Source: Zoogloea sp.
GTDB taxonomy: Bacteria > Pseudomonadota > Gammaproteobacteria > Burkholderiales > Rhodocyclaceae
NCBI RefSeq assembly: GCF_023150065.1
Contig: NZ_JAKLLN010000012.1
Location: 62,001-126,000, forward strand
Length of the DNA: 64,000 nt
Direction of reading: 5' to 3'
This document shows, piece by piece, positions 1 to 64,000 of this stretch. Each line of letters starts with the position of its first letter. The stretch's first letter is position 1. Made by a program: the position numbers and the translations under genes. Below the pieces are notes generated by a model. That model worked only from the letters and a program-made list of their open reading frames with translations. It was not told where the DNA came from and searched no databases.

Positions 1-2
1 GC

Positions 3-1961
3 TTCCGCTACCTCTTCGAATCCATGCAGGAGGGCTTCTTCCTCGCCGAGCTCATCAACGATGCGGCGGGCAGCCCGGTGGACTGGCGCTTCCTCGACGT
101 CAATCCGGCCTACTCGCGCATCATGGGGCTGAGCCGCGAGCAGGTCATCGGCCAGACGGTGCGCACCCTCTTCCCGGGCCTCGAGGACTTCTGGTTCGAT
201 GCCCATGTCAGGGCGGCCTTGTCGGGGCAGCATGCCAGCCTGGAGGGCTACGTGGCGGCCACCGGGCGTTACTACGAGAACCACTACTACTCCCCTCGCG
301 TCGGGCAGTTTGCCTGCCTGTTCTCCGACATCACCGAACGCAAGCGGGCCGAGGAGCAGCTGCGCATGCTGTCCACCGCGGTGGAACAGAGCCCGGGCAG
401 CATCGTGCTGACCGACCTGGACGCGCGCATCCTGTACGTCAACAAGGCCTTCGAGCAGGCTTCCGGCTACACCCTCGACGAAGTGCGTGGTGAGAACCCG
501 CGGATCATGCACTCCGGAGAGACTTCGCCCGAGGTCTTCCGCGAGCTGTGGAACTGCCTCAGCCAGGGCCGGGTGTGGCAGGGCGAGCTGGTCAATCGGC
601 GCAAGACCGGGGAAGTCTACGTGGAGGCGGCGGTCATCTCCCCGGTGCGCCGGGCCGATGGCAGCATCTCCCATTACCTGGGCATAAAGCAGGACATCAC
701 CGAGCAGAAGCGCAACGAGGCCGAACTGGCCCGCCATCGCCTGCAGCTCGAGAGCCTGGTGGAGGCCCGGACCCGCGAACTGGCCCTGGCCAAGGAAGCC
801 GCCGAGAGCGCCAGCCGCGCCAAGAGCGCCTTCCTGGCCAACATGAGCCACGAGATCCGTACCCCGCTCAACGCGGTGCTCGGCATGGCCCGCATCATGC
901 AGCGCGAAGGCGCCAGCCCCAGCCAGGCGGAGCAGCTTGGCAAGATCGACAACGCGGCCCGCCACCTGCTGGCGGTGATCAACGACATCCTGGATCTCTC
1001 CAAGATCGAGGCCGAGAAGTTCCTCCTCGAAGAAGGCCTGTTCGCCCTCGACAGCCTGGTGGCCAATGTGGCTTCCATGGTCCACGAGAAGGCCAGCGCC
1101 AAGGGCCTGCACCTGTCGGTGCAATGCGAGCCCTTGCTGTGCCTGCTGCGGGGGGATGCCACCCGGCTCACCCAGGCCCTGCTCAACCTGGCCAGCAACG
1201 CGGTCAAATTCACCGAGGCCGGCAGCGTGACCCTCTCCGTCCGCGTGGCCGCGCGGGAGGGCGAGCGCCTGCTGCTGCGGGTGGAGGTCAGCGATACCGG
1301 CATCGGCATTGTCCCCGAGGCCCTGCCCAAGCTGTTCCGGGCCTTCGAGCAGGCAGACGCCTCGAATACCCGCAAGTACGGTGGCACCGGCCTCGGGCTG
1401 GTCATCACCCGGCGCCTCGCCGAGCTGATGGGCGGCGAGGCCGGCGCCGACAGCACCCCGGGCGAGGGCAGCACCTTCTGGTTCACCGCCTGGCTGGGGA
1501 TAGGCAGCAGCATTCCCCATGTCCTGTCGGCCCCCGGCCCGGCCGTGGGGGCGGAGGCCGTCCTGCGCCGCGATCATGCCGGTGCCCACATCCTGCTGGT
1601 GGAAGATGAGCCGGTGAATCAGGAGGTGGCGCGGCTCTTCCTCCAGGACGCCGGGCTCGACGTGGCGGTGGCCGGCAATGGCGCGGTGGCGGTGGACATG
1701 GTGCGCAACTCGTCCTTCGACCTTGTGCTGATGGACATGCAGATGCCCGAGATGGACGGGCTCGAGGCCACCCGGCAGATCCGCCGCATGGCCGGCGGGC
1801 TGCGCCTGCCCATCGTCGCCATGACCGCCAACGCCTTTGCCGAAGACCGGGCCCAGTGCATGGCGGCCGGCATGGACGACTTCCTGTCCAAGCCGGTGGA
1901 GCCGGACCGGCTCTACGCCACCCTCCTGCGCTGGCTGCGCCGCGGGCGGCAGGACGGCTGA
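3..1961 (+). CDS. Hybrid sensor histidine kinase, PAS-PAS-HisKA-HATPase-REC (5' end outside window)
   Basis: The frame is open to the left edge, so the N-terminus is missing; the first visible residues already belong to a PAS domain. Domains in order: PAS (about 1-115, ending in the [13 protein letters not shown] linker), a second PAS (about 120-240, ending DITEQKR), a coiled linker, HisKA with the phospho-acceptor box [14 protein letters not shown], a HATPase with N box [10 protein letters not shown] and G boxes DTGIGI and GGTGLGL, and a C-terminal receiver starting [11 protein letters not shown] with phospho-acceptor Asp in [11 protein letters not shown]. All catalytic boxes are intact, so it should autophosphorylate and pass phosphate to its own receiver. 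No HPt follows and no membrane segment is visible in the retained part. The signal is unknown. It is followed by a strong hairpin and a convergent operon. Confidence 0.93.
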
Positions 1962-1985
1962 GGCGCCCTCCGGGGGGAGGGCGCC
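1962..1985. terminator. Bidirectional hairpin between convergent genes
   Basis: A perfect 10-bp stem (GGCGCCCTCC / GGAGGGCGCC) with a GGGG loop starts directly at the stop codon of the upstream kinase and precedes the stop of the convergent dehydrogenase gene. No U-tract follows, so termination would rely on the stem or on Rho. Confidence 0.6.
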
Positions 1986-1992
1986 GGCGTGC

Positions 1993-3009
1993 TCAGCGGA
2001 AGCCCTCCAGCACGATCTTGCCGACGGCGGCGCCGCTTTCCAGCAGCGCGTGGGCCTTTTTGAGGTTGTCGGCGCAGATCGGCCCCAGCCGGGCCTGCAC
2101 CGTGCTGCGCACCACCCCGGCATCCACCAGCCCGGCCAGGGCATCGAGCAGCTGGTGCTGGGCTTCCATGTCGGCGGTCTGGAAGAGGGAGCGGGTGAAC
2201 ATCAGCTCCCAGTGCAGGCTCAGGCTCTTGCGCTTGAGCAGGCGCACGTCGATGGGCTCCGGGTCGTCGATCAGGGCCAGCTTGCCCTGGGGGGCGAGCA
2301 CCTCCACCAGCTGGGTGAAATAGGTGTCGGTGTGGGTCAGGCTGATCACGTAGTCCACCGGCGGGGCGTCCAGGGCGGCGATCTGGGGGGCGAAGGGCTG
2401 GCGGTGGTCGATGACGTGATGGGCGCCCAGCTCGGTCACCCAGGCCTGGCTCTCCGGCCGGGAGGCGGTACCTATCACCGTCAGCCCGGTGCGCTGGCGG
2501 GCCAGCTGGATCAGCACCGATCCAACTCCGCCGGCCGCGCCGACGATGAGCAGGCTGGCGGGGCGTCCCTGACCGGCCAGGGGTACCTGCAGGCGGTCGA
2601 AGAGCAGCTCCCAGGCGGTGATGCCGGTCAGCGGAAGGGCAGCCGCCTCGGCCGCGGGCAGGCTGGCCGGCTTGTGCCCGACGATGCGTTCATCCACCAG
2701 CTGAAACTCTGCGTTGCTGCCGCTGCGGTCGATGGCGCCGGCGTACCACACCGCATCCCCCGGCCGAAACAGGCGCACTCCGGGCCCCACCTCGCGGACG
2801 ATGCCGACCGCGTCGTAGCCCAGCACCTTGTACTCACCCGGTGGTGGCGTGGCGCTGCGGCGCACCTTGGTGTCCACCGGATTCACGGCGATGGCCTGCA
2901 CCTCCACCAGCAGGTCGCGGCCGGTGGGCGAGGGGCGGGGGAGTTCGATGTCGAGCAGGGCATCGGGCCGGTCGATGGCGCCGGCCTGCAGGTAGCCAAC
3001 GGCTTTCAT
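1993..3009 (-). CDS. Zinc-type alcohol dehydrogenase family protein (quinone-oxidoreductase-like MDR)
   Basis: 338-residue medium-chain dehydrogenase/reductase. The N-terminal GroES-like half has the signature NPVDTKVR and a GYDAVGIVREVGPGV segment; the C-terminal Rossmann half has the NADPH loop VGAAGGVGSVLIQLAR. It lacks the Cys/His set of a catalytic-zinc alcohol dehydrogenase, like NADPH:quinone oxidoreductases, so reduction of quinones or enones is more likely than alcohol oxidation. Its start overlaps the stop of the upstream Old Yellow Enzyme gene by 4 bases, so the two are translationally coupled. Together they suggest NADPH-dependent detoxification of electrophiles under the divergent LysR regulator. 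The substrate is not evident from sequence. Confidence 0.9.
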   Translation of the reverse strand: MKAVGYLQAGAIDRPDALLDIELPRPSPTGRDLLVEVQAIAVNPVDTKVRRSATPPPGEYKVLGYDAVGIVREVGPGVRLFRPGDAVWYAGAIDRSGSNAEFQLVDERIVGHKPASLPAAEAAALPLTGITAWELLFDRLQVPLAGQGRPASLLIVGAAGGVGSVLIQLARQRTGLTVIGTASRPESQAWVTELGAHHVIDHRQPFAPQIAALDAPPVDYVISLTHTDTYFTQLVEVLAPQGKLALIDDPEPIDVRLLKRKSLSLHWELMFTRSLFQTADMEAQHQLLDALAGLVDAGVVRSTVQARLGPICADNLKKAHALLESGAAVGKIVLEGFR

Positions 3010-4121
3010 GCGGGGATCTCCTCGGTGAGGGCGGGATGGCTGGGGTAATCGAGATACCCCCGGGCGTCGCCACCGAAGAAGCGCGAGGCGTCCGCGGGGT
3101 TGAGCGGCCAGCCATGCTGCAGGCGGGCCGGCAGGTCCGGGTTGGCGATGAAGGGCCGGCCAAAGGCCACCAGGTCGGCCTGGCCGCTGGCCAGCACCGC
3201 ACGGGCCCGCGCCGCCGTGTAGGCGCCGGCCACGATCACCGGGCCCGGAAACACCGCCCTGAGCTGCCGGCGGAAGTCTTCGGCGGCGGCGCTGGGCGGG
3301 TTCTCCTCCGGCTCGTTGAAGTGCAGGTAGGCCACGCCACGCTGGTGCAGCAGGGCAGCGGCGGCCAGGGCCGTGGGGATGCTGTCCGGGCAGTCCATGC
3401 CGCGGGCCTGGTTGCGCGGCGACAGGCGTACGCCGGTCCGGTCGGCGCCGATGGCACCGATTACCGCATCGGTGACTTCGAGCAGAAAGCGCAGGCGGTT
3501 TTCGCGACTGCCACCGTACGGGTCGCTGCGCTGGTTCGAGGTGGTGCGCAGGAACTGGTCGATCAGGTAGCTGTTGGCCGCATGGATCTCCACCCCGTCG
3601 AAACCCGCTTCCATGGCGTTCAGGGCTGCCTGCCGGAAGGCGGCGACGATGGGGGGGATTTCGTCAAGGGCGAGGGCGCGGGGCGTCGGGCAGTCGGTCA
3701 TGCTGCCCTGGCCATCCGGGCCGGCCAGCCAGATCTGGCCGGGAAAGGCGATGGCCGACGGGGCCACGGTCTGTTCGCCACCCCGCAGCGCCGGGTGGGA
3801 CATGCGTCCGCAGTGCCAGATCTGCAGAAAGATCCGCCCGCCGGCCTGGTGCACGGCATCCGTCACCTGCCGCCAGCCGGCAATCTGTTGCGGGCTGTGT
3901 ACGCCCGGGGTCAGGGAGTAGCCCTTGGCGTCGGCGGAGATGTCGGTGGCTTCGGCGATGATCAGGCCGGCGCTGGCGCGCTGGGCGTAATAGGTGGCGT
4001 TCATCTCCGTTGGCACATTGCCCGGCTGGGCCGCCCGGGCCCGGGTCAGGGGCGGCATCACGATGCGGTTGGGCAGTTCCAGGGTGCCGAGGGGGAAGGG
4101 GCGGAAGAGGAGGTCGTGCAT
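3006..4121 (-). CDS. Alkene reductase, Old Yellow Enzyme family
   Basis: 371-residue FMN TIM-barrel of the OYE/NemA family, reducing activated C=C bonds (and often nitro compounds) with NAD(P)H. Seen: the N-terminal LFRPFPLGTLELPNRIVMPP block, the EATDISADAKGYSLTPGVHS FMN-side block, the substrate-binding segment FDGVEIHAANSYLIDQFLR with the usual His/Asn pair, and the C-terminal FGRPFIANPDLPARL phosphate-binding motif. The ATG at 4121 begins the family-typical MHDLLF; a longer reading upstream adds 16 unrelated residues. First gene of an operon with the MDR dehydrogenase. It diverges from a LysR gene with a palindromic operator between them, the common arrangement for an electrophile-induced reductase. 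Confidence 0.94.
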   Translation of the reverse strand: MHDLLFRPFPLGTLELPNRIVMPPLTRARAAQPGNVPTEMNATYYAQRASAGLIIAEATDISADAKGYSLTPGVHSPQQIAGWRQVTDAVHQAGGRIFLQIWHCGRMSHPALRGGEQTVAPSAIAFPGQIWLAGPDGQGSMTDCPTPRALALDEIPPIVAAFRQAALNAMEAGFDGVEIHAANSYLIDQFLRTTSNQRSDPYGGSRENRLRFLLEVTDAVIGAIGADRTGVRLSPRNQARGMDCPDSIPTALAAAALLHQRGVAYLHFNEPEENPPSAAAEDFRRQLRAVFPGPVIVAGAYTAARARAVLASGQADLVAFGRPFIANPDLPARLQHGWPLNPADASRFFGGDARGYLDYPSHPALTEEIPA

Positions 4122-4172
4122 GGTGGTGAGCGCTTGGATGAGGAGGTGGCCCAGTCTAGGCAAGCGCATCCG

Positions 4173-4210
4173 GTTTGATAATTGGTCTAGTATTTAACGG
4201 ACTATCAAAC
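4173..4210. promoter_or_regulatory. Palindromic operator between alkene reductase and LysR gene
   Basis: GTTTGATA (4173-4180) and its exact complement TATCAAAC (4203-4210) are separated by 22 bases of AT-richer sequence (about ATTGGTCTAGTATTTAACGG) in the 100-bp divergent intergenic region. The site lies just upstream of the LysR start. This is the expected position and symmetry for autoregulation plus control of the divergent operon; binding itself is inferred. Confidence 0.55.
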
Positions 4211-4221
4211 AGATTTTGAAA

Positions 4222-5121
4222 ATGCTTCATTTTCCCGATGTGCAGCTCTTCATCCGCGTGGCCGAGCTGGGCAACATCAGCGCGGCCGGCCGTGCCCTGG
4301 GGCTCAGTGCCGCGGCGGCCAGCGCGGCGCTCAAGCGCCTGGAGCAGCGGGTGGAGAGCCAGCTGCTGGAGCGCTCCACCCGCTCCCTGCGCCTAACCCA
4401 GGCGGGCGAGGATTTTCTGGGTTACTGCATCCAGGCCGGGCAGGCCATCGATGAAGGTCTGGCCGCCCTGAAGCAGGGGCGGGAGCAGCTCAGCGGCGAC
4501 ATCCACCTCGGTGCGCCGTCCGACCTCGGCCGTGACCGCCTCGACACCCTGCTCGAACCCTTCCGCCAGCGCCATCCCCAGCTGCGCCTGGTGATGCATC
4601 TGTCCGACGGTCTCATCGACCTGTACCGCAACCCCATCGACCTGGTGCTGCGCTACGGACTGTCGGAAGACGCCAACCTGGTCGGGCGCAAGCTCTGTGA
4701 CAACCGGCGTGTCCTCGTCGCCGCGCCCGCGTACCTGCAGGCCCATGGCCAGCCGGAGTCCTTTGCTGCCCTGGTGGGGCGCAACTGCATCTGCTTCTAT
4801 CGCAACGGCGAGCTGTTCAACCGCTGGCGTCTCTTCCATCGCGGGCAGCAGCAGGAGATCACGGTCAGCGGCGATCGGGCCGCCGACGACGGCGCCCTGG
4901 TCCGCAAATGGGCCCTGGAGGGGCAGGGCATCGCCTACAAGTCGCGGCTGGACGTGGCGGAAGATCTGACGGCCGGACGCCTGGTGGATCTCTTCCCCGA
5001 TGCCATCTATGACGCCAGCCCGCTCTACGTGGCCTATCCGAGCCGGCGTTACCAGCCGGCCCGGATCAAGGCTTTGCTGGTGTATCTGGACGGGGCCTTC
5101 GGCGCGGGCGGGCTGCCGTAG
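4222..5121 (+). CDS. LysR family transcriptional regulator
   Basis: 299-residue LTTR. Residues about 1-60 form the winged helix-turn-helix (LFIRVAELGNISAAGRALG, then ASAALKRLEQRVESQLLER). The C-terminal periplasmic-binding-like effector domain follows (GDIHLGAPSDLGRDRL onward). A TTG two codons upstream (4216) is in frame, but the ATG at 4222 is the better start. It is divergent from the OYE/MDR operon, so it very likely controls that operon, probably in response to an electrophilic substrate. The effector is unknown. Confidence 0.93.
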   Translation: MLHFPDVQLFIRVAELGNISAAGRALGLSAAAASAALKRLEQRVESQLLERSTRSLRLTQAGEDFLGYCIQAGQAIDEGLAALKQGREQLSGDIHLGAPSDLGRDRLDTLLEPFRQRHPQLRLVMHLSDGLIDLYRNPIDLVLRYGLSEDANLVGRKLCDNRRVLVAAPAYLQAHGQPESFAALVGRNCICFYRNGELFNRWRLFHRGQQQEITVSGDRAADDGALVRKWALEGQGIAYKSRLDVAEDLTAGRLVDLFPDAIYDASPLYVAYPSRRYQPARIKALLVYLDGAFGAGGLP

Positions 5122-5217
5122 CGAGGGTGCCCGGCAGCGCCCGCAGGCGGGCTTTGCAAGCGGGTGAGGGGCTTGTACATTGATGCGGCTTTGATGTGAC
5201 TTTGATGGAGGGTGGCC

Positions 5218-6003
5218 ATGCATTCCCTGAGTGCTGAACTGCAGCGCCTCTTCGGCCGGCCGGGCCAGGATCTGCCCGATCCGCTGCCCGAGGCGGGTTT
5301 TCCGCTCGACCTGCTGAGCTCCGACGAGCGGGTGTGGACAATGGTGATCGGCGTGGCGCCGGCGGCCGGCTGGGCGCCGGTGGCGGCCCTGTGCGAAGGC
5401 GTGGTGAATGTGCTGGAGCTGCCGGCGCCGGCGGTGTCGGTGGCCGGCAGGGCGGGCTTTAGGGTGTGGTTCTCGCTCGCTGATCCGGTGCCGTTGTCCC
5501 GGGCAGAGGCCTTCCTCGCGGGGTTGCAGGCGCGCTTCCTGGCCGAGGTGCCGGCCGCCCAGTTGACGCTGCTGCCGTCGGTTGCGCTGCGTTCGGTGCC
5601 CATCGCGCCCGCCCATGAAGCGGGCGATGGCTGCTGGACGGCCTTCATCGACCCCGCCATGGGAGGCATGTTCGCCGACGAAACCTGGCTCGACATGGCG
5701 CCGAGCCCGGAGCGTCAGGCCGAGCTGCTGGCGGGCTTCAAGTCCATCGCGCTGGTGGATTTTCAGCGCGTGCTGAGCGTGCTCGCGCCGGCCGGGGCGA
5801 TGGTGCCGGCTTCGGGTGGGCCGGTGACCGGGCTGGTGATGGAGGCGCCGGCATTCCCCGGCGCAGCGCCCCGCGCCGGGCTGGCCGTGGGCAGCGGTTT
5901 TGTGGATCCGAAGAGCTTCCTGCTGGCCGTGATGAACGACCCGAGCGCCAGTGCCGAGCAGCGCATCGATGCGGCAAAGGCCCTGCTGCCGTACTTTCCG
6001 TGA
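5218..6003 (+). CDS. Hypothetical protein, no recognised family
   Basis: 261 residues; start ATG 5218 chosen because GGAGG ends 6 bases upstream, whereas the in-frame GTG at 5212 sits on top of that SD. The protein is soluble, with no signal peptide or membrane segment. Two pieces stand out. A central block FRVWFSLADPVP followed by a helix and LLPSVALRSVPI faintly resembles a strand-loop of archaeo-eukaryotic primase (AEP) folds. The last 30 residues (DPKSFLLAVMNDPSASAEQR, then DAAKALLPYFP) resemble the end of phage terminase small-subunit-like proteins. Neither match is enough for a function. Monocistronic; followed by a REP-like palindrome. Confidence 0.8.
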   Translation: MHSLSAELQRLFGRPGQDLPDPLPEAGFPLDLLSSDERVWTMVIGVAPAAGWAPVAALCEGVVNVLELPAPAVSVAGRAGFRVWFSLADPVPLSRAEAFLAGLQARFLAEVPAAQLTLLPSVALRSVPIAPAHEAGDGCWTAFIDPAMGGMFADETWLDMAPSPERQAELLAGFKSIALVDFQRVLSVLAPAGAMVPASGGPVTGLVMEAPAFPGAAPRAGLAVGSGFVDPKSFLLAVMNDPSASAEQRIDAAKALLPYFP

Positions 6004-6051
6004 AAGCTGGGTAGAGGCCCGGTAAGCACGGGCGACTTTCAGGGGCGTGCA

Positions 6052-6071
6052 GGGGCGACTTAAGTCGCCCC
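6052..6071. repeat. REP-like palindrome, also a candidate bidirectional terminator
   Basis: Perfect 20-bp palindrome built from GGGGCGACTT and its complement, preceded at about 6030-6046 by a degenerate fragment of the same motif. It shares the core GGGCGACTtnAGTCGCCC with two more copies near 16.9 kb. It lies between the stops of two convergent genes, so it could also terminate transcription both ways. Confidence 0.7.
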
Positions 6072-6100
6072 CGGACCTCTGATTACCAGTGTTGGCGGAT

Positions 6101-7561
6101 TCAGCCGAGCTTCTTCTTCAGCAGCTCATTCACCTGGGCAGGGTTGGCCTTGCCCTTGCTGGCCTTCATGCACTGGCCGACCAGGGCGTTGAAGGCTTTC
6201 TCCTTGCCGGCTCGGAACTCTTCCACCGACTTCTGATTGGCGGCCAGCACCTCGTCGATGATCGCCTCGATGGCGCCCGTGTCGGTGACCTGCTTGAGGC
6301 CATGGGCGTCGATGATGGCGTCGGCGGACTCACCTTCCTTGTTCCACAGCGCCTCGAAGACTTTCTTGGCAATCGCGTTGGAGATGGTGTTGTCGGCGAT
6401 GCGTGCCACCAGGCCGGCCAGTTGCGTCGCGCTCACCGGGCTGGCGGTGATGTCCAGCTCCGCCTTGTTGAGGCGCGCGGCCAGATCGCCCATCACCCAG
6501 TTGGCGCAGGTCTTGGCGTTGGCGGCACCGGCCGCGGCAACGGTGTCCAGGTAGAACTGGGCGGTTTCGCGGCTGGCAGTGAGGGTGGTGGCGTCATAGG
6601 CCGACAGGCCGTATTCCCCCTGGAAGCGGGCCGACAGGGCAGCGGGCAGCTCGGGCAGCTCGCCCTTCACCCGTTCGATCCAGTCGGCGCCGATGACCAG
6701 CGGCAGCAGGTCGGGGTCGGGGAAGTAGCGGTAGTCGTGGGCGTCTTCCTTGGAACGCATGGCGCGGGTTTCGCCACTGTCCGGGTCGAACAGCACGGTG
6801 GCCTGCTGCACCTTGCCGCCGTCCTCGATCAGGTCGATCTGCCACTGCACTTCAAAGTCGATGGCCTGTTGCAGGAAGCGGAAGCTGTTGAGGTTCTTGA
6901 TCTCGCGGCGGGTGCCGAACTCGGCCTGGCCGCGGGGGCGCACCGACACGTTGGCGTCGCAGCGGAAGGAGCCTTCCTGCATGTTGCCGTCGCAGATGTC
7001 GATCCAGCGCACCAGGGCGTGCAGGGCCTTGGCGTAGGCCACGGCCTCGGCGGACGAGCGCATCTCGGGTTCGGAGACGATCTCGAGGAGCGGCGTGCCG
7101 GCACGATTGAGGTCGATGCCGGTCATGCCGTGGAAGTCTTCGTGCAGACTCTTGCCAGCATCTTCCTCCAGGTGGGCGCGGGTCAGGTTGACCACCTTTT
7201 CGTAGGCGCCGCCCTTGCCGTCCGGCACCAACAGGGGGATCTGCCCGCCGACCACCACGGGCAGCTCGTACTGGCTGATCTGGTAGCCCTTGGGGAGGTC
7301 GGGGTAGAAGTAGTTCTTGCGGGCGAAGATGCTCTTCGGGGCGATGGTGGCACCCACCGCCAGGCCGAAGCGGATGGCCCGCTCCACGGCACCCTTGTTG
7401 AGCACCGGCAGCACGCCGGGCAGGGCGATGTCCACGGCGCAGGCCTGGGCGTTGGGTTCGGCGCCGAAGGCGATGCTGGCGCCGGAAAATATCTTGGACT
7501 GCGTGTTGAGCTGGGTATGCACTTCCAGCCCGATGACGACTTCCCAGTCGGTTCTGCTCAT
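6101..7561 (-). CDS. gatB: Asp-tRNA(Asn)/Glu-tRNA(Gln) amidotransferase subunit B
   Basis: 486 residues, full length for the family. The N-terminal kinase-like domain opens [20 protein letters not shown] and carries the hallmark [19 protein letters not shown]. The C-terminal YqeY-like tail ([20 protein letters not shown], then ending NELLKKKLG) binds tRNA. It phosphorylates the mischarged Glu or Asp before GatA-derived ammonia amidates it. Last gene of the gatC-gatA-lipoprotein-gatB cluster. A GGAGG-type SD lies just upstream of the ATG. Confidence 0.98.
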
Positions 7562-7585
7562 GAGGAGGCTCTCTAAATTAGTCGC

Positions 7586-8104
7586 TTAGTCGCACTGGCC
7601 CGTAGGCTTGTCGATCAGCAGCGGCCACACGTAGTCGTGGGCGCTGGAAGGGGAACACAGGTGGTGGCAACCGGCGAAGGCCACGGTGATCTGCTCGCCC
7701 TGCTCCCACATGCGCACCCGGCATTCGCGGGCACCGGTGAGTTCGATGGACGGCAGGGCCTGGGTCTGGCGGAACTGGGCCAGATCGTAGCGGCAGCTGC
7801 CACGCTTCGGCATGGTCATTTCCACGTTGAAGGCGCGCACCTTGGAGTCGCTCACGTCCACGGTGGCCTTGCCGAAGTTGCCGGCTTCGTCCTTGAAGCG
7901 GCACTCGGTCTTGACCGTGAAAGTGCGCAGGGGCATGGGCTTGAGCTTGCCGCCGGGGCGCTCCACCGGCGCCGAGGGGGGCTGGTCACGGGCGGCGGGG
8001 GCCGTCTCGGGGCGGTGGGTGACCTGATCCACGGCAGCACAGCCGGCCAGCACGGCGAGGGCCAGGCCGGCCGCGATGCGGCAGGGCACGCGCAGGGACA
8101 TCAT
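7586..8104 (-). CDS. Putative lipoprotein embedded in the gat operon
   Basis: 172 residues with a lipoprotein signal: basic start, hydrophobic stretch and lipobox LAGC (Cys about 22), so it is probably anchored in the envelope. A proline-rich linker (about 30-55) precedes a small domain with six cysteines, including ECRFKDE, GSCRYDL, ARECRVRM and GCHHLC, that could form disulfides in the periplasm. No family recognised. It sits 11 bases after gatA and 24 bases before gatB, splitting the usual adjacency of those subunits. The second Met (MSLR) is an equally good start. Link to tRNA amidation is not implied. Confidence 0.8.
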   Translation of the reverse strand: MMSLRVPCRIAAGLALAVLAGCAAVDQVTHRPETAPAARDQPPSAPVERPGGKLKPMPLRTFTVKTECRFKDEAGNFGKATVDVSDSKVRAFNVEMTMPKRGSCRYDLAQFRQTQALPSIELTGARECRVRMWEQGEQITVAFAGCHHLCSPSSAHDYVWPLLIDKPTGQCD

Positions 8105-8115
8105 CGGCGGCGGCC

Positions 8116-9582
8116 TCAGAAGCCGGCCGGCGCCTGCCGGTGCCAGTCGGTGGCCAGCTGGAACTGGTGGGCGGTGCCCAGCAGGCGCGCCTCGCCAAAG
8201 TAGTTGCCGATCAGCTGCAGGCCCACCGGCAGATTGCCGGCGCCGAAGCCGGCCGGGTGGGACAGGGCGGGCAGGCCGGCCAGGTTGACGGCGATGGTGT
8301 AGATGTCCGACAGGTACATCTGCACCGGGTCGTCACTCTTCTCGCCGATGCCGAAAGCCACGGTGGGGCTCACCGGGCCGGCGATCACGTCGCACTGTTC
8401 GAAGGCGGTGGCGAAGTCGTTGGCGATCAGGCGGCGCAGCTTCTGGGCCTTGATGTAGTAGGCGTCGTAGTAGCCATGGGAGAGCACGTAGGTGCCTACC
8501 AGAATGCGCCGCTTCACTTCGCCGCCAAAACCCTGGGCGCGGCTCTTGCAGTACATGTCGTTGAGGTCGCCGTACTCGGCGGCCCGGTGGCCGTAGCGCA
8601 CGCCGTCGAAGCGCGACAGGTTGGAGCTGGCCTCGGCCGGGGCGATCACGTAGTAGGCGGGGATGGCCAGGCGGGCGTTGGGCAGGCTCACCTCGACGGT
8701 GGTGGCGCCGAGCTTGCGGTATTCGGCGATGGCGGCCTCCACCGCGGCGCGCACGTCGTCGGACATGCCCTCGGCGAAGAACTCCTTGGGCAGGCCGATG
8801 CGCAGGCCGGCGAGGGGCTGGGCACCCACCTGGGTGCACTCACGGGCGAAGTCTTCGGGGCCCTGCTCCAGGCTGGTGGAGTCGCGGGGGTCGTGGCCGG
8901 CCATGGCCGACAGCAGCACGGCACAGTCTTCGGCGCTGCAGCCGAAGGCGCCGCCCTGATCCAGGGACGAGGCGTAGGCGATCATGCCGTAGCGGGACAC
9001 CCGGCCATAGGTGGGCTTGATGCCGGTGATGCCGCACAGGGCCGCCGGCTGGCGGATCGAGCCGCCGGTGTCGGTGCCGGTGGCGATGGGCACCATGCGT
9101 GCCGCCACCGCCGCGGCCGAGCCGCCGGAGGAGCCGCCGGGCACCTTGTCGGTGTTCCAGGGGTTGCGGGTGGGGCCGAAGTGGGAGTTCTCGTTGGAGG
9201 AGCCCATGGCGAATTCGTCCATGTTGGCCTTGCCCACCATCACCGTGCCGGCGGCCTTGAGCAGGCTCACCACGTGGGCGTCGTAGGGGCTGACGAAGTT
9301 GGACAGCATCTTCGAGCCACAGGTGGTCAGCACGCCTTCGGTGCAGAAGACGTCCTTGTGGGCCAGGGGGATGCCGGTGAGCGGGCCGCCGTTGCCGGCC
9401 GCCAGGCGGGCGTCGGCGGCGCGGGCGGCAGTCAGGGCGCCGTCGTGGTCAACCGTGACGAAGGCGTTGATCCTGGCATTGCCGGCGTCGATGCGGGCCA
9501 GGCTCTCGGTGGCGAGTTCGACGGCGGAGACTTTCCTGTCGCGGAGGGCCGCGGCGATGTCCTTGAGGCTGGAATCGATCAT
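8116..9582 (-). CDS. gatA: Asp-tRNA(Asn)/Glu-tRNA(Gln) amidotransferase subunit A
   Basis: 488-residue amidase-signature enzyme that releases ammonia from glutamine for the GatB site. The Ser-cisSer-Lys triad is visible: Lys in [12 protein letters not shown], the amidase signature [14 protein letters not shown] with the cis-Ser, and the nucleophile Ser in [12 protein letters not shown]. Full length with normal termini. It follows gatC after 53 bases on the same strand. Together with gatC and gatB it forms the heterotrimer used by bacteria that lack a GlnRS and/or AsnRS activity. Confidence 0.98.
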
Positions 9583-9635
9583 GGTGCGTGGGGCTGGGCG
9601 TGGGGCTGTGTAGGGGCGCCGGAGCGGCGGAGGGC

Positions 9636-9923
9636 TTATTCGATGACCTTGGGCACCAGGTACAGCCCGGCTTCGGTCTGGGGGGCGACGGACTGGTAGG
9701 CGGCGCGGCGGTCGCTTTCGGCAACCTGGTCTTCGCGCAGGCGCTGGGCCAGATCCTGGGGGTGGCTCATGGGCTCGACCCCGTCGGTATTCACCGCCTG
9801 CATCTCCTCGATGAGACCGAAAATACCGTTCAGTTTGGCCTGGGTGGCATCCAGATCGCCCTCGGCGAGTTCGAGGCGGGCGAGCTTGGCAATATGCCGG
9901 ACTTCGTCGAGGGACAGGGACAT
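9636..9923 (-). CDS. gatC: Asp-tRNA(Asn)/Glu-tRNA(Gln) amidotransferase subunit C
   Basis: 95 residues, normal for GatC. N-terminal [18 protein letters not shown] and the conserved middle [17 protein letters not shown] mark the family. It wraps around GatA and GatB and stabilises the complex. First gene of the minus-strand gat operon, facing mreB across a 108-bp divergent intergenic region. Confidence 0.97.
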
Positions 9924-11075
<1,152 letters not shown>

Positions 11076-11134
11076 AATCGGCCTGACGGCCAGGGCGTCG
11101 GCGCTGAACCCCGTGTTCTCCAGCCGCTGCCACC

Positions 11135-11155
11135 CACCCGGGCATGTCCCGGGTG
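11135..11155 (+). other. Stem-loop between mreB and mreC
   Basis: CACCCGGG and CCCGGGTG form a perfect 8-bp stem with a CATGT loop in the 115-bp gap. There is no U-tract, so an attenuator or an mRNA 3'-end stabiliser/processing site is more likely than a full terminator. Confidence 0.5.
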
Positions 11156-11190
11156 CCGCCGTTTGCCGAGCGACCTGAGCGATCCGCCCC

Positions 11191-12102
11191 TTGGTCGGCC
11201 ATTCTCCTCCTCCCTTCTTCAAACGCGGGCCGGCGCCGCTGGCCAAGCTCGTGTTCTTCCTGGTGCTGTCCCTGGCGCTGCTGGTGAGTGATCTCAAGCT
11301 GCGCTATCTCGACGCCTTCCGCCAGGGCCTGTCGGTGCTGGCCTATCCGCTGCAGATGGCGGCGGCCACCCCGGCGGATTTCGTGCGCAACGCCTCCGAC
11401 TACTTCGCCTCCCTGGTGCGCCTGCAGATCGAGAACAAGGAGCTCAAGAGCCGCCAGCTGCAGGGCGGCGAGCGCCTGCTGCGCCTGGAGCAGCTCGAAC
11501 AGGAGAATCGCCACCTGCGCACCCTCCTCGAGGCCCGCGAGCGCCAGCCGGTGAAATCCACGGTCGCTGAGATCATGTACACCGCCAAGGACCCGTTCTC
11601 GCGCAAGGTCATCCTCGACAAGGGCGCCCAGGCCGGTATCGAGGCCGGTCAGGCGGTGGTGGACGATGTCGGCGTGGTCGGCCAGATCACCCGCGTCTTC
11701 CCCATGCAGTCCGAGCTGACCCTGCTTACCGACAAAGACCAGGCCATTCCGGTGATGGTGGTGCGCAGCGGGCTCCGGGCCGTGCTCTTCGGCTCCGGTG
11801 ATGGCCTGATGGAGCTGCGCTACCTCGCCGCCAATGCCGACGTCCAGCCGGGCGACAAGATCGTCACCTCGGGCCTCGACGGCGTCTTCCTGGCCGGCCT
11901 GCCGGTGGCCACTGTGGCCCGGGTCGAGCGCGACCAGGCCCAGACCTTCGCCCGCATTCCCTGCCTGCCGGCCGCCGGCGTCGAGCGCTTCACCCATGTG
12001 CTCGTCCTCGGCCACCGGGAGAGCCTGCCGGCGCGGCCGCCGGAGGTGGAGCCGGTGGCGGGCAAGATCAAGGGCCGCAAGGCCCGGCCTGCCAAGGACT
12101 AA
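11191..12102 (+). CDS. mreC: Rod shape-determining protein MreC
   Basis: 303 residues. A short cytoplasmic tail containing the conserved HSPPPFFKRGP is followed by one transmembrane helix (LAKLVFFLVLSLALLVSDL), a periplasmic coiled coil (about 70-110) and the MreC beta-barrel domain (VIGQ-type core VGVVGQITRVFPMQSELTLL). The only sensible start in this frame is TTG at 11191, because a stop lies 13 bases upstream; the SD is weak, suggesting low translation relative to mreB. Links the cytoplasmic MreB filament to periplasmic PBP2 and activates it. Confidence 0.96.
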   Translation: MVGHSPPPFFKRGPAPLAKLVFFLVLSLALLVSDLKLRYLDAFRQGLSVLAYPLQMAAATPADFVRNASDYFASLVRLQIENKELKSRQLQGGERLLRLEQLEQENRHLRTLLEARERQPVKSTVAEIMYTAKDPFSRKVILDKGAQAGIEAGQAVVDDVGVVGQITRVFPMQSELTLLTDKDQAIPVMVVRSGLRAVLFGSGDGLMELRYLAANADVQPGDKIVTSGLDGVFLAGLPVATVARVERDQAQTFARIPCLPAAGVERFTHVLVLGHRESLPARPPEVEPVAGKIKGRKARPAKD

Positions 12103-12105
12103 GCC

Positions 12106-12627
12106 GTGCAGCCCACCAATCGCTCCCGTCGCATCCTTCTGCCGGTGAAGATGTGGTTTGTCTACACCACCCTCTTCATCGCCCTGTTCCTCAACTACAT
12201 TCCCACCGGCCACCTGCCCGCGGTGCCCGATTTCGTGGCCCTGGTGCTGGCCTTCTGGTGCGTGCGTGAGCCCCTCAAGATCGGCATCGGCGCGGGCTTC
12301 GTGTTCGGGCTGCTCACCGACATCGGGGTGGGCGCGGCCCTCGGCCAGCATGCCTTCGCCTACGTGCTGGTGGCCTACGCCGCCAACGAGCTGTCGCGCC
12401 GGGTGCTGTGGTTCACCCCGGTGGAGCAGGCCCTGCACGTGCTGCCCCTGCTGTTCCTGTCCCAGCTGGTGATGGTCATCGTGCGCCTCATGGCCGGCGC
12501 CGAGTTTCCCGGCTGGTGGATGTTCTTCGGCAGCTTCGTTGCCGCGGTGTTGTGGATTCCCCTGCACTATGTGCTGCTGCTGCCCCAGTACCAGCCCGTG
12601 GAGCGGGACGACAACCGCCCCATCTGA
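12106..12627 (+). CDS. mreD: Rod shape-determining protein MreD
   Basis: 173-residue inner membrane protein with about five hydrophobic helices, the first being WFVYTTLFIALFLNYIP; the motif GLLTDIGVGAALGQHAF is typical of MreD. GTG start 3 bases after the mreC stop, so translation is probably coupled. Part of the Rod elongation complex with MreC and RodA. Confidence 0.95.
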   Translation: MQPTNRSRRILLPVKMWFVYTTLFIALFLNYIPTGHLPAVPDFVALVLAFWCVREPLKIGIGAGFVFGLLTDIGVGAALGQHAFAYVLVAYAANELSRRVLWFTPVEQALHVLPLLFLSQLVMVIVRLMAGAEFPGWWMFFGSFVAAVLWIPLHYVLLLPQYQPVERDDNRPI

Positions 12628-12633
12628 GCCCCC

Positions 12634-14535
12634 ATGGCCGGCATCCGCACCCCTGAGCAGGAACTCGCCCGTTTCCGCGGCCGACTGGCCGTGGCCGGCA
12701 TCGTCGCCCTGATCGGCTTCGGCCTGCTGGTGGCGCGCTTTGTCTATCTGCAGGTGGTGCGCTACGACTACTACTCCACCCGCGCCGAAGACAACCGCAT
12801 CTCCCTGGTGCCCATTGTCCCCAACCGGGGCCTGATCACCGACCGCAACGGCACGGTGCTGGCGCGCAACTACTCGGCCTACACCCTCGAGATCACCCCT
12901 TCCAAGGTGGCCGACCTGGAAGCCACCATCGAGGCGCTGTCCAAGCTGGTGGACATCCAGCCCAAGGACCGCAAGCGCCTCAAGAAGCTCATGGATGAAT
13001 CCAAGAGCTTCGAATCCCTGCCCCTGCGCAACCGTCTGTCGGATGAAGAAGTCGCCCGCTTCATCGCCCAGCGCTACCGCTTCCCCGGGGTGGAGCTGAA
13101 GGCCCGGCTGTTCCGCGACTATCCCATGGGCAGCTTTGCGTCCCACGTCATCGGCTACATCGGCCGCATCAACGACCGCGACCTCGAACGCATCGAGGAG
13201 AGCGACGACTCGGCCAACTACCGGGGCACCGACCACATCGGCAAGTCCGGCCTCGAGAAGAGCTACGAGCGCGAGCTCCACGGCATCACCGGCTTCGAGG
13301 AGGTCGAGGTGGACTCCGGCGGCCGTGCCGTGCGCCTGCTGCGCCGCACCCCGGCCATCCCCGGCAACAACGTGATCCTGACCCTCGACCTCAAGCTCCA
13401 GGAGATCGTCGAAAAGGCCTTCGGCAACCGGCGTGGCGCCCTGGTGGCCATCGAGCCCTCCACCGGCGGCGTGCTGGCCATGGTGTCCACCCCCACCTTC
13501 GACCCCAACCTGTTCGTAGACGGCATCGCCCCCCAGGACTGGGACCAGCTCAACACCGACCAGGACAAGCCCCTGCTCAACCGGGCCATCTACAGCGCCT
13601 ACCCGCCGGGCTCCACCTTCAAGCCCTTCATGGCCCTAGGCGCCCTCACCACCGGCAAGCGCACCCCCAACCAGACCCTCGCCGACCCGGGCTACTTCAA
13701 CTTCGGCGGCCACCGCTTCATGGACGACAAGGTCGGCGGCCATGGCGGCGTCGACCTCTACAAGTCCATCGTCGTCTCCTGCAACACCTACTATTACATG
13801 CTGGCCAACGACATGGGCATCGACGCCATTGCCGGCTTCATGCGCCCCTTCGGCTTCGGCCAGCGTTCCGGCATCGACCTGCCCGGCGAGTCCGAGGGCG
13901 TGCTGCCCTCGCCCGAGTGGAAGAAGAAGCGCTTCAAGCGGCCCGAGCAGCAGAAGTGGTTCGGCGGCGAGACCATCTCGGTGGGCATCGGTCAGGGCTA
14001 CAACGCCTACACCCCCCTGCAGATGGCCCAGGGCTTGGCGGCGCTGGTCAATAATGGCGTGCTCTTCCGGCCCCACATCGCCCGCCATGTGGTCGATGCC
14101 AAGACCGGCGAGCGGCGCACCGTCGAGCCCGAACCCCTGCGCACCATCCCCCTCAAGCAGGCCCATATCGACCTCATCAAGCGCGCCATGGTCGGCGTGA
14201 ACAAGGCCGGCACCGGCGCCCGGGCCTTTGCCGGGGCGCCCTATGAAGTGGGCGGCAAGACGGGCACGGCCCAGGTGTATTCCCTGCGCGGCGGCAAGTA
14301 CGTGGAAGGGCGCATCGCCGAGCGCCTGCGCGACCACTCCTGGTTCATCGCCTTCGCCCCGGCCGACAAGCCCAAGATCGCCCTGGCCGTGCTGGTCGAA
14401 AACGGCGGCTTCGGCGCCCAGTCGGCCGCCCCGATCGCCCGCCAGGCCCTCGACTACTACCTGCTGGGCAAGGTGCCGGCGGGCATCGCCCCCGAAGACC
14501 CGGCGGCCGAAGAGTCCTCGGAGGGCGCCGAGTGA
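12634..14535 (+). CDS. mrdA: Penicillin-binding protein 2, elongation transpeptidase
   Basis: 633 residues: N-terminal membrane anchor (LAVAGIVALIGFGLLVARF), PBP dimerisation domain (starting VPIVPNRGLITDRNGTVLA), and a C-terminal transpeptidase. Active-site motifs: SxxK in PPGSTFKPFMALG, SxN in VVSCNTYYYML and KTG in VGGKTGTAQVY. Cross-links new peptidoglycan during cell elongation with its partner RodA, whose start codon overlaps its stop. An acidic alanine-rich tail closes the protein. Confidence 0.98.
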   Translation: MAGIRTPEQELARFRGRLAVAGIVALIGFGLLVARFVYLQVVRYDYYSTRAEDNRISLVPIVPNRGLITDRNGTVLARNYSAYTLEITPSKVADLEATIEALSKLVDIQPKDRKRLKKLMDESKSFESLPLRNRLSDEEVARFIAQRYRFPGVELKARLFRDYPMGSFASHVIGYIGRINDRDLERIEESDDSANYRGTDHIGKSGLEKSYERELHGITGFEEVEVDSGGRAVRLLRRTPAIPGNNVILTLDLKLQEIVEKAFGNRRGALVAIEPSTGGVLAMVSTPTFDPNLFVDGIAPQDWDQLNTDQDKPLLNRAIYSAYPPGSTFKPFMALGALTTGKRTPNQTLADPGYFNFGGHRFMDDKVGGHGGVDLYKSIVVSCNTYYYMLANDMGIDAIAGFMRPFGFGQRSGIDLPGESEGVLPSPEWKKKRFKRPEQQKWFGGETISVGIGQGYNAYTPLQMAQGLAALVNNGVLFRPHIARHVVDAKTGERRTVEPEPLRTIPLKQAHIDLIKRAMVGVNKAGTGARAFAGAPYEVGGKTGTAQVYSLRGGKYVEGRIAERLRDHSWFIAFAPADKPKIALAVLVENGGFGAQSAAPIARQALDYYLLGKVPAGIAPEDPAAEESSEGAE

Positions 14536-15671
14536 ACCCGCGTCTCGACCCGCGCAAGTGGCTGCACTTCCTGCTCTCGCCCCTGGATGGCCCGCTGATG
14601 GTGCTGATCCTGGCCCTCACCACCTACTCGGCGGTGATCATGGTCAGCGCCTCGCCGGAGCGCCTCGGCACCCTGGCCGTCAATGCGGGGGTGGCCTTTC
14701 TGGCCATGTGGCTGGCGGCCCGCACGCCCCCGCCACGGCTGATGAGCATTGCCCTGCCCCTGTACGTCGTGGGCATCCTGCTGCTCATCGCGGTGGCCCT
14801 GTTCGGCGACGTCTCCAAGGGCGCCCGGCGCTGGCTCAACATCGGCATCACCCGCATCCAGCCCTCCGAGCTGATGAAGATCGCCATGCCCCTCACCCTG
14901 GCCTGGTACTTCCAGAGCCGCGAGGGCATGATCCGCGGCCGTGATTTCCTCATCGCCATCAGCCTGCTGCTGCTGCCGGTGGGGCTCATCGCCAAGCAGC
15001 CCGACCTGGGCACCGCCATCCTGGTCACGGCCTCGGGCTTCTTCGTGCTCTTCTTCGCCGGCCTCACCTGGCGCCTGATCCTGCCGGTGGCGGTGGTGGG
15101 CATCGTCGCCGTCGCCTCCATCGTGGCCATGGGCGACACCATCTGCCAGCCCGGGGTGGACTGGCCGGGTCTGCGCGAATACCAGAAACACCGGGTGTGT
15201 ACCCTGCTCGACCCCACCTCCGACCCCCTCGGCAAGGGCTTCCACATCATCCAGTCCACCATCGCCATCGGCTCCGGCGGGGTCGTCGGCAAGGGCTGGG
15301 GCAACGGCACCCAGACTCACCTGGACTTCCTGCCCGAGCGCCACACCGACTTCATCTTCGCCGTGCTCACCGAGGAATTCGGGCTGGTCGGCGCCCTCAT
15401 AGTTGTGGTAATTTATATCCTATTGATTTTCCGCGGCCTTTTTATTGCCGCTGGTGCCCCGACCCTGTTCTCGCGCCTGCTAGCCGGCGCCCTGACGCTG
15501 ATCTTCTTCACTTACGCGTTGGTAAACATGGGCATGGTGAGCGGAATTCTCCCCGTTGTCGGGGTCCCGTTACCCTTCGTCAGTTACGGTGGCACTGCAC
15601 TCGTTACCCTGTGTCTGGGTGTCGGCATGCTCATGAGCATTCAACGACACCGGCGCCGGGTAGGCACCTGA
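14532..15671 (+). CDS. rodA: Peptidoglycan polymerase RodA (SEDS family)
   Basis: 379-residue polytopic SEDS glycosyltransferase, about ten membrane helices. Diagnostic stretches include SKGARRWLNIGITRIQPSEL, AKQPDLGTAILVTASGFFVL and the C-terminal GVPLPFVSYGGTALVTL. The catalytic-type Asp lies in the extracytoplasmic loop around LPERHTDFIFAVLTEEFGL. GTG start overlaps the mrdA stop (GTGA). Polymerises lipid II for PBP2 to cross-link. Codon choice loosens around 15400-15560 (ATTTATATCCTATTGATTTT), AT-richer than the rest, but the frame is intact. Confidence 0.97.
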   Translation: MNPRLDPRKWLHFLLSPLDGPLMVLILALTTYSAVIMVSASPERLGTLAVNAGVAFLAMWLAARTPPPRLMSIALPLYVVGILLLIAVALFGDVSKGARRWLNIGITRIQPSELMKIAMPLTLAWYFQSREGMIRGRDFLIAISLLLLPVGLIAKQPDLGTAILVTASGFFVLFFAGLTWRLILPVAVVGIVAVASIVAMGDTICQPGVDWPGLREYQKHRVCTLLDPTSDPLGKGFHIIQSTIAIGSGGVVGKGWGNGTQTHLDFLPERHTDFIFAVLTEEFGLVGALIVVVIYILLIFRGLFIAAGAPTLFSRLLAGALTLIFFTYALVNMGMVSGILPVVGVPLPFVSYGGTALVTLCLGVGMLMSIQRHRRRVGT

Positions 15672-15675
15672 ACCT

Positions 15676-15694
15676 GCGCGCGCCTGACGCGCGC
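15676..15694 (+). other. Very GC-rich hairpin between rodA and rlpA
   Basis: GCGCGCG and CGCGCGC with loop CCTGA form a perfect 7-bp stem directly after the rodA stop and 20 bases before rlpA. No U-tract; possible attenuator or mRNA end stabiliser within the operon. Confidence 0.4.
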
Positions 15695-15715
15695 GCCCGA
15701 ACAGGAAAGAGCGTC

Positions 15716-16819
15716 ATGCACCCTGTAGCGAAACACCCGCGAGCCGGTTTCCGGCTGGCCATCCTTTGTCGTGCCCTGACTGCGGCTCTGCCCCGCGCCC
15801 TTGTGGTGGCGGGTTGCGCTGCGGCCACCCTTGCCGTGGCCGCCGACGCCCAGAGCCCGGCCGAGCTGGTCTTCCAGGCCAGCCTCAAGCCCGGATCGCC
15901 GCGGCAGGTCTTTGGCGGTGCCTTCCGCTATGACGGCCCCGACGACAGCGCCGACGACGCCCCTGCCGTGCTGGAGGCACCCCGTTTCGAGAAAGGCGAC
16001 TACGCCCTCGGTCAGGGTGTGGCCCTCGGCAACAGCGGCAGCTCCTTCCGCCAGAAGGGCGTCGCCAGCTGGTACGGCAAGCCCTTCCACGGCAAAAAGA
16101 CTTCCAGCGGCGACAGCTTCGACATGTACGCCATGACCGCCGCCCACCCCAGCCTGCCCATCCCCAGCTACGTGCGTGTCACCAACCTGGCCAACGGACG
16201 CTCGGCGGTGGTGCGCATCAACGACCGCGGCCCCTTCCACCCGGGGCGCATCATCGACCTCTCGTATGCTGCCGCCTACAAGCTGGGCTACGCCGACAGC
16301 GGCCACGCCAACGTCGAGGTGGCGCTGATGCTGCCCGAGGGCGTCGCCATGGTGCAGCCCGGCCGCAGCGTGCCGCCCATCCGCAAGCGGGCGCCCACTC
16401 CGCCGGTGCAACTGGCCGCCGCGCCGGCCCGCCCGGCCGCCAGCGGGGCCGTGGCCGCCCCCCAGCCGGCAACGCCGGCGGTGGTCGCCGAGGCACCCCG
16501 GCCTGTCGAGGCTCCGGCCCTCGCCCAGGCCACCCCGGCCGCTGCCGCTCCGGCGCCCCTTGCGGCGGCGCCTGCCCGCAGCGGCGAGCCGGTCTTCCTG
16601 CAGCTGGGTGCCTTTGCCAACGCCGTCAATGCCGAGCACTTCAAGGGCTTCGTCGAGCACGAGCTCAAGTGGCTCAAGGCGTCGGTGTCGGTGCTGGCTG
16701 CCGAGGGCAAATACCGCCTGCAACTCGGCCCCTTCCCGTCGGCCCCCGAGGCCCGGGCCATCGCCGAGCGTATCGCCACCACCCTCAAGCTGCGGCCCGA
16801 ACTCAAGGGCCGCGACTGA
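15716..16819 (+). CDS. rlpA: Septal ring lytic transglycosylase / rare lipoprotein A
   Basis: 367 residues. N-terminal export signal (hydrophobic ALPRALVVAGCAAATLAVAA); the VAGC could be a lipobox, though the hydrophobic core continues past it, so lipoprotein versus Sec-cleaved is open. A double-psi beta-barrel (about 115-205) has the RlpA signature GVASWYGKPFHGKKTSSGD and the catalytic-type VRINDRGPFHPGRIIDLS. An Ala/Pro linker (about 225-285) follows, then a C-terminal SPOR domain (VFLQLGAFANAVNAEHFKGF, then a strand with YRLQLGPF) that binds denuded glycan at the septum. Start ATG 15716 has AGGAAAGA upstream. Last gene of the rod operon. Confidence 0.96.
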   Translation: MHPVAKHPRAGFRLAILCRALTAALPRALVVAGCAAATLAVAADAQSPAELVFQASLKPGSPRQVFGGAFRYDGPDDSADDAPAVLEAPRFEKGDYALGQGVALGNSGSSFRQKGVASWYGKPFHGKKTSSGDSFDMYAMTAAHPSLPIPSYVRVTNLANGRSAVVRINDRGPFHPGRIIDLSYAAAYKLGYADSGHANVEVALMLPEGVAMVQPGRSVPPIRKRAPTPPVQLAAAPARPAASGAVAAPQPATPAVVAEAPRPVEAPALAQATPAAAAPAPLAAAPARSGEPVFLQLGAFANAVNAEHFKGFVEHELKWLKASVSVLAAEGKYRLQLGPFPSAPEARAIAERIATTLKLRPELKGRD

Positions 16820-16886
16820 GCGGGGGCGCAAGCCCGGCGCTTCTGTGGGAGCGACGTGTGGGGGCGGCTTGGATGGGCGACTGGTA

Positions 16887-16905
16887 GGGGCGACTTCAGT
16901 CGCCC
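16887..16905 (+). repeat. REP-like palindrome, copy 2
   Basis: GGGGCGACTTCAGTCGCCC: same core as the palindrome at 6.05 kb, with TTCA in place of TTAA at the centre. Flanked on the left by a second partial GGGCGACTGG. Confidence 0.75.
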
Positions 16906-16947
16906 ATCCACGCCTCAATCACCGGCATGCCTCTGATCGAAGTCCGC

Positions 16948-16967
16948 GGGCGACTGAAGTCGCCCCC
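16948..16967 (-). repeat. REP-like palindrome, copy 3, inverted relative to copy 2
   Basis: GGGCGACTGAAGTCGCCCCC is the reverse complement of copy 2, extended by the CCCCCACA tail seen in inverted form as TGTGGG near 16846. The head-to-head pair separated by about 40 bases is the usual layout of REP clusters. Confidence 0.75.
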
Positions 16968-17003
16968 ACAGGACCCGCCTGTTCCGATGGTGCCTTGCGC
17001 CGA

Positions 17004-17019
17004 CGTGACCTTTGTCACA
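17004..17019. promoter_or_regulatory. CRP/FNR-family operator candidate
   Basis: CGTGACCTTTGTCACA fits the CRP consensus TGTGA-N6-TCACA in 9 of 10 specified bases, and the inner GTGAC/GTCAC arms are perfectly symmetric. It lies about 125 bases upstream of the 58-residue ORF. A CRP-like regulator with an intact cAMP pocket is encoded 6 kb away in this window; that the two are connected is inference. Confidence 0.5.
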
Positions 17020-17142
17020 CTTCCGTAGTGTCTTCCGGGGCTTCGGCCCGGTGTGGCTTTGCCTAGACTAGCGGCCTTACGGGTCAAACGGAGCGCTCAC
17101 CGGGGCGTTTTTCCGCGGCCCGGCTGAACGGGAGTCCTCGCC

Positions 17143-17319
17143 ATGGCCACCGCCTCTGCCCCCCGCTGTACCCAACCCTGCCCCTTGTGTTCCGAGTCGG
17201 CCTGTCGCAGTGCGGCCCTGGCCGACATGGACCCCGAGGCCATCCCCGACGAGATCGACCTGCTGCTGGTGATGTGGGCGCGGGTCCGGGGTGGGTGCGG
17301 CGAACGCCTGCCGGCCTGA
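17143..17319 (+). CDS. Small cysteine-rich protein, 58 residues, unknown
   Basis: ATG 17143 with GGAG nine bases upstream; stop at 17317-17319. The sequence begins MATASAPRCTQPCPLCSESA with Cys at 9, 13, 16 and 21, a spacing that could hold a metal or Fe-S site. It then runs through an acidic helix (about 28-48) and has a further Cys at 52. No signal peptide. Supporting a real gene: its own SD, an upstream CRP-type site, and a powerful hairpin terminator 11 bases after the stop. No family recognised. Confidence 0.6.
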   Translation: MATASAPRCTQPCPLCSESACRSAALADMDPEAIPDEIDLLLVMWARVRGGCGERLPA

Positions 17320-17330
17320 TCCTGCCTCTA

Positions 17331-17368
17331 CAACGACACAGGGCGCCTCCGGGCGCCCTGTGTCGTTG
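17331..17368. terminator. Strong bidirectional terminator
   Basis: A perfect 17-bp stem (left arm CAACGACACAGGGCGCC) closed by a TCCG tetraloop. It sits between the convergent small ORF (+) and the secreted protein gene (-). There is no long U-tract on either side. Confidence 0.85.
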
Positions 17369-17390
17369 ACCTGGGTGCTCCGCCCCAAGC

Positions 17391-17780
17391 TTATGGCGGG
17401 GTGCAGCCGGAGGGGTACCAGACCACCACGGGCCGGTTGTTTATCACAATGATGTAGTAGCCCTGGCAGGGCACGCCACCCTTGGACTTCGGGGCGCTCT
17501 GCTCGCCTTGCCCGGCTTCGGGGCCGCTGGGGCATTCGGGCAGTTTGCCGGCTTTGGCCTTGCCCTCGACGGCCTTGGACATGACGCAAGGGGACTGGGG
17601 CTTGCCTTTGGCGTCGAGGGGGATCACTTCGCCGTTCTTGCCGAACAGGATGCCCCCGGTGATGTCGGCGGGGGCGATGAGGCCGCGCCCCAGGGGGGCG
17701 AGGCCCTCGGCAGCCTGGGCGGGCAGGGCGCTGCCGGCCAGGATGCCGAGGGCCAGCAGGGTGGTCAGGCGGAATTTCAT
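17391..17780 (-). CDS. Small secreted cysteine-containing protein, unknown
   Basis: 129 residues with a clear Sec signal peptide (MKFRLTTLLALGILAGSALP, cleavage near AQA-AEG). The mature part is glycine/proline rich with four cysteines (SPCVMS, LPECPS, VPCQGYY, SGCTPP), probably two disulfides in the periplasm, and ends in a hydrophobic YYIIVINNRPVVVWYPSG segment. It follows the FecR-TPR-barrel gene by 49 bases on the same strand, so it may be an accessory of that outer membrane protein. No family recognised. Confidence 0.75.
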   Translation of the reverse strand: MKFRLTTLLALGILAGSALPAQAAEGLAPLGRGLIAPADITGGILFGKNGEVIPLDAKGKPQSPCVMSKAVEGKAKAGKLPECPSGPEAGQGEQSAPKSKGGVPCQGYYIIVINNRPVVVWYPSGCTPP

Positions 17781-17829
17781 GGGTGAGCGTGCTCCGGAGC
17801 GTGAGGGGGAACGGGTTTGAAGGCGGGTT

Positions 17830-20800
17830 TCAGAAGCGCAGCTGGGCCTGCAGCATCAGGGTGCGCCGGGGGTAGAACAGGGCCACCCGGGGGTCGCCGT
17901 TGAGGTCGGTGTTGTGGAAGCGGAAGTCCCGGTCGAAGAGGTTGTAGATGCCCAGGCTGGCGCTGAGGCGCTGGGGCAGCACGGGCAGGGACAGGCGCAG
18001 GTTGCTCACTGTGAAGGTGGAGCGGGCGTCGGCGGCGCTGCCGTCGCCGGCGATCTGGCTGGCCCGCTGGCGCACTACCCAGTGCTCCAGCAGGGTGTCC
18101 ACGGGGCCGGTCTTGAGCCACAGGCGCAGGGGCAGCTGGTCGGTGGCCACCTTCCAGGGGAGGTTCCGTTGCAGGCCGTCGCTGGCGTCGTAGCGGATGG
18201 TCTCGTGGCGCCATTCGGCGCTGAGCAGGGCATGGCGGCCCAGGGGCAGGGCCAGGTGGGCCCGGTGCAGGGTCTCCTTCCAGTCGGCCAGGTGGTACCG
18301 GCCTGTGAGTGGGTCGGCCATGGGGGCATCGAGCCAGCGCCAGGAGGCCTCCAACCCGCCGCTCAGGGCGCCATCCAGGCGCTGCTCCATGGCGACTGCA
18401 GCGCGGCGCCAGCGGGTGCCGGCGAATTCGTCAAAGACCTGGTTGAAGCCGGCAAACTGGGTGGGGGCCAGGCTCTCGGCGTCGTAGCGGGAGCCCGACA
18501 CCCCCTGGAAGACGGCCGCCCGCAGGGTGGTGCCGCTGGCGGCGCGCAGCACCGCGCCGAGCTTGCCGTTGATCCGCTCCGATTGGGGCAGGTCCAGGTC
18601 CTTGAAGCGCACGTAGTCGGCACCGCCGTGCAGGGTCAGGCTGGGCAGCACGCGCCACTGGGCATAGCCGAAGGCGGTGTCCCGGTCGGTCTTGAGGGGC
18701 ACGGTGGGCAGCCGGGTCACGTCCAGCACCAGGCTCGGGTCCATGCTCAGGGCGGTGGCCACGGAGAGGTTCTGGTTGCCGGACTGGCGGGCGATGGCGG
18801 TGCCGGCGCTCAGGGCGTAGCTGTCACGCTGGCGGGTGTATAGGGCCGACAGGCCGCGGGTGCGGATGCCTGAATTGGCCTCGCTGTTGATGTCCAGCTC
18901 CAGCCCATACAGGGGGTCGCTGTAGCGGAAGAAGTCCTGCTGCAGGATGCGGAAGCGCTGGGTGTTGGTTTCGACGAGGATCTCGTCGCCCTCGCCCAGC
19001 TCGTGACGCAGGGCGATGCGGCCCAAGTCGTTGAGGTTGCGCTGCAGCAGGTTGCTGGCCTGGCTGTCGAACAGGGGGCGGTAGGCGGTGCTGCCCGTGC
19101 GTTCGGTGTGGCGGGCTTCGGCCAGCAGGGTGGTGCCCGGGGCGAGCTGGAAGCGGGCGTCCAGGCGGCTGCCGGCCAGGTGGGTGTCGGCACCGGCGGG
19201 GGTGAGGCCGGCGTAGCGGTAGTCGAAGCTGCCGAAAGAAAGCTGGCCCTGCTCCCAGGAGTGGGACAGGAGGGCGCTGGCGGCCAGGGTGCTGTGGCTG
19301 CCGCCGCCCAGGGTGGCGGCAAAGCGGGTGGGCTTGCGCTCGAAGAAGGCGGTGGCTTCGTCGGGCGACACGGCCCGGGGGCCGTCGAACAGGGGCAGGG
19401 GCGGCATCACGAACTGGGGGGCCTGGGGCCACTGGCCGATGGGTTGGCGCAGGTTGGCCTGGAGCAGCTCTGACAGGCGGGCGCCCTCGAAGCGCGGCAG
19501 GTCGGCGTAGGCGTCAGCCAGCAGGCGATGGGCGGCGGGGCTGGCCAGGTCGTCCTCGATGGCGTTCATGGCGGCGCCCTGGGCCGGGGCGGTGAGGCCC
19601 ACCTGCTGGTAGGCGGCGCCCAGGCTCGCGCTGCGGGCGGCCCGGTCCTGGTCGAGCAGGGTGCCGGAGCGCAGCACCGAGCGGTTGGCGTTGCGGGCCA
19701 GGGCTTCTTCGCCGCTGTAGAGGGCGGCCAGGGGCTCGCCCTCGCGCAGCTGGCGGAAGGCATCGAAATACCAGGGGGTGGGCGAGGCCGGGTCGAGGCG
19801 GCGGGCCAGGTCGAACTGGTCGCCGGCCACCTTGCTGCGGGCTTCTTCCATGTAGGCGCGGCCCAGGTAGCTGCGCAGCTCGGCGTTGGCGGGGTCGAGG
19901 AGGGCGGCGATCTCGATTTCACGGCGGCCGGCTTCGGTGTGGCCCTGGCGCATCAGGGCCAGGCCGAGGCCGAAGTGGGCCAGGGGGTCGGCGTCGTTGC
20001 GGGCCAGGGTGGCTTCGAAGCCGCTGGCCGCGGCGGCGGTCTCGCCCCCCAGGAGGCGGGCAAAGGCGGCCAGGGCGGCGGCGCGGGGGGTGTCGGGGGC
20101 CAGGGCCAGGGCGCGCCGGGCGCTGTCGCCACCGGCCTGGGCGCGGCCCAGGCCCAGCTCGAGTTCGGCCTGGCGAGCGTGGGCGAGGGGGTCGTCGGGG
20201 CTCAGGGCGGTGGCCCGGCGGGCGGCTTCGAGGGCGGCGGGGAGCTGGCGGGCGGCCTGCAGGGCGTAGCTGTAGGCGAGCTGGGCGGCCGGTGAATCGG
20301 GGCTGCGTTCGACGTTCTGGCGGGCGCTGTCGAGGGCGGCGGGGTTGTTGCGGGCCACCTGGATCACGGCGGCGGTGGCGTCGAGGGCGGGGTGGGTGCC
20401 CGGGGCAAAGCGGGCCAGCACGGCGCCGGCGTCGTCGGCGCGGCCCAGGCCCAGCAGCACGCCGGCCTTGAAGGCGGCCAGGGCGGGGGTGCTGTCCACG
20501 TCGGGCAGGGGGGCGAGGCGGTCGAGGGCGTCGCGGGCATGGCCGGCGGCCAGATCGGCCTGGGCGGCGGCTATGGCCTGGCGGGTGGCGTCGGGGTAGG
20601 TGGCCAGCTCGGCCGGGCGGAGGTGCTGCACCTGGGGGTAATGGATGGCCCAGGCCACGGCGTCGAGGGGGCGCACGGTGATGCTGGCCGGCGCGCCGCC
20701 GGCACGGGCTTCGATGGCCTGGCCGGCGCCGATGCGTTGCTCGCCGGCGCTGTTGCCGGTGCGCACGCGGCCTTCGGCCACCACCACGCGGGCCTGGCTG

Positions 20801-21291
20801 TCGTCGGCGGCCACGGTGAATTCGGTGCCGTCCACGAAGGCGTTGACGAAGGGGGTGATGACGCCGAAGCGCTTGTTGAAGCGGCTGATCACGTGCACCA
20901 CGCCTTTGGGCAGGCGCAGCTCGCCGGTGGCGTTGGCCTCGGGCAGGGTCAGGGTGGTGTTCTGGTCGAGGCGCACCAGCACGTCCTGGGCCAGCACCAC
21001 GGCGGCCCGGCCGGGGCCGCGCACGGCCACCTGGTCGCCGGGGCACAGGGCCTGGCGCGGGGTGGCTGTGTGCCATTGGGCGCTGCCGGCGGCGCGCACT
21101 TCGATGCGGCCTTCGGTGGCGGCGAGGCGCCCGCTGGGCGGTTCGCAGGCGAGGGCATCAAGGGATAGGGTGGCGAGGGCCGAGAAGGCGAGGCTCAGGC
21201 CGAGGCTGAGGGGCCGTAGGGCAAAGGTCTGCGGCAGTCGGGCGAGGGGCTGCATTGCGGGCGTACCGGAGCGAAGGGCGGTGTGTGGCAA
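17830..21291 (-). CDS. FecR-TPR-beta-barrel outer membrane protein
   Basis: 1153 residues in four parts. A signal peptide (start at 21291 or at Met13, 21255). A FecR-type domain (about 55-190), with GRIEVRAAGSAQWHTATPRQ, PGDQVAVRGPGRAAVVL and VDGTEFTVAADDSQARVVVA. A TPR solenoid (about 225-640), with repeats such as AALEAARRATALSPDDPLAHA. A C-terminal beta-barrel (about 680-1153) ending LGIYNLFDRDFRFHNTDLNG and then MLQAQLRF, with a terminal Phe typical of Bam substrates. The barrel end resembles TonB-dependent receptors, but there is no plug domain or TonB box; overall layout recalls TPR-porins of exopolysaccharide export such as PgaA. FecR normally talks to an anti-sigma partner; none is nearby. 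It follows the CHASE2 cyclase by 84 bases, suggesting one operon. Confidence 0.85.
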   Translation of the reverse strand: MPHTALRSGTPAMQPLARLPQTFALRPLSLGLSLAFSALATLSLDALACEPPSGRLAATEGRIEVRAAGSAQWHTATPRQALCPGDQVAVRGPGRAAVVLAQDVLVRLDQNTTLTLPEANATGELRLPKGVVHVISRFNKRFGVITPFVNAFVDGTEFTVAADDSQARVVVAEGRVRTGNSAGEQRIGAGQAIEARAGGAPASITVRPLDAVAWAIHYPQVQHLRPAELATYPDATRQAIAAAQADLAAGHARDALDRLAPLPDVDSTPALAAFKAGVLLGLGRADDAGAVLARFAPGTHPALDATAAVIQVARNNPAALDSARQNVERSPDSPAAQLAYSYALQAARQLPAALEAARRATALSPDDPLAHARQAELELGLGRAQAGGDSARRALALAPDTPRAAALAAFARLLGGETAAAASGFEATLARNDADPLAHFGLGLALMRQGHTEAGRREIEIAALLDPANAELRSYLGRAYMEEARSKVAGDQFDLARRLDPASPTPWYFDAFRQLREGEPLAALYSGEEALARNANRSVLRSGTLLDQDRAARSASLGAAYQQVGLTAPAQGAAMNAIEDDLASPAAHRLLADAYADLPRFEGARLSELLQANLRQPIGQWPQAPQFVMPPLPLFDGPRAVSPDEATAFFERKPTRFAATLGGGSHSTLAASALLSHSWEQGQLSFGSFDYRYAGLTPAGADTHLAGSRLDARFQLAPGTTLLAEARHTERTGSTAYRPLFDSQASNLLQRNLNDLGRIALRHELGEGDEILVETNTQRFRILQQDFFRYSDPLYGLELDINSEANSGIRTRGLSALYTRQRDSYALSAGTAIARQSGNQNLSVATALSMDPSLVLDVTRLPTVPLKTDRDTAFGYAQWRVLPSLTLHGGADYVRFKDLDLPQSERINGKLGAVLRAASGTTLRAAVFQGVSGSRYDAESLAPTQFAGFNQVFDEFAGTRWRRAAVAMEQRLDGALSGGLEASWRWLDAPMADPLTGRYHLADWKETLHRAHLALPLGRHALLSAEWRHETIRYDASDGLQRNLPWKVATDQLPLRLWLKTGPVDTLLEHWVVRQRASQIAGDGSAADARSTFTVSNLRLSLPVLPQRLSASLGIYNLFDRDFRFHNTDLNGDPRVALFYPRRTLMLQAQLRF

Positions 21292-21375
21292 ATTGCCGGG
21301 CTTGCCGGGGATATTAACTGCAAAAGGATGTGACTTGCAGCATTGCAGGTGCAGTTTGCATTTGTCCTTGAATGC
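21292..21375. promoter_or_regulatory. Clustered TGCAG motifs between cyclase and barrel genes
   Basis: Within 84 bases there are CTGCAA (21318-21323), TTGCAG (21335-21340), TTGCAG (21343-21348) and GTGCAG/TTGCAT nearby. The first pair is an inverted repeat spaced by 11. A lone TGTGA half-site lies at about 21330. The cluster is AT-richer than the flanking genes and may hold a promoter or regulator site for the barrel gene; nothing proves it. Confidence 0.3.
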
Positions 21376-23418
21376 TCATTTTTGCGTGAGCACGATGCAG
21401 CCGTCGGCGTCGGGGAGGGGCTGGCCGGCCAGGCGGCTTTCGCAGCGTTCCACGTAGAAATGGGCGGGGCCGTCGCCGGGGCTGGCGGCGAGGGCGATGC
21501 GCAAGTGCAGGCGGGCCAGATCGAGGGCGCCATCGGCATAGGCCTGGCGGGCGGTGTCGAAGGCCTGGCGGGCGTCGGCGGGCTGGGGCGCGGGGCTGAG
21601 TTCGTGGAGGTCGATGGGGCTGCGCTTGCCGGCCAGCACGAAGCGCCCGAGCGGTCTTGCGTACCCTGCGCCGGGGGCGTCGGTGTGGTGGGCGAGCACC
21701 GCCGAGGAGGCCAGGATGCGCGTGCCGAGGGCTTTGTTGATGCTCTGGATGCGGCTGCTGGTGTTGACGATGTCGCCCACCACGCGCAGCTCCCGGCGGG
21801 CGTCGGCACCCACCTCGCCGAGAAATACCGGGCCGTAGTGGAGGCCGAAGCGGGTCGGCAGCGCGGTGTCGTCCCCGGCCGGGGCCTCGTTCATCAGGCG
21901 GTGCAGTTCGAGGGCGGCGGCGCAGGCCTGGCGGCAGGCGTCGGCGCTGCTGTCGTCGGCCAGCCACAGGCACATGGCGGAGTCGCCGACGATGTCCATC
22001 ACGTGCCCGCCGTGGGCTTCGACCACGGGCAGGAAACGGGCGAAGTAGCGGTTCAGGGCCTCGGTGGTGGCGGCCGGGCTGAGGGTCTCGGAGAGGCGGG
22101 TGTAGGCCTCGATGTCGCTGCACAGGCATACCCCATGCACGCTGCGCCCGCCTTCGTGGCCGCGCAGCAGGGCCACGAGCTTTTCGCTGCCCTTGCGGCT
22201 GAGGCCCAGGGCGAGGGCCTTTTCCAGGTCGCGCTCGCGCTGGCGGGCGGCCCGACCGTGGCTGAACAGCCCGAAGGCGGTGGCGACGAGGGGGGCGAGC
22301 AGCCCCGGCAGGATCACCGGCAGCCATACCTGGTGCCAGACGAAGCTCCACGCAGCGAGACCGATCCAGGCCAGGCCAAGGCCGGCGCTGAGGGCCAGGG
22401 CCCGGGGGGTGGTGGCAAAGCGCCACAGGGCGGCGAGGGCTGCGCTCCAGGCCAGCAGGGCGGCGAGCAGGGGGGCACCCTGGGGGCGCAGCAGGGTGGA
22501 GCCGTCGAGGAGGTTGGAGAGGGCCGTGGCGCACAGCTCCACCCCGCTGATGTCGAGCCCGTCCGGGGTGCTGTAGGGGGTGCGGAAGATGTCGCCCTGG
22601 CGCGACTGGTTGAATTCGGAGAAGCCGATCAGCACGGCCTTGCCGCGGAAGGCGGCGTCGCCGCTGGCCGGGTCGGCCACCCGTTCGAGGGCTTCGGTGT
22701 AGGACAGGGTGCGGATGCTGCCGAGGGGGCCGTAGAGGTTGAGGGCGTGCAGGCGGGTGTCGGGCGAGGGGGAGATGGCGGCGGGGGTGCCGGCAGTCAT
22801 CAGCTGGGCCATCAGCATGGGCAGGGAGGGATGGTCGCCGATGCTGGGGATGAAGCCCCAGAACTCGAAGACCCCCTCGGGCGTCTTGGGCATGATGAAG
22901 GGGCCGCTGGCCCAGGCCGCGTCCTGCAGCAGGGGCAGGGGGCGGGTGAGGTGGTCCACGTGGGCGATGATCTGCCCGTCGGGGCGGGTGACGGCTTCCC
23001 GGGACAGGCCCTCCATGAGCACCACGTTGCCGGCCCGGTGGATGGCGTCGGCCAGGGCCTGGTCGCCCTCCGGCTCCCGGGCCCGCTCGAAGAGCACGTC
23101 AAAGCCGATCACCCGGGCACCCCGGTCCACCAGCCCATTGACCAGCCGGGCATGCAGGTGGCGCGGCCAGCGTTCGGGGCGTTCGGACTGGCCCAGGGCC
23201 CGGGCCGAGCGGGAATCGAGGGTTATAATCACTACCTCCTGCGGTGGTTGACGTGTTCCCCGCAGGGCATACAGAAGCTCCAGCCCGGCACCTTGTTCCA
23301 TGTCCCGGGCGGGGGAAAACAGGGCGGCGGCCATCGTCAGCAGCGAGGCCAGTACCAGTCCGAAGAGGGTTTTGTCGAGGCGTTGCAATGGCGGTCTCAG
23401 GGCTGGGCTCGGGGGCAC
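21376..23418 (-). CDS. CHASE2-domain adenylate/guanylate cyclase
   Basis: 680 residues. One N-terminal membrane helix (TLFGLVLASLLTMAAALF), a periplasmic CHASE2 sensor domain (about 45-335, with VVIITLDSRSARALGQSER and RGARVIGFDVLFERAREPEG), three closely spaced membrane helices (about 355-425), and a cytoplasmic class III cyclase domain (about 455-625). Metal-binding Asps are in LCSDIEAYTRLSE and DIVGDSAMCLW; the transition-state Asn/Arg pair is in VGDIVNTSSRIQS. The Lys that usually precedes xxGD and selects adenine is Asp here (MDIVGD), while the second specificity residue, Asp in VVGDIVN, is kept. Start lies 26 bases from the divergent CRP-like gene, so both share a control region. Confidence 0.93.
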   Translation of the reverse strand: MPPSPALRPPLQRLDKTLFGLVLASLLTMAAALFSPARDMEQGAGLELLYALRGTRQPPQEVVIITLDSRSARALGQSERPERWPRHLHARLVNGLVDRGARVIGFDVLFERAREPEGDQALADAIHRAGNVVLMEGLSREAVTRPDGQIIAHVDHLTRPLPLLQDAAWASGPFIMPKTPEGVFEFWGFIPSIGDHPSLPMLMAQLMTAGTPAAISPSPDTRLHALNLYGPLGSIRTLSYTEALERVADPASGDAAFRGKAVLIGFSEFNQSRQGDIFRTPYSTPDGLDISGVELCATALSNLLDGSTLLRPQGAPLLAALLAWSAALAALWRFATTPRALALSAGLGLAWIGLAAWSFVWHQVWLPVILPGLLAPLVATAFGLFSHGRAARQRERDLEKALALGLSRKGSEKLVALLRGHEGGRSVHGVCLCSDIEAYTRLSETLSPAATTEALNRYFARFLPVVEAHGGHVMDIVGDSAMCLWLADDSSADACRQACAAALELHRLMNEAPAGDDTALPTRFGLHYGPVFLGEVGADARRELRVVGDIVNTSSRIQSINKALGTRILASSAVLAHHTDAPGAGYARPLGRFVLAGKRSPIDLHELSPAPQPADARQAFDTARQAYADGALDLARLHLRIALAASPGDGPAHFYVERCESRLAGQPLPDADGCIVLTQK

Positions 23419-23444
23419 GCTGTCATCGGAGGGGGAAGCGGGCT

Positions 23445-24095
23445 GTGAAGTATCTGGATCGGGTGGATCTGTTCGACGGCCTCAGTGATGAGCAGGCCGA
23501 AGTGCTGAGGGGGCGTTCGCGCATCCGCAGTTTTGCGCCCAACACCATTGTCGTCAATGAGGGTGACGATGGCAGCAGCCTGTTCGTGGTGCAGAGCGGC
23601 TCGCTGAAGGTCTTCCTGACCGACAACATCGGTCGCGAGGTGACCCTGTCGCTCCTCGATCCGGGTGACTATTTCGGCGAGCTGGCCCTGCTCGACGACG
23701 CGCCCCGCTCCGCCTCGGTCATCGCCCTGACCCGCAGTGAAGTGCTGCAGATCCCCCGGACGGCCTTTCTGGCCCTCATCGAGGCCTACCCCGCGTGCAT
23801 GCAGATCGTGCTGCGCAACCTGGTGGGGCGCATCCGCACCTTGACCGAAAGCGTGCGCGCCCTGGCCCTGGTGGATGTCTTCGGGCGGATCTCGCGGCTG
23901 TTCGATTCCCTGGCCGTGGAGGAGGACGGGGTGGCCGTCATCGACCGCCGCCTCACCCAGCAGGATCTGGCCAACATGGTCGGTGCCTCCCGGGAGATGG
24001 TGAATCGCATCCTGCGCGACATGGTCTCCGGCGGTTACGTGGAGATCGAGCCCCAGCGCATCATCCTGCGCAAGAAGCTCCCCGAGCACTGGTAG
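23445..24095 (+). CDS. CRP/FNR-family regulator with intact cyclic-nucleotide pocket
   Basis: 216 residues from GTG 23445 (GGAGGGGGA about 9 bases upstream). A longer in-frame start at 23387 would overlap the divergent cyclase. N-terminal cNMP-binding domain (about 10-125) contains a canonical phosphate-binding cassette FGELALLDDAPRSAS, with the Glu of FGEL and the Arg-Ser that contact cAMP ribose-phosphate in E. coli CRP. A dimerisation helix (about 105-135) is followed by a winged HTH (LTQQDLANMVGASREMVNRI) with the Arg-Glu pair CRP uses to read TGTGA. No N-terminal Fe-S cysteines, so not an FNR oxygen sensor. Most likely the receptor for the product of the adjacent cyclase. Confidence 0.9.
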   Translation: MKYLDRVDLFDGLSDEQAEVLRGRSRIRSFAPNTIVVNEGDDGSSLFVVQSGSLKVFLTDNIGREVTLSLLDPGDYFGELALLDDAPRSASVIALTRSEVLQIPRTAFLALIEAYPACMQIVLRNLVGRIRTLTESVRALALVDVFGRISRLFDSLAVEEDGVAVIDRRLTQQDLANMVGASREMVNRILRDMVSGGYVEIEPQRIILRKKLPEHW

Positions 24096-24136
24096 TCTGA
24101 TGTAAAAACCTTGCTATCAGTAAGGTAATTTTCGAT

Positions 24137-24165
24137 CCCTTGACTACACTGAAATAAACCAAGGG
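24137..24165 (+). other. Inverted repeat covering the SD of the next gene
   Basis: CCCTTG (24137-24142) can pair with CAAGGG (24160-24165), which is part of the AAGGGAG Shine-Dalgarno of the gene at 24175. The loop is 17 AT-rich bases. If it folds, it would limit ribosome access. The overlapping TTGACT could instead be a -35 without a clear -10. Confidence 0.3.
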
Positions 24166-24174
24166 AGACACATC

Positions 24175-24387
24175 ATGAGCTTCATCGATACACCCATCAG
24201 CCGTTGCGAAGCCGTGCGCGAAATGGTCCTGACCGACCAGACCCAGCGCCAGTGCGCCCACGAACATGACTGCCCGCCGGGGCGTCAGTGCCCCCTGGAC
24301 GGGTGCTTCGCCGAGGTTTCGGGCATCACCGAAGAGACCACCCGGAGCGCCGTGGCCCAGGCTGCGGCAGCCCATCCCACACCCTGA
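24175..24387 (+). CDS. Small hypothetical protein, 70 residues, cysteine-containing
   Basis: ATG 24175 with a good AAGGGAG SD. Sequence is soluble and mildly acidic; Cys at about 11, 27, 33, 40 and 44 include the tight cluster CAHEHDCPPGRQCPLDGC, which with two His could bind a metal. No signal peptide. Followed after 3 bases by another small ORF. No function recognised. Confidence 0.7.
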   Translation: MSFIDTPISRCEAVREMVLTDQTQRQCAHEHDCPPGRQCPLDGCFAEVSGITEETTRSAVAQAAAAHPTP

Positions 24388-24390
24388 TCC

Positions 24391-24597
24391 ATGGCCAATC
24401 GCACCCTCGGAACCCGTCAGAAAATGATCTTCCGCGGCCCCGGCCAGGGGCCCGGGAAGGGTGCGCCCAAGGGGCCACGCAACCCGCTCGTCGTGCCCGC
24501 CCTGCAGCGCAAGGCCGGCCCCCACGAAAAGTCCCAGGGCGCCAAACGCCAGGAAGCGCAACGCATCCTGCGCAGCCGGACGGACGAGGAGCTGTAG
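24391..24597 (+). CDS. Small basic hypothetical protein, 68 residues
   Basis: Strongly basic, starting MANRTLGTRQKMIFRGPGQG, with KGPRNPLVVPALQRKAGPHE in the middle. It lacks a signal or membrane segment. Such Lys/Arg/Gly/Pro-rich short proteins may bind nucleic acid, but this is only composition. It is 3 bases after the preceding small ORF, so the two are probably co-transcribed. Confidence 0.65.
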   Translation: MANRTLGTRQKMIFRGPGQGPGKGAPKGPRNPLVVPALQRKAGPHEKSQGAKRQEAQRILRSRTDEEL

Positions 24598-24657
24598 GGC
24601 GGTTTTCGTTTTTCGGGTTAAGCGACGCCCGACTTGGCCGTTTGCTGAACGCGCCGA

Positions 24658-24675
24658 GGTCGAACGAATTCGACC
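24658..24675. terminator. Hairpin between convergent small ORF and parB
   Basis: GGTCGAA / TTCGACC, a perfect 7-bp stem with a CGAA loop, lies 7 bases past the parB stop. No U-tract on either side; a modest candidate for ending the par operon. Confidence 0.4.
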
Positions 24676-24682
24676 CCGCGGG

Positions 24683-25555
24683 TCAGGATTTGAGATTCAG
24701 CCGGTCGAGCAGGCCGTCGAGTTGATCGAGGCTGCCGAACTGGATGGTGACGGCGCCGACGCCCTTGTTGTTGGCCTTGATCTTCACCGTGGCGCCGAGG
24801 CGGTCGGCGATTTCTTCTTCGAGGCGCAGGATGTCCCGGTCGGGTGCCGGGGTGGGCAGCTTCGATTTCGGGTTGAGGGCCTGGTGTACCAGGCGTTCGG
24901 CTTCGCGCACCGACAGGCCGCGGGCGGCGATGAGGTTGGCGAGGCCGATCTGGTTGGCGCCGTCAAGGGGCAGCAGGGCGCGGGCGTGGCCCATGTCGAT
25001 GTCGCCGGCCATCAGCAGCTCCTGCACCGGGGGGGCGAGCTGGAGCAGGCGCAGCAGGTTGGAGGCGGCGGGGCGGGAGCGCCCGACGGCGTCGGCGGCC
25101 TGCTGGTGGGTCATGCCGAATTCGTCGATGAGGCGCTGGATGCCGCCGGCTTCTTCGAGGGGGTTGAGGTCTTCCCGCTGGATGTTCTCGATCAGGGACA
25201 TGGCCAGGGCGGCTTCGTCCGGGATCTCGCGCACCAGGCAGGGCACGTCATTCAGGCCGGCCAGCTGGGCGGCGCGCCAGCGGCGTTCGCCGGCGATGAT
25301 CTCGTAGCGCCTGCTGTCGAAGCTGCCGCCGATGGGGCGCACCAGGATGGGCTGCATCACCCCTTGGGACTTGATCGAGGCGGCCAGCTCTTCCAGGGAG
25401 CCCGGGTCCATGCGGGTGCGAGGCTGGTATTTGCCCGGCTGCAGTTCGGCGGCGGGCAGGGTCTGGAGTTCGCCCTGGGCCTGGTCGCTGTCGTTGTTGG
25501 CGGCGAGGAGGGCGTCGAGGCCGCGGCCGAGGCCTTTGAGTTTGGGAGGTGCCAT
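24683..25555 (-). CDS. parB: Chromosome-partitioning protein ParB
   Basis: 290 residues from ATG 25555; upstream reading in the same frame belongs to parA shadow sequence. N-terminal LKGLGRGLDALL (ParA-stimulating arginine region), CTPase/clamp region with YQPRTRMDPGSLEELAASIK and the GERRWRAAQLAG motif, IENIQREDLNPLEEA, the HTH (MTHQQAADAVGRSRPAASNL), and a C-terminal dimerisation domain. Binds parS and loads as a sliding clamp for origin segregation. Follows parA by 8 bases; no parS was found in the window. Confidence 0.98.
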   Translation of the reverse strand: MAPPKLKGLGRGLDALLAANNDSDQAQGELQTLPAAELQPGKYQPRTRMDPGSLEELAASIKSQGVMQPILVRPIGGSFDSRRYEIIAGERRWRAAQLAGLNDVPCLVREIPDEAALAMSLIENIQREDLNPLEEAGGIQRLIDEFGMTHQQAADAVGRSRPAASNLLRLLQLAPPVQELLMAGDIDMGHARALLPLDGANQIGLANLIAARGLSVREAERLVHQALNPKSKLPTPAPDRDILRLEEEIADRLGATVKIKANNKGVGAVTIQFGSLDQLDGLLDRLNLKS

Positions 25556-25563
25556 GGTGGGGT

Positions 25564-26334
25564 TCAGAGGGTCTTGACCCGTTCGATCATTTCTTTGGCG
25601 AAGGCCAGGTAGGCCTGGGCGCCCTTGGCGCTGCGGTCGAAGACCACGCCGGGGATGCCGTGGCTGGGGGCTTCGGCCAGGCGCACGTTGCGCGGCACGA
25701 TGGCCTTGAAGACCTTGTCGCCGAAGTGGGCCTCGAGCTGGGCGGAGACCTGCTGCTGCAGGGTGACGCGGGGGTCGAACATGACCCGCAGCAGGCCGAT
25801 GATGGACAGGTCGCGGTTGAGGTTGGCGTGGACCTTCTTGATGGAATTCACCAGGTCGGAGAGGCCTTCCAGGGCGTAGTACTCGCATTGCATGGGGATG
25901 ATCACCCCGTGGGCGGCACACAGGCCGTTGAGGGTCAGCAGCGAGAGGGACGGCGGGCAGTCCACCAGCACGAAGTCGTATTCGGTCTGGTGCAGGGCGA
26001 GGGCGTCGCGCATGCGGTTCTCGCGGCGGTCGAGGCCGACCAGCTCGACTTCGGCGCCGGCCAGGTCGCGGTTGGCGGGGATCAGGTCGTAGCCGCCGCT
26101 CTCGGAGCGCACCCGGGCGTCGGCCACGGTGCCCAGGCCCACCAGCAGGTGATAGACCGATTTGGTCAGGGTGCGCTTGTCGATGCCGCTGCCCATGGTG
26201 GCGTTGCCCTGGGGGTCGAGGTCGATGAGCAGCACGCGCTGGCCGGCGGTGGCGAGGCCGGCGGCCAGGTTGACGCAGGTGGTCGTCTTGCCGACGCCGC
26301 CCTTCTGGTTGGCGATGCAGAAAATGCGGGCCAT
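25564..26334 (-). CDS. parA: Chromosome-partitioning ATPase ParA
   Basis: 256-residue deviant Walker-A ATPase: ARIFCIANQKGGVGKTTTCV with the signature lysine, Walker A' DFVLVDCPPSLSLLT, and Walker B-like LLIDLDPQGNATMGSG. Drives origin segregation with ParB. It follows rsmG by 2 bases; mnmG-rsmG-parA-parB is a conserved order near many bacterial origins, although dnaA and oriC are not in this window. Confidence 0.98.
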   Translation of the reverse strand: MARIFCIANQKGGVGKTTTCVNLAAGLATAGQRVLLIDLDPQGNATMGSGIDKRTLTKSVYHLLVGLGTVADARVRSESGGYDLIPANRDLAGAEVELVGLDRRENRMRDALALHQTEYDFVLVDCPPSLSLLTLNGLCAAHGVIIPMQCEYYALEGLSDLVNSIKKVHANLNRDLSIIGLLRVMFDPRVTLQQQVSAQLEAHFGDKVFKAIVPRNVRLAEAPSHGIPGVVFDRSAKGAQAYLAFAKEMIERVKTL

Positions 26335-26336
26335 GC

Positions 26337-26972
26337 TCAGGTCCGTTTCACGATGAGGAGGTGGCGCTCGGCGTCCAGGCCGGGCACGGCGAGCGGGGTG
26401 CTGTGGGCGAGCTGGAAACCGGCCGGGATGCGGGCGATTTCGTCAGCGGGGTAAATGCCCTTCATGGCCAGGATGCGGGTTTCCGGGCCGGCCAGGTGGG
26501 CGGTGAGATTGACGAAGTCGGCCAGGTCGGCAAAGGCCCGGGAGATGATGCCGTCGGGGGCCTGCGGGGCGTAGTCCGGCTGCCAGGCTTCGATGCGCGC
26601 GTGGTGGGCGCGGAAGTTGGCGAGCTTGAGTTCGATCTTCGCCTGGTTCTGGAAGGTGGCTTTTTTTTGCACCGTCTCGACGGAATCCACCTGCAGCTCG
26701 GGCCGGCAGATAGCCAGCACGATGCCCGGCAGGCCGCCGCCGGAGCCTACGTCCACCAGCCGGTTGATGCCGTCGAGCTGGGGCAGCACCGACAGGGAGT
26801 CGAGCAGGTGGTGGGTGATCAGCTGGCCTTCGTCGCGGATGGCGGTGAGGTTGTAGACCTTGTTCCACTTGATCAGCAGGCGGCCGAAGGCGAGCAGGCG
26901 CTCGGCGGCATCGGCGGGCAGGCTGAGGCCGAGGGCGGCGATGCCCTTTTCGAGGGTGGCGGCGGTGCTCAT
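26337..26972 (-). CDS. rsmG: 16S rRNA (guanine(527)-N7)-methyltransferase
   Basis: 211 residues from ATG 26972, overlapping the mnmG stop (ATGA). SAM-dependent Rossmann fold with motif [21 protein letters not shown] and the N-terminal [12 protein letters not shown] typical of RsmG. Modifies G527 in the 530 loop; loss of this enzyme is a known route to low-level streptomycin resistance. The coding strand carries a run of eight A (26661-26668 on the plus strand as T) encoding Gln-Lys-Lys, unusual in this GC-rich sequence. Confidence 0.97.
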
Positions 26973-28870
26973 GCGGATTTCTCCCGGCCGCGGGCCAGCT
27001 CGCTGCGCTTGAGCCACACCAGCAGCAGGCTGATGGCCGCCGGGGTGATTCCCTGGATGCGGCTGGCCTGGCCGATGGTTTCGGGCTTGTGCTGGTTGAG
27101 GCGGCCCTGGACTTCCTTGGACAGGCCGCGCACGGTGGAATAGTCGAGGTCGGCCGGCAGGCGGGTGGCTTCGGCGTCGGCCTGGCGGGCCACTTCGTCC
27201 TGCTGGCGGTCGATGTAGCCCTGGTACTTGGCAGCGATCTCGAGCTGTTCTACTACCTGGGGGTCGGTCTCGGGGCCTTCGGGGGCGCCGGGCAGGGTCA
27301 TCAGGTCGGCGTAGCGCACATCGGGGCGGCGCAGCAGCTCGAAGAAGGGGTATTCCCGTTCGATGGCCTTGCCGAGCACGGGCTCGGCCGCTTCGGCCGG
27401 CACCTTGGCAGGCGTCGCCCAGGTGGCGCGCAGGCGGGCGGTTTCGCGCTCGATGGCCTCGCGCTTGGCGCAGAAGGCGGCCCAGCGTTCGTCGTCCACC
27501 AGGCCGAGCCGGCGGCCGGTTTCGGTGAGGCGCAGGTCGGCGTTGTCCTCGCGCAGGCTGAGGCGGTATTCGGCGCGGGAGGTGAACATGCGGTAGGGCT
27601 CGGAGACGCCGCGGGTGATCAGGTCGTCCACCAGCACGCCCAGGTAGGCTTCGTCGCGGCGCGGGCACCAGGGGTCTTGCCCCTTCACCTGCAGGGCGGC
27701 GTTGATGCCGGCCAGCAGGCCCTGGGCGGCGGCTTCTTCGTAGCCGGTGGTGCCGTTGATCTGGCCGGCGAAGAACAGCCCGCCGATGGATTTGGTCTCG
27801 AGGCTGGACTTGAGGTTGCGCGGGTCGAAGTAGTCGTACTCGATGGCGTAGCCGGGGCGCAGGATGTGGCAGTTCTCGAGGCCCCGGATGGAGCGCACGA
27901 TGTCCAGCTGCACGTCGAAGGGCAGGCTGGTGGAGATGCCGTTGGGGTAGATCTCGTGGGTGTCGAGGCCTTCGGGCTCGAGGAAGACGTGGTGGCTGTC
28001 CTTGTCGGCAAAGCGGTGGATCTTGTCTTCGATGCTCGGGCAGTAGCGCGGACCCACGCCCTCGATCACGCCGGAATACATGGGCGAACGGTCGAGGTTG
28101 GCGCGGATGATGTCGTGGGTGCGGCTGTTGGTGTGGGTGATCCAGCAGGGCAGCTGGCGCGGGTGCTGGCTGGCCTTGCCGAGAAAGCTGAACACCGGCA
28201 CGGGGTCGTCGCCGGGCTGCTCCTGCATCACCGAGAAGTCGATGCTGCGGGCGTCCAGGCGCGGCGGGGTGCCCGTTTTAAGGCGGCCCTGGGGCAGGGC
28301 GAGTTCCTTGAGGCGCTGGCCCAGGCTGACGGCCGGTGGGTCGCCGGCGCGGCCGGCGGAGTAGTTCTGCAGGCCCACGTGGATCAGGCCATTGAGAAAG
28401 GTGCCGGCGGTGAGCACCACGGCGGGGGCCTCGAAGCGCAGGCCGATCTGGGTGACGACGCCGGTGACCCGGTCGCCCGCCACGGTGAGGTCGTCCACGG
28501 CCTGCTGGAATAGCCACAGGTTGGGCTGGTTTTCGAGGCGCTTGCGGATGGCGGCTTTGTACAGCACCCGGTCGGCCTGGGCGCGGGTGGCGCGCACGGC
28601 CGGCCCCTTGCGGGCGTTGAGGATGCGGAACTGGATGCCGCCTTCGTCGGTGGCGGCGGCCATGGCTCCCCCCAGGGCGTCCACTTCCTTCACCAGATGC
28701 CCCTTGCCGATGCCGCCGATGGACGGGTTGCAGCTCATCTGGCCGAGGGTTTCGATGTTGTGGGTGAGCAGCAGGGTGGCGCACCCGGCCCGCGCCGCTG
28801 CCAGTGCGGCTTCGGTGCCGGCATGGCCGCCGCCGACAACGATCACGTCGAATCGGGTGGGATGGAGCAT
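26969..28870 (-). CDS. mnmG: tRNA uridine-5-carboxymethylaminomethyl modification enzyme, FAD subunit
   Basis: 633 residues from ATG 28870 (the family start [20 protein letters not shown]). FAD-binding [17 protein letters not shown], conserved [34 protein letters not shown] and a C-terminal helical domain with [16 protein letters not shown]. With MnmE it installs (carboxymethyl)aminomethyl groups at wobble U34. A longer frame reading to 29125 has no family similarity and is discarded. First gene of mnmG-rsmG-parA-parB. Confidence 0.98.
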
Positions 28871-29314
28871 GGGAAAACCGGGGAAGGTGAATCGGGGGAG
28901 CCGAATGATACGACCTTGCGCTGCAAAAATACAGCGCCGCGGCCTTGCCGGCACCGGAAAAACGGCGGATTTACAACGGCTTATCCCAGTTTTGGGGCTG
29001 CCCTCGGGCAGGCTTGAGGGGCTGCTTTCGGGTGCGTTGCCGCAGACCCGCCGGCCGCGCTTGCCACGGGCCGGGTGGGCGGGGTGGAAGCCCGGCGTCC
29101 GGATCGGGGAGGCCTGTTGCTGCATTGAACAAACTTCCTGTCCGGGCCATCCACTTTGGCCTCAAGTTTGCCGCCGGGCGTCCGTTGAGCCATGCAGTAC
29201 AAAGGCTGCCCCCGCTGGGGGCGCAAAGGATCGCCACCCGGGCAGCCGTCGTCAATCAATTAAAAATGCAGGGCCCGTGCCGGCATGCGGCCGCCCGGGT
29301 CAGGGAGTCAGCAC
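28871..29314. other. Divergent intergenic region mnmG / chemotaxis operon
   Basis: 444 bases without a credible gene. For mnmG: a -10-like TATCAT on the minus strand (28905-28910) and an inverted repeat GCGCTG / CAGCGC (28918-28937, loop CAAAAATA) upstream of it. For the chemotaxis operon: a sigma-28-like promoter (listed separately) and, downstream of it in the leader, a hairpin GCCCCC / GGGGGC with loop GCT (29208-29222). Confidence 0.6.
29162..29188 (+). promoter_or_regulatory. Sigma-28 (FliA)-like promoter of the chemotaxis operon
   Basis: TCAAGTTT (29162-29169), then 11 bases, then TCCGTTGA (29181-29188). The enterobacterial consensus is TAAAGTTT-N11-GCCGATAA: 7 of 8 and 5 of 8 match, with exact spacing. 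It lies about 125 bases upstream of the first che gene. Expected for motility genes; not tested. Confidence 0.5.
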
Positions 29315-29680
29315 GTGAAGACCATCATGCTGGTGGACGATTCCGCCACCGTATTGCTTTCCATCTCCGGGATTCTCGCCAAGGCGGGTTTTCAGGTCGT
29401 CACCGCCAGCAGCGCCGAGGACGGCCAGAAGAAGCTGGCGGCCGGGACCAAGCCCGATCTGCTCATCACCGACCTCAACATGCCCGGCATGAACGGCATC
29501 GAGTTCATCAAGGTGGTGCGCCAGCGGGCCGAGCTGCGCTTCATGCCCATCCTCTTCCTCACCACCGAATCCCAGCAGAGCAAGCGGGCCGAGGCCAAGG
29601 CGGCGGGGGCTTCCGGCTGGATCGTCAAGCCGGCCACCGCCGACACCCTGCTCAACACGATCAAGCTGGTTCTGCGCTGA
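29315..29680 (+). CDS. CheY-like single-domain response regulator
   Basis: 121 residues from GTG 29315, with GGGAG about 8 bases upstream. Receiver with acidic pair in [10 protein letters not shown], phospho-acceptor Asp in [13 protein letters not shown], Thr in LFLTTES and Lys in [10 protein letters not shown]. No output domain, so it acts by protein binding, probably as CheY for the flagellar motor or as a phosphate sink for the CheA encoded below. First gene of the operon; the next start is 8 bases away. Confidence 0.93.
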
Positions 29681-29688
29681 GCGCTTCC

Positions 29689-30969
29689 ATGACCATCCAG
29701 AACAAGTCCCTGCGGCGGAGGGTGCTGCTCTCCGGCGTGACGGCGGCCGGGGTGTTCGGTGTGGTGTATTTTGCCAACCCCCTGTATCACGAGATCCTCC
29801 TCGACGGCTTCGGACTCAGTCACTCGATGGGCGACGCGCTGGGTGCAGCCTTCGCGGTCATCATCAGTTTTGTGGCCCACCACCTGCTGTCCATCGCCCG
29901 CTACCGTGATCCGAGTTACGGCGCCGAGAATGCCCTGCAGCATGCCCGGGATGACGCGGCTCGGCAGCACGGGGTGGCGGTTCAGGTGGGGCAGTCCCTG
30001 GAGCAGGTGCCCCATCTCAACAGCATCCTGGCCGGCCAGCTCAATGCAGTGACCGAACAGACCGAGGCCGCTGCGCTGGGCATGGTGCAGCGCCTGCAGG
30101 CGGTGGATGAGGTGGTGCGTGACCTGGACGGGGTGGTGCAGGCCTTCACCCAGGAGTCCAGCCAGATCGTCGAGGAGGCCAATTCCCGCGCGGCCCGCAA
30201 CCAGAAGACCCTGGAATCCCTGCAGCGCTACATCCACAGCCGCCTCGCGAACGTGGGCGAGGAGCAGGAGCACGTGATGTCGGCCCTGGCCGAGGCCAAG
30301 TCCCTGGCCCAGTTCGTCAACCTGGTGCGCGACATCTCCGGACAGACCAACCTCCTGGCCCTCAATGCGGCCATCGAGGCGGCCCGGGCCGGCGAAGCCG
30401 GGCGCGGCTTTGCCGTGGTGGCCGACGAGGTGCGCAAGCTCGCCGGCCAGACCGACCAGGCGGTGCTGAAGATCAACGAAGGCATCGGTCGGGTGGTGAA
30501 CACCATCGAGTCCAAGTTCCGGGCCCAGCTCGACCAGTCGATCTCGAATGCCGAGGAGAGCGCCCTGCGCACGGTGGCCGACCAGTTCGACGAGGTGAGC
30601 CAGAGCTATGCCCAGCTGCTCGAACACGAGGGCCGGATCCTCGGCGTGTTCCGCCAGTCCAGCGGCCGGCTGGCCGAGATGTTCATGGAAACCATGGCCA
30701 GCGTGCAGTTCCAGGACGTCACCCGGCAGCAGATCGGGCATGTGATCGAAGCCCTGGAGCGCCTTGATGCCCATGTGCTCAAGCTGTCGGCGTGCCTCGC
30801 CGGCTCCGTGGCGGCGGACGACATTCCGGCCATGACGGAACAGATCGACCGCCTGTTCGAGAGTTATGTGATGGACCGGGAGCGCGATGAGCATGCGCGC
30901 CGCAGCGGCCGGGCCACGTCCTCGGCGGCGACCGGTGCGGCGAGCGGCCCCCCGGTCGAGCTGTTCTGA
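29689..30969 (+). CDS. Membrane-anchored methyl-accepting chemotaxis-like protein with C-terminal VELF
   Basis: 426 residues from ATG 29689. Two close N-terminal membrane helices ([17 protein letters not shown] and [18 protein letters not shown]) leave only a short external loop, so there is no periplasmic sensor domain. A cytoplasmic coiled coil follows with the MCP hairpin tip [20 protein letters not shown] and [18 protein letters not shown]. Beyond it a helix with [20 protein letters not shown] resembles segments of CheZ and related proteins. The protein ends PPVELF, a tetrapeptide also ending CheD1 of the same operon. It may sense internal signals such as redox or energy state. Confidence 0.9.
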
Positions 30970-30989
30970 CGCGCAGTCTGGAGAAAATG

Positions 30990-31283
30990 ATGAGCGTGAT
31001 CCGACGTGCCTTTACCGAAGATTTCACGATCTACCGGGTGGCCGAGATCAAACCTGAACTGCTGGAGGCGATTGCGGCCGGCGAACGCATCGAGCTCGAC
31101 CTGGCCCAGGTGGAACGCATGGACTCCGCCGGCTGCCAGCTGCTGATGCTGGCCAAGCGCGAGGCCAGCGCCGCCGGCAAGACCCTGGCCATCGTCGCCC
31201 ACAGCCCGGCCGTGCAATCCCTGATCGAGTTCTACAACCTGGCCGCCTGGTTCGGCGATCCCCTGGTCGTAGCAGCCCAATAG
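30990..31283 (+). CDS. STAS-domain protein of the chemotaxis operon
   Basis: 97 residues starting MSVIRRAFTEDF; ATG 30990 is preferred over 30987 because GGAG is then 6 bases away. Single STAS domain like anti-sigma-factor antagonists, with the hallmark loop LAQVERMDSAGCQLLMLAKR in which Ser is the usual phospho-acceptor. STAS proteins occur in several CheA gene clusters, but their role there is unclear. It precedes cheA by 12 bases. Confidence 0.88.
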   Translation: MSVIRRAFTEDFTIYRVAEIKPELLEAIAAGERIELDLAQVERMDSAGCQLLMLAKREASAAGKTLAIVAHSPAVQSLIEFYNLAAWFGDPLVVAAQ

Positions 31284-31295
31284 CGGCACCCCACC

Positions 31296-33476
31296 ATGGA
31301 CGAACTCAAGCAAGTCTTTCTGCAGGAAAGCAACGAGCAGCTCGATGCCCTCGAGGCGCTGCTGCTCGAGCTGGAAGCCCGCCCCGACGACGAGACCACC
31401 CTCAACGGCATCTTCCGGGCTGCCCACACCATCAAGGGTGCGGCCGGGATGGTCGAGTGTGCGGCGGTGGAGTCCTTCGCCCACGTGGTCGAGAACGTGC
31501 TCGACCGCCTGCGCAACCACGAGATCGCGGTGAGCACCGAGCTCGCTGCCCTGATGCTGGCCTGTACCGACCAGTTGCGCGTGCTGGTGGCCGACGAAGC
31601 CGGCGTCGCCGACGTGGCGGCGGAGGAGATCCAGGCCCGTACGGCTGCCCTGCTGGCCCGGTTGGGCGAGTACGGTCCGGCTGCGGTCGGCGGGCAGGTG
31701 TCTGCCAGCCCCAAGGCCAGCGAGCCCGGAGTGCAGCGTATCCCCGCGCGGCATGCGGGCCACACCTGCTGGCACATCTCGGTGCGCTTCGGCCCCGATG
31801 TGCTGCGCCAGGGCATGGACCCGGAGAACTTCCTGCGCTTCCTCGAGACGGTGGGCAACATCCGCCACATCGAGACCCTGGCCGACGGCATGCCCGCCGC
31901 CGAGGCGATGGACCCGGAGCTGTGCTACCTGGGCTTCGAGATCGCCCTCGAGTCGGCTGCCGACAAGCAGGCCATCGAGGACGTCTTCGCCTTCGTGCGG
32001 GACGAATGCCGGCTGGCCATCCTGCCGCCGGACAGCAAGGTGGGCGACTACCTGAAGCTCATCGACAGCCTGCCCGAGGACAGCCTGCGCCTGGGCGAGA
32101 TCCTGGTGCGGGTCGGTGCCCTCACCGCCGACGAGCTGGCCGAGGGGCTGCGCGCCCAGGCCACCCCGGCCTCCGCCGACAGCGCCCCCGAGGGCACGCC
32201 CATTGGCGAGATCCTGGTGGCCCGCCAGGTGGTGCAGCCCGAGATTGTTGCCGCCGCGGTAGCCAAGCAGACCCAGGTCAGTGAAAAGAAGGCCCATGAC
32301 GCCAAACTCATCCGCGTACCGGCGGACAAGCTCGACCACCTGATCAACCTGGTGGGCGAGCTGGTGATTGCCGGTGCCGCCACCAGCCTGCTGGCCCACA
32401 CCCGGCGCGACGGCGAGCTGATCGAATCCTCGTCCCTGCTGACCCGCCTGGTGGAGGAGATCCGCGACGCCTCCCTGCAGCTGCGCACGGTGCAGATCGG
32501 CGAGACCTTCAACCGCTTCCAGCGCCTGGTACGCGATGCCTGCAAGGACCTGGGCAAGGACGTGGAGCTGGTGATCTCCGGCGGCGAGACCGAACTCGAC
32601 AAGTCCATCGTCGAGAAGATCGGCGACCCCCTGATGCACCTGGTGCGCAACAGCCTCGATCACGGCATCGAAGCCCCCGCCGTACGCGAGGCTGCCGGCA
32701 AGAGCCCGCGGGGCACCCTGTCCCTCAACGCCTATCACGATGCCGGCAACATCGTCATCGAGGTGGCCGACGACGGCGCCGGCCTCAACCGCGAGCGCAT
32801 CCTCGCCAAGGCCGTCGAGCGTGGCCTGGTGGAGCCGGACGTGCACCTGTCCGACCGGGAGGTCTATGACCTCATCTTCGCCCCCGGCCTGTCCACCGCC
32901 GAGCAGGTGACCAACCTGTCCGGCCGCGGGGTGGGCATGGACGTGGTGCGGCGCAACCTGCAGGCCCTGCGGGGCACCATCAACGTGGACAGCCACCCGG
33001 GGCAGGGCACGCGCCTGACCCTGCGCCTGCCCCTCACGCTGGCCATCATCGACGGCTTCCTGGTGGTGTCGGCCAACCGCTCCTATGTGATTCCCCTCGA
33101 CGCCGTGGTGGAGTGCATCGAGCGCCCCGTCACCGAGCACGACCGCAACTACTTCAACCTGCGCGGCCAGGTGCTGCCGGCGGTGTGTCTGCGGGAAAGC
33201 TTCAAGCTGCCCGGCGAGCGCCCGGCCCGGGAGAGCGTGGTGGTGGTGCAGTACGCCGGCCAGCGCGCCGGCATCGTGGTGGACCGCCTGGCCGGCGAGC
33301 TGCAGGCGGTGATCAAGCCCCTGGGGGCGATCTTCCGCCACCTCCAGGGCATCGGCGGATCGACCATCCTGGGCAGTGGCGAGGTGGCCCTGATCCTCGA
33401 CATTTCCGCCCTCATCAAGATTTCCGGCCAGGCTGAGCAGCGCCTCCTGGCCCGCCCTGAACAACGTAACGCCTGA
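31296..33476 (+). CDS. cheA: Chemotaxis histidine kinase CheA
   Basis: 726 residues. HPt domain (about 1-105) with phospho-acceptor His44 in FRAAHTIKGAAGM. A region (about 150-330) without an obvious P2 ends in two copies of LGEILV/IGEILV-type helical motifs. Dimerisation domain (about 345-405, LDHLINLVGELVIAGA). HATPase with N box HLVRNSLDHGIE, G1 VADDGAGLN and G2 GRGVGMDVVRRN. C-terminal CheW-like regulatory domain (about 590-720). Phosphorylates CheY and CheB when driven by the MCPs encoded on both sides. Confidence 0.97.
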   Translation: MDELKQVFLQESNEQLDALEALLLELEARPDDETTLNGIFRAAHTIKGAAGMVECAAVESFAHVVENVLDRLRNHEIAVSTELAALMLACTDQLRVLVADEAGVADVAAEEIQARTAALLARLGEYGPAAVGGQVSASPKASEPGVQRIPARHAGHTCWHISVRFGPDVLRQGMDPENFLRFLETVGNIRHIETLADGMPAAEAMDPELCYLGFEIALESAADKQAIEDVFAFVRDECRLAILPPDSKVGDYLKLIDSLPEDSLRLGEILVRVGALTADELAEGLRAQATPASADSAPEGTPIGEILVARQVVQPEIVAAAVAKQTQVSEKKAHDAKLIRVPADKLDHLINLVGELVIAGAATSLLAHTRRDGELIESSSLLTRLVEEIRDASLQLRTVQIGETFNRFQRLVRDACKDLGKDVELVISGGETELDKSIVEKIGDPLMHLVRNSLDHGIEAPAVREAAGKSPRGTLSLNAYHDAGNIVIEVADDGAGLNRERILAKAVERGLVEPDVHLSDREVYDLIFAPGLSTAEQVTNLSGRGVGMDVVRRNLQALRGTINVDSHPGQGTRLTLRLPLTLAIIDGFLVVSANRSYVIPLDAVVECIERPVTEHDRNYFNLRGQVLPAVCLRESFKLPGERPARESVVVVQYAGQRAGIVVDRLAGELQAVIKPLGAIFRHLQGIGGSTILGSGEVALILDISALIKISGQAEQRLLARPEQRNA

Positions 33477-33500
33477 ATATTCAGCAACTGGAGAGTCATC

Positions 33501-35960
33501 ATGTTCAAAAACCTGAAGATCGGAGTACGGCTGGGGATGGGGTTTGCCTTCCTGCTGCTGTTGCTGGTGGTGATCTCGACCCTGTCGATCTCGCGCATCA
33601 ATACGCTCAACGGCCAGATCGGCCAGCTGGCCGAAGAACGATTGCCGAAGATCGTGCAGACGGAGGAGATCCGGATGAACGTGCAGCTTGTCGGCCGCGC
33701 CGTGCGCAACATGATCATGACCACCGACAAGGCCCTGGAGAAGAAGCAGCTCGAGGACATTGCGAAGTACCGCAGCCGCAACGGTGAGATCCTGCAGCAG
33801 CTGGCGCCGCTGACCCGAACCGAAAAGGGCAAGGCGTTGCTGACCGCGGCCACCGAGGCCCGGGGCCGCTTCAATACCGTGATCGAGCGGCTGCTGCCTC
33901 TCGCCGATACCTCCTCGCCCCAGTACAACCAGGACAAGGCCGTTCAGCTGCTGTTTGGGGAGTACGCCGAGGTGGCTGGTGCGTATAACGGCGCGCTGGA
34001 AGCCTTTTCCAAGTTCCAGATCGACAGCGGCAAGCGGACCGGTGAGGAGGCGGTGGCGCTGGCGGCGTCAGCGCAGACCACCCTGATTGTCCTTGCGGTG
34101 ACCTCCATCCTGCTGGCCGTCCTCATGGCCTTCCTGCTCACCCGCAGCATCACCCAGCCGGTTGGACAGGTGGTGGATGCGGCCAAGAAGATGGCGGTTG
34201 GCGATTTCAACTTCACCCTCAAGAGCGATGCGAAGGACGAGGTCGGGCAGGTGGTCCAGGCGGTCGAGGCCGTCCAGCACGCCGTCCAGTCCATGTCTGC
34301 CGATGCTTCCGTGCTGGTCGCGGCGGCGGTGGAAGGCCGCCTCGCCACCCGCGCTGATGCGAGCAAGCACCAGGGTGATTTCCGCAAGATCGTCGAAGGC
34401 GTCAACAACACCCTCGATGCCGTGATCAATCCCCTCAACGTGGCGGCCAACTACGTGGACCGCATCTCCAAGGGCGACATCCCGGCGAAGATCAGCGACA
34501 GCTACAACGGCGATTTCAACACCATCAAGAACAACCTCAACACCTGCATCGACGCAGTGGACAAGCTGGTGGCCGATGCGGGCGTGCTGTCCAGGGCCGC
34601 GGTGGAAGGCCGTCTCGCCACCCGGGCCGATGCCACCCAGCATCAGGGTGACTTCCGCAAGATCGTCGAAGGCGTCAACCAGACCCTCGACTCGGTCATC
34701 GGCCCCCTCAACGTGGCGGCCAACTATGTGGACCGCATCTCCAAGGGCGACATCCCGGCGAAGATCAGCGACAGCTACAACGGCGACTTCAACACCATCA
34801 AGAACAACCTCAACACCTGCATCGACGCAGTGGGCAAGCTGGTGGCCGATGCCAACCTGTTGTCCGCAGCGGCCATCGCCGGGCGCCTTGAAACCCGCGC
34901 CGACGCCAGCCAGCACCAGGGTGATTTCCGGAAGATCGTGGATGGGGTGAATGGCACCCTGGATGCCATCGTCGGGCCGATCAACGAGGTGCGCCGCATC
35001 ATGAGCGCCATCGAGCAGGGTGACCTGACCCAGAACATCGCCAACGACTACCAGGGCGACTTCAAGGCCCTGAAGGAAGCGGTGAACAACACCGTGGCCA
35101 AGCTCTCCGACACCATCACCCAGGTGCGCACCGCCGCCGATGCCCTGACCAACGCTTCCGGCCAGGTCTCGGCCACCGCCCAGAGCCTGTCCCAGTCCTC
35201 GTCGGAGCAGGCTGCCAGCGTGGAAGAGTCGTCCGCCTCGGTGGAGCAGATGTCGGCCTCCATCAACCAGAACGCCGAGAACGCCAAGGTTACCGACAGC
35301 ATGGCCTCCAAGGCCGCAGTGGAAGCCACCGAGGGCGGCGACGCGGTGAAGAACACCGTCGACGCCATGAAGAAGATCGCCCAGAAGATCGGCATCATCG
35401 ACGACATCGCCTATCAGACCAACCTGCTGGCCCTCAACGCGGCCATCGAGGCCGCCCGGGCCGGCGAGCACGGCAAGGGCTTTGCGGTGGTGGCGGCGGA
35501 AGTGCGCAAGCTGGCCGAGCGCAGCCAGGTGGCAGCCCAGGAGATCGGTGGGCTGGCCGGTGATTCCGTCGGCCTGGCCGAGCGTGCCGGGCATCTGCTG
35601 GACGAGATCGTGCCGTCCATCCGCAAGACCTCCGACCTGGTGCAGGAGATCGCCTCTGCGTCCCAGGAGCAGTCGTCCGGCGTGGCCCAGATCAACAACG
35701 CCATGAACCAGCTCAACCAGGCCACCCAGCAGAACGCCTCGGCTTCCGAGGAGCTGGCGGCCACGGCTGAAGAGCTGGGCGGCCAGGCCGAGCAGTTGCA
35801 GCAGCTGATGCTGTTCTTCACCATCGACGAGCGCAACATGGGCCGTGGTGCTGCCCGACCGGCGGCCGCCAGTGCGCCGCGCAATGCTCCCGCCAAGCCC
35901 CGCGGCGGGGCCCGGGTGGCCGGCTTTGCGTTCAACGAGAACGACTTCGAGAAGTTCTGA
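33501..35960 (+). CDS. Methyl-accepting chemotaxis protein with tandem HAMP array
   Basis: 819 residues; SD GGAG before ATG. First membrane helix [18 protein letters not shown], periplasmic four-helix-bundle (4HB_MCP) domain (about 35-185), second helix [20 protein letters not shown], a HAMP, then a run of HAMP-like units (about 265-540) built from 91-residue repeats with [20 protein letters not shown] and [19 protein letters not shown]. The signalling domain has the hairpin tip [20 protein letters not shown]. The C-terminus FNENDFEKF ends in a five-residue FEKF-type tail reminiscent of the NWETF CheR/CheB docking peptide, with Phe for Trp. Confidence 0.95.
34302..35120 (+). repeat. In-frame 273-bp tandem repeats encoding HAMP pairs
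   Basis: Unit starts at 34302, 34575 and 34848 (period exactly 273 bp, 91 codons). Bases 34437-34560 and 34710-34833 differ at only two synonymous positions (TAC/TAT, GAT/GAC). The third unit keeps the first half closely but its second half has diverged ([20 protein letters not shown]). Confidence 0.9.
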
Positions 35961-35981
35961 GCGGCGAGAAGGAGCCCGACC

Positions 35982-36557
35982 ATGTCCACGCTGCCCACCG
36001 CGGCGGGCACTCCAGCCACCCCTGGCGCCAAGGCGCAGGTGGTGGAGGCCAGCCCCGCCCAGTACCTCACCTTCCAGCTCGGCGGCGAGATGTTTGCCGT
36101 CGGCATCCTCAACATCAAGGAGATCATCGAGTACGGCACCGTCACCGAGATCCCCATGGTGCCGCCCTTCATCCGCGGGGTGATCAACCTGCGCGGGGCG
36201 GTAGTGCCGGTGATCGACCTGGCCAGCCGCTTCGGCGGCAAACGCTCGGAGATCTCCCGGCGCACCTGCATCGTCATCATCGAGCTGTCCGAGAACGACG
36301 AGCGCCAGGACGTGGGCGTGGTGGTCGATGCCGTGTCGGAGGTGCTGGAGATCCCGGCCTCCGAGATCGAGCCGCCGCCGTCTTTCGGGGCCCGCATCCG
36401 GGCCGACTTCATCCGCGGCATGGGCAAGGTGAATGGCAGGTTCGTGATCATCCTCGAGGTGGCCAAGGTGCTGTCGGTGGATGAGATCGCCTCCCTGTCG
36501 CAGCTGGCGACCGAGTCCGTCGCCGACAGCCAGGCCGGCGCCGTGGCTCAGGACTGA
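35982..36557 (+). CDS. cheW: Chemotaxis coupling protein CheW
   Basis: 191 residues; AAGGAG SD. CheW fold with LTFQLGGEMFAVGILNIKEI, MVPPFIRGVINLRGAVVPVI and VGVVVDAVSEVLEIPASEIE. About 25 extra residues at each end compared with a minimal CheW. Couples CheA to the two MCPs in this operon. Confidence 0.96.
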   Translation: MSTLPTAAGTPATPGAKAQVVEASPAQYLTFQLGGEMFAVGILNIKEIIEYGTVTEIPMVPPFIRGVINLRGAVVPVIDLASRFGGKRSEISRRTCIVIIELSENDERQDVGVVVDAVSEVLEIPASEIEPPPSFGARIRADFIRGMGKVNGRFVIILEVAKVLSVDEIASLSQLATESVADSQAGAVAQD

Positions 36558-36579
36558 GCGCGGGCAGCCGCAGGCCATC

Positions 36580-37170
36580 ATGGACTACGCCAGCCTGCCG
36601 GCCCGGGAGATCGAGCGCTTGTCCCGCAACGTGGCCCCGGGCGCCTGGGCCGTGGAGCGGGAGCGGCCCCTGTCCACCCTGCTCGGCTCCTGCGTCGCGG
36701 TGTGCCTGTACGATGCCCAGGCCCGGGTGGGCGGCCTCAACCATTTCATGCTGCCCAATCTGCAGCGCAGCGCCCACAGCGAGGTGGATGCCTTGCTGGC
36801 CGGCGATTACGCCATGGAGGCCCTGCTCAACGCCCTGCTCGCCCAGGGGGCGAAGAAGCCGCGCATCCAGGCCAAGGCCTTCGGCGGTGGCACCATCATC
36901 GAGACCGCCGGGCAATCCCTGGCCATCGGCCAGCGCAACGCTCGCTTCGCCCGCGACTGGCTGCAGCGGGAGGGCATCCCCGTGGTGGCCTCCGACTTTC
37001 TCGGCCCGTGGTCGCGCAAGCTGCTGTTCCTGCCCTCCAATGGCGATGCCTGGTGCAAGCGCATCGTCACCTCCCACGCCACCGCAGAGGTCATTGCCCG
37101 CGAGGAGCGCGCCTATGCGGCGACCCTCGTCAAGCCCCAGGCGGCGGACGACAACGTAGAACTGTTTTGA
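36580..37170 (+). CDS. cheD: Chemoreceptor glutamine deamidase CheD, copy 1, with C-terminal VELF
   Basis: 196 residues from ATG 36580. Catalytic Cys in STLLGSCVAVCLYD and His in GLNHFMLP form the CheD thiol-hydrolase site; FGGGTIIE is the conserved glycine motif. It should deamidate MCP glutamines. It ends ADDNVELF, the same tetrapeptide as the MCP-like protein at 29689, written in different codons. A second, shorter cheD lies on the other side of cheR. Confidence 0.93.
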   Translation: MDYASLPAREIERLSRNVAPGAWAVERERPLSTLLGSCVAVCLYDAQARVGGLNHFMLPNLQRSAHSEVDALLAGDYAMEALLNALLAQGAKKPRIQAKAFGGGTIIETAGQSLAIGQRNARFARDWLQREGIPVVASDFLGPWSRKLLFLPSNGDAWCKRIVTSHATAEVIAREERAYAATLVKPQAADDNVELF

Positions 37171-37178
37171 GCCTGCCC

Positions 37179-38012
37179 ATGAACGGCCCCGCCGCCGGGC
37201 ACCCGTCGGGTGCCGCCATCACCGACCAGGAATTCGCCCTGTTCCAGCGCCTGATCTACAAGATCGCCGGCATCAGCCTGTCGGATGCCAAGAAGGTGCT
37301 GCTGGTCGGCCGCCTCGCCAAGCGCCTCAAGCACTACGGGCTTCCCACCTTTTCCCAGTATTACCGCATGCTCGCCACCGGCCAGCACCCGGAGGAGCTG
37401 CAGGTGATGGTGGATCTGCTCACCACCAACGAGACCTACTTCTTCCGCGAGCCGCGCCACTTCGAGTTTCTCCGCGACGAGATCATCCGCCCGCGGCGCA
37501 GTCCGGCGCCCTTCCGGGTGTGGAGCGCCGCCTGTTCCACCGGCGAGGAGGTGTATACCCTGGCCATGCTGCTCGCCGAGACCCTGCCCAACGCCCCCTG
37601 GGAGGTGGTCGGTTCGGACATCAGCACCCAGGTGCTGGCCAAGGCCGAGGCAGGGCATTACCCCCTCGACCGCAACGAGGGCATTCCCCCGGCCTACCTG
37701 GTCAAGTATTGTTTGAAGGGGGTGCGCGCCCAAAGCGGCAGTTTCCTCATCACGCCGGAGCTCAAGCGTCGCACACATTTCCAGCAGGTGAACCTGACCC
37801 TGCCGGTGGATGCCGGGATCGGCGACTTCGAGGTAATCTTCCTGCGTAACGTGATGATCTATTTCGACATGGACACCAAGCGCAAGGTCGTGGCCAACCT
37901 GCTGCCCCGCCTCAAGTCGGGCGGGCACCTGATCATCGGTCACTCGGAGACCCTCAACGGCATCCAGCAGGGCCTGGAACCGGTGCGGGCGACCATCTAC
38001 CGCAAGCCATGA
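37179..38012 (+). CDS. cheR: Chemotaxis protein methyltransferase CheR
   Basis: 277 residues from ATG 37179. Small N-terminal helical domain, then TTNETYFFREPRHFEFL, SAM-binding VWSAACSTGEEVYTLAML, and FLRNVMIYFDMDTKRKV near the end. Methylates receptor glutamates. Eight bases after cheD1; its stop overlaps the start of cheD2. Confidence 0.97.
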   Translation: MNGPAAGHPSGAAITDQEFALFQRLIYKIAGISLSDAKKVLLVGRLAKRLKHYGLPTFSQYYRMLATGQHPEELQVMVDLLTTNETYFFREPRHFEFLRDEIIRPRRSPAPFRVWSAACSTGEEVYTLAMLLAETLPNAPWEVVGSDISTQVLAKAEAGHYPLDRNEGIPPAYLVKYCLKGVRAQSGSFLITPELKRRTHFQQVNLTLPVDAGIGDFEVIFLRNVMIYFDMDTKRKVVANLLPRLKSGGHLIIGHSETLNGIQQGLEPVRATIYRKP

Positions 38013-38509
38013 TCGAGCTGGCCGACGACATCCACGAGGTGTTCCTGCAACCGGGCGACTTTCATTTCGGGGGGGGACGCACGCGCCTGTCCACTCTGCT
38101 CGGGTCGTGCATCTCCATCACCCTGTGGCACCCGAGGCGCCTGATCGGCGGCATGTGCCACTACATGCTGCCGGGGCGCGGCCGCGTCATGGATGCCCCC
38201 CTGGACGGGCGCTACGCCGACGAGGCCCTGACCCTGTTCGACCAGGCCGTGGCCCGTGCGGCGAGCCGGCCGGCGGAGTACCAGGTGAAGGTCTTCGGGG
38301 GCGGCAACATGCTCGCCCGCGATGGCGCGGCGCCCCGGGTGATGGACATCGCCAGCCGCAACGTGGACCGCGCCCATGAACTGCTGGCCCGCCACGGCTA
38401 TCACCCCACGGTGACCCACTGCGGCGGCCAGGGCCACCGCAAGCTGATCTTCGATCTGTGGACCGGCCATGTCTGGATGGCCCACCGCCCCCTGGAGGGC
38501 AGACTTTGA
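38009..38509 (+). CDS. cheD: Chemoreceptor glutamine deamidase CheD, copy 2
   Basis: 166 residues, ATGA overlap with cheR. Catalytic Cys in [15 protein letters not shown] and His in [10 protein letters not shown]; conserved [10 protein letters not shown]. Clearly divergent from copy 1 and without its VELF tail, so not a recent duplicate. Near the N-terminus a run of eight G (38069-38076) encodes Gly-Gly-Gly. Overlaps cheB by 4 bases. Confidence 0.95.
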
Positions 38510-39588
38510 TCGCCCGCAAGCCCATCCGCGTGATGATCGTGGACGACTCGGCCATCGTGCGCCAGGTGGCCAGCGAGGCCATCGCCGCGCAGACCGACAT
38601 GCAGGTGCTGGCCACTGCCTCGGACCCGCTCTTTGCCATCGACAAGATGCGCAAGGAATGGCCGGACGTGATCGTCCTCGACATCGAGATGCCGCGCATG
38701 GATGGGCTGACCTTCCTGCGCAAGCTGATGGCCAAGCGTCCGACCCCGGTAGTGATCTGCTCGTCCCTGGTGGACCGGGGCGCCAAGGCCAGCTTCGATG
38801 CCCTGGCGGCCGGTGCGGTGAGTCTGGTGGCCAAGCCCAAGGTGGGGGTCCGGCAGTTTTTGCAGGACGAGAGCGAGAGCCTGGTGGCCGCCGTGCGTGC
38901 TGCCGCGGGGGCACGCCTGCGCCAGGGGGTGCCCCCGCCGCCGCGTCCCAAGCTGACCCTCGATGATCTGCCCGCCGGGCCGCGGCTGGCCGCCACGAGC
39001 GACCGGACCCGGGTGGTGGCCATCGGCACCTCCACCGGCGGCACCCAGGCCCTGGAGGCGGTGCTGACCAGCCTGCCCGAGGCGGTGCCGGGCATCGTCG
39101 TGGTGCAGCACATGCCGGCGGGCTTCACCGACATGTTTGCCCGGCGCCTCGACGGCCTGGCGCGCATCCGGGTGCGCGAGGCGCGCCCGGGGGATCGGGT
39201 CGAGCCTGGCCTGGCGCTGATCGCCCCCGGGGGGCGCCACCTGCAGCTGGCCCGGGATGGGGGCGGCTACCATGTGGGGGTGGTGGACGGGCCCCTCATC
39301 AATCGCCACAAGCCCTCGGTGGATGTGCTGTTCCGCTCGGTGGCCCGAACGGCCGGGGCACGCGCCCTGGGCATCATCATGACCGGCATGGGCGACGACG
39401 GAGCCCTGGGCCTCAGGGAGATGCACGATGCCGGCGCCACCACCATTGCCGAGGCCGAGGAGACCTGCGTGGTCTTCGGCATGCCCAAGGAGGCCATCCA
39501 GCGGGGGGCGGTGGACAGCGTGCTGCCGCTCCACGACATTGCCGCCGGGTTGGTGGCATGGAGCCGCGGGGCCCCGCGCAGCGAGTGA
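38506..39588 (+). CDS. cheB: Protein-glutamate methylesterase CheB
   Basis: 360 residues from TTG 38506, chosen because GGAGG lies 8 bases upstream and TTGA couples it to cheD2. Receiver (about 5-125) with [11 protein letters not shown] and phospho-Asp in [13 protein letters not shown]; linker; CheB methylesterase (about 165-350) with catalytic Ser in [12 protein letters not shown], His in [10 protein letters not shown] and Asp in [11 protein letters not shown]. Demethylates receptors when phosphorylated by CheA. Last gene of the chemotaxis operon; ends 15 bases from a convergent HD-GYP gene. Confidence 0.97.
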
Positions 39589-39603
39589 GCGGCGCGCCGG
39601 TGC

Positions 39604-40884
39604 CTATTCCGGCTGACCGTGGAAGTAGCTCAGGCGCCGTCGCGGTGCCAGGTATTCGAGGGCCGCGGGGTCGGCCTCGGCGGGGCGCACCACGGCGTCC
39701 ACCTTCACGTCGGGCTCGCTGGCGAGATCGACGATCAGCGCCTCGCTGCGTGGCACGGCCGGGTCGAAGATCATCACCGTGGGGCGCAGCAGGCGCGTGT
39801 GATCCACCGCCACCACCAGCCCCAGGTTGCCGTTGGACAGCTGCACCATGGACCCCGGCGGATAGATGCCGAGCAGGCGCACGAAGCGTTGCAGCAGGTC
39901 GGCGTCCCAGTGCATGTGTTCGCTCTTGAACATCAGGGTCATGGCTTCCGCCGGAGTCACCGCCTTGTCGTGCTGCAGCGGGTTGCACAGGTTGTCGTAG
40001 CGGTTGGTGATGGCGACGATGCGTGCCGCCCTGGACAGGCGGGCCTCGCCCAGGTGGTTCGGATAGCCCTTGCCGTCCACGGTCTCGTGGTGGCTCAGGA
40101 TGATGTCGATCACCGCCGGGGGCAGAACTCCCAGGTCCCGGGCCATCTCGGCGCCGTATACGGTATGCAGGCGGAAGAACTCCTCTTCGTGGCGGTTGCG
40201 CTGGGGGTTGCGCAGCACCGCGTCGGGCACCCGGGCCTTGCCGATGTCGTGGAACAGGGCGCCCTCGCCCAGCAGGCGCAGTTCATCCGGTGACAGCCCC
40301 GCCGAGCGCCCCAGCATCAGCGACAGGATCATCACGTTGAGGGCGTGGAAGTAGGCGTTGTCGTCCGCGACCTTTTCACCCATCAGGTGGAGGATCATGC
40401 CGGCATCGTCGGCAAAGGCGCCGACCACCTCGTCCACCAGTTCGCGGGCACCCACCACCGAACGTTCCGAAGCGGCGAAGAGGTTGCGCATCACGTCGCG
40501 GATCTGCTGAGCGGCGCTCTGGTAGTGCTTTTCACACCGGGCGATGAGCTTGCGCTGGTGTGCCACCCGCTCGGCCTGCAGGCGCTTTTCCGCCAGCGCG
40601 GCCAGCTGTTCGGTACTCGGCCGGGCAGGTGTGGCCGGTGAGGAGGCCGTGGGAGATGCGCTGCGTGGGAGGGGTTGGGCCGAACTGCGCTCCGGCAGAT
40701 ACAGGATGCTCTTCAGGCCGAGCCCGCGCAGGATGTCCACCTGGGCCTGGTCGTGGATGCGGAACTGGTTGAACAGGAAGGGATGGGCCATCCAGCCCGA
40801 CGGCAGGCGGATGAACAGCCCGGGCTGCAGCTGGGAAGGGTCGATTGCTGTCACCACTTCGTGGCGACGGGTGAAGGGGGGCAC
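39604..40884 (-). CDS. HD-GYP cyclic-di-GMP phosphodiesterase
   Basis: 426 residues; GTG start with GAGGAG 7 bases upstream. N-terminal DUF3391-type region (about 12-80: IDPSQLQPGLFIRLPSGWMA), coiled linker, HD-GYP domain (about 150-330) with HD in GALFHDIGKARVPDAVL, a second His pair in LSHHETVDGKGYPNHLG and the full GYP motif, so active against c-di-GMP is expected. C-terminal tail of about 90 residues. Soluble. Convergent with the chemotaxis operon and divergent from the kinase cluster, consistent with a role in motility/sessility switching. Confidence 0.94.
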   Translation of the reverse strand: MPPFTRRHEVVTAIDPSQLQPGLFIRLPSGWMAHPFLFNQFRIHDQAQVDILRGLGLKSILYLPERSSAQPLPRSASPTASSPATPARPSTEQLAALAEKRLQAERVAHQRKLIARCEKHYQSAAQQIRDVMRNLFAASERSVVGARELVDEVVGAFADDAGMILHLMGEKVADDNAYFHALNVMILSLMLGRSAGLSPDELRLLGEGALFHDIGKARVPDAVLRNPQRNRHEEEFFRLHTVYGAEMARDLGVLPPAVIDIILSHHETVDGKGYPNHLGEARLSRAARIVAITNRYDNLCNPLQHDKAVTPAEAMTLMFKSEHMHWDADLLQRFVRLLGIYPPGSMVQLSNGNLGLVVAVDHTRLLRPTVMIFDPAVPRSEALIVDLASEPDVKVDAVVRPAEADPAALEYLAPRRRLSYFHGQPE

Positions 40885-40934
40885 GGCGGACTCCTCGGCA
40901 GTACTTCAGGCATAACGGCAGTGTGGCCCGCAGC

Positions 40935-40961
40935 TAAAGTTCGTCGATGGAGGGCCGTAGT
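40935..40961 (+). promoter_or_regulatory. Second sigma-28-like promoter, before the kinase cluster
   Basis: TAAAGTTC (40935-40942), 11 bases, GCCGTAGT (40954-40961): -35 matches 7 of 8, -10 matches the GCCG half of GCCGATAA, spacing exact. It points at the PAS kinase 63 bases downstream. Confidence 0.4.
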
Positions 40962-41023
40962 CCCTTCCGATATCGAGCCTCGCGGCAACGTCTGCCCGTT
41001 CACCGGTCCGTCCCGCCCACCCC

Positions 41024-43027
41024 ATGACCAAGTCCAGCTCTCCCACGCGGATTCGTGGCCGCCTCCAGGCCCGGGAGGCGGCCTCATTGATCCGTGATCC
41101 GCTCTTCCTGCTCGGGTCGGACCGCCGCATCCTGGACTGGAACCGGGCGGCGGCACGGGCCCTCGACATGGACGAGCGCCTTCCGGCGAGTGCTGCTGCG
41201 CTGGGCACCAGCCCGCGCCTGCAAGGCCTGGCCGAGCTGCTCCGGGAGGCCGACGGGCCCTTCTGTCTGACCCTCGAGGCACCCGATGGTGAGCGCACCT
41301 ACGCCGCCGACCTGCACCGGGACGAGGAGGGCGGCCTGATCCTGCTGCTGCATGACGACACCGAGCGGGTCCGCCTGCACCATGCCCTGAAGGAAAACGA
41401 GAACCGGCTGCGGGCCATTACCGGCGCGGCCATGGAGGCCATCATCACGATGGACCACCGGGGGCGCATCCAGCAATGGAACCCCACCGCCGAGCGCATC
41501 TTCGGCTGGACCGCCAGTGAAGTGCTGGGGCGCAATCTGCACACCCTCCTGGCGGGGCCATCGGAGCAGGCGCGTTTTGCGGCGGCGCCGGGCAGCTGGC
41601 CGCAGACCGGACAGGGGCGTACCTTCGGTTCGATCATCCGCTTGCCGGCGGTGCGCAAGGATGGCGGGGTGATCGAGGTCGAGGTGTCGGTGACCGCCTA
41701 TCGCATGGCTGGCCGTTGGGAGGCGCTGGGCATCGTCCGCGACGTGACCGAGCGGGCCCGGGCCGAAGCCCGCCTGAAGCTGGCGGAGGCACGCTGGCAG
41801 TTTGCCCTTGAGGGCGGCGGCGATGCCGTATGGGATTGGGATGTGGTCAGCAACGAGGTGTTCCAGGGGCCCCGTTTCTACAGCATGCTCGGATACGAGG
41901 AAGACGCCTTCCCGCGCCGCTTCGAGAGTTTTCGCGGGCTGGTGCATCCCGACGACTGGCCGCGCCTGATCCGCGCCCTCGAGCCGGTGTTCAGCGGTGA
42001 AATCCCCCTGTACCGCTGTGAGTTCCGCATGCGTGCCGCCGATGACGAATACCACTGGATCGCCTCCCGGGGGAAGGTGATCGAATGGACGCCGGACGGC
42101 AAGCCGCTGCGCATGGTGGGCACCCACCGCAACGTGCATGCCCGGCATGAGGCCGAGGCGGCGCTGCAGGCACAACTGGCCGAGACCCAGCGCCTCAATG
42201 CCGAACTCGAGGAGACCCAGGTGCAGCTCGTACAGAGCGAGAAGATGGCCTCCATCGGCCAGCTTGCCGCGGGCGTGGCCCACGAGATCAACACTCCGCT
42301 GGGCTTCGTCAAATCCAATGTGGGCAGCCTGCAGGGCTACGCCGCCACGCTGGTGGAGCTGGTGGATGCCTTTCGCACGGCGACCACCGGGATGGACGGG
42401 GGGCCGGCCCTGGCGGCTGTGCGCGAAAGGCTGGCCGAGGTGGAGTTCGACTACCTGCGCGAGGACATTCCGGCGCTGCTTGCCGAAACCCAGGACGGCA
42501 TCCTGCGGGTCCAGCGCATCGTCGCCGATCTGAAGGACTTCTCCCACCTGGGCAGCGAGCAGTGGGCCTACGCCGACCTGCATCGTGGGCTCGATTCCAC
42601 CATCAACATCCTGCGCAACGAGATCAAGCACCGGGCCGAGGTGCTGCGGGAGTATGGTGAGCTGCCCGAGGTGTGGTGCCAGCCCTCCCAGCTCAACCAG
42701 GTCTTCCTCAACCTGCTGGCCAACGCCGCCCACGCGATCACCGGGGGAGGGCGCATCACCGTGCGCACGCGCCTGGACGGCGACACGGTGGTGGTCGAGC
42801 TCAGCGATACCGGCTGCGGCATTCCACCGGAAAACCACCAGCGTATCTTTGATGCCTTCTTCACCACCAAGCCGGTGGGCAAGGGCACGGGGCTGGGTCT
42901 GTCGATCAGCTACGGCATCATGCGCAAACATGGCGGGCGTATCGAGCTGGAGAGCCGGGTTGGGGAGGGCAGCACCTTCCGCCTTGTGCTTCCGGTACAT
43001 GGTATGCAACCCTCCCATGGGACCTGA
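41024..43027 (+). CDS. PAS-domain sensor histidine kinase
   Basis: 667 residues, soluble. A PAS-like region (about 15-115), a PAS with TGAAMEAIITMDHRGRIQQW (about 125-250), and a third PAS/PAC (about 255-375, LVHPDDWPRLIRALEP). A coiled coil leads to a HisKA-like domain with phospho-His in [18 protein letters not shown], a type that differs from the HEIRTP form. HATPase has LNLLANAAHAITGG, DTGCGIPPENHQRIF and GKGTGLGLSISYGIM. No receiver. First of three kinases, 12 bases from the next. Its response regulator is not identifiable here. Confidence 0.93.
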   Translation: MTKSSSPTRIRGRLQAREAASLIRDPLFLLGSDRRILDWNRAAARALDMDERLPASAAALGTSPRLQGLAELLREADGPFCLTLEAPDGERTYAADLHRDEEGGLILLLHDDTERVRLHHALKENENRLRAITGAAMEAIITMDHRGRIQQWNPTAERIFGWTASEVLGRNLHTLLAGPSEQARFAAAPGSWPQTGQGRTFGSIIRLPAVRKDGGVIEVEVSVTAYRMAGRWEALGIVRDVTERARAEARLKLAEARWQFALEGGGDAVWDWDVVSNEVFQGPRFYSMLGYEEDAFPRRFESFRGLVHPDDWPRLIRALEPVFSGEIPLYRCEFRMRAADDEYHWIASRGKVIEWTPDGKPLRMVGTHRNVHARHEAEAALQAQLAETQRLNAELEETQVQLVQSEKMASIGQLAAGVAHEINTPLGFVKSNVGSLQGYAATLVELVDAFRTATTGMDGGPALAAVRERLAEVEFDYLREDIPALLAETQDGILRVQRIVADLKDFSHLGSEQWAYADLHRGLDSTINILRNEIKHRAEVLREYGELPEVWCQPSQLNQVFLNLLANAAHAITGGGRITVRTRLDGDTVVVELSDTGCGIPPENHQRIFDAFFTTKPVGKGTGLGLSISYGIMRKHGGRIELESRVGEGSTFRLVLPVHGMQPSHGT

Positions 43028-43039
43028 AAGGCTTCTTGA

Positions 43040-46000
43040 ATGACCCTCCCGCCCGCTTCCCCTGCTGAGGATCCGACCTTGCACGCCGCGCCGGCTCCGG
43101 CTGTCAGCCCACCCGTCGGCGAGGGCGAGGGGGCTGTCCGCAGCCTGGAGCAGGAGCGCGCTTTCCTGAAGGCGCTGGTGCGGGCGCTGCCCGACCTGGT
43201 GTGGCTGAAGGACCCGGACGGCATCTACCTGGCCTGCAACCCCCGGTTCGAGCGCTTCTTCGGTGCCCGGGAGGCGGATATCGTCGGTCGCAGCGATTAC
43301 GACTTCGTGCCCTGGGACCTGGCGGATTTCTTCCGTCGCAACGATCTGGCTGCCATTCACGCCGGGCACCCGGTGCGAAACGAGGAGGAGCTGGTGTTTG
43401 CCGAGGATGGCCACCGGGAGTGGGTGGAGACCCTCAAGACGCCGATGTACGACGCCGACGGGAAGCTGGTGGGGGTGCTCGGGGTGGCCCGGGACATCAC
43501 CGACACCCGGCGTGCCCAGGAGGCGCTGCGCGAGCGGGAGGAGATCTTTGCGAGCATCGTGGGGCAGGCGCCGGACTCGATTGCCCTGGTGGACGCCCAG
43601 AGCGGCCGCTTTGTCGAGTTCAATGATGCGGCCCACCGCAACCTGGGTTACAGCCGGGCTGAGTTTGCCGAGCTGACGGTCGCAGCCATCGACTGTGAGC
43701 TGAGCCCGGAGCTGATGGCCCGGTATGTGGGGCAGATGTTGAGCCCGGAAGGGCTGACCATCGAGACCCGTCATCGCCATGCCAGCGGCGTAGTGCGCGA
43801 CGTGCGGGTGCGCGCCCGGGGCATCACCCTGCGGGAGGGGCGCCAGTACCTGGCCGCGATCTGGAGCGACATCACCGACAGCAAGCGCGCCGAGCTCAGC
43901 CTGCGGCGGGCCAACCGGGCCCTGCGCACGGTCTCCGAATGCAACCAGGCCCTGGCCCGGGCCACGGACGAGCAGGCGCTGCTGCAGGACATCTGCCGCC
44001 TGATGGTGGAGTACGGGGGCTACCGCATGGCCTGGATCGGCTACGCCCGGGACGACGCGGACAAGACGGTGACGCCGATGGCCGACGCGGGGATCAATGC
44101 CGGCTACTTCGAGACCCTGACGCTGTCCTGGGGCGACAACGAGGCGGGGCGGGGCCCGACCGGCACGGCGATTCGCGAGCGACGCCCGGTGATGTGCCGC
44201 AACCTGCTCGCCGATCCCGGCTTCCATCCCTGGCGGGAGCAGGCCGTGCAGCGTGGCTATCGTTCGTCCTGCGCCCTGCCGTTGCTGACCGCCGGGGGCG
44301 GTTGCCTGGGAGCCCTGTCGGTGTACGCAGAGGAGGTCGAGGCCTTCGATGAGGAGGAGATCCGCCTGCTCACCGATCTCAGCGGTGATCTGTCCTTCGG
44401 CATCCGTGCCCTGCGTGACCGCATTGCCCGGGACGAGGCCCAGCGCATGCAGCGCTCCGCGGAGCTGAAGCTGCGCCATCTGGTCGAGGCCAGCCCGACC
44501 ATCCTGTATTCCCTGCGGATCGTCGACGGCCAGACGGTGTCGGTGATGGTCGGGGACAACATCCTGCGCATTTTCGGCTACACCACCGCCGAGGTTCTGG
44601 CCCCGGGCTGGTGGGAGGCCCACATCCATCCGGACGACCGGGACCGGGTTGTGGCCATGTCGCGGCGTCTGCCCCGGCTCCGGCAGATCTCCCACGAGTA
44701 CCGCTTTGCCCGCAAGGATGGCGACTACGTGTGGGTGCGCGACGAGCTGCGGCTCGAACGGGATGGCGTGCCCGGCAGTACGGGCGACCTGGAAATCGTC
44801 GGGGCCTGGACCGATGTCACGGCACGTCGGCGTGTCGAGGTGGCCCTCACCACCCAGCGCCAGGTGCTGGAAATGGTGGCTTCCGGGGCCAGCCTGGCGG
44901 ATACCCTGGATACCCTGGTGTGCGGGGTGGAAGCCCAGCTCAGCGGGGTGCGGGCCTCCGTCCTGCTCCTCGACCCGGATGGCGAGCACCTGCGCCACGG
45001 GTCGGCGCCCAGCCTGCCCGAAGCCTACAACCAGTGGGTGGACGGGGTGAGCATCGGCGAGGCGGCAGGCTCCTGCGGAACGGCTGCCTGGCGGCGTGCG
45101 CCGGTGATCGTCGAGGACATCTCCCGCGACCCCCTGTGGGCAGCGTATGCCGGGGTCGCCGCGGATTTCGGGCTGAAGGCCTGCTGGTCCACCCCCATCT
45201 TCAGCCGCGACGGAAGCGTGCTGGGCACCTTTGCCCTGTATCCGGCGGTGATCTCGCGGCCGGGGGAGGACCACCTGGAGCAGATTGCCCTGGCCACCGA
45301 CGTGGCGGCCATCGCCATCACCCGCCATCGGGAAGAGTCGGCCCTGCGCCAGAGCGAAGCCCGCTTCCGCCAGCTTTTCGAGGTGGCGCCGATGCCCCTG
45401 GCGCTGGTTGGGGCGAATGGCGTGGTGCTGGACATCAACCGCAGTTTCACCGAGACCCTCGGCTACACCCTGGCCGATGTGCCCGACATGGAAACCTGGT
45501 GGCGCTTGGCCTACCCCGACCCGGATTACCGGCGCTGGGCCCAGGCCACCTGGGGGGCGGCCCTGCGCGAGGCCAGTGCCAACCAGCGTTCGGTGGAGCC
45601 CTTCGAGTACCGCATCACCTGCCGCACGGACGAGGTGCGCACCCTGATGGTGTCAGGCGCCCTGGTGGATGACAGCCTGCTGGCAACCTTCTTCGATGTC
45701 ACCGAGACCCGCAAGCTCGATGCCCAGCTTGATCTCTACCACCAGCATCTGGAGGATCTGGTGGCCGAGCGTACGGCCCAGCTGGCCGAGGCGCGGAAGA
45801 AGGCCGAGTCGGCCAGCCAGGCCAAGACCGCCTTCCTGGCCAACATGAGCCACGAGATCCGGACGCCGATGAATGCCATCCTCGGGCTGGCCCGCCTGCT
45901 TGAGCGCAGCCCCTTGCAGCCCGCCCAGCAGGACCGTCTCAACAAGATCCGCAATGCCGGCAGCCACCTGCTGTCGATCATCAACGACATCCTCGACATC

Positions 46001-47374
46001 TCCAAGATCGAGGCGGGCAAGCTGACCCTGGAGTCCATCGATTTCGCCCCGGGCGTGCTCTTCAACCAGGCCCACTCCCTGATCCACGAGCGGCTGGCCG
46101 CCAAGCACCTGGAGTTCCACTCCGACACCGATGGCCTGCCGCCGGTGCTGCGGGGCGATGTGACCCGCCTGCGCCAGGCCCTGCTGAACTACCTGAGCAA
46201 CGCGGTGAAGTTCACCGAGCAGGGCTGCGTGAGCCTGCAGGCCCGGGTGCTGGAGGAGGGCGAGCTTGATCTGCTGGCGCGTTTCGAGGTGATCGATACC
46301 GGCATCGGCATTGCCCCCGAGCATCAGCCCCGCCTGTTCCAGTCCTTCGAGCAGGCCGATGCCTCCACCACCCGCCGCTACGGCGGTACCGGCCTGGGGC
46401 TGGCGCTGACCCGCCATCTGGCCGGCCTGATGGGCGGCGAGGCGGGCGTGGACAGCGCACCCGGCCGGGGCAGCACCTTCTGGTTCACCGCCCGCCTGAC
46501 CAAGCGCCCGGGGATGACCCTGCCCCTGAGCGCCTCGGAGGTGCCGGCGGAGACCCTGATGGATGCGACCCTCAGCCTGCAGGGCGCGCGGGTCCTGCTG
46601 GTCGAGGACAACCTCCTCAACCAGGAAGTCGCGGTGGAAATGCTCGGCGACCTCGGCCTGATCATCGACCGCGCCGCCAATGGCGCGGAGGCCGTCGAAC
46701 TGGCCCGCCTCAATGTCTATGCGGTGATCCTGATGGACATGCAGATGCCGGTCATGGATGGCCTTGAGGCCACCCGCCGCATCCGCCACCTCGACGGCTA
46801 TGCGCACATCCCCATCGTTGCCATGACCGCCAATGCCTTTGACGAGAACCAGGACGCCTGCATGGCGGCCGGCATGAATGACTTCCTCGCCAAGCCGGTG
46901 GAGCCCGAGGCCCTGTGTCAGATGCTCCTGAAGTGGCGGCCCGGGGCAAGGCCCGGGCCGGCGAGGCCTCAGTCCGGGCCGGCGGTGGCCGCCGAGGGCG
47001 CTGACGGCGGCACGTCCGACGATCTCGACGTGGAGCGCGGCCTGCGCATCGTCCGGGGCAAGTGGCCCACCTACCTGCGCCTGCTGGGGATCTTTGTCGA
47101 TACCCACGGGGACGTGGCCGAGCGCTTGATGGCCTGCCTGGCTGCCGGTGACATTGCAGAGATCGCCCGCTTGGCCCATGCACTCAAGGGATCGGCCGGC
47201 AACGTGGGGGCGATCCGGGTGAGCAGTCTGGCCGACGCAGTGTGTCAGGCCGCCCGGACGGAGCGCGCCCCGGAAAAACTGGCCGATCTGCTGGCCGGGC
47301 TGGGGCAGGCCCTCCACGATCTGTTCAAGGCCATCGGCAAGCAGCTTGCCCGCGGTGGGGACGAGAACCCATGA
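43040..47374 (+). CDS. Multi-sensor hybrid histidine kinase, PAS-PAS-GAF-PAS-GAF-PAS-HisKA-HATPase-REC-HPt
   Basis: 1444 residues. Approximate order: PAS (35-165), PAS (166-290), GAF (295-470, with [17 protein letters not shown]), PAS (475-605, [16 protein letters not shown]), GAF (610-765, [20 protein letters not shown]), PAS (770-905), coiled coil, HisKA ([20 protein letters not shown]), HATPase ([30 protein letters not shown]), receiver ([12 protein letters not shown], Asp in [12 protein letters not shown]), and C-terminal HPt with His in [13 protein letters not shown]. All relay residues are present, so it can run a full phosphorelay and needs only a final response regulator, which is not next door. 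No membrane segments. Overlaps the next kinase by 4 bases. Confidence 0.94.
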
Positions 47375-48813
47375 GCGGCGGCGCGCGGATCGCCCCCTTC
47401 CAGTGGGCCGACTATTTCGAAACCGGCTTTGGCGAGGTCGATGCCCAGCACCACAAGCTGGTGGACCTGGTGAATGCCCTGGCCCAGCGGGCGGCTACCG
47501 GCAGCGAGATCCAGCCGGCCGAGCTGTCCCATGTGCTCGACGGCCTTGGCAGCTATGCGCTCCATCACTTCACCGCTGAAGAAGCGTTGATGGTCCGTGT
47601 CGGTCTCGATGAGCGCCATCTCCGCAGCCACCGCCAGAGCCACGCCGACTTTGTGGCCCAGGTGGAGGAAATGCGCCACACCGCAGACCCGACCCGGGCG
47701 GTGCCCGTCCTGTATCGCTTCGTCTCCAGCTGGCTGACCTTTCACATCCTCGATACCGACCAGAACATGGCCCGCCAGCTGCGCGCAGTGGCGGCCGGGA
47801 GCACGCCGGCCGAGGCCTTCGAGGCGGCCGCCGGCTACAGCAGCGATCCGGGCAACACGGCGCTGATCGCGGCGGTGCGCAACCTGCTCGGTCTGGTGGC
47901 CGAGCGCAACAGCGAGCTGGCCCGGATCAATGTCAGCCTGGAGCAGCGGGTGGCGGAGCGGACCGCCGAACTGACCACCGCCAACCAGACCCTGCGCCAC
48001 ACCCTGGACTCCCTGCAGGAGACCCGGGACCGCCTGCTGGAGGCCGACAAGCTGGCCGCCGTGGGCCAGCTGGCGGCCGGCGTCGCCCACGAAATCAACA
48101 CGCCCCTGGGCTACGTGGCCTCCAATCTGGGGACCTTGCGCGAGTATGCGGAGCGCCTGCTGGCCCTGGTGGATACGGCCGACCGCCTGGCGGCGGGCGG
48201 GCGGAATGCCGACGCCTGGACCGCGGCACGGGATGGCACCGATCTGGACTTCATCCGCGAGGATCTGCCGACCCTGGTGGCCGAATCCAACCGGGGGCTG
48301 GGGCAGGTGTCCGATATCGTCCATGCCCTGCAGGACTTTGCCAGCGCCGGCCCCACCGAGACCCGCCAGATCGCCCCGGCACAGATGCTCAATGAGGCGA
48401 TCCAGGCGACAGCCGGTACACGCCAGCCCGGCCAGGAGGTAGTGCGGAGCTACGCGACCCTGCCCGAGATGGCGGTGAATCCGACCCTGCTGGGGGAGGC
48501 CTTGAAGGCCCTGCTCGACAACGCCGCAAAGGCCCTGGGGAGCGATCAGGGCACGATCGTGGTGCGCGCCTGGCGTCAGGACGAGAGCCTGGTGGTGGAG
48601 GTGGAGGACGACGGATGCGGCATGGACGAAGCCACCCGGGGGCGCATCTTCGAGCCCTTCTTCACCACCCGCCCGGTGGGGCAGGGGCGCGGCCTGGGGC
48701 TGTCGTCGGCCTACCGCATCGTGCACCGGCACGGTGGGCGCCTCGACGTGAGCAGTACACCGGGCAAGGGGAGCTGCTTCCGGGTGGTGCTGCCCCTTTC
48801 ACCGTCGCCCTGA
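47371..48813 (+). CDS. Hemerythrin-like domain fused to a sensor histidine kinase
   Basis: 480 residues from ATG 47371 (ATGA overlap). N-terminal bacteriohemerythrin domain (about 10-140) keeps every di-iron ligand: His in [12 protein letters not shown], His and Glu in [10 protein letters not shown], the His pair of HRQSHADFV, and His plus Asp in [14 protein letters not shown] helix (about 150-215) and coiled coil lead to a HisKA-like box [18 protein letters not shown], the same subtype as the kinase at 41024. HATPase motifs [28 protein letters not shown] and [13 protein letters not shown]. Likely senses oxygen, NO or redox state through the di-iron site. Last of three kinases and followed by a hairpin. 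Confidence 0.93.
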
Positions 48814-48820
48814 AAGAAAG

Positions 48821-48840
48821 AACCCGGCCGTAGCCGGGTT
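48821..48840. terminator. Bidirectional hairpin terminator
   Basis: AACCCGGC / GCCGGGTT, a perfect 8-bp stem with loop CGTA, between the convergent kinase cluster and htpX. Read on the minus strand it is followed by CTTTCTTTC, a fair U-rich tail for htpX. Confidence 0.8.
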
Positions 48841-48863
48841 CGTCAGCGTGGGAAGCGGCCGGA

Positions 48864-49715
48864 TCAGCGCCGCTGCACCAGGGCACGCAGGCGCGCCACG
48901 CGCTCCTCGGTGGCCGGGTGGGTGCTGAACAGGCCGCGCAGGCCGCCACCGGACAAGGGGTTCATGATCATCATCTGGCCGGTTTCCGGGTGGGCCTCGG
49001 CCGTATGCATCGGGATGCCCCGGGCAAAGGCATCGATCTTCAGCAGGGCATCGGCCAGGGCGTTCGGGTCGCCGGCGATCTCTGCGCCGCCACGGTCGGC
49101 CTCGAACTCCCGGGCGCGGGAGATGGCCATCTGGATCAGGCTGGCCGCCAGAGGGGCCAGCAAGGCCACGGCGATGGAGGCGATGGGGTTGCCCGGCCGG
49201 CCGTTCTCGTCACGCCCGCCAAAGAACATGGCGAAGTTGGCCAGGGCCGAGATGGCGCCGGCCATGGTGGCCGAGATGGTGGAGATCAGGATGTCCCGGT
49301 GCTTCACGTGGGCCAGCTCGTGGGCCATCACGCCGCGCAGCTCGCGCTCGCTGAGCATCTGCAGGATGCCGCTGGTGGCGGCCACGGCGGCGTTGTCGGG
49401 GTTGCGGCCGGTGGCGAAGGCGTTGGGCTGGTCTTCGTGGATGATGTAGACCTTGGGCATGGGCAGCTGGGCCCGGCCGGCGAGCTCACGCACCATGTTG
49501 TAGAGGTAGGGCGAGCTGGTCTCGTCGACCTCCTGCGCGTTGTACATGCGCAGGACCATCTTGTCCGAGAACCAGTAGGAGAAGACGTTCATCGCGCCGC
49601 CAAAAACCAGGGCGAGAAGCATCCCGGACTGCCCGCCGATCATGGCGCCGATCGCCCCGAAGAGGGCGATGATCCCGGCCATGAGGATGGAAGTCTTGAG
49701 CCAGTTGCCGAGCAT
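48864..49715 (-). CDS. htpX: Membrane zinc metalloprotease HtpX
   Basis: 283 residues, M48 family. Two N-terminal membrane helices ([20 protein letters not shown] and [20 protein letters not shown]), catalytic [19 protein letters not shown] with HExxH, two further hydrophobic segments, and the downstream Glu in [19 protein letters not shown] that completes the zinc site. Degrades misfolded inner membrane proteins. Upstream lie fmt and def in the same direction. Confidence 0.97.
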
Positions 49716-49802
49716 TGCGTTTATCCGTCCTTTCGAAGTTAAGCGGAAAGCGAAGGCTTAGATGGGGCGAATCGCAAAAGATTCAATGGGCTGGAGGCGG
49801 CT

Positions 49803-50723
49803 TCAGGCGAAGCGGCTGCCCACGGCAATCGGCAGGCCACGCAGGAAGTCGGCGGCGGAGAGGCGTTTGGCACCGGGTTTCTGCAGCTCGGTGATGCACA
49901 GGGCGCCCTCGCCGCAGGCCACGATCACGCCGGCGCCTTCGGCCAGCAGCACCTCGCCTGGCGTGCCGCTGGCGTCGATGGCCCGGGCCCGCCACAGCTT
50001 GATCGGGGTCTCGCCGTGGGTGGCGATGGCGCCGGGAAAGGGGTTGAAGGCGCGGATCATGCGTTCGAGCTCGACGGCCGGGCGGGCCCAGTCGATGGCG
50101 GCCTCGGCCTTGCCGATCTTGGCGGCGTAGGTGACGCCCTCGGCCGGCTGGGGTGTGGCGCTGAGGCCACCGGGCAGGGCCTTTAGGGCCTCGACGATCA
50201 TCTCGGCGCCCAGCCAGGCCAGGCGGTCGTGGAGGCTGCCGGTGGTGTCGTCGGTATTGATGGGTTCGGCACGCTTGAGCAGCATCGGCCCGGTGTCGAG
50301 GCCGGCGTCCATCTGCATGATGGTGATGCCGGTTTCGGCGTCACCGGCCTGAATCGCCCGGTGGATGGGCGCGGCGCCGCGCCAGCGGGGCAGCAGCGAG
50401 CCGTGGATGTTGAGACAGCCGTGGCGGGGCAGGTCGAGCACGGCCTGGGGCAGGATGATGCCGTAGGCGGCCACCACCAGCACGTCGACGCCGGCCTCGG
50501 CCAGGGGCGCCTGCTGTTCCGCGCTGCGCAGCTTTTCGGGCTGGTGCACCGGGATGTTGGCGGCCAGGGCCACCTGCTTGACCGGGCTGGGCTGCAGCTG
50601 CATGCCGCGGCCGGCCGGGCGGTCGGGCTGGGTCAGCACCAGAGGGACGTCAAAGCCGGCGGCAAGGATGGCTTCGAGGGCCACCGCGGCGAACTCGGGG
50701 GTTCCGGCGAAGGCGACTTTCAT
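49803..50723 (-). CDS. fmt: Methionyl-tRNA formyltransferase
   Basis: 306 residues from ATG 50723 ([20 protein letters not shown]). Formyl-THF-binding core with [20 protein letters not shown] and [11 protein letters not shown], then the C-terminal tRNA-binding domain. Formylates initiator Met-tRNA. Its start codon overlaps the stop of def, the deformylase that removes the same group after translation. Confidence 0.98.
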
Positions 50724-51226
50724 CAGGCGGTGATCCGGGCCTTCTTGGCCAGTTTTCCCTTGATACGGGTCTGTTTGAGCTGGGACAGGTATTCGACGAA
50801 GACCTTGCCTTCCAGGTGGTCGAGTTCGTGCTGGATGCACACGGCCAGCAGGCCCTCGGCGTCGAGCTCGAAGGGTTTGCCCTGCTGGTCGAGGGCGCGC
50901 ACCCGCACGGTTTCGGCGCGGCTGACCTTGTCATAGATGCCGGGCACCGACAGACACCCTTCCTCACAGACCTGTTCGCCGAATCGGGCGATGATCTCGG
51001 GGTTGATCAGGGCCAGCAGGGCCGATTTGTCCTCGGACACATCGATGACCACCACGCGCTGGTGCACGTTGACCTGGGTGGCGGCCAGGCCGATGCCGGG
51101 GGCCTCGTACATGGTTTCTGCCATGTCGGCGACCAGCTGACGGATTTCGTCGTTCACTTCATGCACGGGGGTGGCACGGGTGTGAAGGCGCGGGTCGGGG
51201 TAGCGGAGAATCGGTAGAAGAGCCAT
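50723..51226 (-). CDS. def: Peptide deformylase
   Basis: 167 residues, full length. All three motifs: [18 protein letters not shown] (Cys metal ligand) and [16 protein letters not shown] (HExxH). Removes the N-formyl group from nascent chains. First gene of def-fmt; divergent from the LysM gene. Confidence 0.98.
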
Positions 51227-51370
51227 AAATATTGCCGGATGAAGACTTTACGTGCAGAATTTTGAGCGAAATATGCGATGCCTGCGTCTTGACGGAGAGG
51301 GCATCGGGCTCCGCAACACAGACTGCCCACGATGCGGCGCAACTGTCCGCCGAAAGCGAGCGCAACTCCC

Positions 51371-52483
51371 ATGATTCGCATTATATCCGCCCTCCTCATC
51401 GGCGTCGCCGCCCTGGTTCCGGCCGGCGCCGGCGCAGCTGGCCCGATCCGGCTGGCCGACGACGCGCCCGACAGCCACGTGGTGGTGTCCGGTGACACCC
51501 TCTGGGGCATCTCCGGCAAGTTCCTGCGCGAGCCCTGGCGTTGGCCCGAAGTGTGGCGCCTGAACCGGGAGGAAATCCGTAATCCGCACCTGATTTACCC
51601 GGGCCAGATCGTCGTCCTCGACCGCAATGGTCCCACCCTGAAGCTGGGCAAGCGGATCGGCGCCGCGGGTGATCGTGCCCTCTACGAAAAACGCTTCCCG
51701 CAGGTCTATTCCGAGCCGGCACGGGTCGCCATCCAGAGCATTCCCCTGCGGGCCATCGCGCCCTTCCTGTCCGAGCCCCTGGTCGTGGATGAAGCCGAGG
51801 ACGCTGCCGCCGGCATCGTCGTGGCAACCCAGGAAGGCCGCGTGTTCACCGGCCCGGGCGACACCATCTTCGCCACCCGCATCGATCCGGAAGTCCGCGA
51901 CTGGAACGTCTATCGCAAGGCCAAGCCCCTCAAGGATCCGGTCAGCGGCGAGCTCCTCGGTTTCGAGGCAGCCTACCTCGGACAGGCCCGGGTCAGCTCG
52001 GGGGCCGGTGTGCTCGTTCCCGATGCTGCCAACGGCGACACCGCCACGGCCAGCCCGGGTTCGGCCATTCCGGCGAGCCTGGTCGTCACTTCCTTCAAGC
52101 AGGAGATCGGCAAGGGCGATCGCCTGCTGCCCGCCGGGCGCCCCGAGCTGCCCAGCTATGTGCCCCATGCTCCCGAGCAGGACGTGAGCGGCCGGGTGGT
52201 CTCCATCTACAACGGCGTGGGCGGTGCCGGCCGTCATGATGTGGTGGCCGTCAGCCTGGGCAAGCGTGACCAGATCGAGGTGGGGCATGTGCTGGCGCTC
52301 CATCGCAACCGGGGCGAGACGGTTTACCGGGAAGAAAACGTCGGGCCGGCCCAGCGCTACAGGCTGCCCGAGCATCGTTATGGCCTGGCCTTCGTGTTCC
52401 GGGTCTTCGACCGGCTGGCCTACGCGCTGGTGATGGAGAGCGACGGCCCCGCCACCGTCGCCGACAGCGTCCGCAAGCCCTGA
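51371..52483 (+). CDS. LysM peptidoglycan-binding protein
   Basis: 370 residues from ATG 51371. Sec signal peptide (MIRIISALLIGVAALVPAGA), then one LysM domain (about 35-85: VVVSGDTLWGISGKFLREPW and NPHLIYPGQIVVLDRNG). The remaining ~280 residues are beta-rich with no assigned domain; FVFRVFDRLAYALVM near the end suggests a membrane- or wall-facing strand. Proteins of this layout are common in betaproteobacteria between def and dprA. Function unknown beyond glycan binding. In the 144-bp divergent gap with def I see no confident promoter. Confidence 0.9.
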   Translation: MIRIISALLIGVAALVPAGAGAAGPIRLADDAPDSHVVVSGDTLWGISGKFLREPWRWPEVWRLNREEIRNPHLIYPGQIVVLDRNGPTLKLGKRIGAAGDRALYEKRFPQVYSEPARVAIQSIPLRAIAPFLSEPLVVDEAEDAAAGIVVATQEGRVFTGPGDTIFATRIDPEVRDWNVYRKAKPLKDPVSGELLGFEAAYLGQARVSSGAGVLVPDAANGDTATASPGSAIPASLVVTSFKQEIGKGDRLLPAGRPELPSYVPHAPEQDVSGRVVSIYNGVGGAGRHDVVAVSLGKRDQIEVGHVLALHRNRGETVYREENVGPAQRYRLPEHRYGLAFVFRVFDRLAYALVMESDGPATVADSVRKP

Positions 52484-52499
52484 GGCCCCGGGGCTCTAC

Positions 52500-53588
52500 T
52501 TGTCGGAGCGCCATCCCCTTGCATCCTGGCTGCGCCTGACCCTGACGCCGGGCCTCGGCCCGGCGAACCAGCGTCAGCTGCTCGCCGCCTTCGGACTGCC
52601 GGATGCCATCTATGCTGCCGGCCACAGCGCCATCGCGGCGGTGGTCGGCAGCCCTGCCGCCAGCCTGGTGCTCGATCATGATGCCGGCGAAGCCGTGGAC
52701 CGTGCTCTCCAGTGGGCCGACGAGCCCGGCAACAGCCTACTGACCCTTGGTGACGCCGCCTATCCGGCTGCCCTGCTGGAAATCCCCGATCCGCCCGTCT
52801 GCCTCTATGTAAAAGGTGACGTGTCCCTGCTGTCACGTCCGGCCATTGCCGTGGTGGGCGCGCGCAGTGCCACGCCCCAGGGCGAAGCCAATGCCGAAGC
52901 CTTTGCGGCCAGCCTGTCCGCTGGCGGGCTCGGTATCGTCAGCGGGCTGGCCCTGGGCATCGATGCGGCGGCGCATCGGGGTGGCCTTGGCGGTCCGGGT
53001 CGCACCGTGGCGGTGATCGGGACCGGCGCCGACCGGATCTACCCGGCGCGCAATGGCGATCTGGCCCGGCGGATTGCTGCCGAAGGGGCGATCGTCAGCG
53101 AGTTTCCCCTGGGCATCGGGCCCCTGGCCCACAACTTTCCCCGTCGTAACCGCCTCATCGCCGGCCTGGCGCGGGGCGTGCTGGTGGTGGAGGCCGCGGT
53201 CAAGAGCGGTTCCCTGATCACCGCAAGGCTCGCCATCGACTGCGGACGGGAGGTTTTTGCCATCCCGGGCTCAATCCACTCGCCGGTGGCGAAGGGCTGT
53301 CATCGCCTGATCCGCGAGGGGGCGAAGCTCGTTGAATGTGCCGAAGACATACTCGAGGAGTTGCGCTTCACCTCGCCGGAAGCCGCGCCGGCACGTGACA
53401 TGGGGCCTGTGGAAGAGGATGTGGAGGCGAGTGGTGTGCTGTCTGCCCTGGGCCACGACCCGGTGGATGTGGACACCCTGGTGCACCGCACCAGCTTGAC
53501 GCCGGAAGCGCTCTACGCCATTCTGCTATCGCTGGAGCTCGAAGGACGGGTTGCCCGCCTGCCCGGAGGACGCCTCCAGCGTCTCTGA
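52500..53588 (+). CDS. dprA: DNA-processing protein DprA
   Basis: 362 residues; TTG start at 52500, there being no nearby ATG or GTG, giving MSERHPLASWLRLTLTPGLG. Rossmann core with VVGARSATPQGEANAEAFAA, GIVSGLALGIDAAAHRGGL, VIGTGADRIYPARNGDLA and FPRRNRLIAGLARGVLVVEA; C-terminal winged helix (about 300-360) ending LEGRVARLPGGRLQRL. Loads RecA on incoming single-stranded DNA during natural transformation. Leads into smg. Confidence 0.97.
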   Translation: MSERHPLASWLRLTLTPGLGPANQRQLLAAFGLPDAIYAAGHSAIAAVVGSPAASLVLDHDAGEAVDRALQWADEPGNSLLTLGDAAYPAALLEIPDPPVCLYVKGDVSLLSRPAIAVVGARSATPQGEANAEAFAASLSAGGLGIVSGLALGIDAAAHRGGLGGPGRTVAVIGTGADRIYPARNGDLARRIAAEGAIVSEFPLGIGPLAHNFPRRNRLIAGLARGVLVVEAAVKSGSLITARLAIDCGREVFAIPGSIHSPVAKGCHRLIREGAKLVECAEDILEELRFTSPEAAPARDMGPVEEDVEASGVLSALGHDPVDVDTLVHRTSLTPEALYAILLSLELEGRVARLPGGRLQRL

Positions 53589-53615
53589 AAATGACCGGCC
53601 TCAGGCCTACGCGCC

Positions 53616-54098
53616 ATGTTCGATATCCTCGTGTACCTCTTCGAGAACTACGTCCACGCCGATGCGTGCCCGGAACCTGCGCAACTGGCCCGCAAACTCA
53701 CCGCTGCCGGCTTCGAGGAAGAAGAAATCACCGAAGCCCTCGAGTGGCTGTCGGGCCTGCGCCAGCTGTCCGACGGTGAGCGTCCGGCCCAGTTCTCCCG
53801 CGCGGGTTCCCTGCGCATCTACTCCGACGACGAACAGATCCGCCTGGGCATGGAATGCCGGGGTTTCCTGCTGTTCCTCGAAAACGCCGGCATCCTCGAT
53901 TCCGAGTGCCGCGAGATGATCGTCGAGCGGGCACTGGCCCTCGGCGAGACTGAGATCGAACTCGAGAACCTCAAGGTGATCGTGCTGATGGTGCTGTGGC
54001 AGCAGGATCGCCCCATCAACGGGCTGATCCTCGACGAACTGCTCAACGAATCCGAAGAGGATGAAGAGCAGCAGCAGGCGCCATTTGCGGTGCACTGA
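53616..54098 (+). CDS. smg: Smg / DUF494 family protein
   Basis: 160 residues, beginning MFDILVYLFENYVHADACPE and continuing as an acidic helical protein with ITEALEWLSGLRQL and VIVLMVLWQQDRPINGLILD. Family function is not established. Conserved position between dprA and topB. Confidence 0.95.
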   Translation: MFDILVYLFENYVHADACPEPAQLARKLTAAGFEEEEITEALEWLSGLRQLSDGERPAQFSRAGSLRIYSDDEQIRLGMECRGFLLFLENAGILDSECREMIVERALALGETEIELENLKVIVLMVLWQQDRPINGLILDELLNESEEDEEQQQAPFAVH

Positions 54099-54123
54099 GA
54101 CGGCACCTTGAGCCTTTGGTGGC

Positions 54124-54153
54124 TTGCATGCCTGGCGCCGGCTTCCGTATGAT
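54124..54153 (+). promoter_or_regulatory. Sigma-70-like promoter upstream of topB
   Basis: TTGCAT (54124-54129), 18 bases, TATGAT (54148-54153). A start near 54160 would give topB a leader of about 170 bases. Just before its ATG that leader contains a small GCGCC-GCAA-GGCGC hairpin (54308-54321) with a GNRA loop. The topB SD is weak. Confidence 0.45.
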
Positions 54154-54330
54154 GCGCCGCGCTTTCCAACAATCTGCAAGGGTGGTGGTCCATTCGTTGC
54201 GCATCTCCGGCCTGCGCTTCGGGCACCCATTGCACTCGCACGCAGATGCGTTCCGCGTCACGCTCCCGGGCCGACTCGCGGCGATTCCCCAACACCCTCT
54301 GAGTCAGGCGCCGCAAGGCGCACCACAGGC

Positions 54331-56853
54331 ATGAGCAAGCAGCTGATCATTGCGGAAAAACCTTCGGTTGCAGCGGACATCGCCCGCTCCCTCGGTGGTT
54401 TCACCAAAGAGAAGGACTACTTCGAGTCCGAGCACTACGTCCTCTCGTCGGCCGTCGGCCACCTGCTGGAGCTGACGGTGCCGGCCGAGTTCGAGGTCAA
54501 GCGCGGCAAGTGGTCGTTTGCCCACCTGCCGGTGATTCCGCCCCATTTCGCGCTCAATCCCATCGAGAAGACCGAAGACCGCCTCAAGCTGCTCACCCGC
54601 CTGATCAAGCGCAAGGACGTCACTGGCCTGATCAACGCCTGTGACGCGGGCCGTGAAGGCGAGCTGATCTTCAGCTTCATCGTGCAGCATTCCGGCAGCA
54701 CCAAGCCCGTCCAGCGCCTGTGGCTGCAGTCGATGACGGCCAACGCCATCCGCGACGGCTTCGCCCAGCTGCGGGCTGCCGCCGACGTGGAGGGCCTGCG
54801 CGAGGCCGCCGTGTGCCGCGCCGAGAGCGACTGGCTGATCGGCATCAACGGTACCCGGGCGATGACCGCCTTCAACTCCAAGACCGGCGGCTTCCACCTC
54901 ACCACCGTCGGCCGCGTGCAGACCCCCACCCTGGCGCTGGTCGTCGAGCGCGAGGAAAAGATCCGCGCCTTCAAGCCCACCGACTACTGGGAGCTGGAAG
55001 CGAGCTTTGGCTGTCAGGCCGGGGCCTACGTGGGCCGCTGGTTCGACGAGGGCTTCAGGAAGCCCGAAGAGGGGGCGCCGCTGGCCGAGCACGCCACCGC
55101 CTTCCGGCTGTGGGAAAAAGCCCGTGCCGAGGCCATCAAGGCCAAATGTGAAGGCAAGACCGGTACGGTGGAGGAGGAGTCCAAGCCCTCCACCCAGCTG
55201 TCGCCGCTGCTGTTTGACCTGACCTCGCTGCAACGTGAGGCCAACGGTCGTTTCGGCTTCTCGGCCCGCACCACCCTGCAGCTGGCCCAGGCCCTGTACG
55301 AAAAGCACAAGGTCCTGACCTACCCGCGTACCGATGCCCGCGCCCTGCCCGAAGACTACGTCGGCCAGGTTCCGGGCATCCTCGGCGGGTTGCCCGATGA
55401 ATACGCGCCCTTTGCCAACCAGATCGTCAAGCAGGGCTGGGCCCGGCCCAACAAGCGCATCTTCAACAACGCCAAGATCTCTGACCACTTTGCCATCATC
55501 CCCACCGGCACGGCGCCCAAGAGCCTGTCCGAGGCGGAGGCCAAGATCTACGACCTGGTGACCCGGCGCTTCCTGTCGGTGTTCTATCCGGCCGCCGAGT
55601 ACCGCATCACCACCCGCATCACCCGGGTCGAGGGAGAAGCCTTCAAGACCGAGGGCAAGATCCTCGTCAATCCGGGCTGGCTGGCGGTGTATGGCAAGGC
55701 CGCCGCGGTGAGTGAGGAGGAGGGCGGCACCCCCCAGCTGGTGGTGGTCGAGGCTGGCGAGAAGGTCAGCACCGACGAGATCCTGCTCAAGGCCCTGGTC
55801 ACCAAGCCGCCGGCACGCTTCAACGAAGCCACCCTGCTGTCGGCCATGGAAGGCGCCGGCAAAATGGTGGACGACGAGGAGCTGCGCGCCGCCATGGCCG
55901 GCCGGGGCCTCGGTACTCCGGCCACCCGCGCCCAGATCATCGAAAACCTGATCGGCGAGACCTACATGCTGCGCGATGGCAAGGAGCTGATCCCCACCGC
56001 CAAGGCCTTCTCCCTGATCACCCTGCTGCGGGGCCTTGGCACCAACGAGCTGACCTCGCCGGAGCTGACCGGCGAGTGGGAACACAAGCTGGCCCAGATG
56101 GAGCGTGGGGCGCTCAGCCGTGCCGACTTCATGGAGCACATCCAGGCCATGACCCGCGACATCGTCGAGCGGGCCAAGCGCTATGAATCCGACACCGTGC
56201 CCGGCAATTTCGCCACCCTGCAGACGCCCTGCCCGAAGTGCGGCGGACTGGTGAAGGAGAACTACAAGAAGTTCGCCTGCCAGGCCTGCGACTGGCAAGC
56301 CTGGAAGATCGTCGCCGGTCGCCAGTTCGAGATTCCCGAGATCGAAACCCTGCTCGCCACCGGCCGGGTCGGGCCGCTACTGGGCTTCCGCAACAAGATG
56401 GGGCGTCTCTTCAACGCCGAGATCCGCCTCAACGACGACAAGCAGCCCGAGTTCGACTTCGGTCAGCCGAAGGAGGATGAGGCCGCCGAAGCCGTGGATT
56501 TCTCCGGCCAGGATTCCCTTGGCCAGTGCCCCAAGTGCAGCAGCCAGGTGTATGAGCACGGGCTGTCCTACGTCTGCGGCAAGTCCGTGGGGCCCGAGAA
56601 GTCCTGCGATTTCCGTTCCGGCAAGATCATCCTGCAGCAGCCCATCGAGCGGGAGCAGATGCACAAGCTCCTCGATACCGGCCGTACCGAACTGCTGCGG
56701 GGTTTTGTTTCCAGCCGTACCAAGCGCAAGTTCTCGGCTTTCCTGGTGCGGGGGGATGACGGCAAGGTGGGCTTCGAGTTCGAGAAGAAGGAGCCCAAGG
56801 CCCCTGCCGCCGCCAAGAAGCCGGCGGCCCGCAAGAAGGCTGCAGCGGAGTAG
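54331..56853 (+). CDS. topB: DNA topoisomerase III
   Basis: 840 residues from ATG 54331 (family start MSKQLIIAEKPSVAADIARS). TOPRIM domain with the acidic cluster NACDAGREGELIF, catalytic Tyr in VLTYPRTDARALPEDY, and the type IA core. The C-terminal part carries two zinc ribbons (CPKCGGLVKENYKKFACQAC and CPKCSSQVYEHGLSYVCG) and a Lys/Ala-rich tail (EPKAPAAAKKPAARKKAAAE). Decatenates DNA with single-stranded gaps. Longer than E. coli TopB mainly because of the extra C-terminal repeats. Followed by a very strong terminator. Confidence 0.97.
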   Translation: MSKQLIIAEKPSVAADIARSLGGFTKEKDYFESEHYVLSSAVGHLLELTVPAEFEVKRGKWSFAHLPVIPPHFALNPIEKTEDRLKLLTRLIKRKDVTGLINACDAGREGELIFSFIVQHSGSTKPVQRLWLQSMTANAIRDGFAQLRAAADVEGLREAAVCRAESDWLIGINGTRAMTAFNSKTGGFHLTTVGRVQTPTLALVVEREEKIRAFKPTDYWELEASFGCQAGAYVGRWFDEGFRKPEEGAPLAEHATAFRLWEKARAEAIKAKCEGKTGTVEEESKPSTQLSPLLFDLTSLQREANGRFGFSARTTLQLAQALYEKHKVLTYPRTDARALPEDYVGQVPGILGGLPDEYAPFANQIVKQGWARPNKRIFNNAKISDHFAIIPTGTAPKSLSEAEAKIYDLVTRRFLSVFYPAAEYRITTRITRVEGEAFKTEGKILVNPGWLAVYGKAAAVSEEEGGTPQLVVVEAGEKVSTDEILLKALVTKPPARFNEATLLSAMEGAGKMVDDEELRAAMAGRGLGTPATRAQIIENLIGETYMLRDGKELIPTAKAFSLITLLRGLGTNELTSPELTGEWEHKLAQMERGALSRADFMEHIQAMTRDIVERAKRYESDTVPGNFATLQTPCPKCGGLVKENYKKFACQACDWQAWKIVAGRQFEIPEIETLLATGRVGPLLGFRNKMGRLFNAEIRLNDDKQPEFDFGQPKEDEAAEAVDFSGQDSLGQCPKCSSQVYEHGLSYVCGKSVGPEKSCDFRSGKIILQQPIEREQMHKLLDTGRTELLRGFVSSRTKRKFSAFLVRGDDGKVGFEFEKKEPKAPAAAKKPAARKKAAAE

Positions 56854-56866
56854 TCTGTGGCCCCAT

Positions 56867-56906
56867 GAATGCACAAAGCCCGCTTTTGAGCGGGCTTTGT
56901 GCATTC
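56867..56906. terminator. Strong bidirectional terminator after topB
   Basis: A perfect 18-bp stem (left arm GAATGCACAAAGCCCGCT) with a TTTG loop between the convergent topB and HDOD genes. The AAAGCCCGC-TTTTGA-GCGGGCTTT core is a classical intrinsic terminator shape usable on both strands. Confidence 0.92.
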
Positions 56907-56926
56907 TGGCGAGCGCTGCTGCCGAT

Positions 56927-57784
56927 TTACATCATGACGGCCGCCACCAGCTCGCGGAACTCGTCGATGTCGGCGTCGGAGGTGCCCAGGAAGGTCTTGG
57001 CGTTCTCGAAGCTGCGGCTCCCCACCTCCGCCGCACTGCCGGTGCAGTCGGCAATCACGTGTTCGGCGATGACGGTGACGGCGATCAGCGCCAGGGCGCT
57101 GGACGGCAGCTCCCGTTCGGGGAGGATGTAGGCGTCCGGGTCGTGGTGATAGCGGATGGCGGCAGCGATGCTGTCGGGCAGCCCCCAGTTGCGGGCGAGC
57201 AGCCAGCCGACAACGGCGTGGTCGCACTTGAAGTGCTCCCGTTCCAGCACCGTCAGGGCTTCCGGATCATCGAGCAGGTGGCCGCAGTGATCGGTGTAGC
57301 GCTGGAAGTTCAGCATCATCACCGGGATGGCGGCGTCGTGGAACAGGGCATAGGTGTAGGCCAGCTCCGGCGAAATCCCCACGTGCTTGCGGGCAAGCAC
57401 GCCGGTGGCCAGGGCCAGGGTCGAGGTCCGCGCCCAGAAGCGCGCCATCAGATCCTCGGGCAGGCCTTCGGTGGTCTTGCGCAGGGCAACCGCGATCACG
57501 ACGTTCAGGATGTTGTTGGTGCCGAGACGATTGACTGCCTGCTGCACGCTCTTGACCGGATTGGCGCCACCCATGAGGGGCGAGTTGGCGAGCTTGACCG
57601 CCATGGCGGACATGCCCACGTCGGAGGCGATGATGCGCGCCAGAACCTTGACCTGCGGGTCATCCTTCTGGGCTTCGCGCATGACCTCGTCCACGGTGGC
57701 CGGGTAGGCCGGAATGCGGACGGCAACCAGTGCTTCTTCCAGTTCCTTGTGGGTGAGGGGGCGAGGAGCAAGAGCTGTGTTCAT
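56927..57784 (-). CDS. HDOD-domain signalling protein
   Basis: 285 residues, single HDOD domain (about 20-220) with IPAYPATVDEVMREAQKDD and the degenerate HD-like HDAAIPVMMLNFQRY. HDOD domains lack the phosphodiesterase metal site of HD-GYP proteins and act as protein-interaction modules in signalling. No receiver or output domain attached. It faces a small membrane protein across an AT-only inverted repeat. Confidence 0.93.
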   Translation of the reverse strand: MNTALAPRPLTHKELEEALVAVRIPAYPATVDEVMREAQKDDPQVKVLARIIASDVGMSAMAVKLANSPLMGGANPVKSVQQAVNRLGTNNILNVVIAVALRKTTEGLPEDLMARFWARTSTLALATGVLARKHVGISPELAYTYALFHDAAIPVMMLNFQRYTDHCGHLLDDPEALTVLEREHFKCDHAVVGWLLARNWGLPDSIAAAIRYHHDPDAYILPERELPSSALALIAVTVIAEHVIADCTGSAAEVGSRSFENAKTFLGTSDADIDEFRELVAAVMM

Positions 57785-57819
57785 GGGTGTAGTCAGCTAT
57801 GAGTCTGGTTCTGTGATTT

Positions 57820-57851
57820 TGATAAAAATATAAAATTTAATATTTTTATCA
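57820..57851. promoter_or_regulatory. AT-only inverted repeat / divergent promoter
   Basis: TGATAAAAATAT (57820-57831) and ATATTTTTATCA (57840-57851) are perfect complements around AAAATTTA: 32 bases with only two G/C. TTGATA (57819-57824), 16 bases, TATTTT (57841-57846) is a near-consensus plus-strand promoter; the symmetry gives similar elements on the minus strand for the HDOD gene. Confidence 0.6.
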
Positions 57852-57945
57852 TTTTACTGGGTTGTCGCTTTCATTCAATGACACGCCGGCCGTATGTCGT
57901 CACTATTTCACACCCGCTACGCAAACCTCCGCAGGGAGTGATCCA

Positions 57946-58449
57946 GTGAAGTCATCGTCCAAAACCGTCGTTGTCCTGGCTGCAGTGGCCTTCGCCTTGT
58001 CGCAGGCTTACCTGATCGGACTGGTCCACCACTTACGACCGAATCTGGTGGAACTTCAGTTAACTTTTTCACCCGATCGGTACTGGGAAATTCTCGGTCT
58101 CTGGGGGGAGGCCGGGCGGCAAGCCTACCGTGCCCATTTCGCCTACGACTTCATGCATATCGGCATCTTCTCCACTTTCGGCTACCTGCTGGCCCGCCGT
58201 GGGGGACTGTTCGGTCCGGCGGAACCGGCGCTGGCGCGACGGGCTGCGCTGATGCTGCCGGCTGCGGGCCTGTTCGATCTGGGCGAGAACCTGCTGCAGC
58301 TGATGCTGCTGTCCGGCCCGACGGGCGCCGACAGCATCGCGATCCCCCTGTCGGCCCTGTGTTCGGGGGCCAAATGGGGGCTGGTCGGGATGTTCGTGTG
58401 GATTACTGCCCGCCGCTTGCTGATCAGGCCAGGGCTTACGTCACACTGA
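57946..58449 (+). CDS. Small polytopic membrane protein, unknown
   Basis: 167 residues from GTG 57946, chosen for the GGGAG SD 7 bases upstream; a longer frame to 57862 adds residues without membrane character. Four hydrophobic helices: KTVVVLAAVAFALSQAYLIG, DFMHIGIFSTFGYLLARR, MLPAAGLFDLGENLLQLMLL and GLVGMFVWITARRLL. The conserved-looking GLFDLGENLLQ in helix 3 places charges inside the membrane. No family named with confidence. Confidence 0.8.
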   Translation: MKSSSKTVVVLAAVAFALSQAYLIGLVHHLRPNLVELQLTFSPDRYWEILGLWGEAGRQAYRAHFAYDFMHIGIFSTFGYLLARRGGLFGPAEPALARRAALMLPAAGLFDLGENLLQLMLLSGPTGADSIAIPLSALCSGAKWGLVGMFVWITARRLLIRPGLTSH

Positions 58450-58461
58450 GGCAGTGGAGTA

Positions 58462-58491
58462 TTAGCAAGGCGTGGCGCTTCTGGATAACAT
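58462..58491 (+). promoter_or_regulatory. Possible sigma-70 promoter of the DUF1631 gene
   Basis: TTAGCA (58462-58467), 18 bases, TAACAT (58486-58491), ending about 28 bases before the ATG. Moderate match only. Confidence 0.35.
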
Positions 58492-58519
58492 TGTTTGACA
58501 CTCCCCTTGTCGGCCCTTC

Positions 58520-60493
58520 ATGCAGCGCGCTCACTCTTCCCATGTCCCTTCGCCAGGCCAGGCCGAAACCCGGCTCGCCCATTGCCGCGAAGGATTCCTG
58601 CAAACCCTCCGTGAGGCCGCCGACGAGACGCTCCAGCATCCGGACTGGCCCGAGGTGCTGGGCCTGGTGGCGGGCGATTGTTTCGACGATCTGGCCGGTC
58701 GGCAGGCCAAGCGCTGGGGCGAGCAGGTGCAGGGGCTGACAGCGTCGCGGATCAGCCTGGTGCACGACCAGGACATGGATCTGGCTGTCGAGCTGATGAA
58801 CCTGGAGCAGCGGCTGCGCAGCTTCTGCGGGCGTGAGCTGGCAGCCCTGCATCTGCGCATGAAAGAGCTCTTCGAGACCCTCGGCCTCACGCTGGGCAAC
58901 GAGCTGCCCCTGGGGCCCGAGGCCGTCTGCCGTGCTCTGCGCGCCCTGCGTGACCGGGAAAGACTCAAGCCGGACGAGGCGCTGCAGCTGATCGAACAAC
59001 TCGAGCCGGCCCTGTGCAGCCACCTGTGCAGCTTCTACCGGACGCTGGAGCATCATCTCGCCGGGCCCGCCGCCCCCGCTGCACGGCCTGCCGCGGTGGT
59101 GCGCCAGCCTGTCGTGCAGCAGGCCTGGATCGACAGCCCGGCGGCCCGCAGCAGCCTGCCCATCGACCCGCTGGCGTCCCTGCGCCTGTCCGTGCTGGCC
59201 CGCCGGGAGGCGACGACAGGCGGTGCCGGCGGCATGGATGCGGGGCTGGCGTCGGTGCTGATCGAGCGGGTCGAAGCCTGGCTTGGCGAGCGCCAGCAAT
59301 ACGGGGAAGGGGTGCCAGCGGCCCTGGGGGGGAGCGAGCTCGGGGCGCTGCTTGCACCCAATCAGGCGGTGGCGGTCGAGGTCATCGAGACGGTGTGCAA
59401 TTACGCCGCCCGGGCCACCGACCTGCCCGCGCCGATCCGCACCGTCATCGGATCGCTGCGGGTGCCCCTGCTGCGCCTTGCCCTGCGCAGCGACACCCTG
59501 CTGGCGGAGCCCCGTCATCCGGCCCTGCGCATGCTTGACCTGATCGCCGATCTGGGCCGCAGCATGGCACCCGATGCCTCACCCGACCTGCCCGCATGCC
59601 AGTCCTTGCTGCGCCTGGTCCAGTCGCTCGGCAAGGCACAGCGGGTTTCCGACAAGGATCTGCTGGGCGCCCTGGGCAGTGTCGAATCCCTGCTCGAGTC
59701 ACGCCAGCGGGCGGCACTCGAGCGCGGTGCGGCCTGCGTCGAGCTTGCCCATCGCCTGGAGCGCCGCGAGGTGGCCTTGCTCCAGGCCAGCCAGACGGTG
59801 CAGGACATGACCGCCGAGCCTGCCGATGCGGTGGCCCGGGAGTTCATCGAGGGCTATTGGGTGCACGTCCTGGCCAAGGTGGCCTATCGCTACGGTCCCG
59901 GCGGGCCCAAGTGGGCGGCCCGGCTGCAACTGGGCCAGCGCCTGCTCGAGTCCGCCCGCCCGAACCCGGACGCCGCCACCCGGCAACAGCTGATGGCCCA
60001 GTTGCCGGCCCTGCTGACCGGGCTCGAAGAGGGCCTGCGTTACATCGGGCTGGGCGAGTCGCACGTGCGCGAGGGGCTGGCACCGTGCAAGGCCCTGCTG
60101 GCGGCCCTGATCGCCGGCCAGCCGACGCCGGCGCCGGTGGGCCGTCCGCCCCTGGGGCCGTCCCTGACGCTCCTGGCGGACATGCCGCAATTGCGCGTCC
60201 TCAAGCACAAGCAGTTCTTCGCCGGCAGCCTGAGCCTGCCCGCCGAGTGGGCGGAGGTGGATGTCGGCTCCCGGGTGTCCCTGGGCCTGCCGGATGGCAG
60301 CGTGATGCGGGGCTTCGTCGCCCTCATCGGTGCAGCCCAGCAGCTGGTGCTGATCGCCGATGCGGATGGCCCGGCCCTGCTGGCGGTGACGGCCCGGGCC
60401 CTGGCCCAGCAGGCGGCGCTGCCGGCCACCCGCGTGCTCCTCGACACCTCCCTGGTGGACGAGGCCGCCACCGATCGCGTGATCAATCCGTGA
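58520..60493 (+). CDS. DUF1631-family protein
   Basis: 657 residues, soluble and helical. N-terminal section with SRISLVHDQDMDLAVELMNL and LGNELPLGPEAVCRALRALR fits the DUF1631 family of betaproteobacteria. A central helical region (about 200-510) follows, and a C-terminal small domain (about 545-650: LRVLKHKQFFAGSLSLPAEW, GSRVSLGLPDGSVMRGFVAL) has PilZ-like spacing but without a clear RxxxR c-di-GMP site. Function of the family is not known. Stands alone between the membrane protein and uvrA. Confidence 0.85.
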   Translation: MQRAHSSHVPSPGQAETRLAHCREGFLQTLREAADETLQHPDWPEVLGLVAGDCFDDLAGRQAKRWGEQVQGLTASRISLVHDQDMDLAVELMNLEQRLRSFCGRELAALHLRMKELFETLGLTLGNELPLGPEAVCRALRALRDRERLKPDEALQLIEQLEPALCSHLCSFYRTLEHHLAGPAAPAARPAAVVRQPVVQQAWIDSPAARSSLPIDPLASLRLSVLARREATTGGAGGMDAGLASVLIERVEAWLGERQQYGEGVPAALGGSELGALLAPNQAVAVEVIETVCNYAARATDLPAPIRTVIGSLRVPLLRLALRSDTLLAEPRHPALRMLDLIADLGRSMAPDASPDLPACQSLLRLVQSLGKAQRVSDKDLLGALGSVESLLESRQRAALERGAACVELAHRLERREVALLQASQTVQDMTAEPADAVAREFIEGYWVHVLAKVAYRYGPGGPKWAARLQLGQRLLESARPNPDAATRQQLMAQLPALLTGLEEGLRYIGLGESHVREGLAPCKALLAALIAGQPTPAPVGRPPLGPSLTLLADMPQLRVLKHKQFFAGSLSLPAEWAEVDVGSRVSLGLPDGSVMRGFVALIGAAQQLVLIADADGPALLAVTARALAQQAALPATRVLLDTSLVDEAATDRVINP

Positions 60494-60595
60494 CGCACTG
60501 CTGAGCCCGCTGCGGGCGGGGGAACCGATGCCGGTGGGGCGGGTCTGCCAACAGGCCCTACAATTCCGCCTTGCGTCCTTTTCGACCCGCCCGCC

Positions 60596-63500
60596 ATGTC
60601 CTCCGACTCCGCCCCGCTGTCCACCGGGCCCAGCGCCATCCGCATCCGCGGCGCCCGCCAGAACAACCTGAAGAACCTGTCCCTGGACATTCCTCACCAC
60701 GAGCTGGTGGTGGTGACCGGTGTGTCCGGCTCGGGCAAGAGCTCCCTGGTCTTCGACACCCTCTACGCCGAGGGCCAGCGCCGCTACGTGGAGACCTTCT
60801 CGCCCTACGCCCGGCAGTTTCTCGACCGCATGGACAAGCCCCAGGTGGATCGCATCGAGGGCGTGCCGCCGGCCATCGCCATTGATCAGACCAACCCGGT
60901 GCGCACCTCCCGCTCGACGGTGGGGACGATGACCGAGCTGGCCGACCATTTCAAGCTGCTCTACGCCCGCGCCGCCCGGCTGCACTGCCGCTGCTGCGGC
61001 AAGCCGGTGAGCCGTGATACGCCGGCCACGATCTTTGCCGACCTCTCGGCCCGGGCCGCCGCGGCGGGTGACCCGCGTCTGGTGGTGAGTTTTCCGGTCA
61101 CCGTGCCGGCCAACTTCAGCGATGAGGAGATCACCGGCCTCCTCGCCCAGCAGGGCTACACCCGCATCCACGCCCGCGAGGGCGAGGTGCTGCATGTGGT
61201 GCAGGACCGCTTCCGTCTGGGCAATGCCGAGCACGCCCGGGTGATGGAGGCCCTGGAGACCGGCCTCACCGTGGGCCACGGCCGCCTGTCGGTGCACGCC
61301 CTGGGCGATGCCGGCGAGACCCGCTGGAAGTTCAGCAGCGGCCTGCACTGCGCCGACTGCGACATCGCCTACTCCGACCCCATCCCCAGTCTCTTCTCCT
61401 TCAACTCGCCCATCGGCGCCTGCGACACCTGCAAGGGCTTTGGGCGGGTCATCGGGGTGGATTTCTCCCTGGTGGTGCCGGACGAATCGAAGACCCTGGA
61501 AGAGGGCGCCGTGAAGCCCTGGCAGAGCCCCAGCTTCAAGGAGTGCCAGGACGACCTGGCGAAGATGGCCAAAAAGTACGGCGTGGCCATGGACATCCCC
61601 GTGCGCGACCTGCCCCCCGAGCACCGGGAATGGCTGTTCGAGGGCGACCCCAAGTGGAAGAGCTGGGACAGCTCCTGGCCACGGCACTGGTACGGCATCC
61701 GCCACTTCTTCGACTGGCTGGAGAGCAAGGCCTACAAGATGCACATCCGGGTGCTGCTGTCGCGCTACCGCAGCTACACCGAATGCCCGGCCTGCCACGG
61801 TGCCCGCCTCAAGCCCGACGCCCTGCTGTGGCGCCTGCCGTCGGCGGTGGGTGACTGGGCCATCCATGCGCTGATGGCCCGGCCGGTGGACGAGATCGTG
61901 CCCTTCGTCGCCGGGCTGACCCTGCCCGCGCCCCTGGACGAGGCCACCGAGCTGCTGCTGGGCGAGATCAGGGGGCGGCTCAAGTATCTGCAGGACGTGG
62001 GCCTGGGCTACCTCACCCTCGACCGCCAGTCCCGCACCCTGTCCGGCGGCGAGGTGCAGCGCATCAACCTCACCACCGCGCTGGGCACCTCGCTGGTGAA
62101 CACCCTGTTCGTGCTGGACGAGCCCTCCATCGGCCTGCACCCGCGGGACATCAACCGCATCCTCGGCGTGATGGAGCGCCTGCGGGACGCGGGCAACTCC
62201 CTGGTGGTGGTGGAGCACGACCCCCAGCTGATGCTCGCTGCCGACCGCCTGCTCGACATCGGCCCCGGCCCCGGCGAGCGGGGCGGCGAGATCGTCGCCT
62301 ACGGCGCGCCCACGGCCATCGCCAACGACCCGGCCTCGCTCACCGGCGCCTACCTGGCCGGCCGCAAGCGCGTCGATGCCCGGCGTCAGCTGCGCCCGGT
62401 GGCACCGGATGCGCCCCGCCTCCGGCTGCTGGGCGCCCGCCAGCACAACCTGCAGGGCGTCGATCTGGCCATCCCGCTGCAGCGCCTGGTGGGCATCACC
62501 GGCGTGTCGGGTTCGGGCAAGTCCACGCTGATCCAGGACGTGCTCTACCCGGCCCTGGCCAAGCACTTCGGCCAGACGGCCGAGGCGCCGGGGGCCTTCG
62601 ACGGCCTGGCCGGCACGGACGCCATCAAGGGCGTGGTGATGGTGGACCAGTCGCCCATCGGCAAGAGCGCCCGCTCCAACCCGGTGAGCTACGTGGGCGC
62701 CTGGGACGCCATCCGCAAGCTCTTTGCCAATCTGGATGAGGCCAAGGACCGGGGCTACACGCCCGGCACCTTCAGCTTCAACTCCGGCACCGGGCGCTGC
62801 CCCACCTGCACCGGCTCGGGCTTCGAGCACGTGGAGATGCAGTTCCTCTCCGACGTGTATCTGCGCTGCCCCGACTGCGACGGCAAGCGCTACCGGCCCG
62901 AGATCCTGGCCCTGCAGTGGCGTGGGCGGAGCGTCGCCGACGTGCTGGAGATGACCGTCTCCGAGGCCCTGGCCTGCTTTGCCGACCAGAAAGCCGTGCT
63001 GGCCGCCCTGGCGCCCCTGGCCGACGTGGGCCTGGAATACCTGCGCCTGGGCCAGCCGGTGCCCACCCTGTCGGGGGGCGAGGCCCAGCGCCTCAAGCTG
63101 GCCGGTTACCTGGCCGAAGCCGCCCAGCTGGCGGGCAAGAAGGCGAAGAAGGGCACGACGGGTGACGACCCGGGCCTGCTCTTCCTGTTCGACGAGCCCA
63201 CCACCGGCCTGCACTTCGAGGACGTGGCGCGCCTGCTGTCGGCCTTCGAGAAGCTGCTGGACGCCGGTCATTCGCTGGTGGTCATCGAGCACAACCTGGA
63301 CGTGATCGCCGCCGCCGACTGGCTGGTGGACCTCGGCCCGGAAGGCGGCAGCGGTGGCGGCCTGATCGTCGCCGAGGGTACGCCGGCCGCGCTCATCGCC
63401 ACCCCGGCCTCCCATACCGGCCGGGCCCTGGCCGACTACGCCGCCCAGCTCTCGGCCATGCAGGCGGCGCCGGTGGTGGCCGAGCCGCCGGTGCGCTACC

Positions 63501-64000
63501 GGCCGGTGGCCGAGCAGGCCATCACCATCCGCCACGCCCGCCATCACAACCTCAAGAACATCAGCCTGGACATCCCCCGCGACCAGTTCACGGTCATCAC
63601 CGGCCTGTCCGGCTCGGGCAAGTCCACCCTGGCCTTCGACATCGTGTTCGGCGAGGGCCAGCGGCGCTACCTGGAATCCCTCAACGCCTACGCCCGCCAG
63701 TTTGCCCAGCCTTCGGCCCGGCCCGAGGTGGATGCCATCTTCGGCATTCCGCCCACGGTGGCCATCGAGCAGCGGGTCAGCCGCGGCGGACGCAAGAGCA
63801 CGGTGGGCACCCTCACCGAGATCCAGCCCTTCCTGCGCCTGCTCTACGTGAAGCTGGGCACCCAGTACTGCCCCTGCTGCGACGTGCCGGTGACGCCCCA
63901 GAGCTTCGAGTCCATCGTCGCCCACATCCAGCGCGACTTTGCCGGCCAGTCCGTGGAGCTGCTGGCGCCCCTGGTCATCAACCGCAAGGGCCTGTACACC
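60596..64000 (+). CDS. uvrA: Double-length (tandem) UvrA excinuclease ATPase, 3' end outside window
   Basis: 1135 codons visible, open to the right edge. The first UvrA unit has Walker A GVSGSGKS at 42-49, UvrA zinc-type CxxC pairs (CRCCGKPV, CADCDIAYSD, CDTCKGFG, CPACHGARL) and signature TLSGGEVQRINL. Its second half has Walker A near 640 (GVSGSGKSTLIQD), CPTCTGSGF, CPDCDGKRY and signature TLSGGEAQRLKLAG. Instead of ending near residue 940, the frame continues into a new UvrA N-terminal half: ITIRHARHHNLKNISLDIP, a third Walker A near residue 1003 (GLSGSGKSTLAFD) and YCPCCDVPV. This is the fused UvrA-UvrA form of about 1900 residues, distinct from the usual 940-residue protein. ATG 60596 is the start; a -10-like TACAAT lies at 60559-60564, no LexA box seen. 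Confidence 0.93.
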   Translation, partial: MSSDSAPLSTGPSAIRIRGARQNNLKNLSLDIPHHELVVVTGVSGSGKSSLVFDTLYAEGQRRYVETFSPYARQFLDRMDKPQVDRIEGVPPAIAIDQTNPVRTSRSTVGTMTELADHFKLLYARAARLHCRCCGKPVSRDTPATIFADLSARAAAAGDPRLVVSFPVTVPANFSDEEITGLLAQQGYTRIHAREGEVLHVVQDRFRLGNAEHARVMEALETGLTVGHGRLSVHALGDAGETRWKFSSGLHCADCDIAYSDPIPSLFSFNSPIGACDTCKGFGRVIGVDFSLVVPDESKTLEEGAVKPWQSPSFKECQDDLAKMAKKYGVAMDIPVRDLPPEHREWLFEGDPKWKSWDSSWPRHWYGIRHFFDWLESKAYKMHIRVLLSRYRSYTECPACHGARLKPDALLWRLPSAVGDWAIHALMARPVDEIVPFVAGLTLPAPLDEATELLLGEIRGRLKYLQDVGLGYLTLDRQSRTLSGGEVQRINLTTALGTSLVNTLFVLDEPSIGLHPRDINRILGVMERLRDAGNSLVVVEHDPQLMLAADRLLDIGPGPGERGGEIVAYGAPTAIANDPASLTGAYLAGRKRVDARRQLRPVAPDAPRLRLLGARQHNLQGVDLAIPLQRLVGITGVSGSGKSTLIQDVLYPALAKHFGQTAEAPGAFDGLAGTDAIKGVVMVDQSPIGKSARSNPVSYVGAWDAIRKLFANLDEAKDRGYTPGTFSFNSGTGRCPTCTGSGFEHVEMQFLSDVYLRCPDCDGKRYRPEILALQWRGRSVADVLEMTVSEALACFADQKAVLAALAPLADVGLEYLRLGQPVPTLSGGEAQRLKLAGYLAEAAQLAGKKAKKGTTGDDPGLLFLFDEPTTGLHFEDVARLLSAFEKLLDAGHSLVVIEHNLDVIAAADWLVDLGPEGGSGGGLIVAEGTPAALIATPASHTGRALADYAAQLSAMQAAPVVAEPPVRYRPVAEQAITIRHARHHNLKNISLDIPRDQFTVITGLSGSGKSTLAFDIVFGEGQRRYLESLNAYARQFAQPSARPEVDAIFGIPPTVAIEQRVSRGGRKSTVGTLTEIQPFLRLLYVKLGTQYCPCCDVPVTPQSFESIVAHIQRDFAGQSVELLAPLVINRKGLYT

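Follow-up and report, generated by a model that had tools for sequence, protein, structure and literature searches.

Genes at the locus

The window, the whole 64,000-nucleotide stretch of Zoogloea DNA that was analysed, contains genes for a receptor cyclase, an outer-membrane protein, a small protein and a CRP-family regulator, with the coordinates and strands that had originally been predicted for them:

17391-17780, minus strand: putative secreted small protein, 129 aa, with four invariant cysteines (phmmer and alignment, Zoogloea loci)
17830-21291, minus strand: FecR-TPR-outer-membrane barrel protein, NsrA homologue, 1153 aa (Pfam, blastp and profile match)
21376-23418, minus strand: CHASE2 receptor cyclase, CyaK homologue, 680 aa (Pfam, blastp to CyaK, residue alignment and clade)
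23419-23444: gap of 26 bases separating the divergent GTG starts of cyclase and CRP
23445-24095, plus strand: CRP-family regulator (Pfam and alignment)

The cyclase has an alternative TTG start ten codons in, which gives a divergent gap of 56 bases, and the first ATG of the FecR-TPR-barrel gene is codon 13, at about 21255. In the cyclase, Pfam assigns residues 33-328 to CHASE2 (E=6.9e-33) and residues 432-572 to Guanylate_cyc (E=4.4e-15); in the regulator it identifies cNMP_binding and HTH_Crp_2. The Zoogloea flanks resemble rodA/rlpA and par genes and have no relation to signalling.

The small protein matches no family in Pfam or NCBIfam; by our own reading of its sequence it has a putative signal peptide, and all 8 aligned sequences share cysteines 65, 83, 105 and 126. 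Searches with phmmer recover it from the window and from 9 other Zoogloea genomes, and from none of the non-Zoogloea loci compared. Within Zoogloea it is missing in loci L056 and L057; some other Zoogloea loci stop short of its position. Membership of a conserved module was rejected for this protein because it occurs in Zoogloea loci only.

Conservation of the three-gene module

In loci chosen by their cyclase, the barrel gene is next on the same strand in 25 of 31 informative non-Zoogloea loci, a CRP relative (counted at over 100 bits) is upstream in 19 (17 divergent, 2 co-directional), and both are present in 16; the barrel gene is not adjacent in 6 of the 31 and the CRP relative in 12. Among gene families that occur in 4 or more of the 44 compared loci, those common outside Zoogloea are the cyclase (31), the barrel protein (33) and the CRP (19); one other occurs in 3 non-Zoogloea loci, and no additional family is repeatedly found next to the module. 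Of 122 CHASE2 matches, 53 have FecR within 3 kb, against an expectation of about 0.5%. A class draw comprised 274 genomes; 29 of them have the cyclase (E<=1e-120), and every one of these carries the barrel protein as well (E<=1e-40), and 8 of the 37 with the barrel protein are without the strong cyclase. The genes are thus found together in most cases, and the outcome named with the original prediction as arguing against a functional unit, homologues without each other in most genomes, is not what the survey shows. Distances of cyclase, barrel protein and CRP correlate (r=0.74-0.79), which may reflect shared ancestry alone.

Within the genus, the cyclase is found in 14 of 22 Zoogloea genomes, and in 13 of these 14 the barrel gene's FecR domain is encoded next to it. 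One genome (G016) has the CRP and cyclase with no FecR match, and in another (G013) the barrel gene is in pieces. For the 8 genomes without the cyclase, the matches listed include no FecR hit in a frame longer than 569 aa, those of G008 being unlisted. A close CRP (72% or more) is present in exactly the 7 of genomes G001-G015 that have the cyclase. The CRP, cyclase and barrel genes are a real module; of the four genes predicted to be a functional unit, these three are backed by the survey, while the small protein, found in no non-Zoogloea locus, falls outside it.

The FecR-TPR-barrel protein

The barrel protein has FecR at residues 90-177 (Pfam, E=2.7e-13), and its TPR matches lie under their curated cut-offs. 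The barrel itself is not detected by Pfam in the window protein; the last 114 residues have a sub-threshold TonB-siderophor match (NCBIfam, E=0.014), and the C-terminus, ...LQAQLRF, supports the barrel reading. The protein matches NsrA of Sinorhizobium meliloti with E=2e-16 over 484 aa (blastp) and NsrA-type proteins with E=7.5e-35 over 992 columns (profile match). The clade member L089 has a PF00593 TonB-type barrel match (E=6.1e-14) without a Plug match, and Pfam finds no Plug domain in the window protein or in the relatives scanned. A single-sequence tblastn search of a plasmid collection including S. meliloti pSymB gave no match for the barrel protein; this is a failure of sensitivity, since the profile comparison did recover the relationship to NsrA.

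The AlphaFold model of the protein is poor (mean pLDDT 45.6, pTM 0.34), and the alignment behind it, comprising the window and 8 Zoogloea loci (9 near relatives), is too shallow. In the model, helices span about 211-614 and strands about 675-1152, as would be expected for TPR followed by barrel, with most strands being of low confidence. The putative barrel is therefore assigned from homology, the model being too poor to serve as a test. Net charge is -44 in the last 577 residues of NsrA and +5 in the last 503 residues of the window protein, so a basic protein, the kind of ligand that has been proposed for NsrA, would not be expected here.

Base-selecting residues of the cyclase and CRP

The window cyclase matches CyaK with E=1e-23 and 27% identity (blastp). 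In the residue alignment it retains the metal-binding D435 and D479 and the catalytic N552 and R556; D475 replaces the adenine-selecting Lys and R545 replaces Thr/Ser, while CyaK retains Lys and Ser at these positions. An acid at the Lys position is found in 41 sequences (D in 39, E in 2), which are one clade with support of 100/100 in a rough tree; 40 of the 41 also have Arg in place of Thr/Ser, and the catalytic residues are retained in the clade. The 30 rows outside this clade have Lys in 25 and Thr or Ser in 27, and an acid at the adenine-selecting position is seen in none of 20 control cyclases. The best PDB match to the cyclase, 2w01, has Glu at that position; the entry names its molecule as adenylate cyclase, and we take it to be the guanylyl cyclase Cya2.

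Class III guanylyl cyclases are described as having Glu where adenylyl cyclases have the adenine-selecting Lys, and mutating this Lys to Glu in Ma1120 reduced adenylyl activity by 92% at pH 7.5 and conferred guanylyl activity (PMC4215837). By kcat/Km at pH 8 the same mutant still favours ATP (0.82 vs 0.05; PMC4215837), so the adenine-selecting residues alone do not decide specificity. The pyrimidine cyclase BcPycC of Pycsar is reported to have Y50, D94 and R97 in its base pocket; judged from its spacing to the second metal Asp, D475 may match D94. Pycsar also has an effector near PycC; the window cyclase is neighboured by a CRP.

The window CRP retains the E, R and S of the phosphate-sugar pocket and has L-T at the positions of Escherichia coli Thr127-Ser128, unlike Clr of S. 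meliloti, which has T140-T141 at the base contact. Leu is at the Thr127 position in all 19 linked non-Zoogloea CRPs. Among 21 unlinked CRP homologues, 16 have A-D (mostly one ortholog group), 2 have other residues, and the 3 closest have L-T or L-S, which weakens L-T as a locus-specific signature.

The divergent regions of 25 loci were scanned for TGTGA-N6-TCACA against mononucleotide shuffles, some regions being over-long from guessed gene starts. A perfect site was found in L101 only (0/300 shuffles), and L088 has 9/10 (P 0.02). The remaining 23 regions, including that of the window, have P of 0.057 or more, and a conserved CRP box is not claimed.

It had been predicted that the cyclase makes a cyclic nucleotide which the CRP reads. 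The retained catalytic residues and phosphate-sugar pocket agree with this; cAMP as the product is doubtful because the adenine-selecting residues are replaced. Specificity has probably shifted in this beta/gammaproteobacterial clade, with cGMP as the leading guess for the product of a D/R cyclase.

Comparison with known systems

In the original prediction the signal passes from the barrel protein through the CHASE2 cyclase to the CRP, a logic that has a precedent in NsrA-CyaK-Clr of S. meliloti (PMC7529298, PMC13001267), with homologues of NsrA and CyaK here; NsrA is reported to be needed for perception and to act with CyaK (PMC7529298). There NsrA is required for turning on CHASE2 cyclases such as CyaK, and Clr reads the cAMP that they make. 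In both, a FecR-TPR-barrel outer-membrane protein adjoins a CHASE2 class III cyclase and the reader belongs to the CRP family, and NsrA and the window protein are homologous over length. However, nsrA precedes cyaK in S. meliloti, whereas here the cyclase precedes the barrel gene and the CRP gene is linked to the module. S. meliloti also clusters clr (SMc02175), cyaD1 (SMc02176), the FecR-domain gene smc02177 and the periplasmic protein gene smc02178 (PMC5498481), likewise bringing together a CRP, a CHASE2 cyclase, a FecR-domain protein and a periplasmic protein. The statement that no characterised system has this layout is thus contradicted by nsrA adjoining cyaK and by this cluster. SMc02177, however, is described by its FecR domain only; smc02177 and smc02178 are reported to be Clr-activated and dispensable for signal perception, except that mutation of smc02178 has a weak effect on its own reporter (PMC5498481).

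Other systems share parts of the arrangement. A CHASE2 adenylate cyclase cluster of Campylobacterota includes a FecR-domain outer-membrane protein, and one pathway has been proposed; it also has a phosphodiesterase and a separate TPR protein, and the available text of PMC9239204 names no CRP in the cluster. In the BiofilmReg operon of Burkholderia a FecR protein adjoins a CHASE2 receptor, but it is a LysM-FecR protein accompanied by a histidine kinase and response regulator, and no barrel or cyclase is mentioned in the available text of PMC5192318. The CgrA system of Rhodospirillum centenum has a CRP-family protein that reads the cGMP of linked cyclase genes, while FecR is absent from the available text of PMC4681086. 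FecI-FecR-FecA sigma signalling uses a plug-bearing TonB-dependent receptor, whereas the window barrel protein has no Plug match in Pfam. That signalling also involves a neighbouring ECF sigma factor; the comparison of gene families across loci gave no additional recurring neighbour of the module.

Proposed circuit and alternatives

Homology, gene linkage, residue changes and retained catalytic residues together make it likely that the locus is a trans-envelope cyclic-nucleotide circuit of the NsrA-CyaK-Clr type, with nucleotide specificity probably changed. An extracellular ligand would bind the outer-membrane barrel, and the periplasmic TPR and FecR parts would relay the state of the barrel to the CHASE2 domain of the inner-membrane class III cyclase. 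The cyclic nucleotide formed in the cytoplasm would be read by the divergently encoded CRP. This messenger may be a nucleotide other than cAMP, such as cGMP, given the Asp and Arg in place of Lys and Thr/Ser in the cyclase and the Leu at a base-contact position of the CRP. The direction of the signal and the relay from outer to inner membrane are proposed by analogy with S. meliloti, and we infer the FecR-CHASE2 contact, the identity of the nucleotide, the ligand and the target genes.

An ordinary cAMP circuit, NsrA-CyaK-Clr in other bacteria with D/R cyclases that still make cAMP and no strict need for Lys/Thr, is a plausible alternative well short of an even chance. The preference of the Ma1120 mutant for ATP at pH 8 (PMC4215837) favours it, as does CyaK, an adenylate cyclase and the nearest characterised relative compared; however, a divergent clade has the acid/Arg pair fixed, whereas rows outside it mostly keep Lys (25/30) and Thr/Ser (27/30), and 2w01 has Glu. 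It is unlikely that the circuit instead has the barrel/FecR protein as its output, with an envelope function and under control of the kind that Clr exerts. Such a role would fit the Clr-activated genes smc02177 and smc02178, which lie beside cyaD1 and clr and are dispensable for perception, but SMc02177 is described by a FecR domain only (PMC5498481), and the window protein resembles NsrA over its length; NsrA itself is reported to be required for perception (PMC7529298). The predicted role of the protein in feeding the signal is thus backed by NsrA and tempered by the cyaD1 cluster. A chance neighbourhood of unrelated envelope and regulatory genes in one genus is extremely improbable: the rodA/rlpA-like and par-like flanks in Zoogloea are unrelated to signalling, but the survey contradicts chance, since distant genomes have the same arrangement between different flanking genes (barrel gene in 25/31 and CRP in 19/31 non-Zoogloea loci).

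The NsrA-type circuit is thus preferred, and the acid/Arg cyclase clade within it looks new. A more specific proposal, held tentatively and at slightly less than even probability, is that the beta/gammaproteobacterial NsrA-type clade uses a non-cAMP messenger, most likely cGMP and less so a pyrimidine cyclic nucleotide, with a D/R CHASE2 cyclase matched to an L-T CRP and gated by a barrel-FecR receptor. The route by which an outer-membrane event acts on a cyclase in the cytoplasm is understood in outline in a single rhizobium. The present clade offers many compact three-gene versions, including that of Zoogloea, so that the relay can be reconstructed and studied away from the plant; from the conserved acid/arginine pair a different messenger is predicted, and the linked CRP would be a ready-made reporter.

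Gene content of the locus

The CHASE2 cyclase, FecR-TPR-barrel, small-protein and divergent CRP genes lie in the order and on the strands of the original prediction, and the coordinates agree:

21376-23418, minus strand: CHASE2-cyclase gene (Pfam CHASE2 and cyclase domains)
17830-21291, minus strand: FecR-TPR-barrel protein gene (Pfam FecR)
17391-17780, minus strand: small secreted protein gene (nothing matched in Pfam or NCBIfam)
from 23445, plus strand, divergent from the cyclase gene: CRP-family gene (Pfam cNMP-binding and HTH_Crp)

The cyclase and barrel genes are separated by 84 to 120 bases, depending on the start codon, and the barrel and small-protein genes by 49. The cyclase has its nearest named relative in Zoogloea, at 94% identity. 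The predicted FecR-TPR-barrel fusion stands in its FecR part by Pfam; its TPR matches fall below the cut-off, and its barrel, unmatched by Pfam, is recognized instead by homology to NsrA, the outer-membrane protein of the Sinorhizobium meliloti NsrA-CyaK-Clr circuit. The structure model of the protein is poor (mean pLDDT 45.6); it places helices first and strands after, a predicted order that is as expected and by itself no evidence. At 12634-29125, the Zoogloea module (cyclase, barrel protein and CRP) is flanked by mrdA/rodA/rlpA-like and parB/parA/rsmG/mnmG-like genes, the transpeptidase and DPBB-SPOR proteins identified by Pfam scan and the remainder read from translations.

Relation to the S. 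meliloti circuit

No characterised system with this layout had been recognized, a view that does not hold: the circuit type is already known as NsrA-CyaK-Clr, with homology detected by blastp and profiles. The primary NsrA paper is reportedly Garnerone 2018. The single CHASE2 match on pSymB (NC_003078.1) we take to be CyaK because the preceding 1227-aa frame, presumably NsrA, has FecR, TPRs and some 600 more residues, as described for NsrA. The window cyclase matches CyaK at E=1e-23 (27%) and the barrel protein matches NsrA at E=2e-16 (26% over 484 aa). Profile-profile comparison of the barrel proteins with the NsrA type (9 and 3 sequences) gave E=7.5e-35 over 992 columns at 22% identity, with a sum of probabilities of 584, so part of the aligned length carries no confidence. 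The barrel part of NsrA is acidic (net charge -44) whereas that of the window protein is not (+5), so the ligand here is probably something other than the basic protein suggested in the case of NsrA.

NsrA is reported to be required for signal perception in S. meliloti and to act together with CyaK and CyaD1/D2, cyclases of the inner membrane, whereas Clr is activated by cAMP (PMC7529298, PMC13001267). The genes clr, cyaD1, smc02177 (FecR) and smc02178 are described as neighbours; smc02177 and smc02178 are reported dispensable for perception, with a single weak effect for smc02178 (PMC5498481). CHASE2 adenylate cyclases of Campylobacterota are reported to cluster with a FecR-domain outer-membrane protein (PMC9239204).

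Co-occurrence and gene order

A survey of co-occurrence and order agrees with the predicted linkage of cyclase, barrel protein and CRP. The cyclase profile (E<=1e-120) matched 29 of 274 class-draw genomes, own genome counted, and all 29 fall within the 37 matched by the barrel profile (E<=1e-40). The barrel protein occurs without a cyclase at that threshold in eight genomes (G060, G127, G152, G190, G213, G223, G273, G291); loci L107 (G273) and L108 (G152) have full-length NsrA-like barrel genes and no D/R-clade cyclase (acid and Arg at the base-selecting positions) nearby or genome-wide at E<=1e-120. Only the own genome and G050 had the cyclase (E<=1e-90) among 299 phylum-draw genomes, and eight, own genome counted, had the barrel protein (E<=1e-25); the distribution of the module is thus patchy.

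Neighbourhoods were compared at 32 non-Zoogloea loci picked by cyclase, 28 from the class draw and 4 from the order/family draw; the G140 locus is the contig carrying a cyclase fragment, not that of the main match. The barrel gene is next on the same strand in 25 of the 31 loci with room downstream, a CRP relative lies upstream in 19 of the 31 with room upstream (17 divergent, 2 co-directional), and 16 loci have both. Among families in at least 4 of the 44 compared loci, the cyclase (31 non-Zoogloea loci), barrel protein (33) and CRP (19) were the only ones common outside Zoogloea; one other reached 3 loci. The small secreted protein, predicted to belong to the unit, was found in Zoogloea loci only and may be a genus-specific accessory. 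L061 (G027) has its barrel gene convergent, 1.6 kb from the cyclase. L063 (G050) has two NsrA-like barrel genes near a single cyclase with Glu-Arg and Ser for Asn552. At L097 (G277), possibly an intermediate between the two circuit kinds, a weakly NsrA-like protein (1341-aa frame) adjoins a cyclase with an ordinary Lys-Ser pair.

Full-strength cyclases occur in 14 of 22 Zoogloea genomes, and in 13 of these the barrel gene's FecR portion adjoins the cyclase, truncated at contig ends in G001, G010 and G022 and broken in G013; cyclase-bearing G016 (80% complete) had no FecR match. The eight genomes lacking the cyclase had no FecR match in a frame >569 aa among the matches listed (that of G008 unlisted). 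CRP at >=72% identity is present in exactly the 7 cyclase-bearing genomes among G001-G015. Across 13 sets (the window and 12 loci, with near copies and partial genes dropped and frames taken stop to stop), pairwise distances of the three proteins correlate with r between 0.74 and 0.79, a level that none of 2000 permutations reached; common descent could also explain this correlation.

With six partial rows dropped, 122 CHASE2 matches remain, and at least 53 of them have one of the 150 FecR matches listed within 3 kb, with roughly 0.5% expected; this proximity is a habit broader than the module. A second CHASE2 protein of the own genome (845-aa frame; G000:C185:274731-276922, in L001) adjoins a FecR protein (529-aa frame), and the pair resembles BiofilmReg-type FecR/CHASE2-kinase pairs, the kinase being putative.

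Cyclase and CRP pockets

The adenine-selecting Lys and Thr/Ser are replaced by D475 and R545 in the window cyclase. In a tree of 71 catalytic domains (eight near copies, the contig-edge fragment L104 and L109, a non-cyclase by residues, omitted), an acid at the D475 position is shared by 41 rows (10 Zoogloea, 31 others), which form one side of a branch of length 1.17 with support 100/100, a rough value because the bootstrap was unsettled. Rows were split by the D475-position residue, so the counts describe the clade and do not test it: D 39 and E 2 at D475, R 40 and S 1 at R545, with metal residues D435 and D479 and catalytic R556 kept in 41/41 and N552 in 40/41. The 30 other rows (one identical pair) have K 25, R 3, Q 1 and T 1 at the Lys position and T 22, S 5 and R 3 at the Thr/Ser position; Phe two residues before D435 is found in 29 of these versus 3 of the 41. 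Twenty second-tier class cyclases, picked down the list to serve as controls and independent of the split, gave K-T 18, R-R 2 and no acid. A small neighbouring group of class III cyclases (L065, L127, L128) has Arg at both base-selecting positions, a pocket that is likewise unusual. The L061 cyclase, which has a Glu-Ser pair and has lost the Gly that precedes its second metal Asp, is perhaps a decaying enzyme.

The best PDB match of the window cyclase, 2w01, presumably the guanylyl cyclase Cya2, has Glu at the Lys position. Glu is reported there in guanylyl cyclases; in Ma1120, the Lys-to-Glu mutation is described as crippling adenylyl and raising guanylyl activity at pH 7.5, with ATP still preferred by kcat/Km at pH 8 (PMC4215837), which calls for caution in reading specificity from pocket residues. 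UTP use by BcPycC is attributed to Y50, D94 and R97 (PMC11224242); D94 may correspond by spacing to D475, and a pyrimidine product is therefore possible.

The window CRP keeps the E. coli phosphate-sugar contacts E72, R82 and S83 and has Leu-Thr at E. coli Thr127-Ser128. Leu also stands there in each of the 19 linked non-Zoogloea CRPs, followed by Thr (18) or Ser (1). The same positions in Clr, T140 and T141, are reported to touch both cAMP and cGMP (PMC10127613). Because 3 of 21 unlinked homologues also have L-T or L-S (16 A-D, 2 neither), the Leu marks the CRP subfamily; it fits a changed ligand and is not proof of one. In L101, the presumed interval separating the divergently oriented CRP and cyclase genes contains a perfect TGTGA-N6-TCACA palindrome.

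Proposed function

By analogy with S. meliloti, the barrel protein would sense an outside signal, the FecR/TPR part would relay it to the CHASE2 domain of the cyclase, and the CRP would read the resulting cyclic nucleotide; the identity of nucleotide, ligand and regulon we can only infer. Homology, linkage, intact catalytic residues and a changed pocket are evident at the sequence level. Literature found with CHASE2, FecR, NsrA and domain terms, residues not being searchable, gave no description of a D/R cyclase clade with linked CRP, and this looks like the new part of the circuit.
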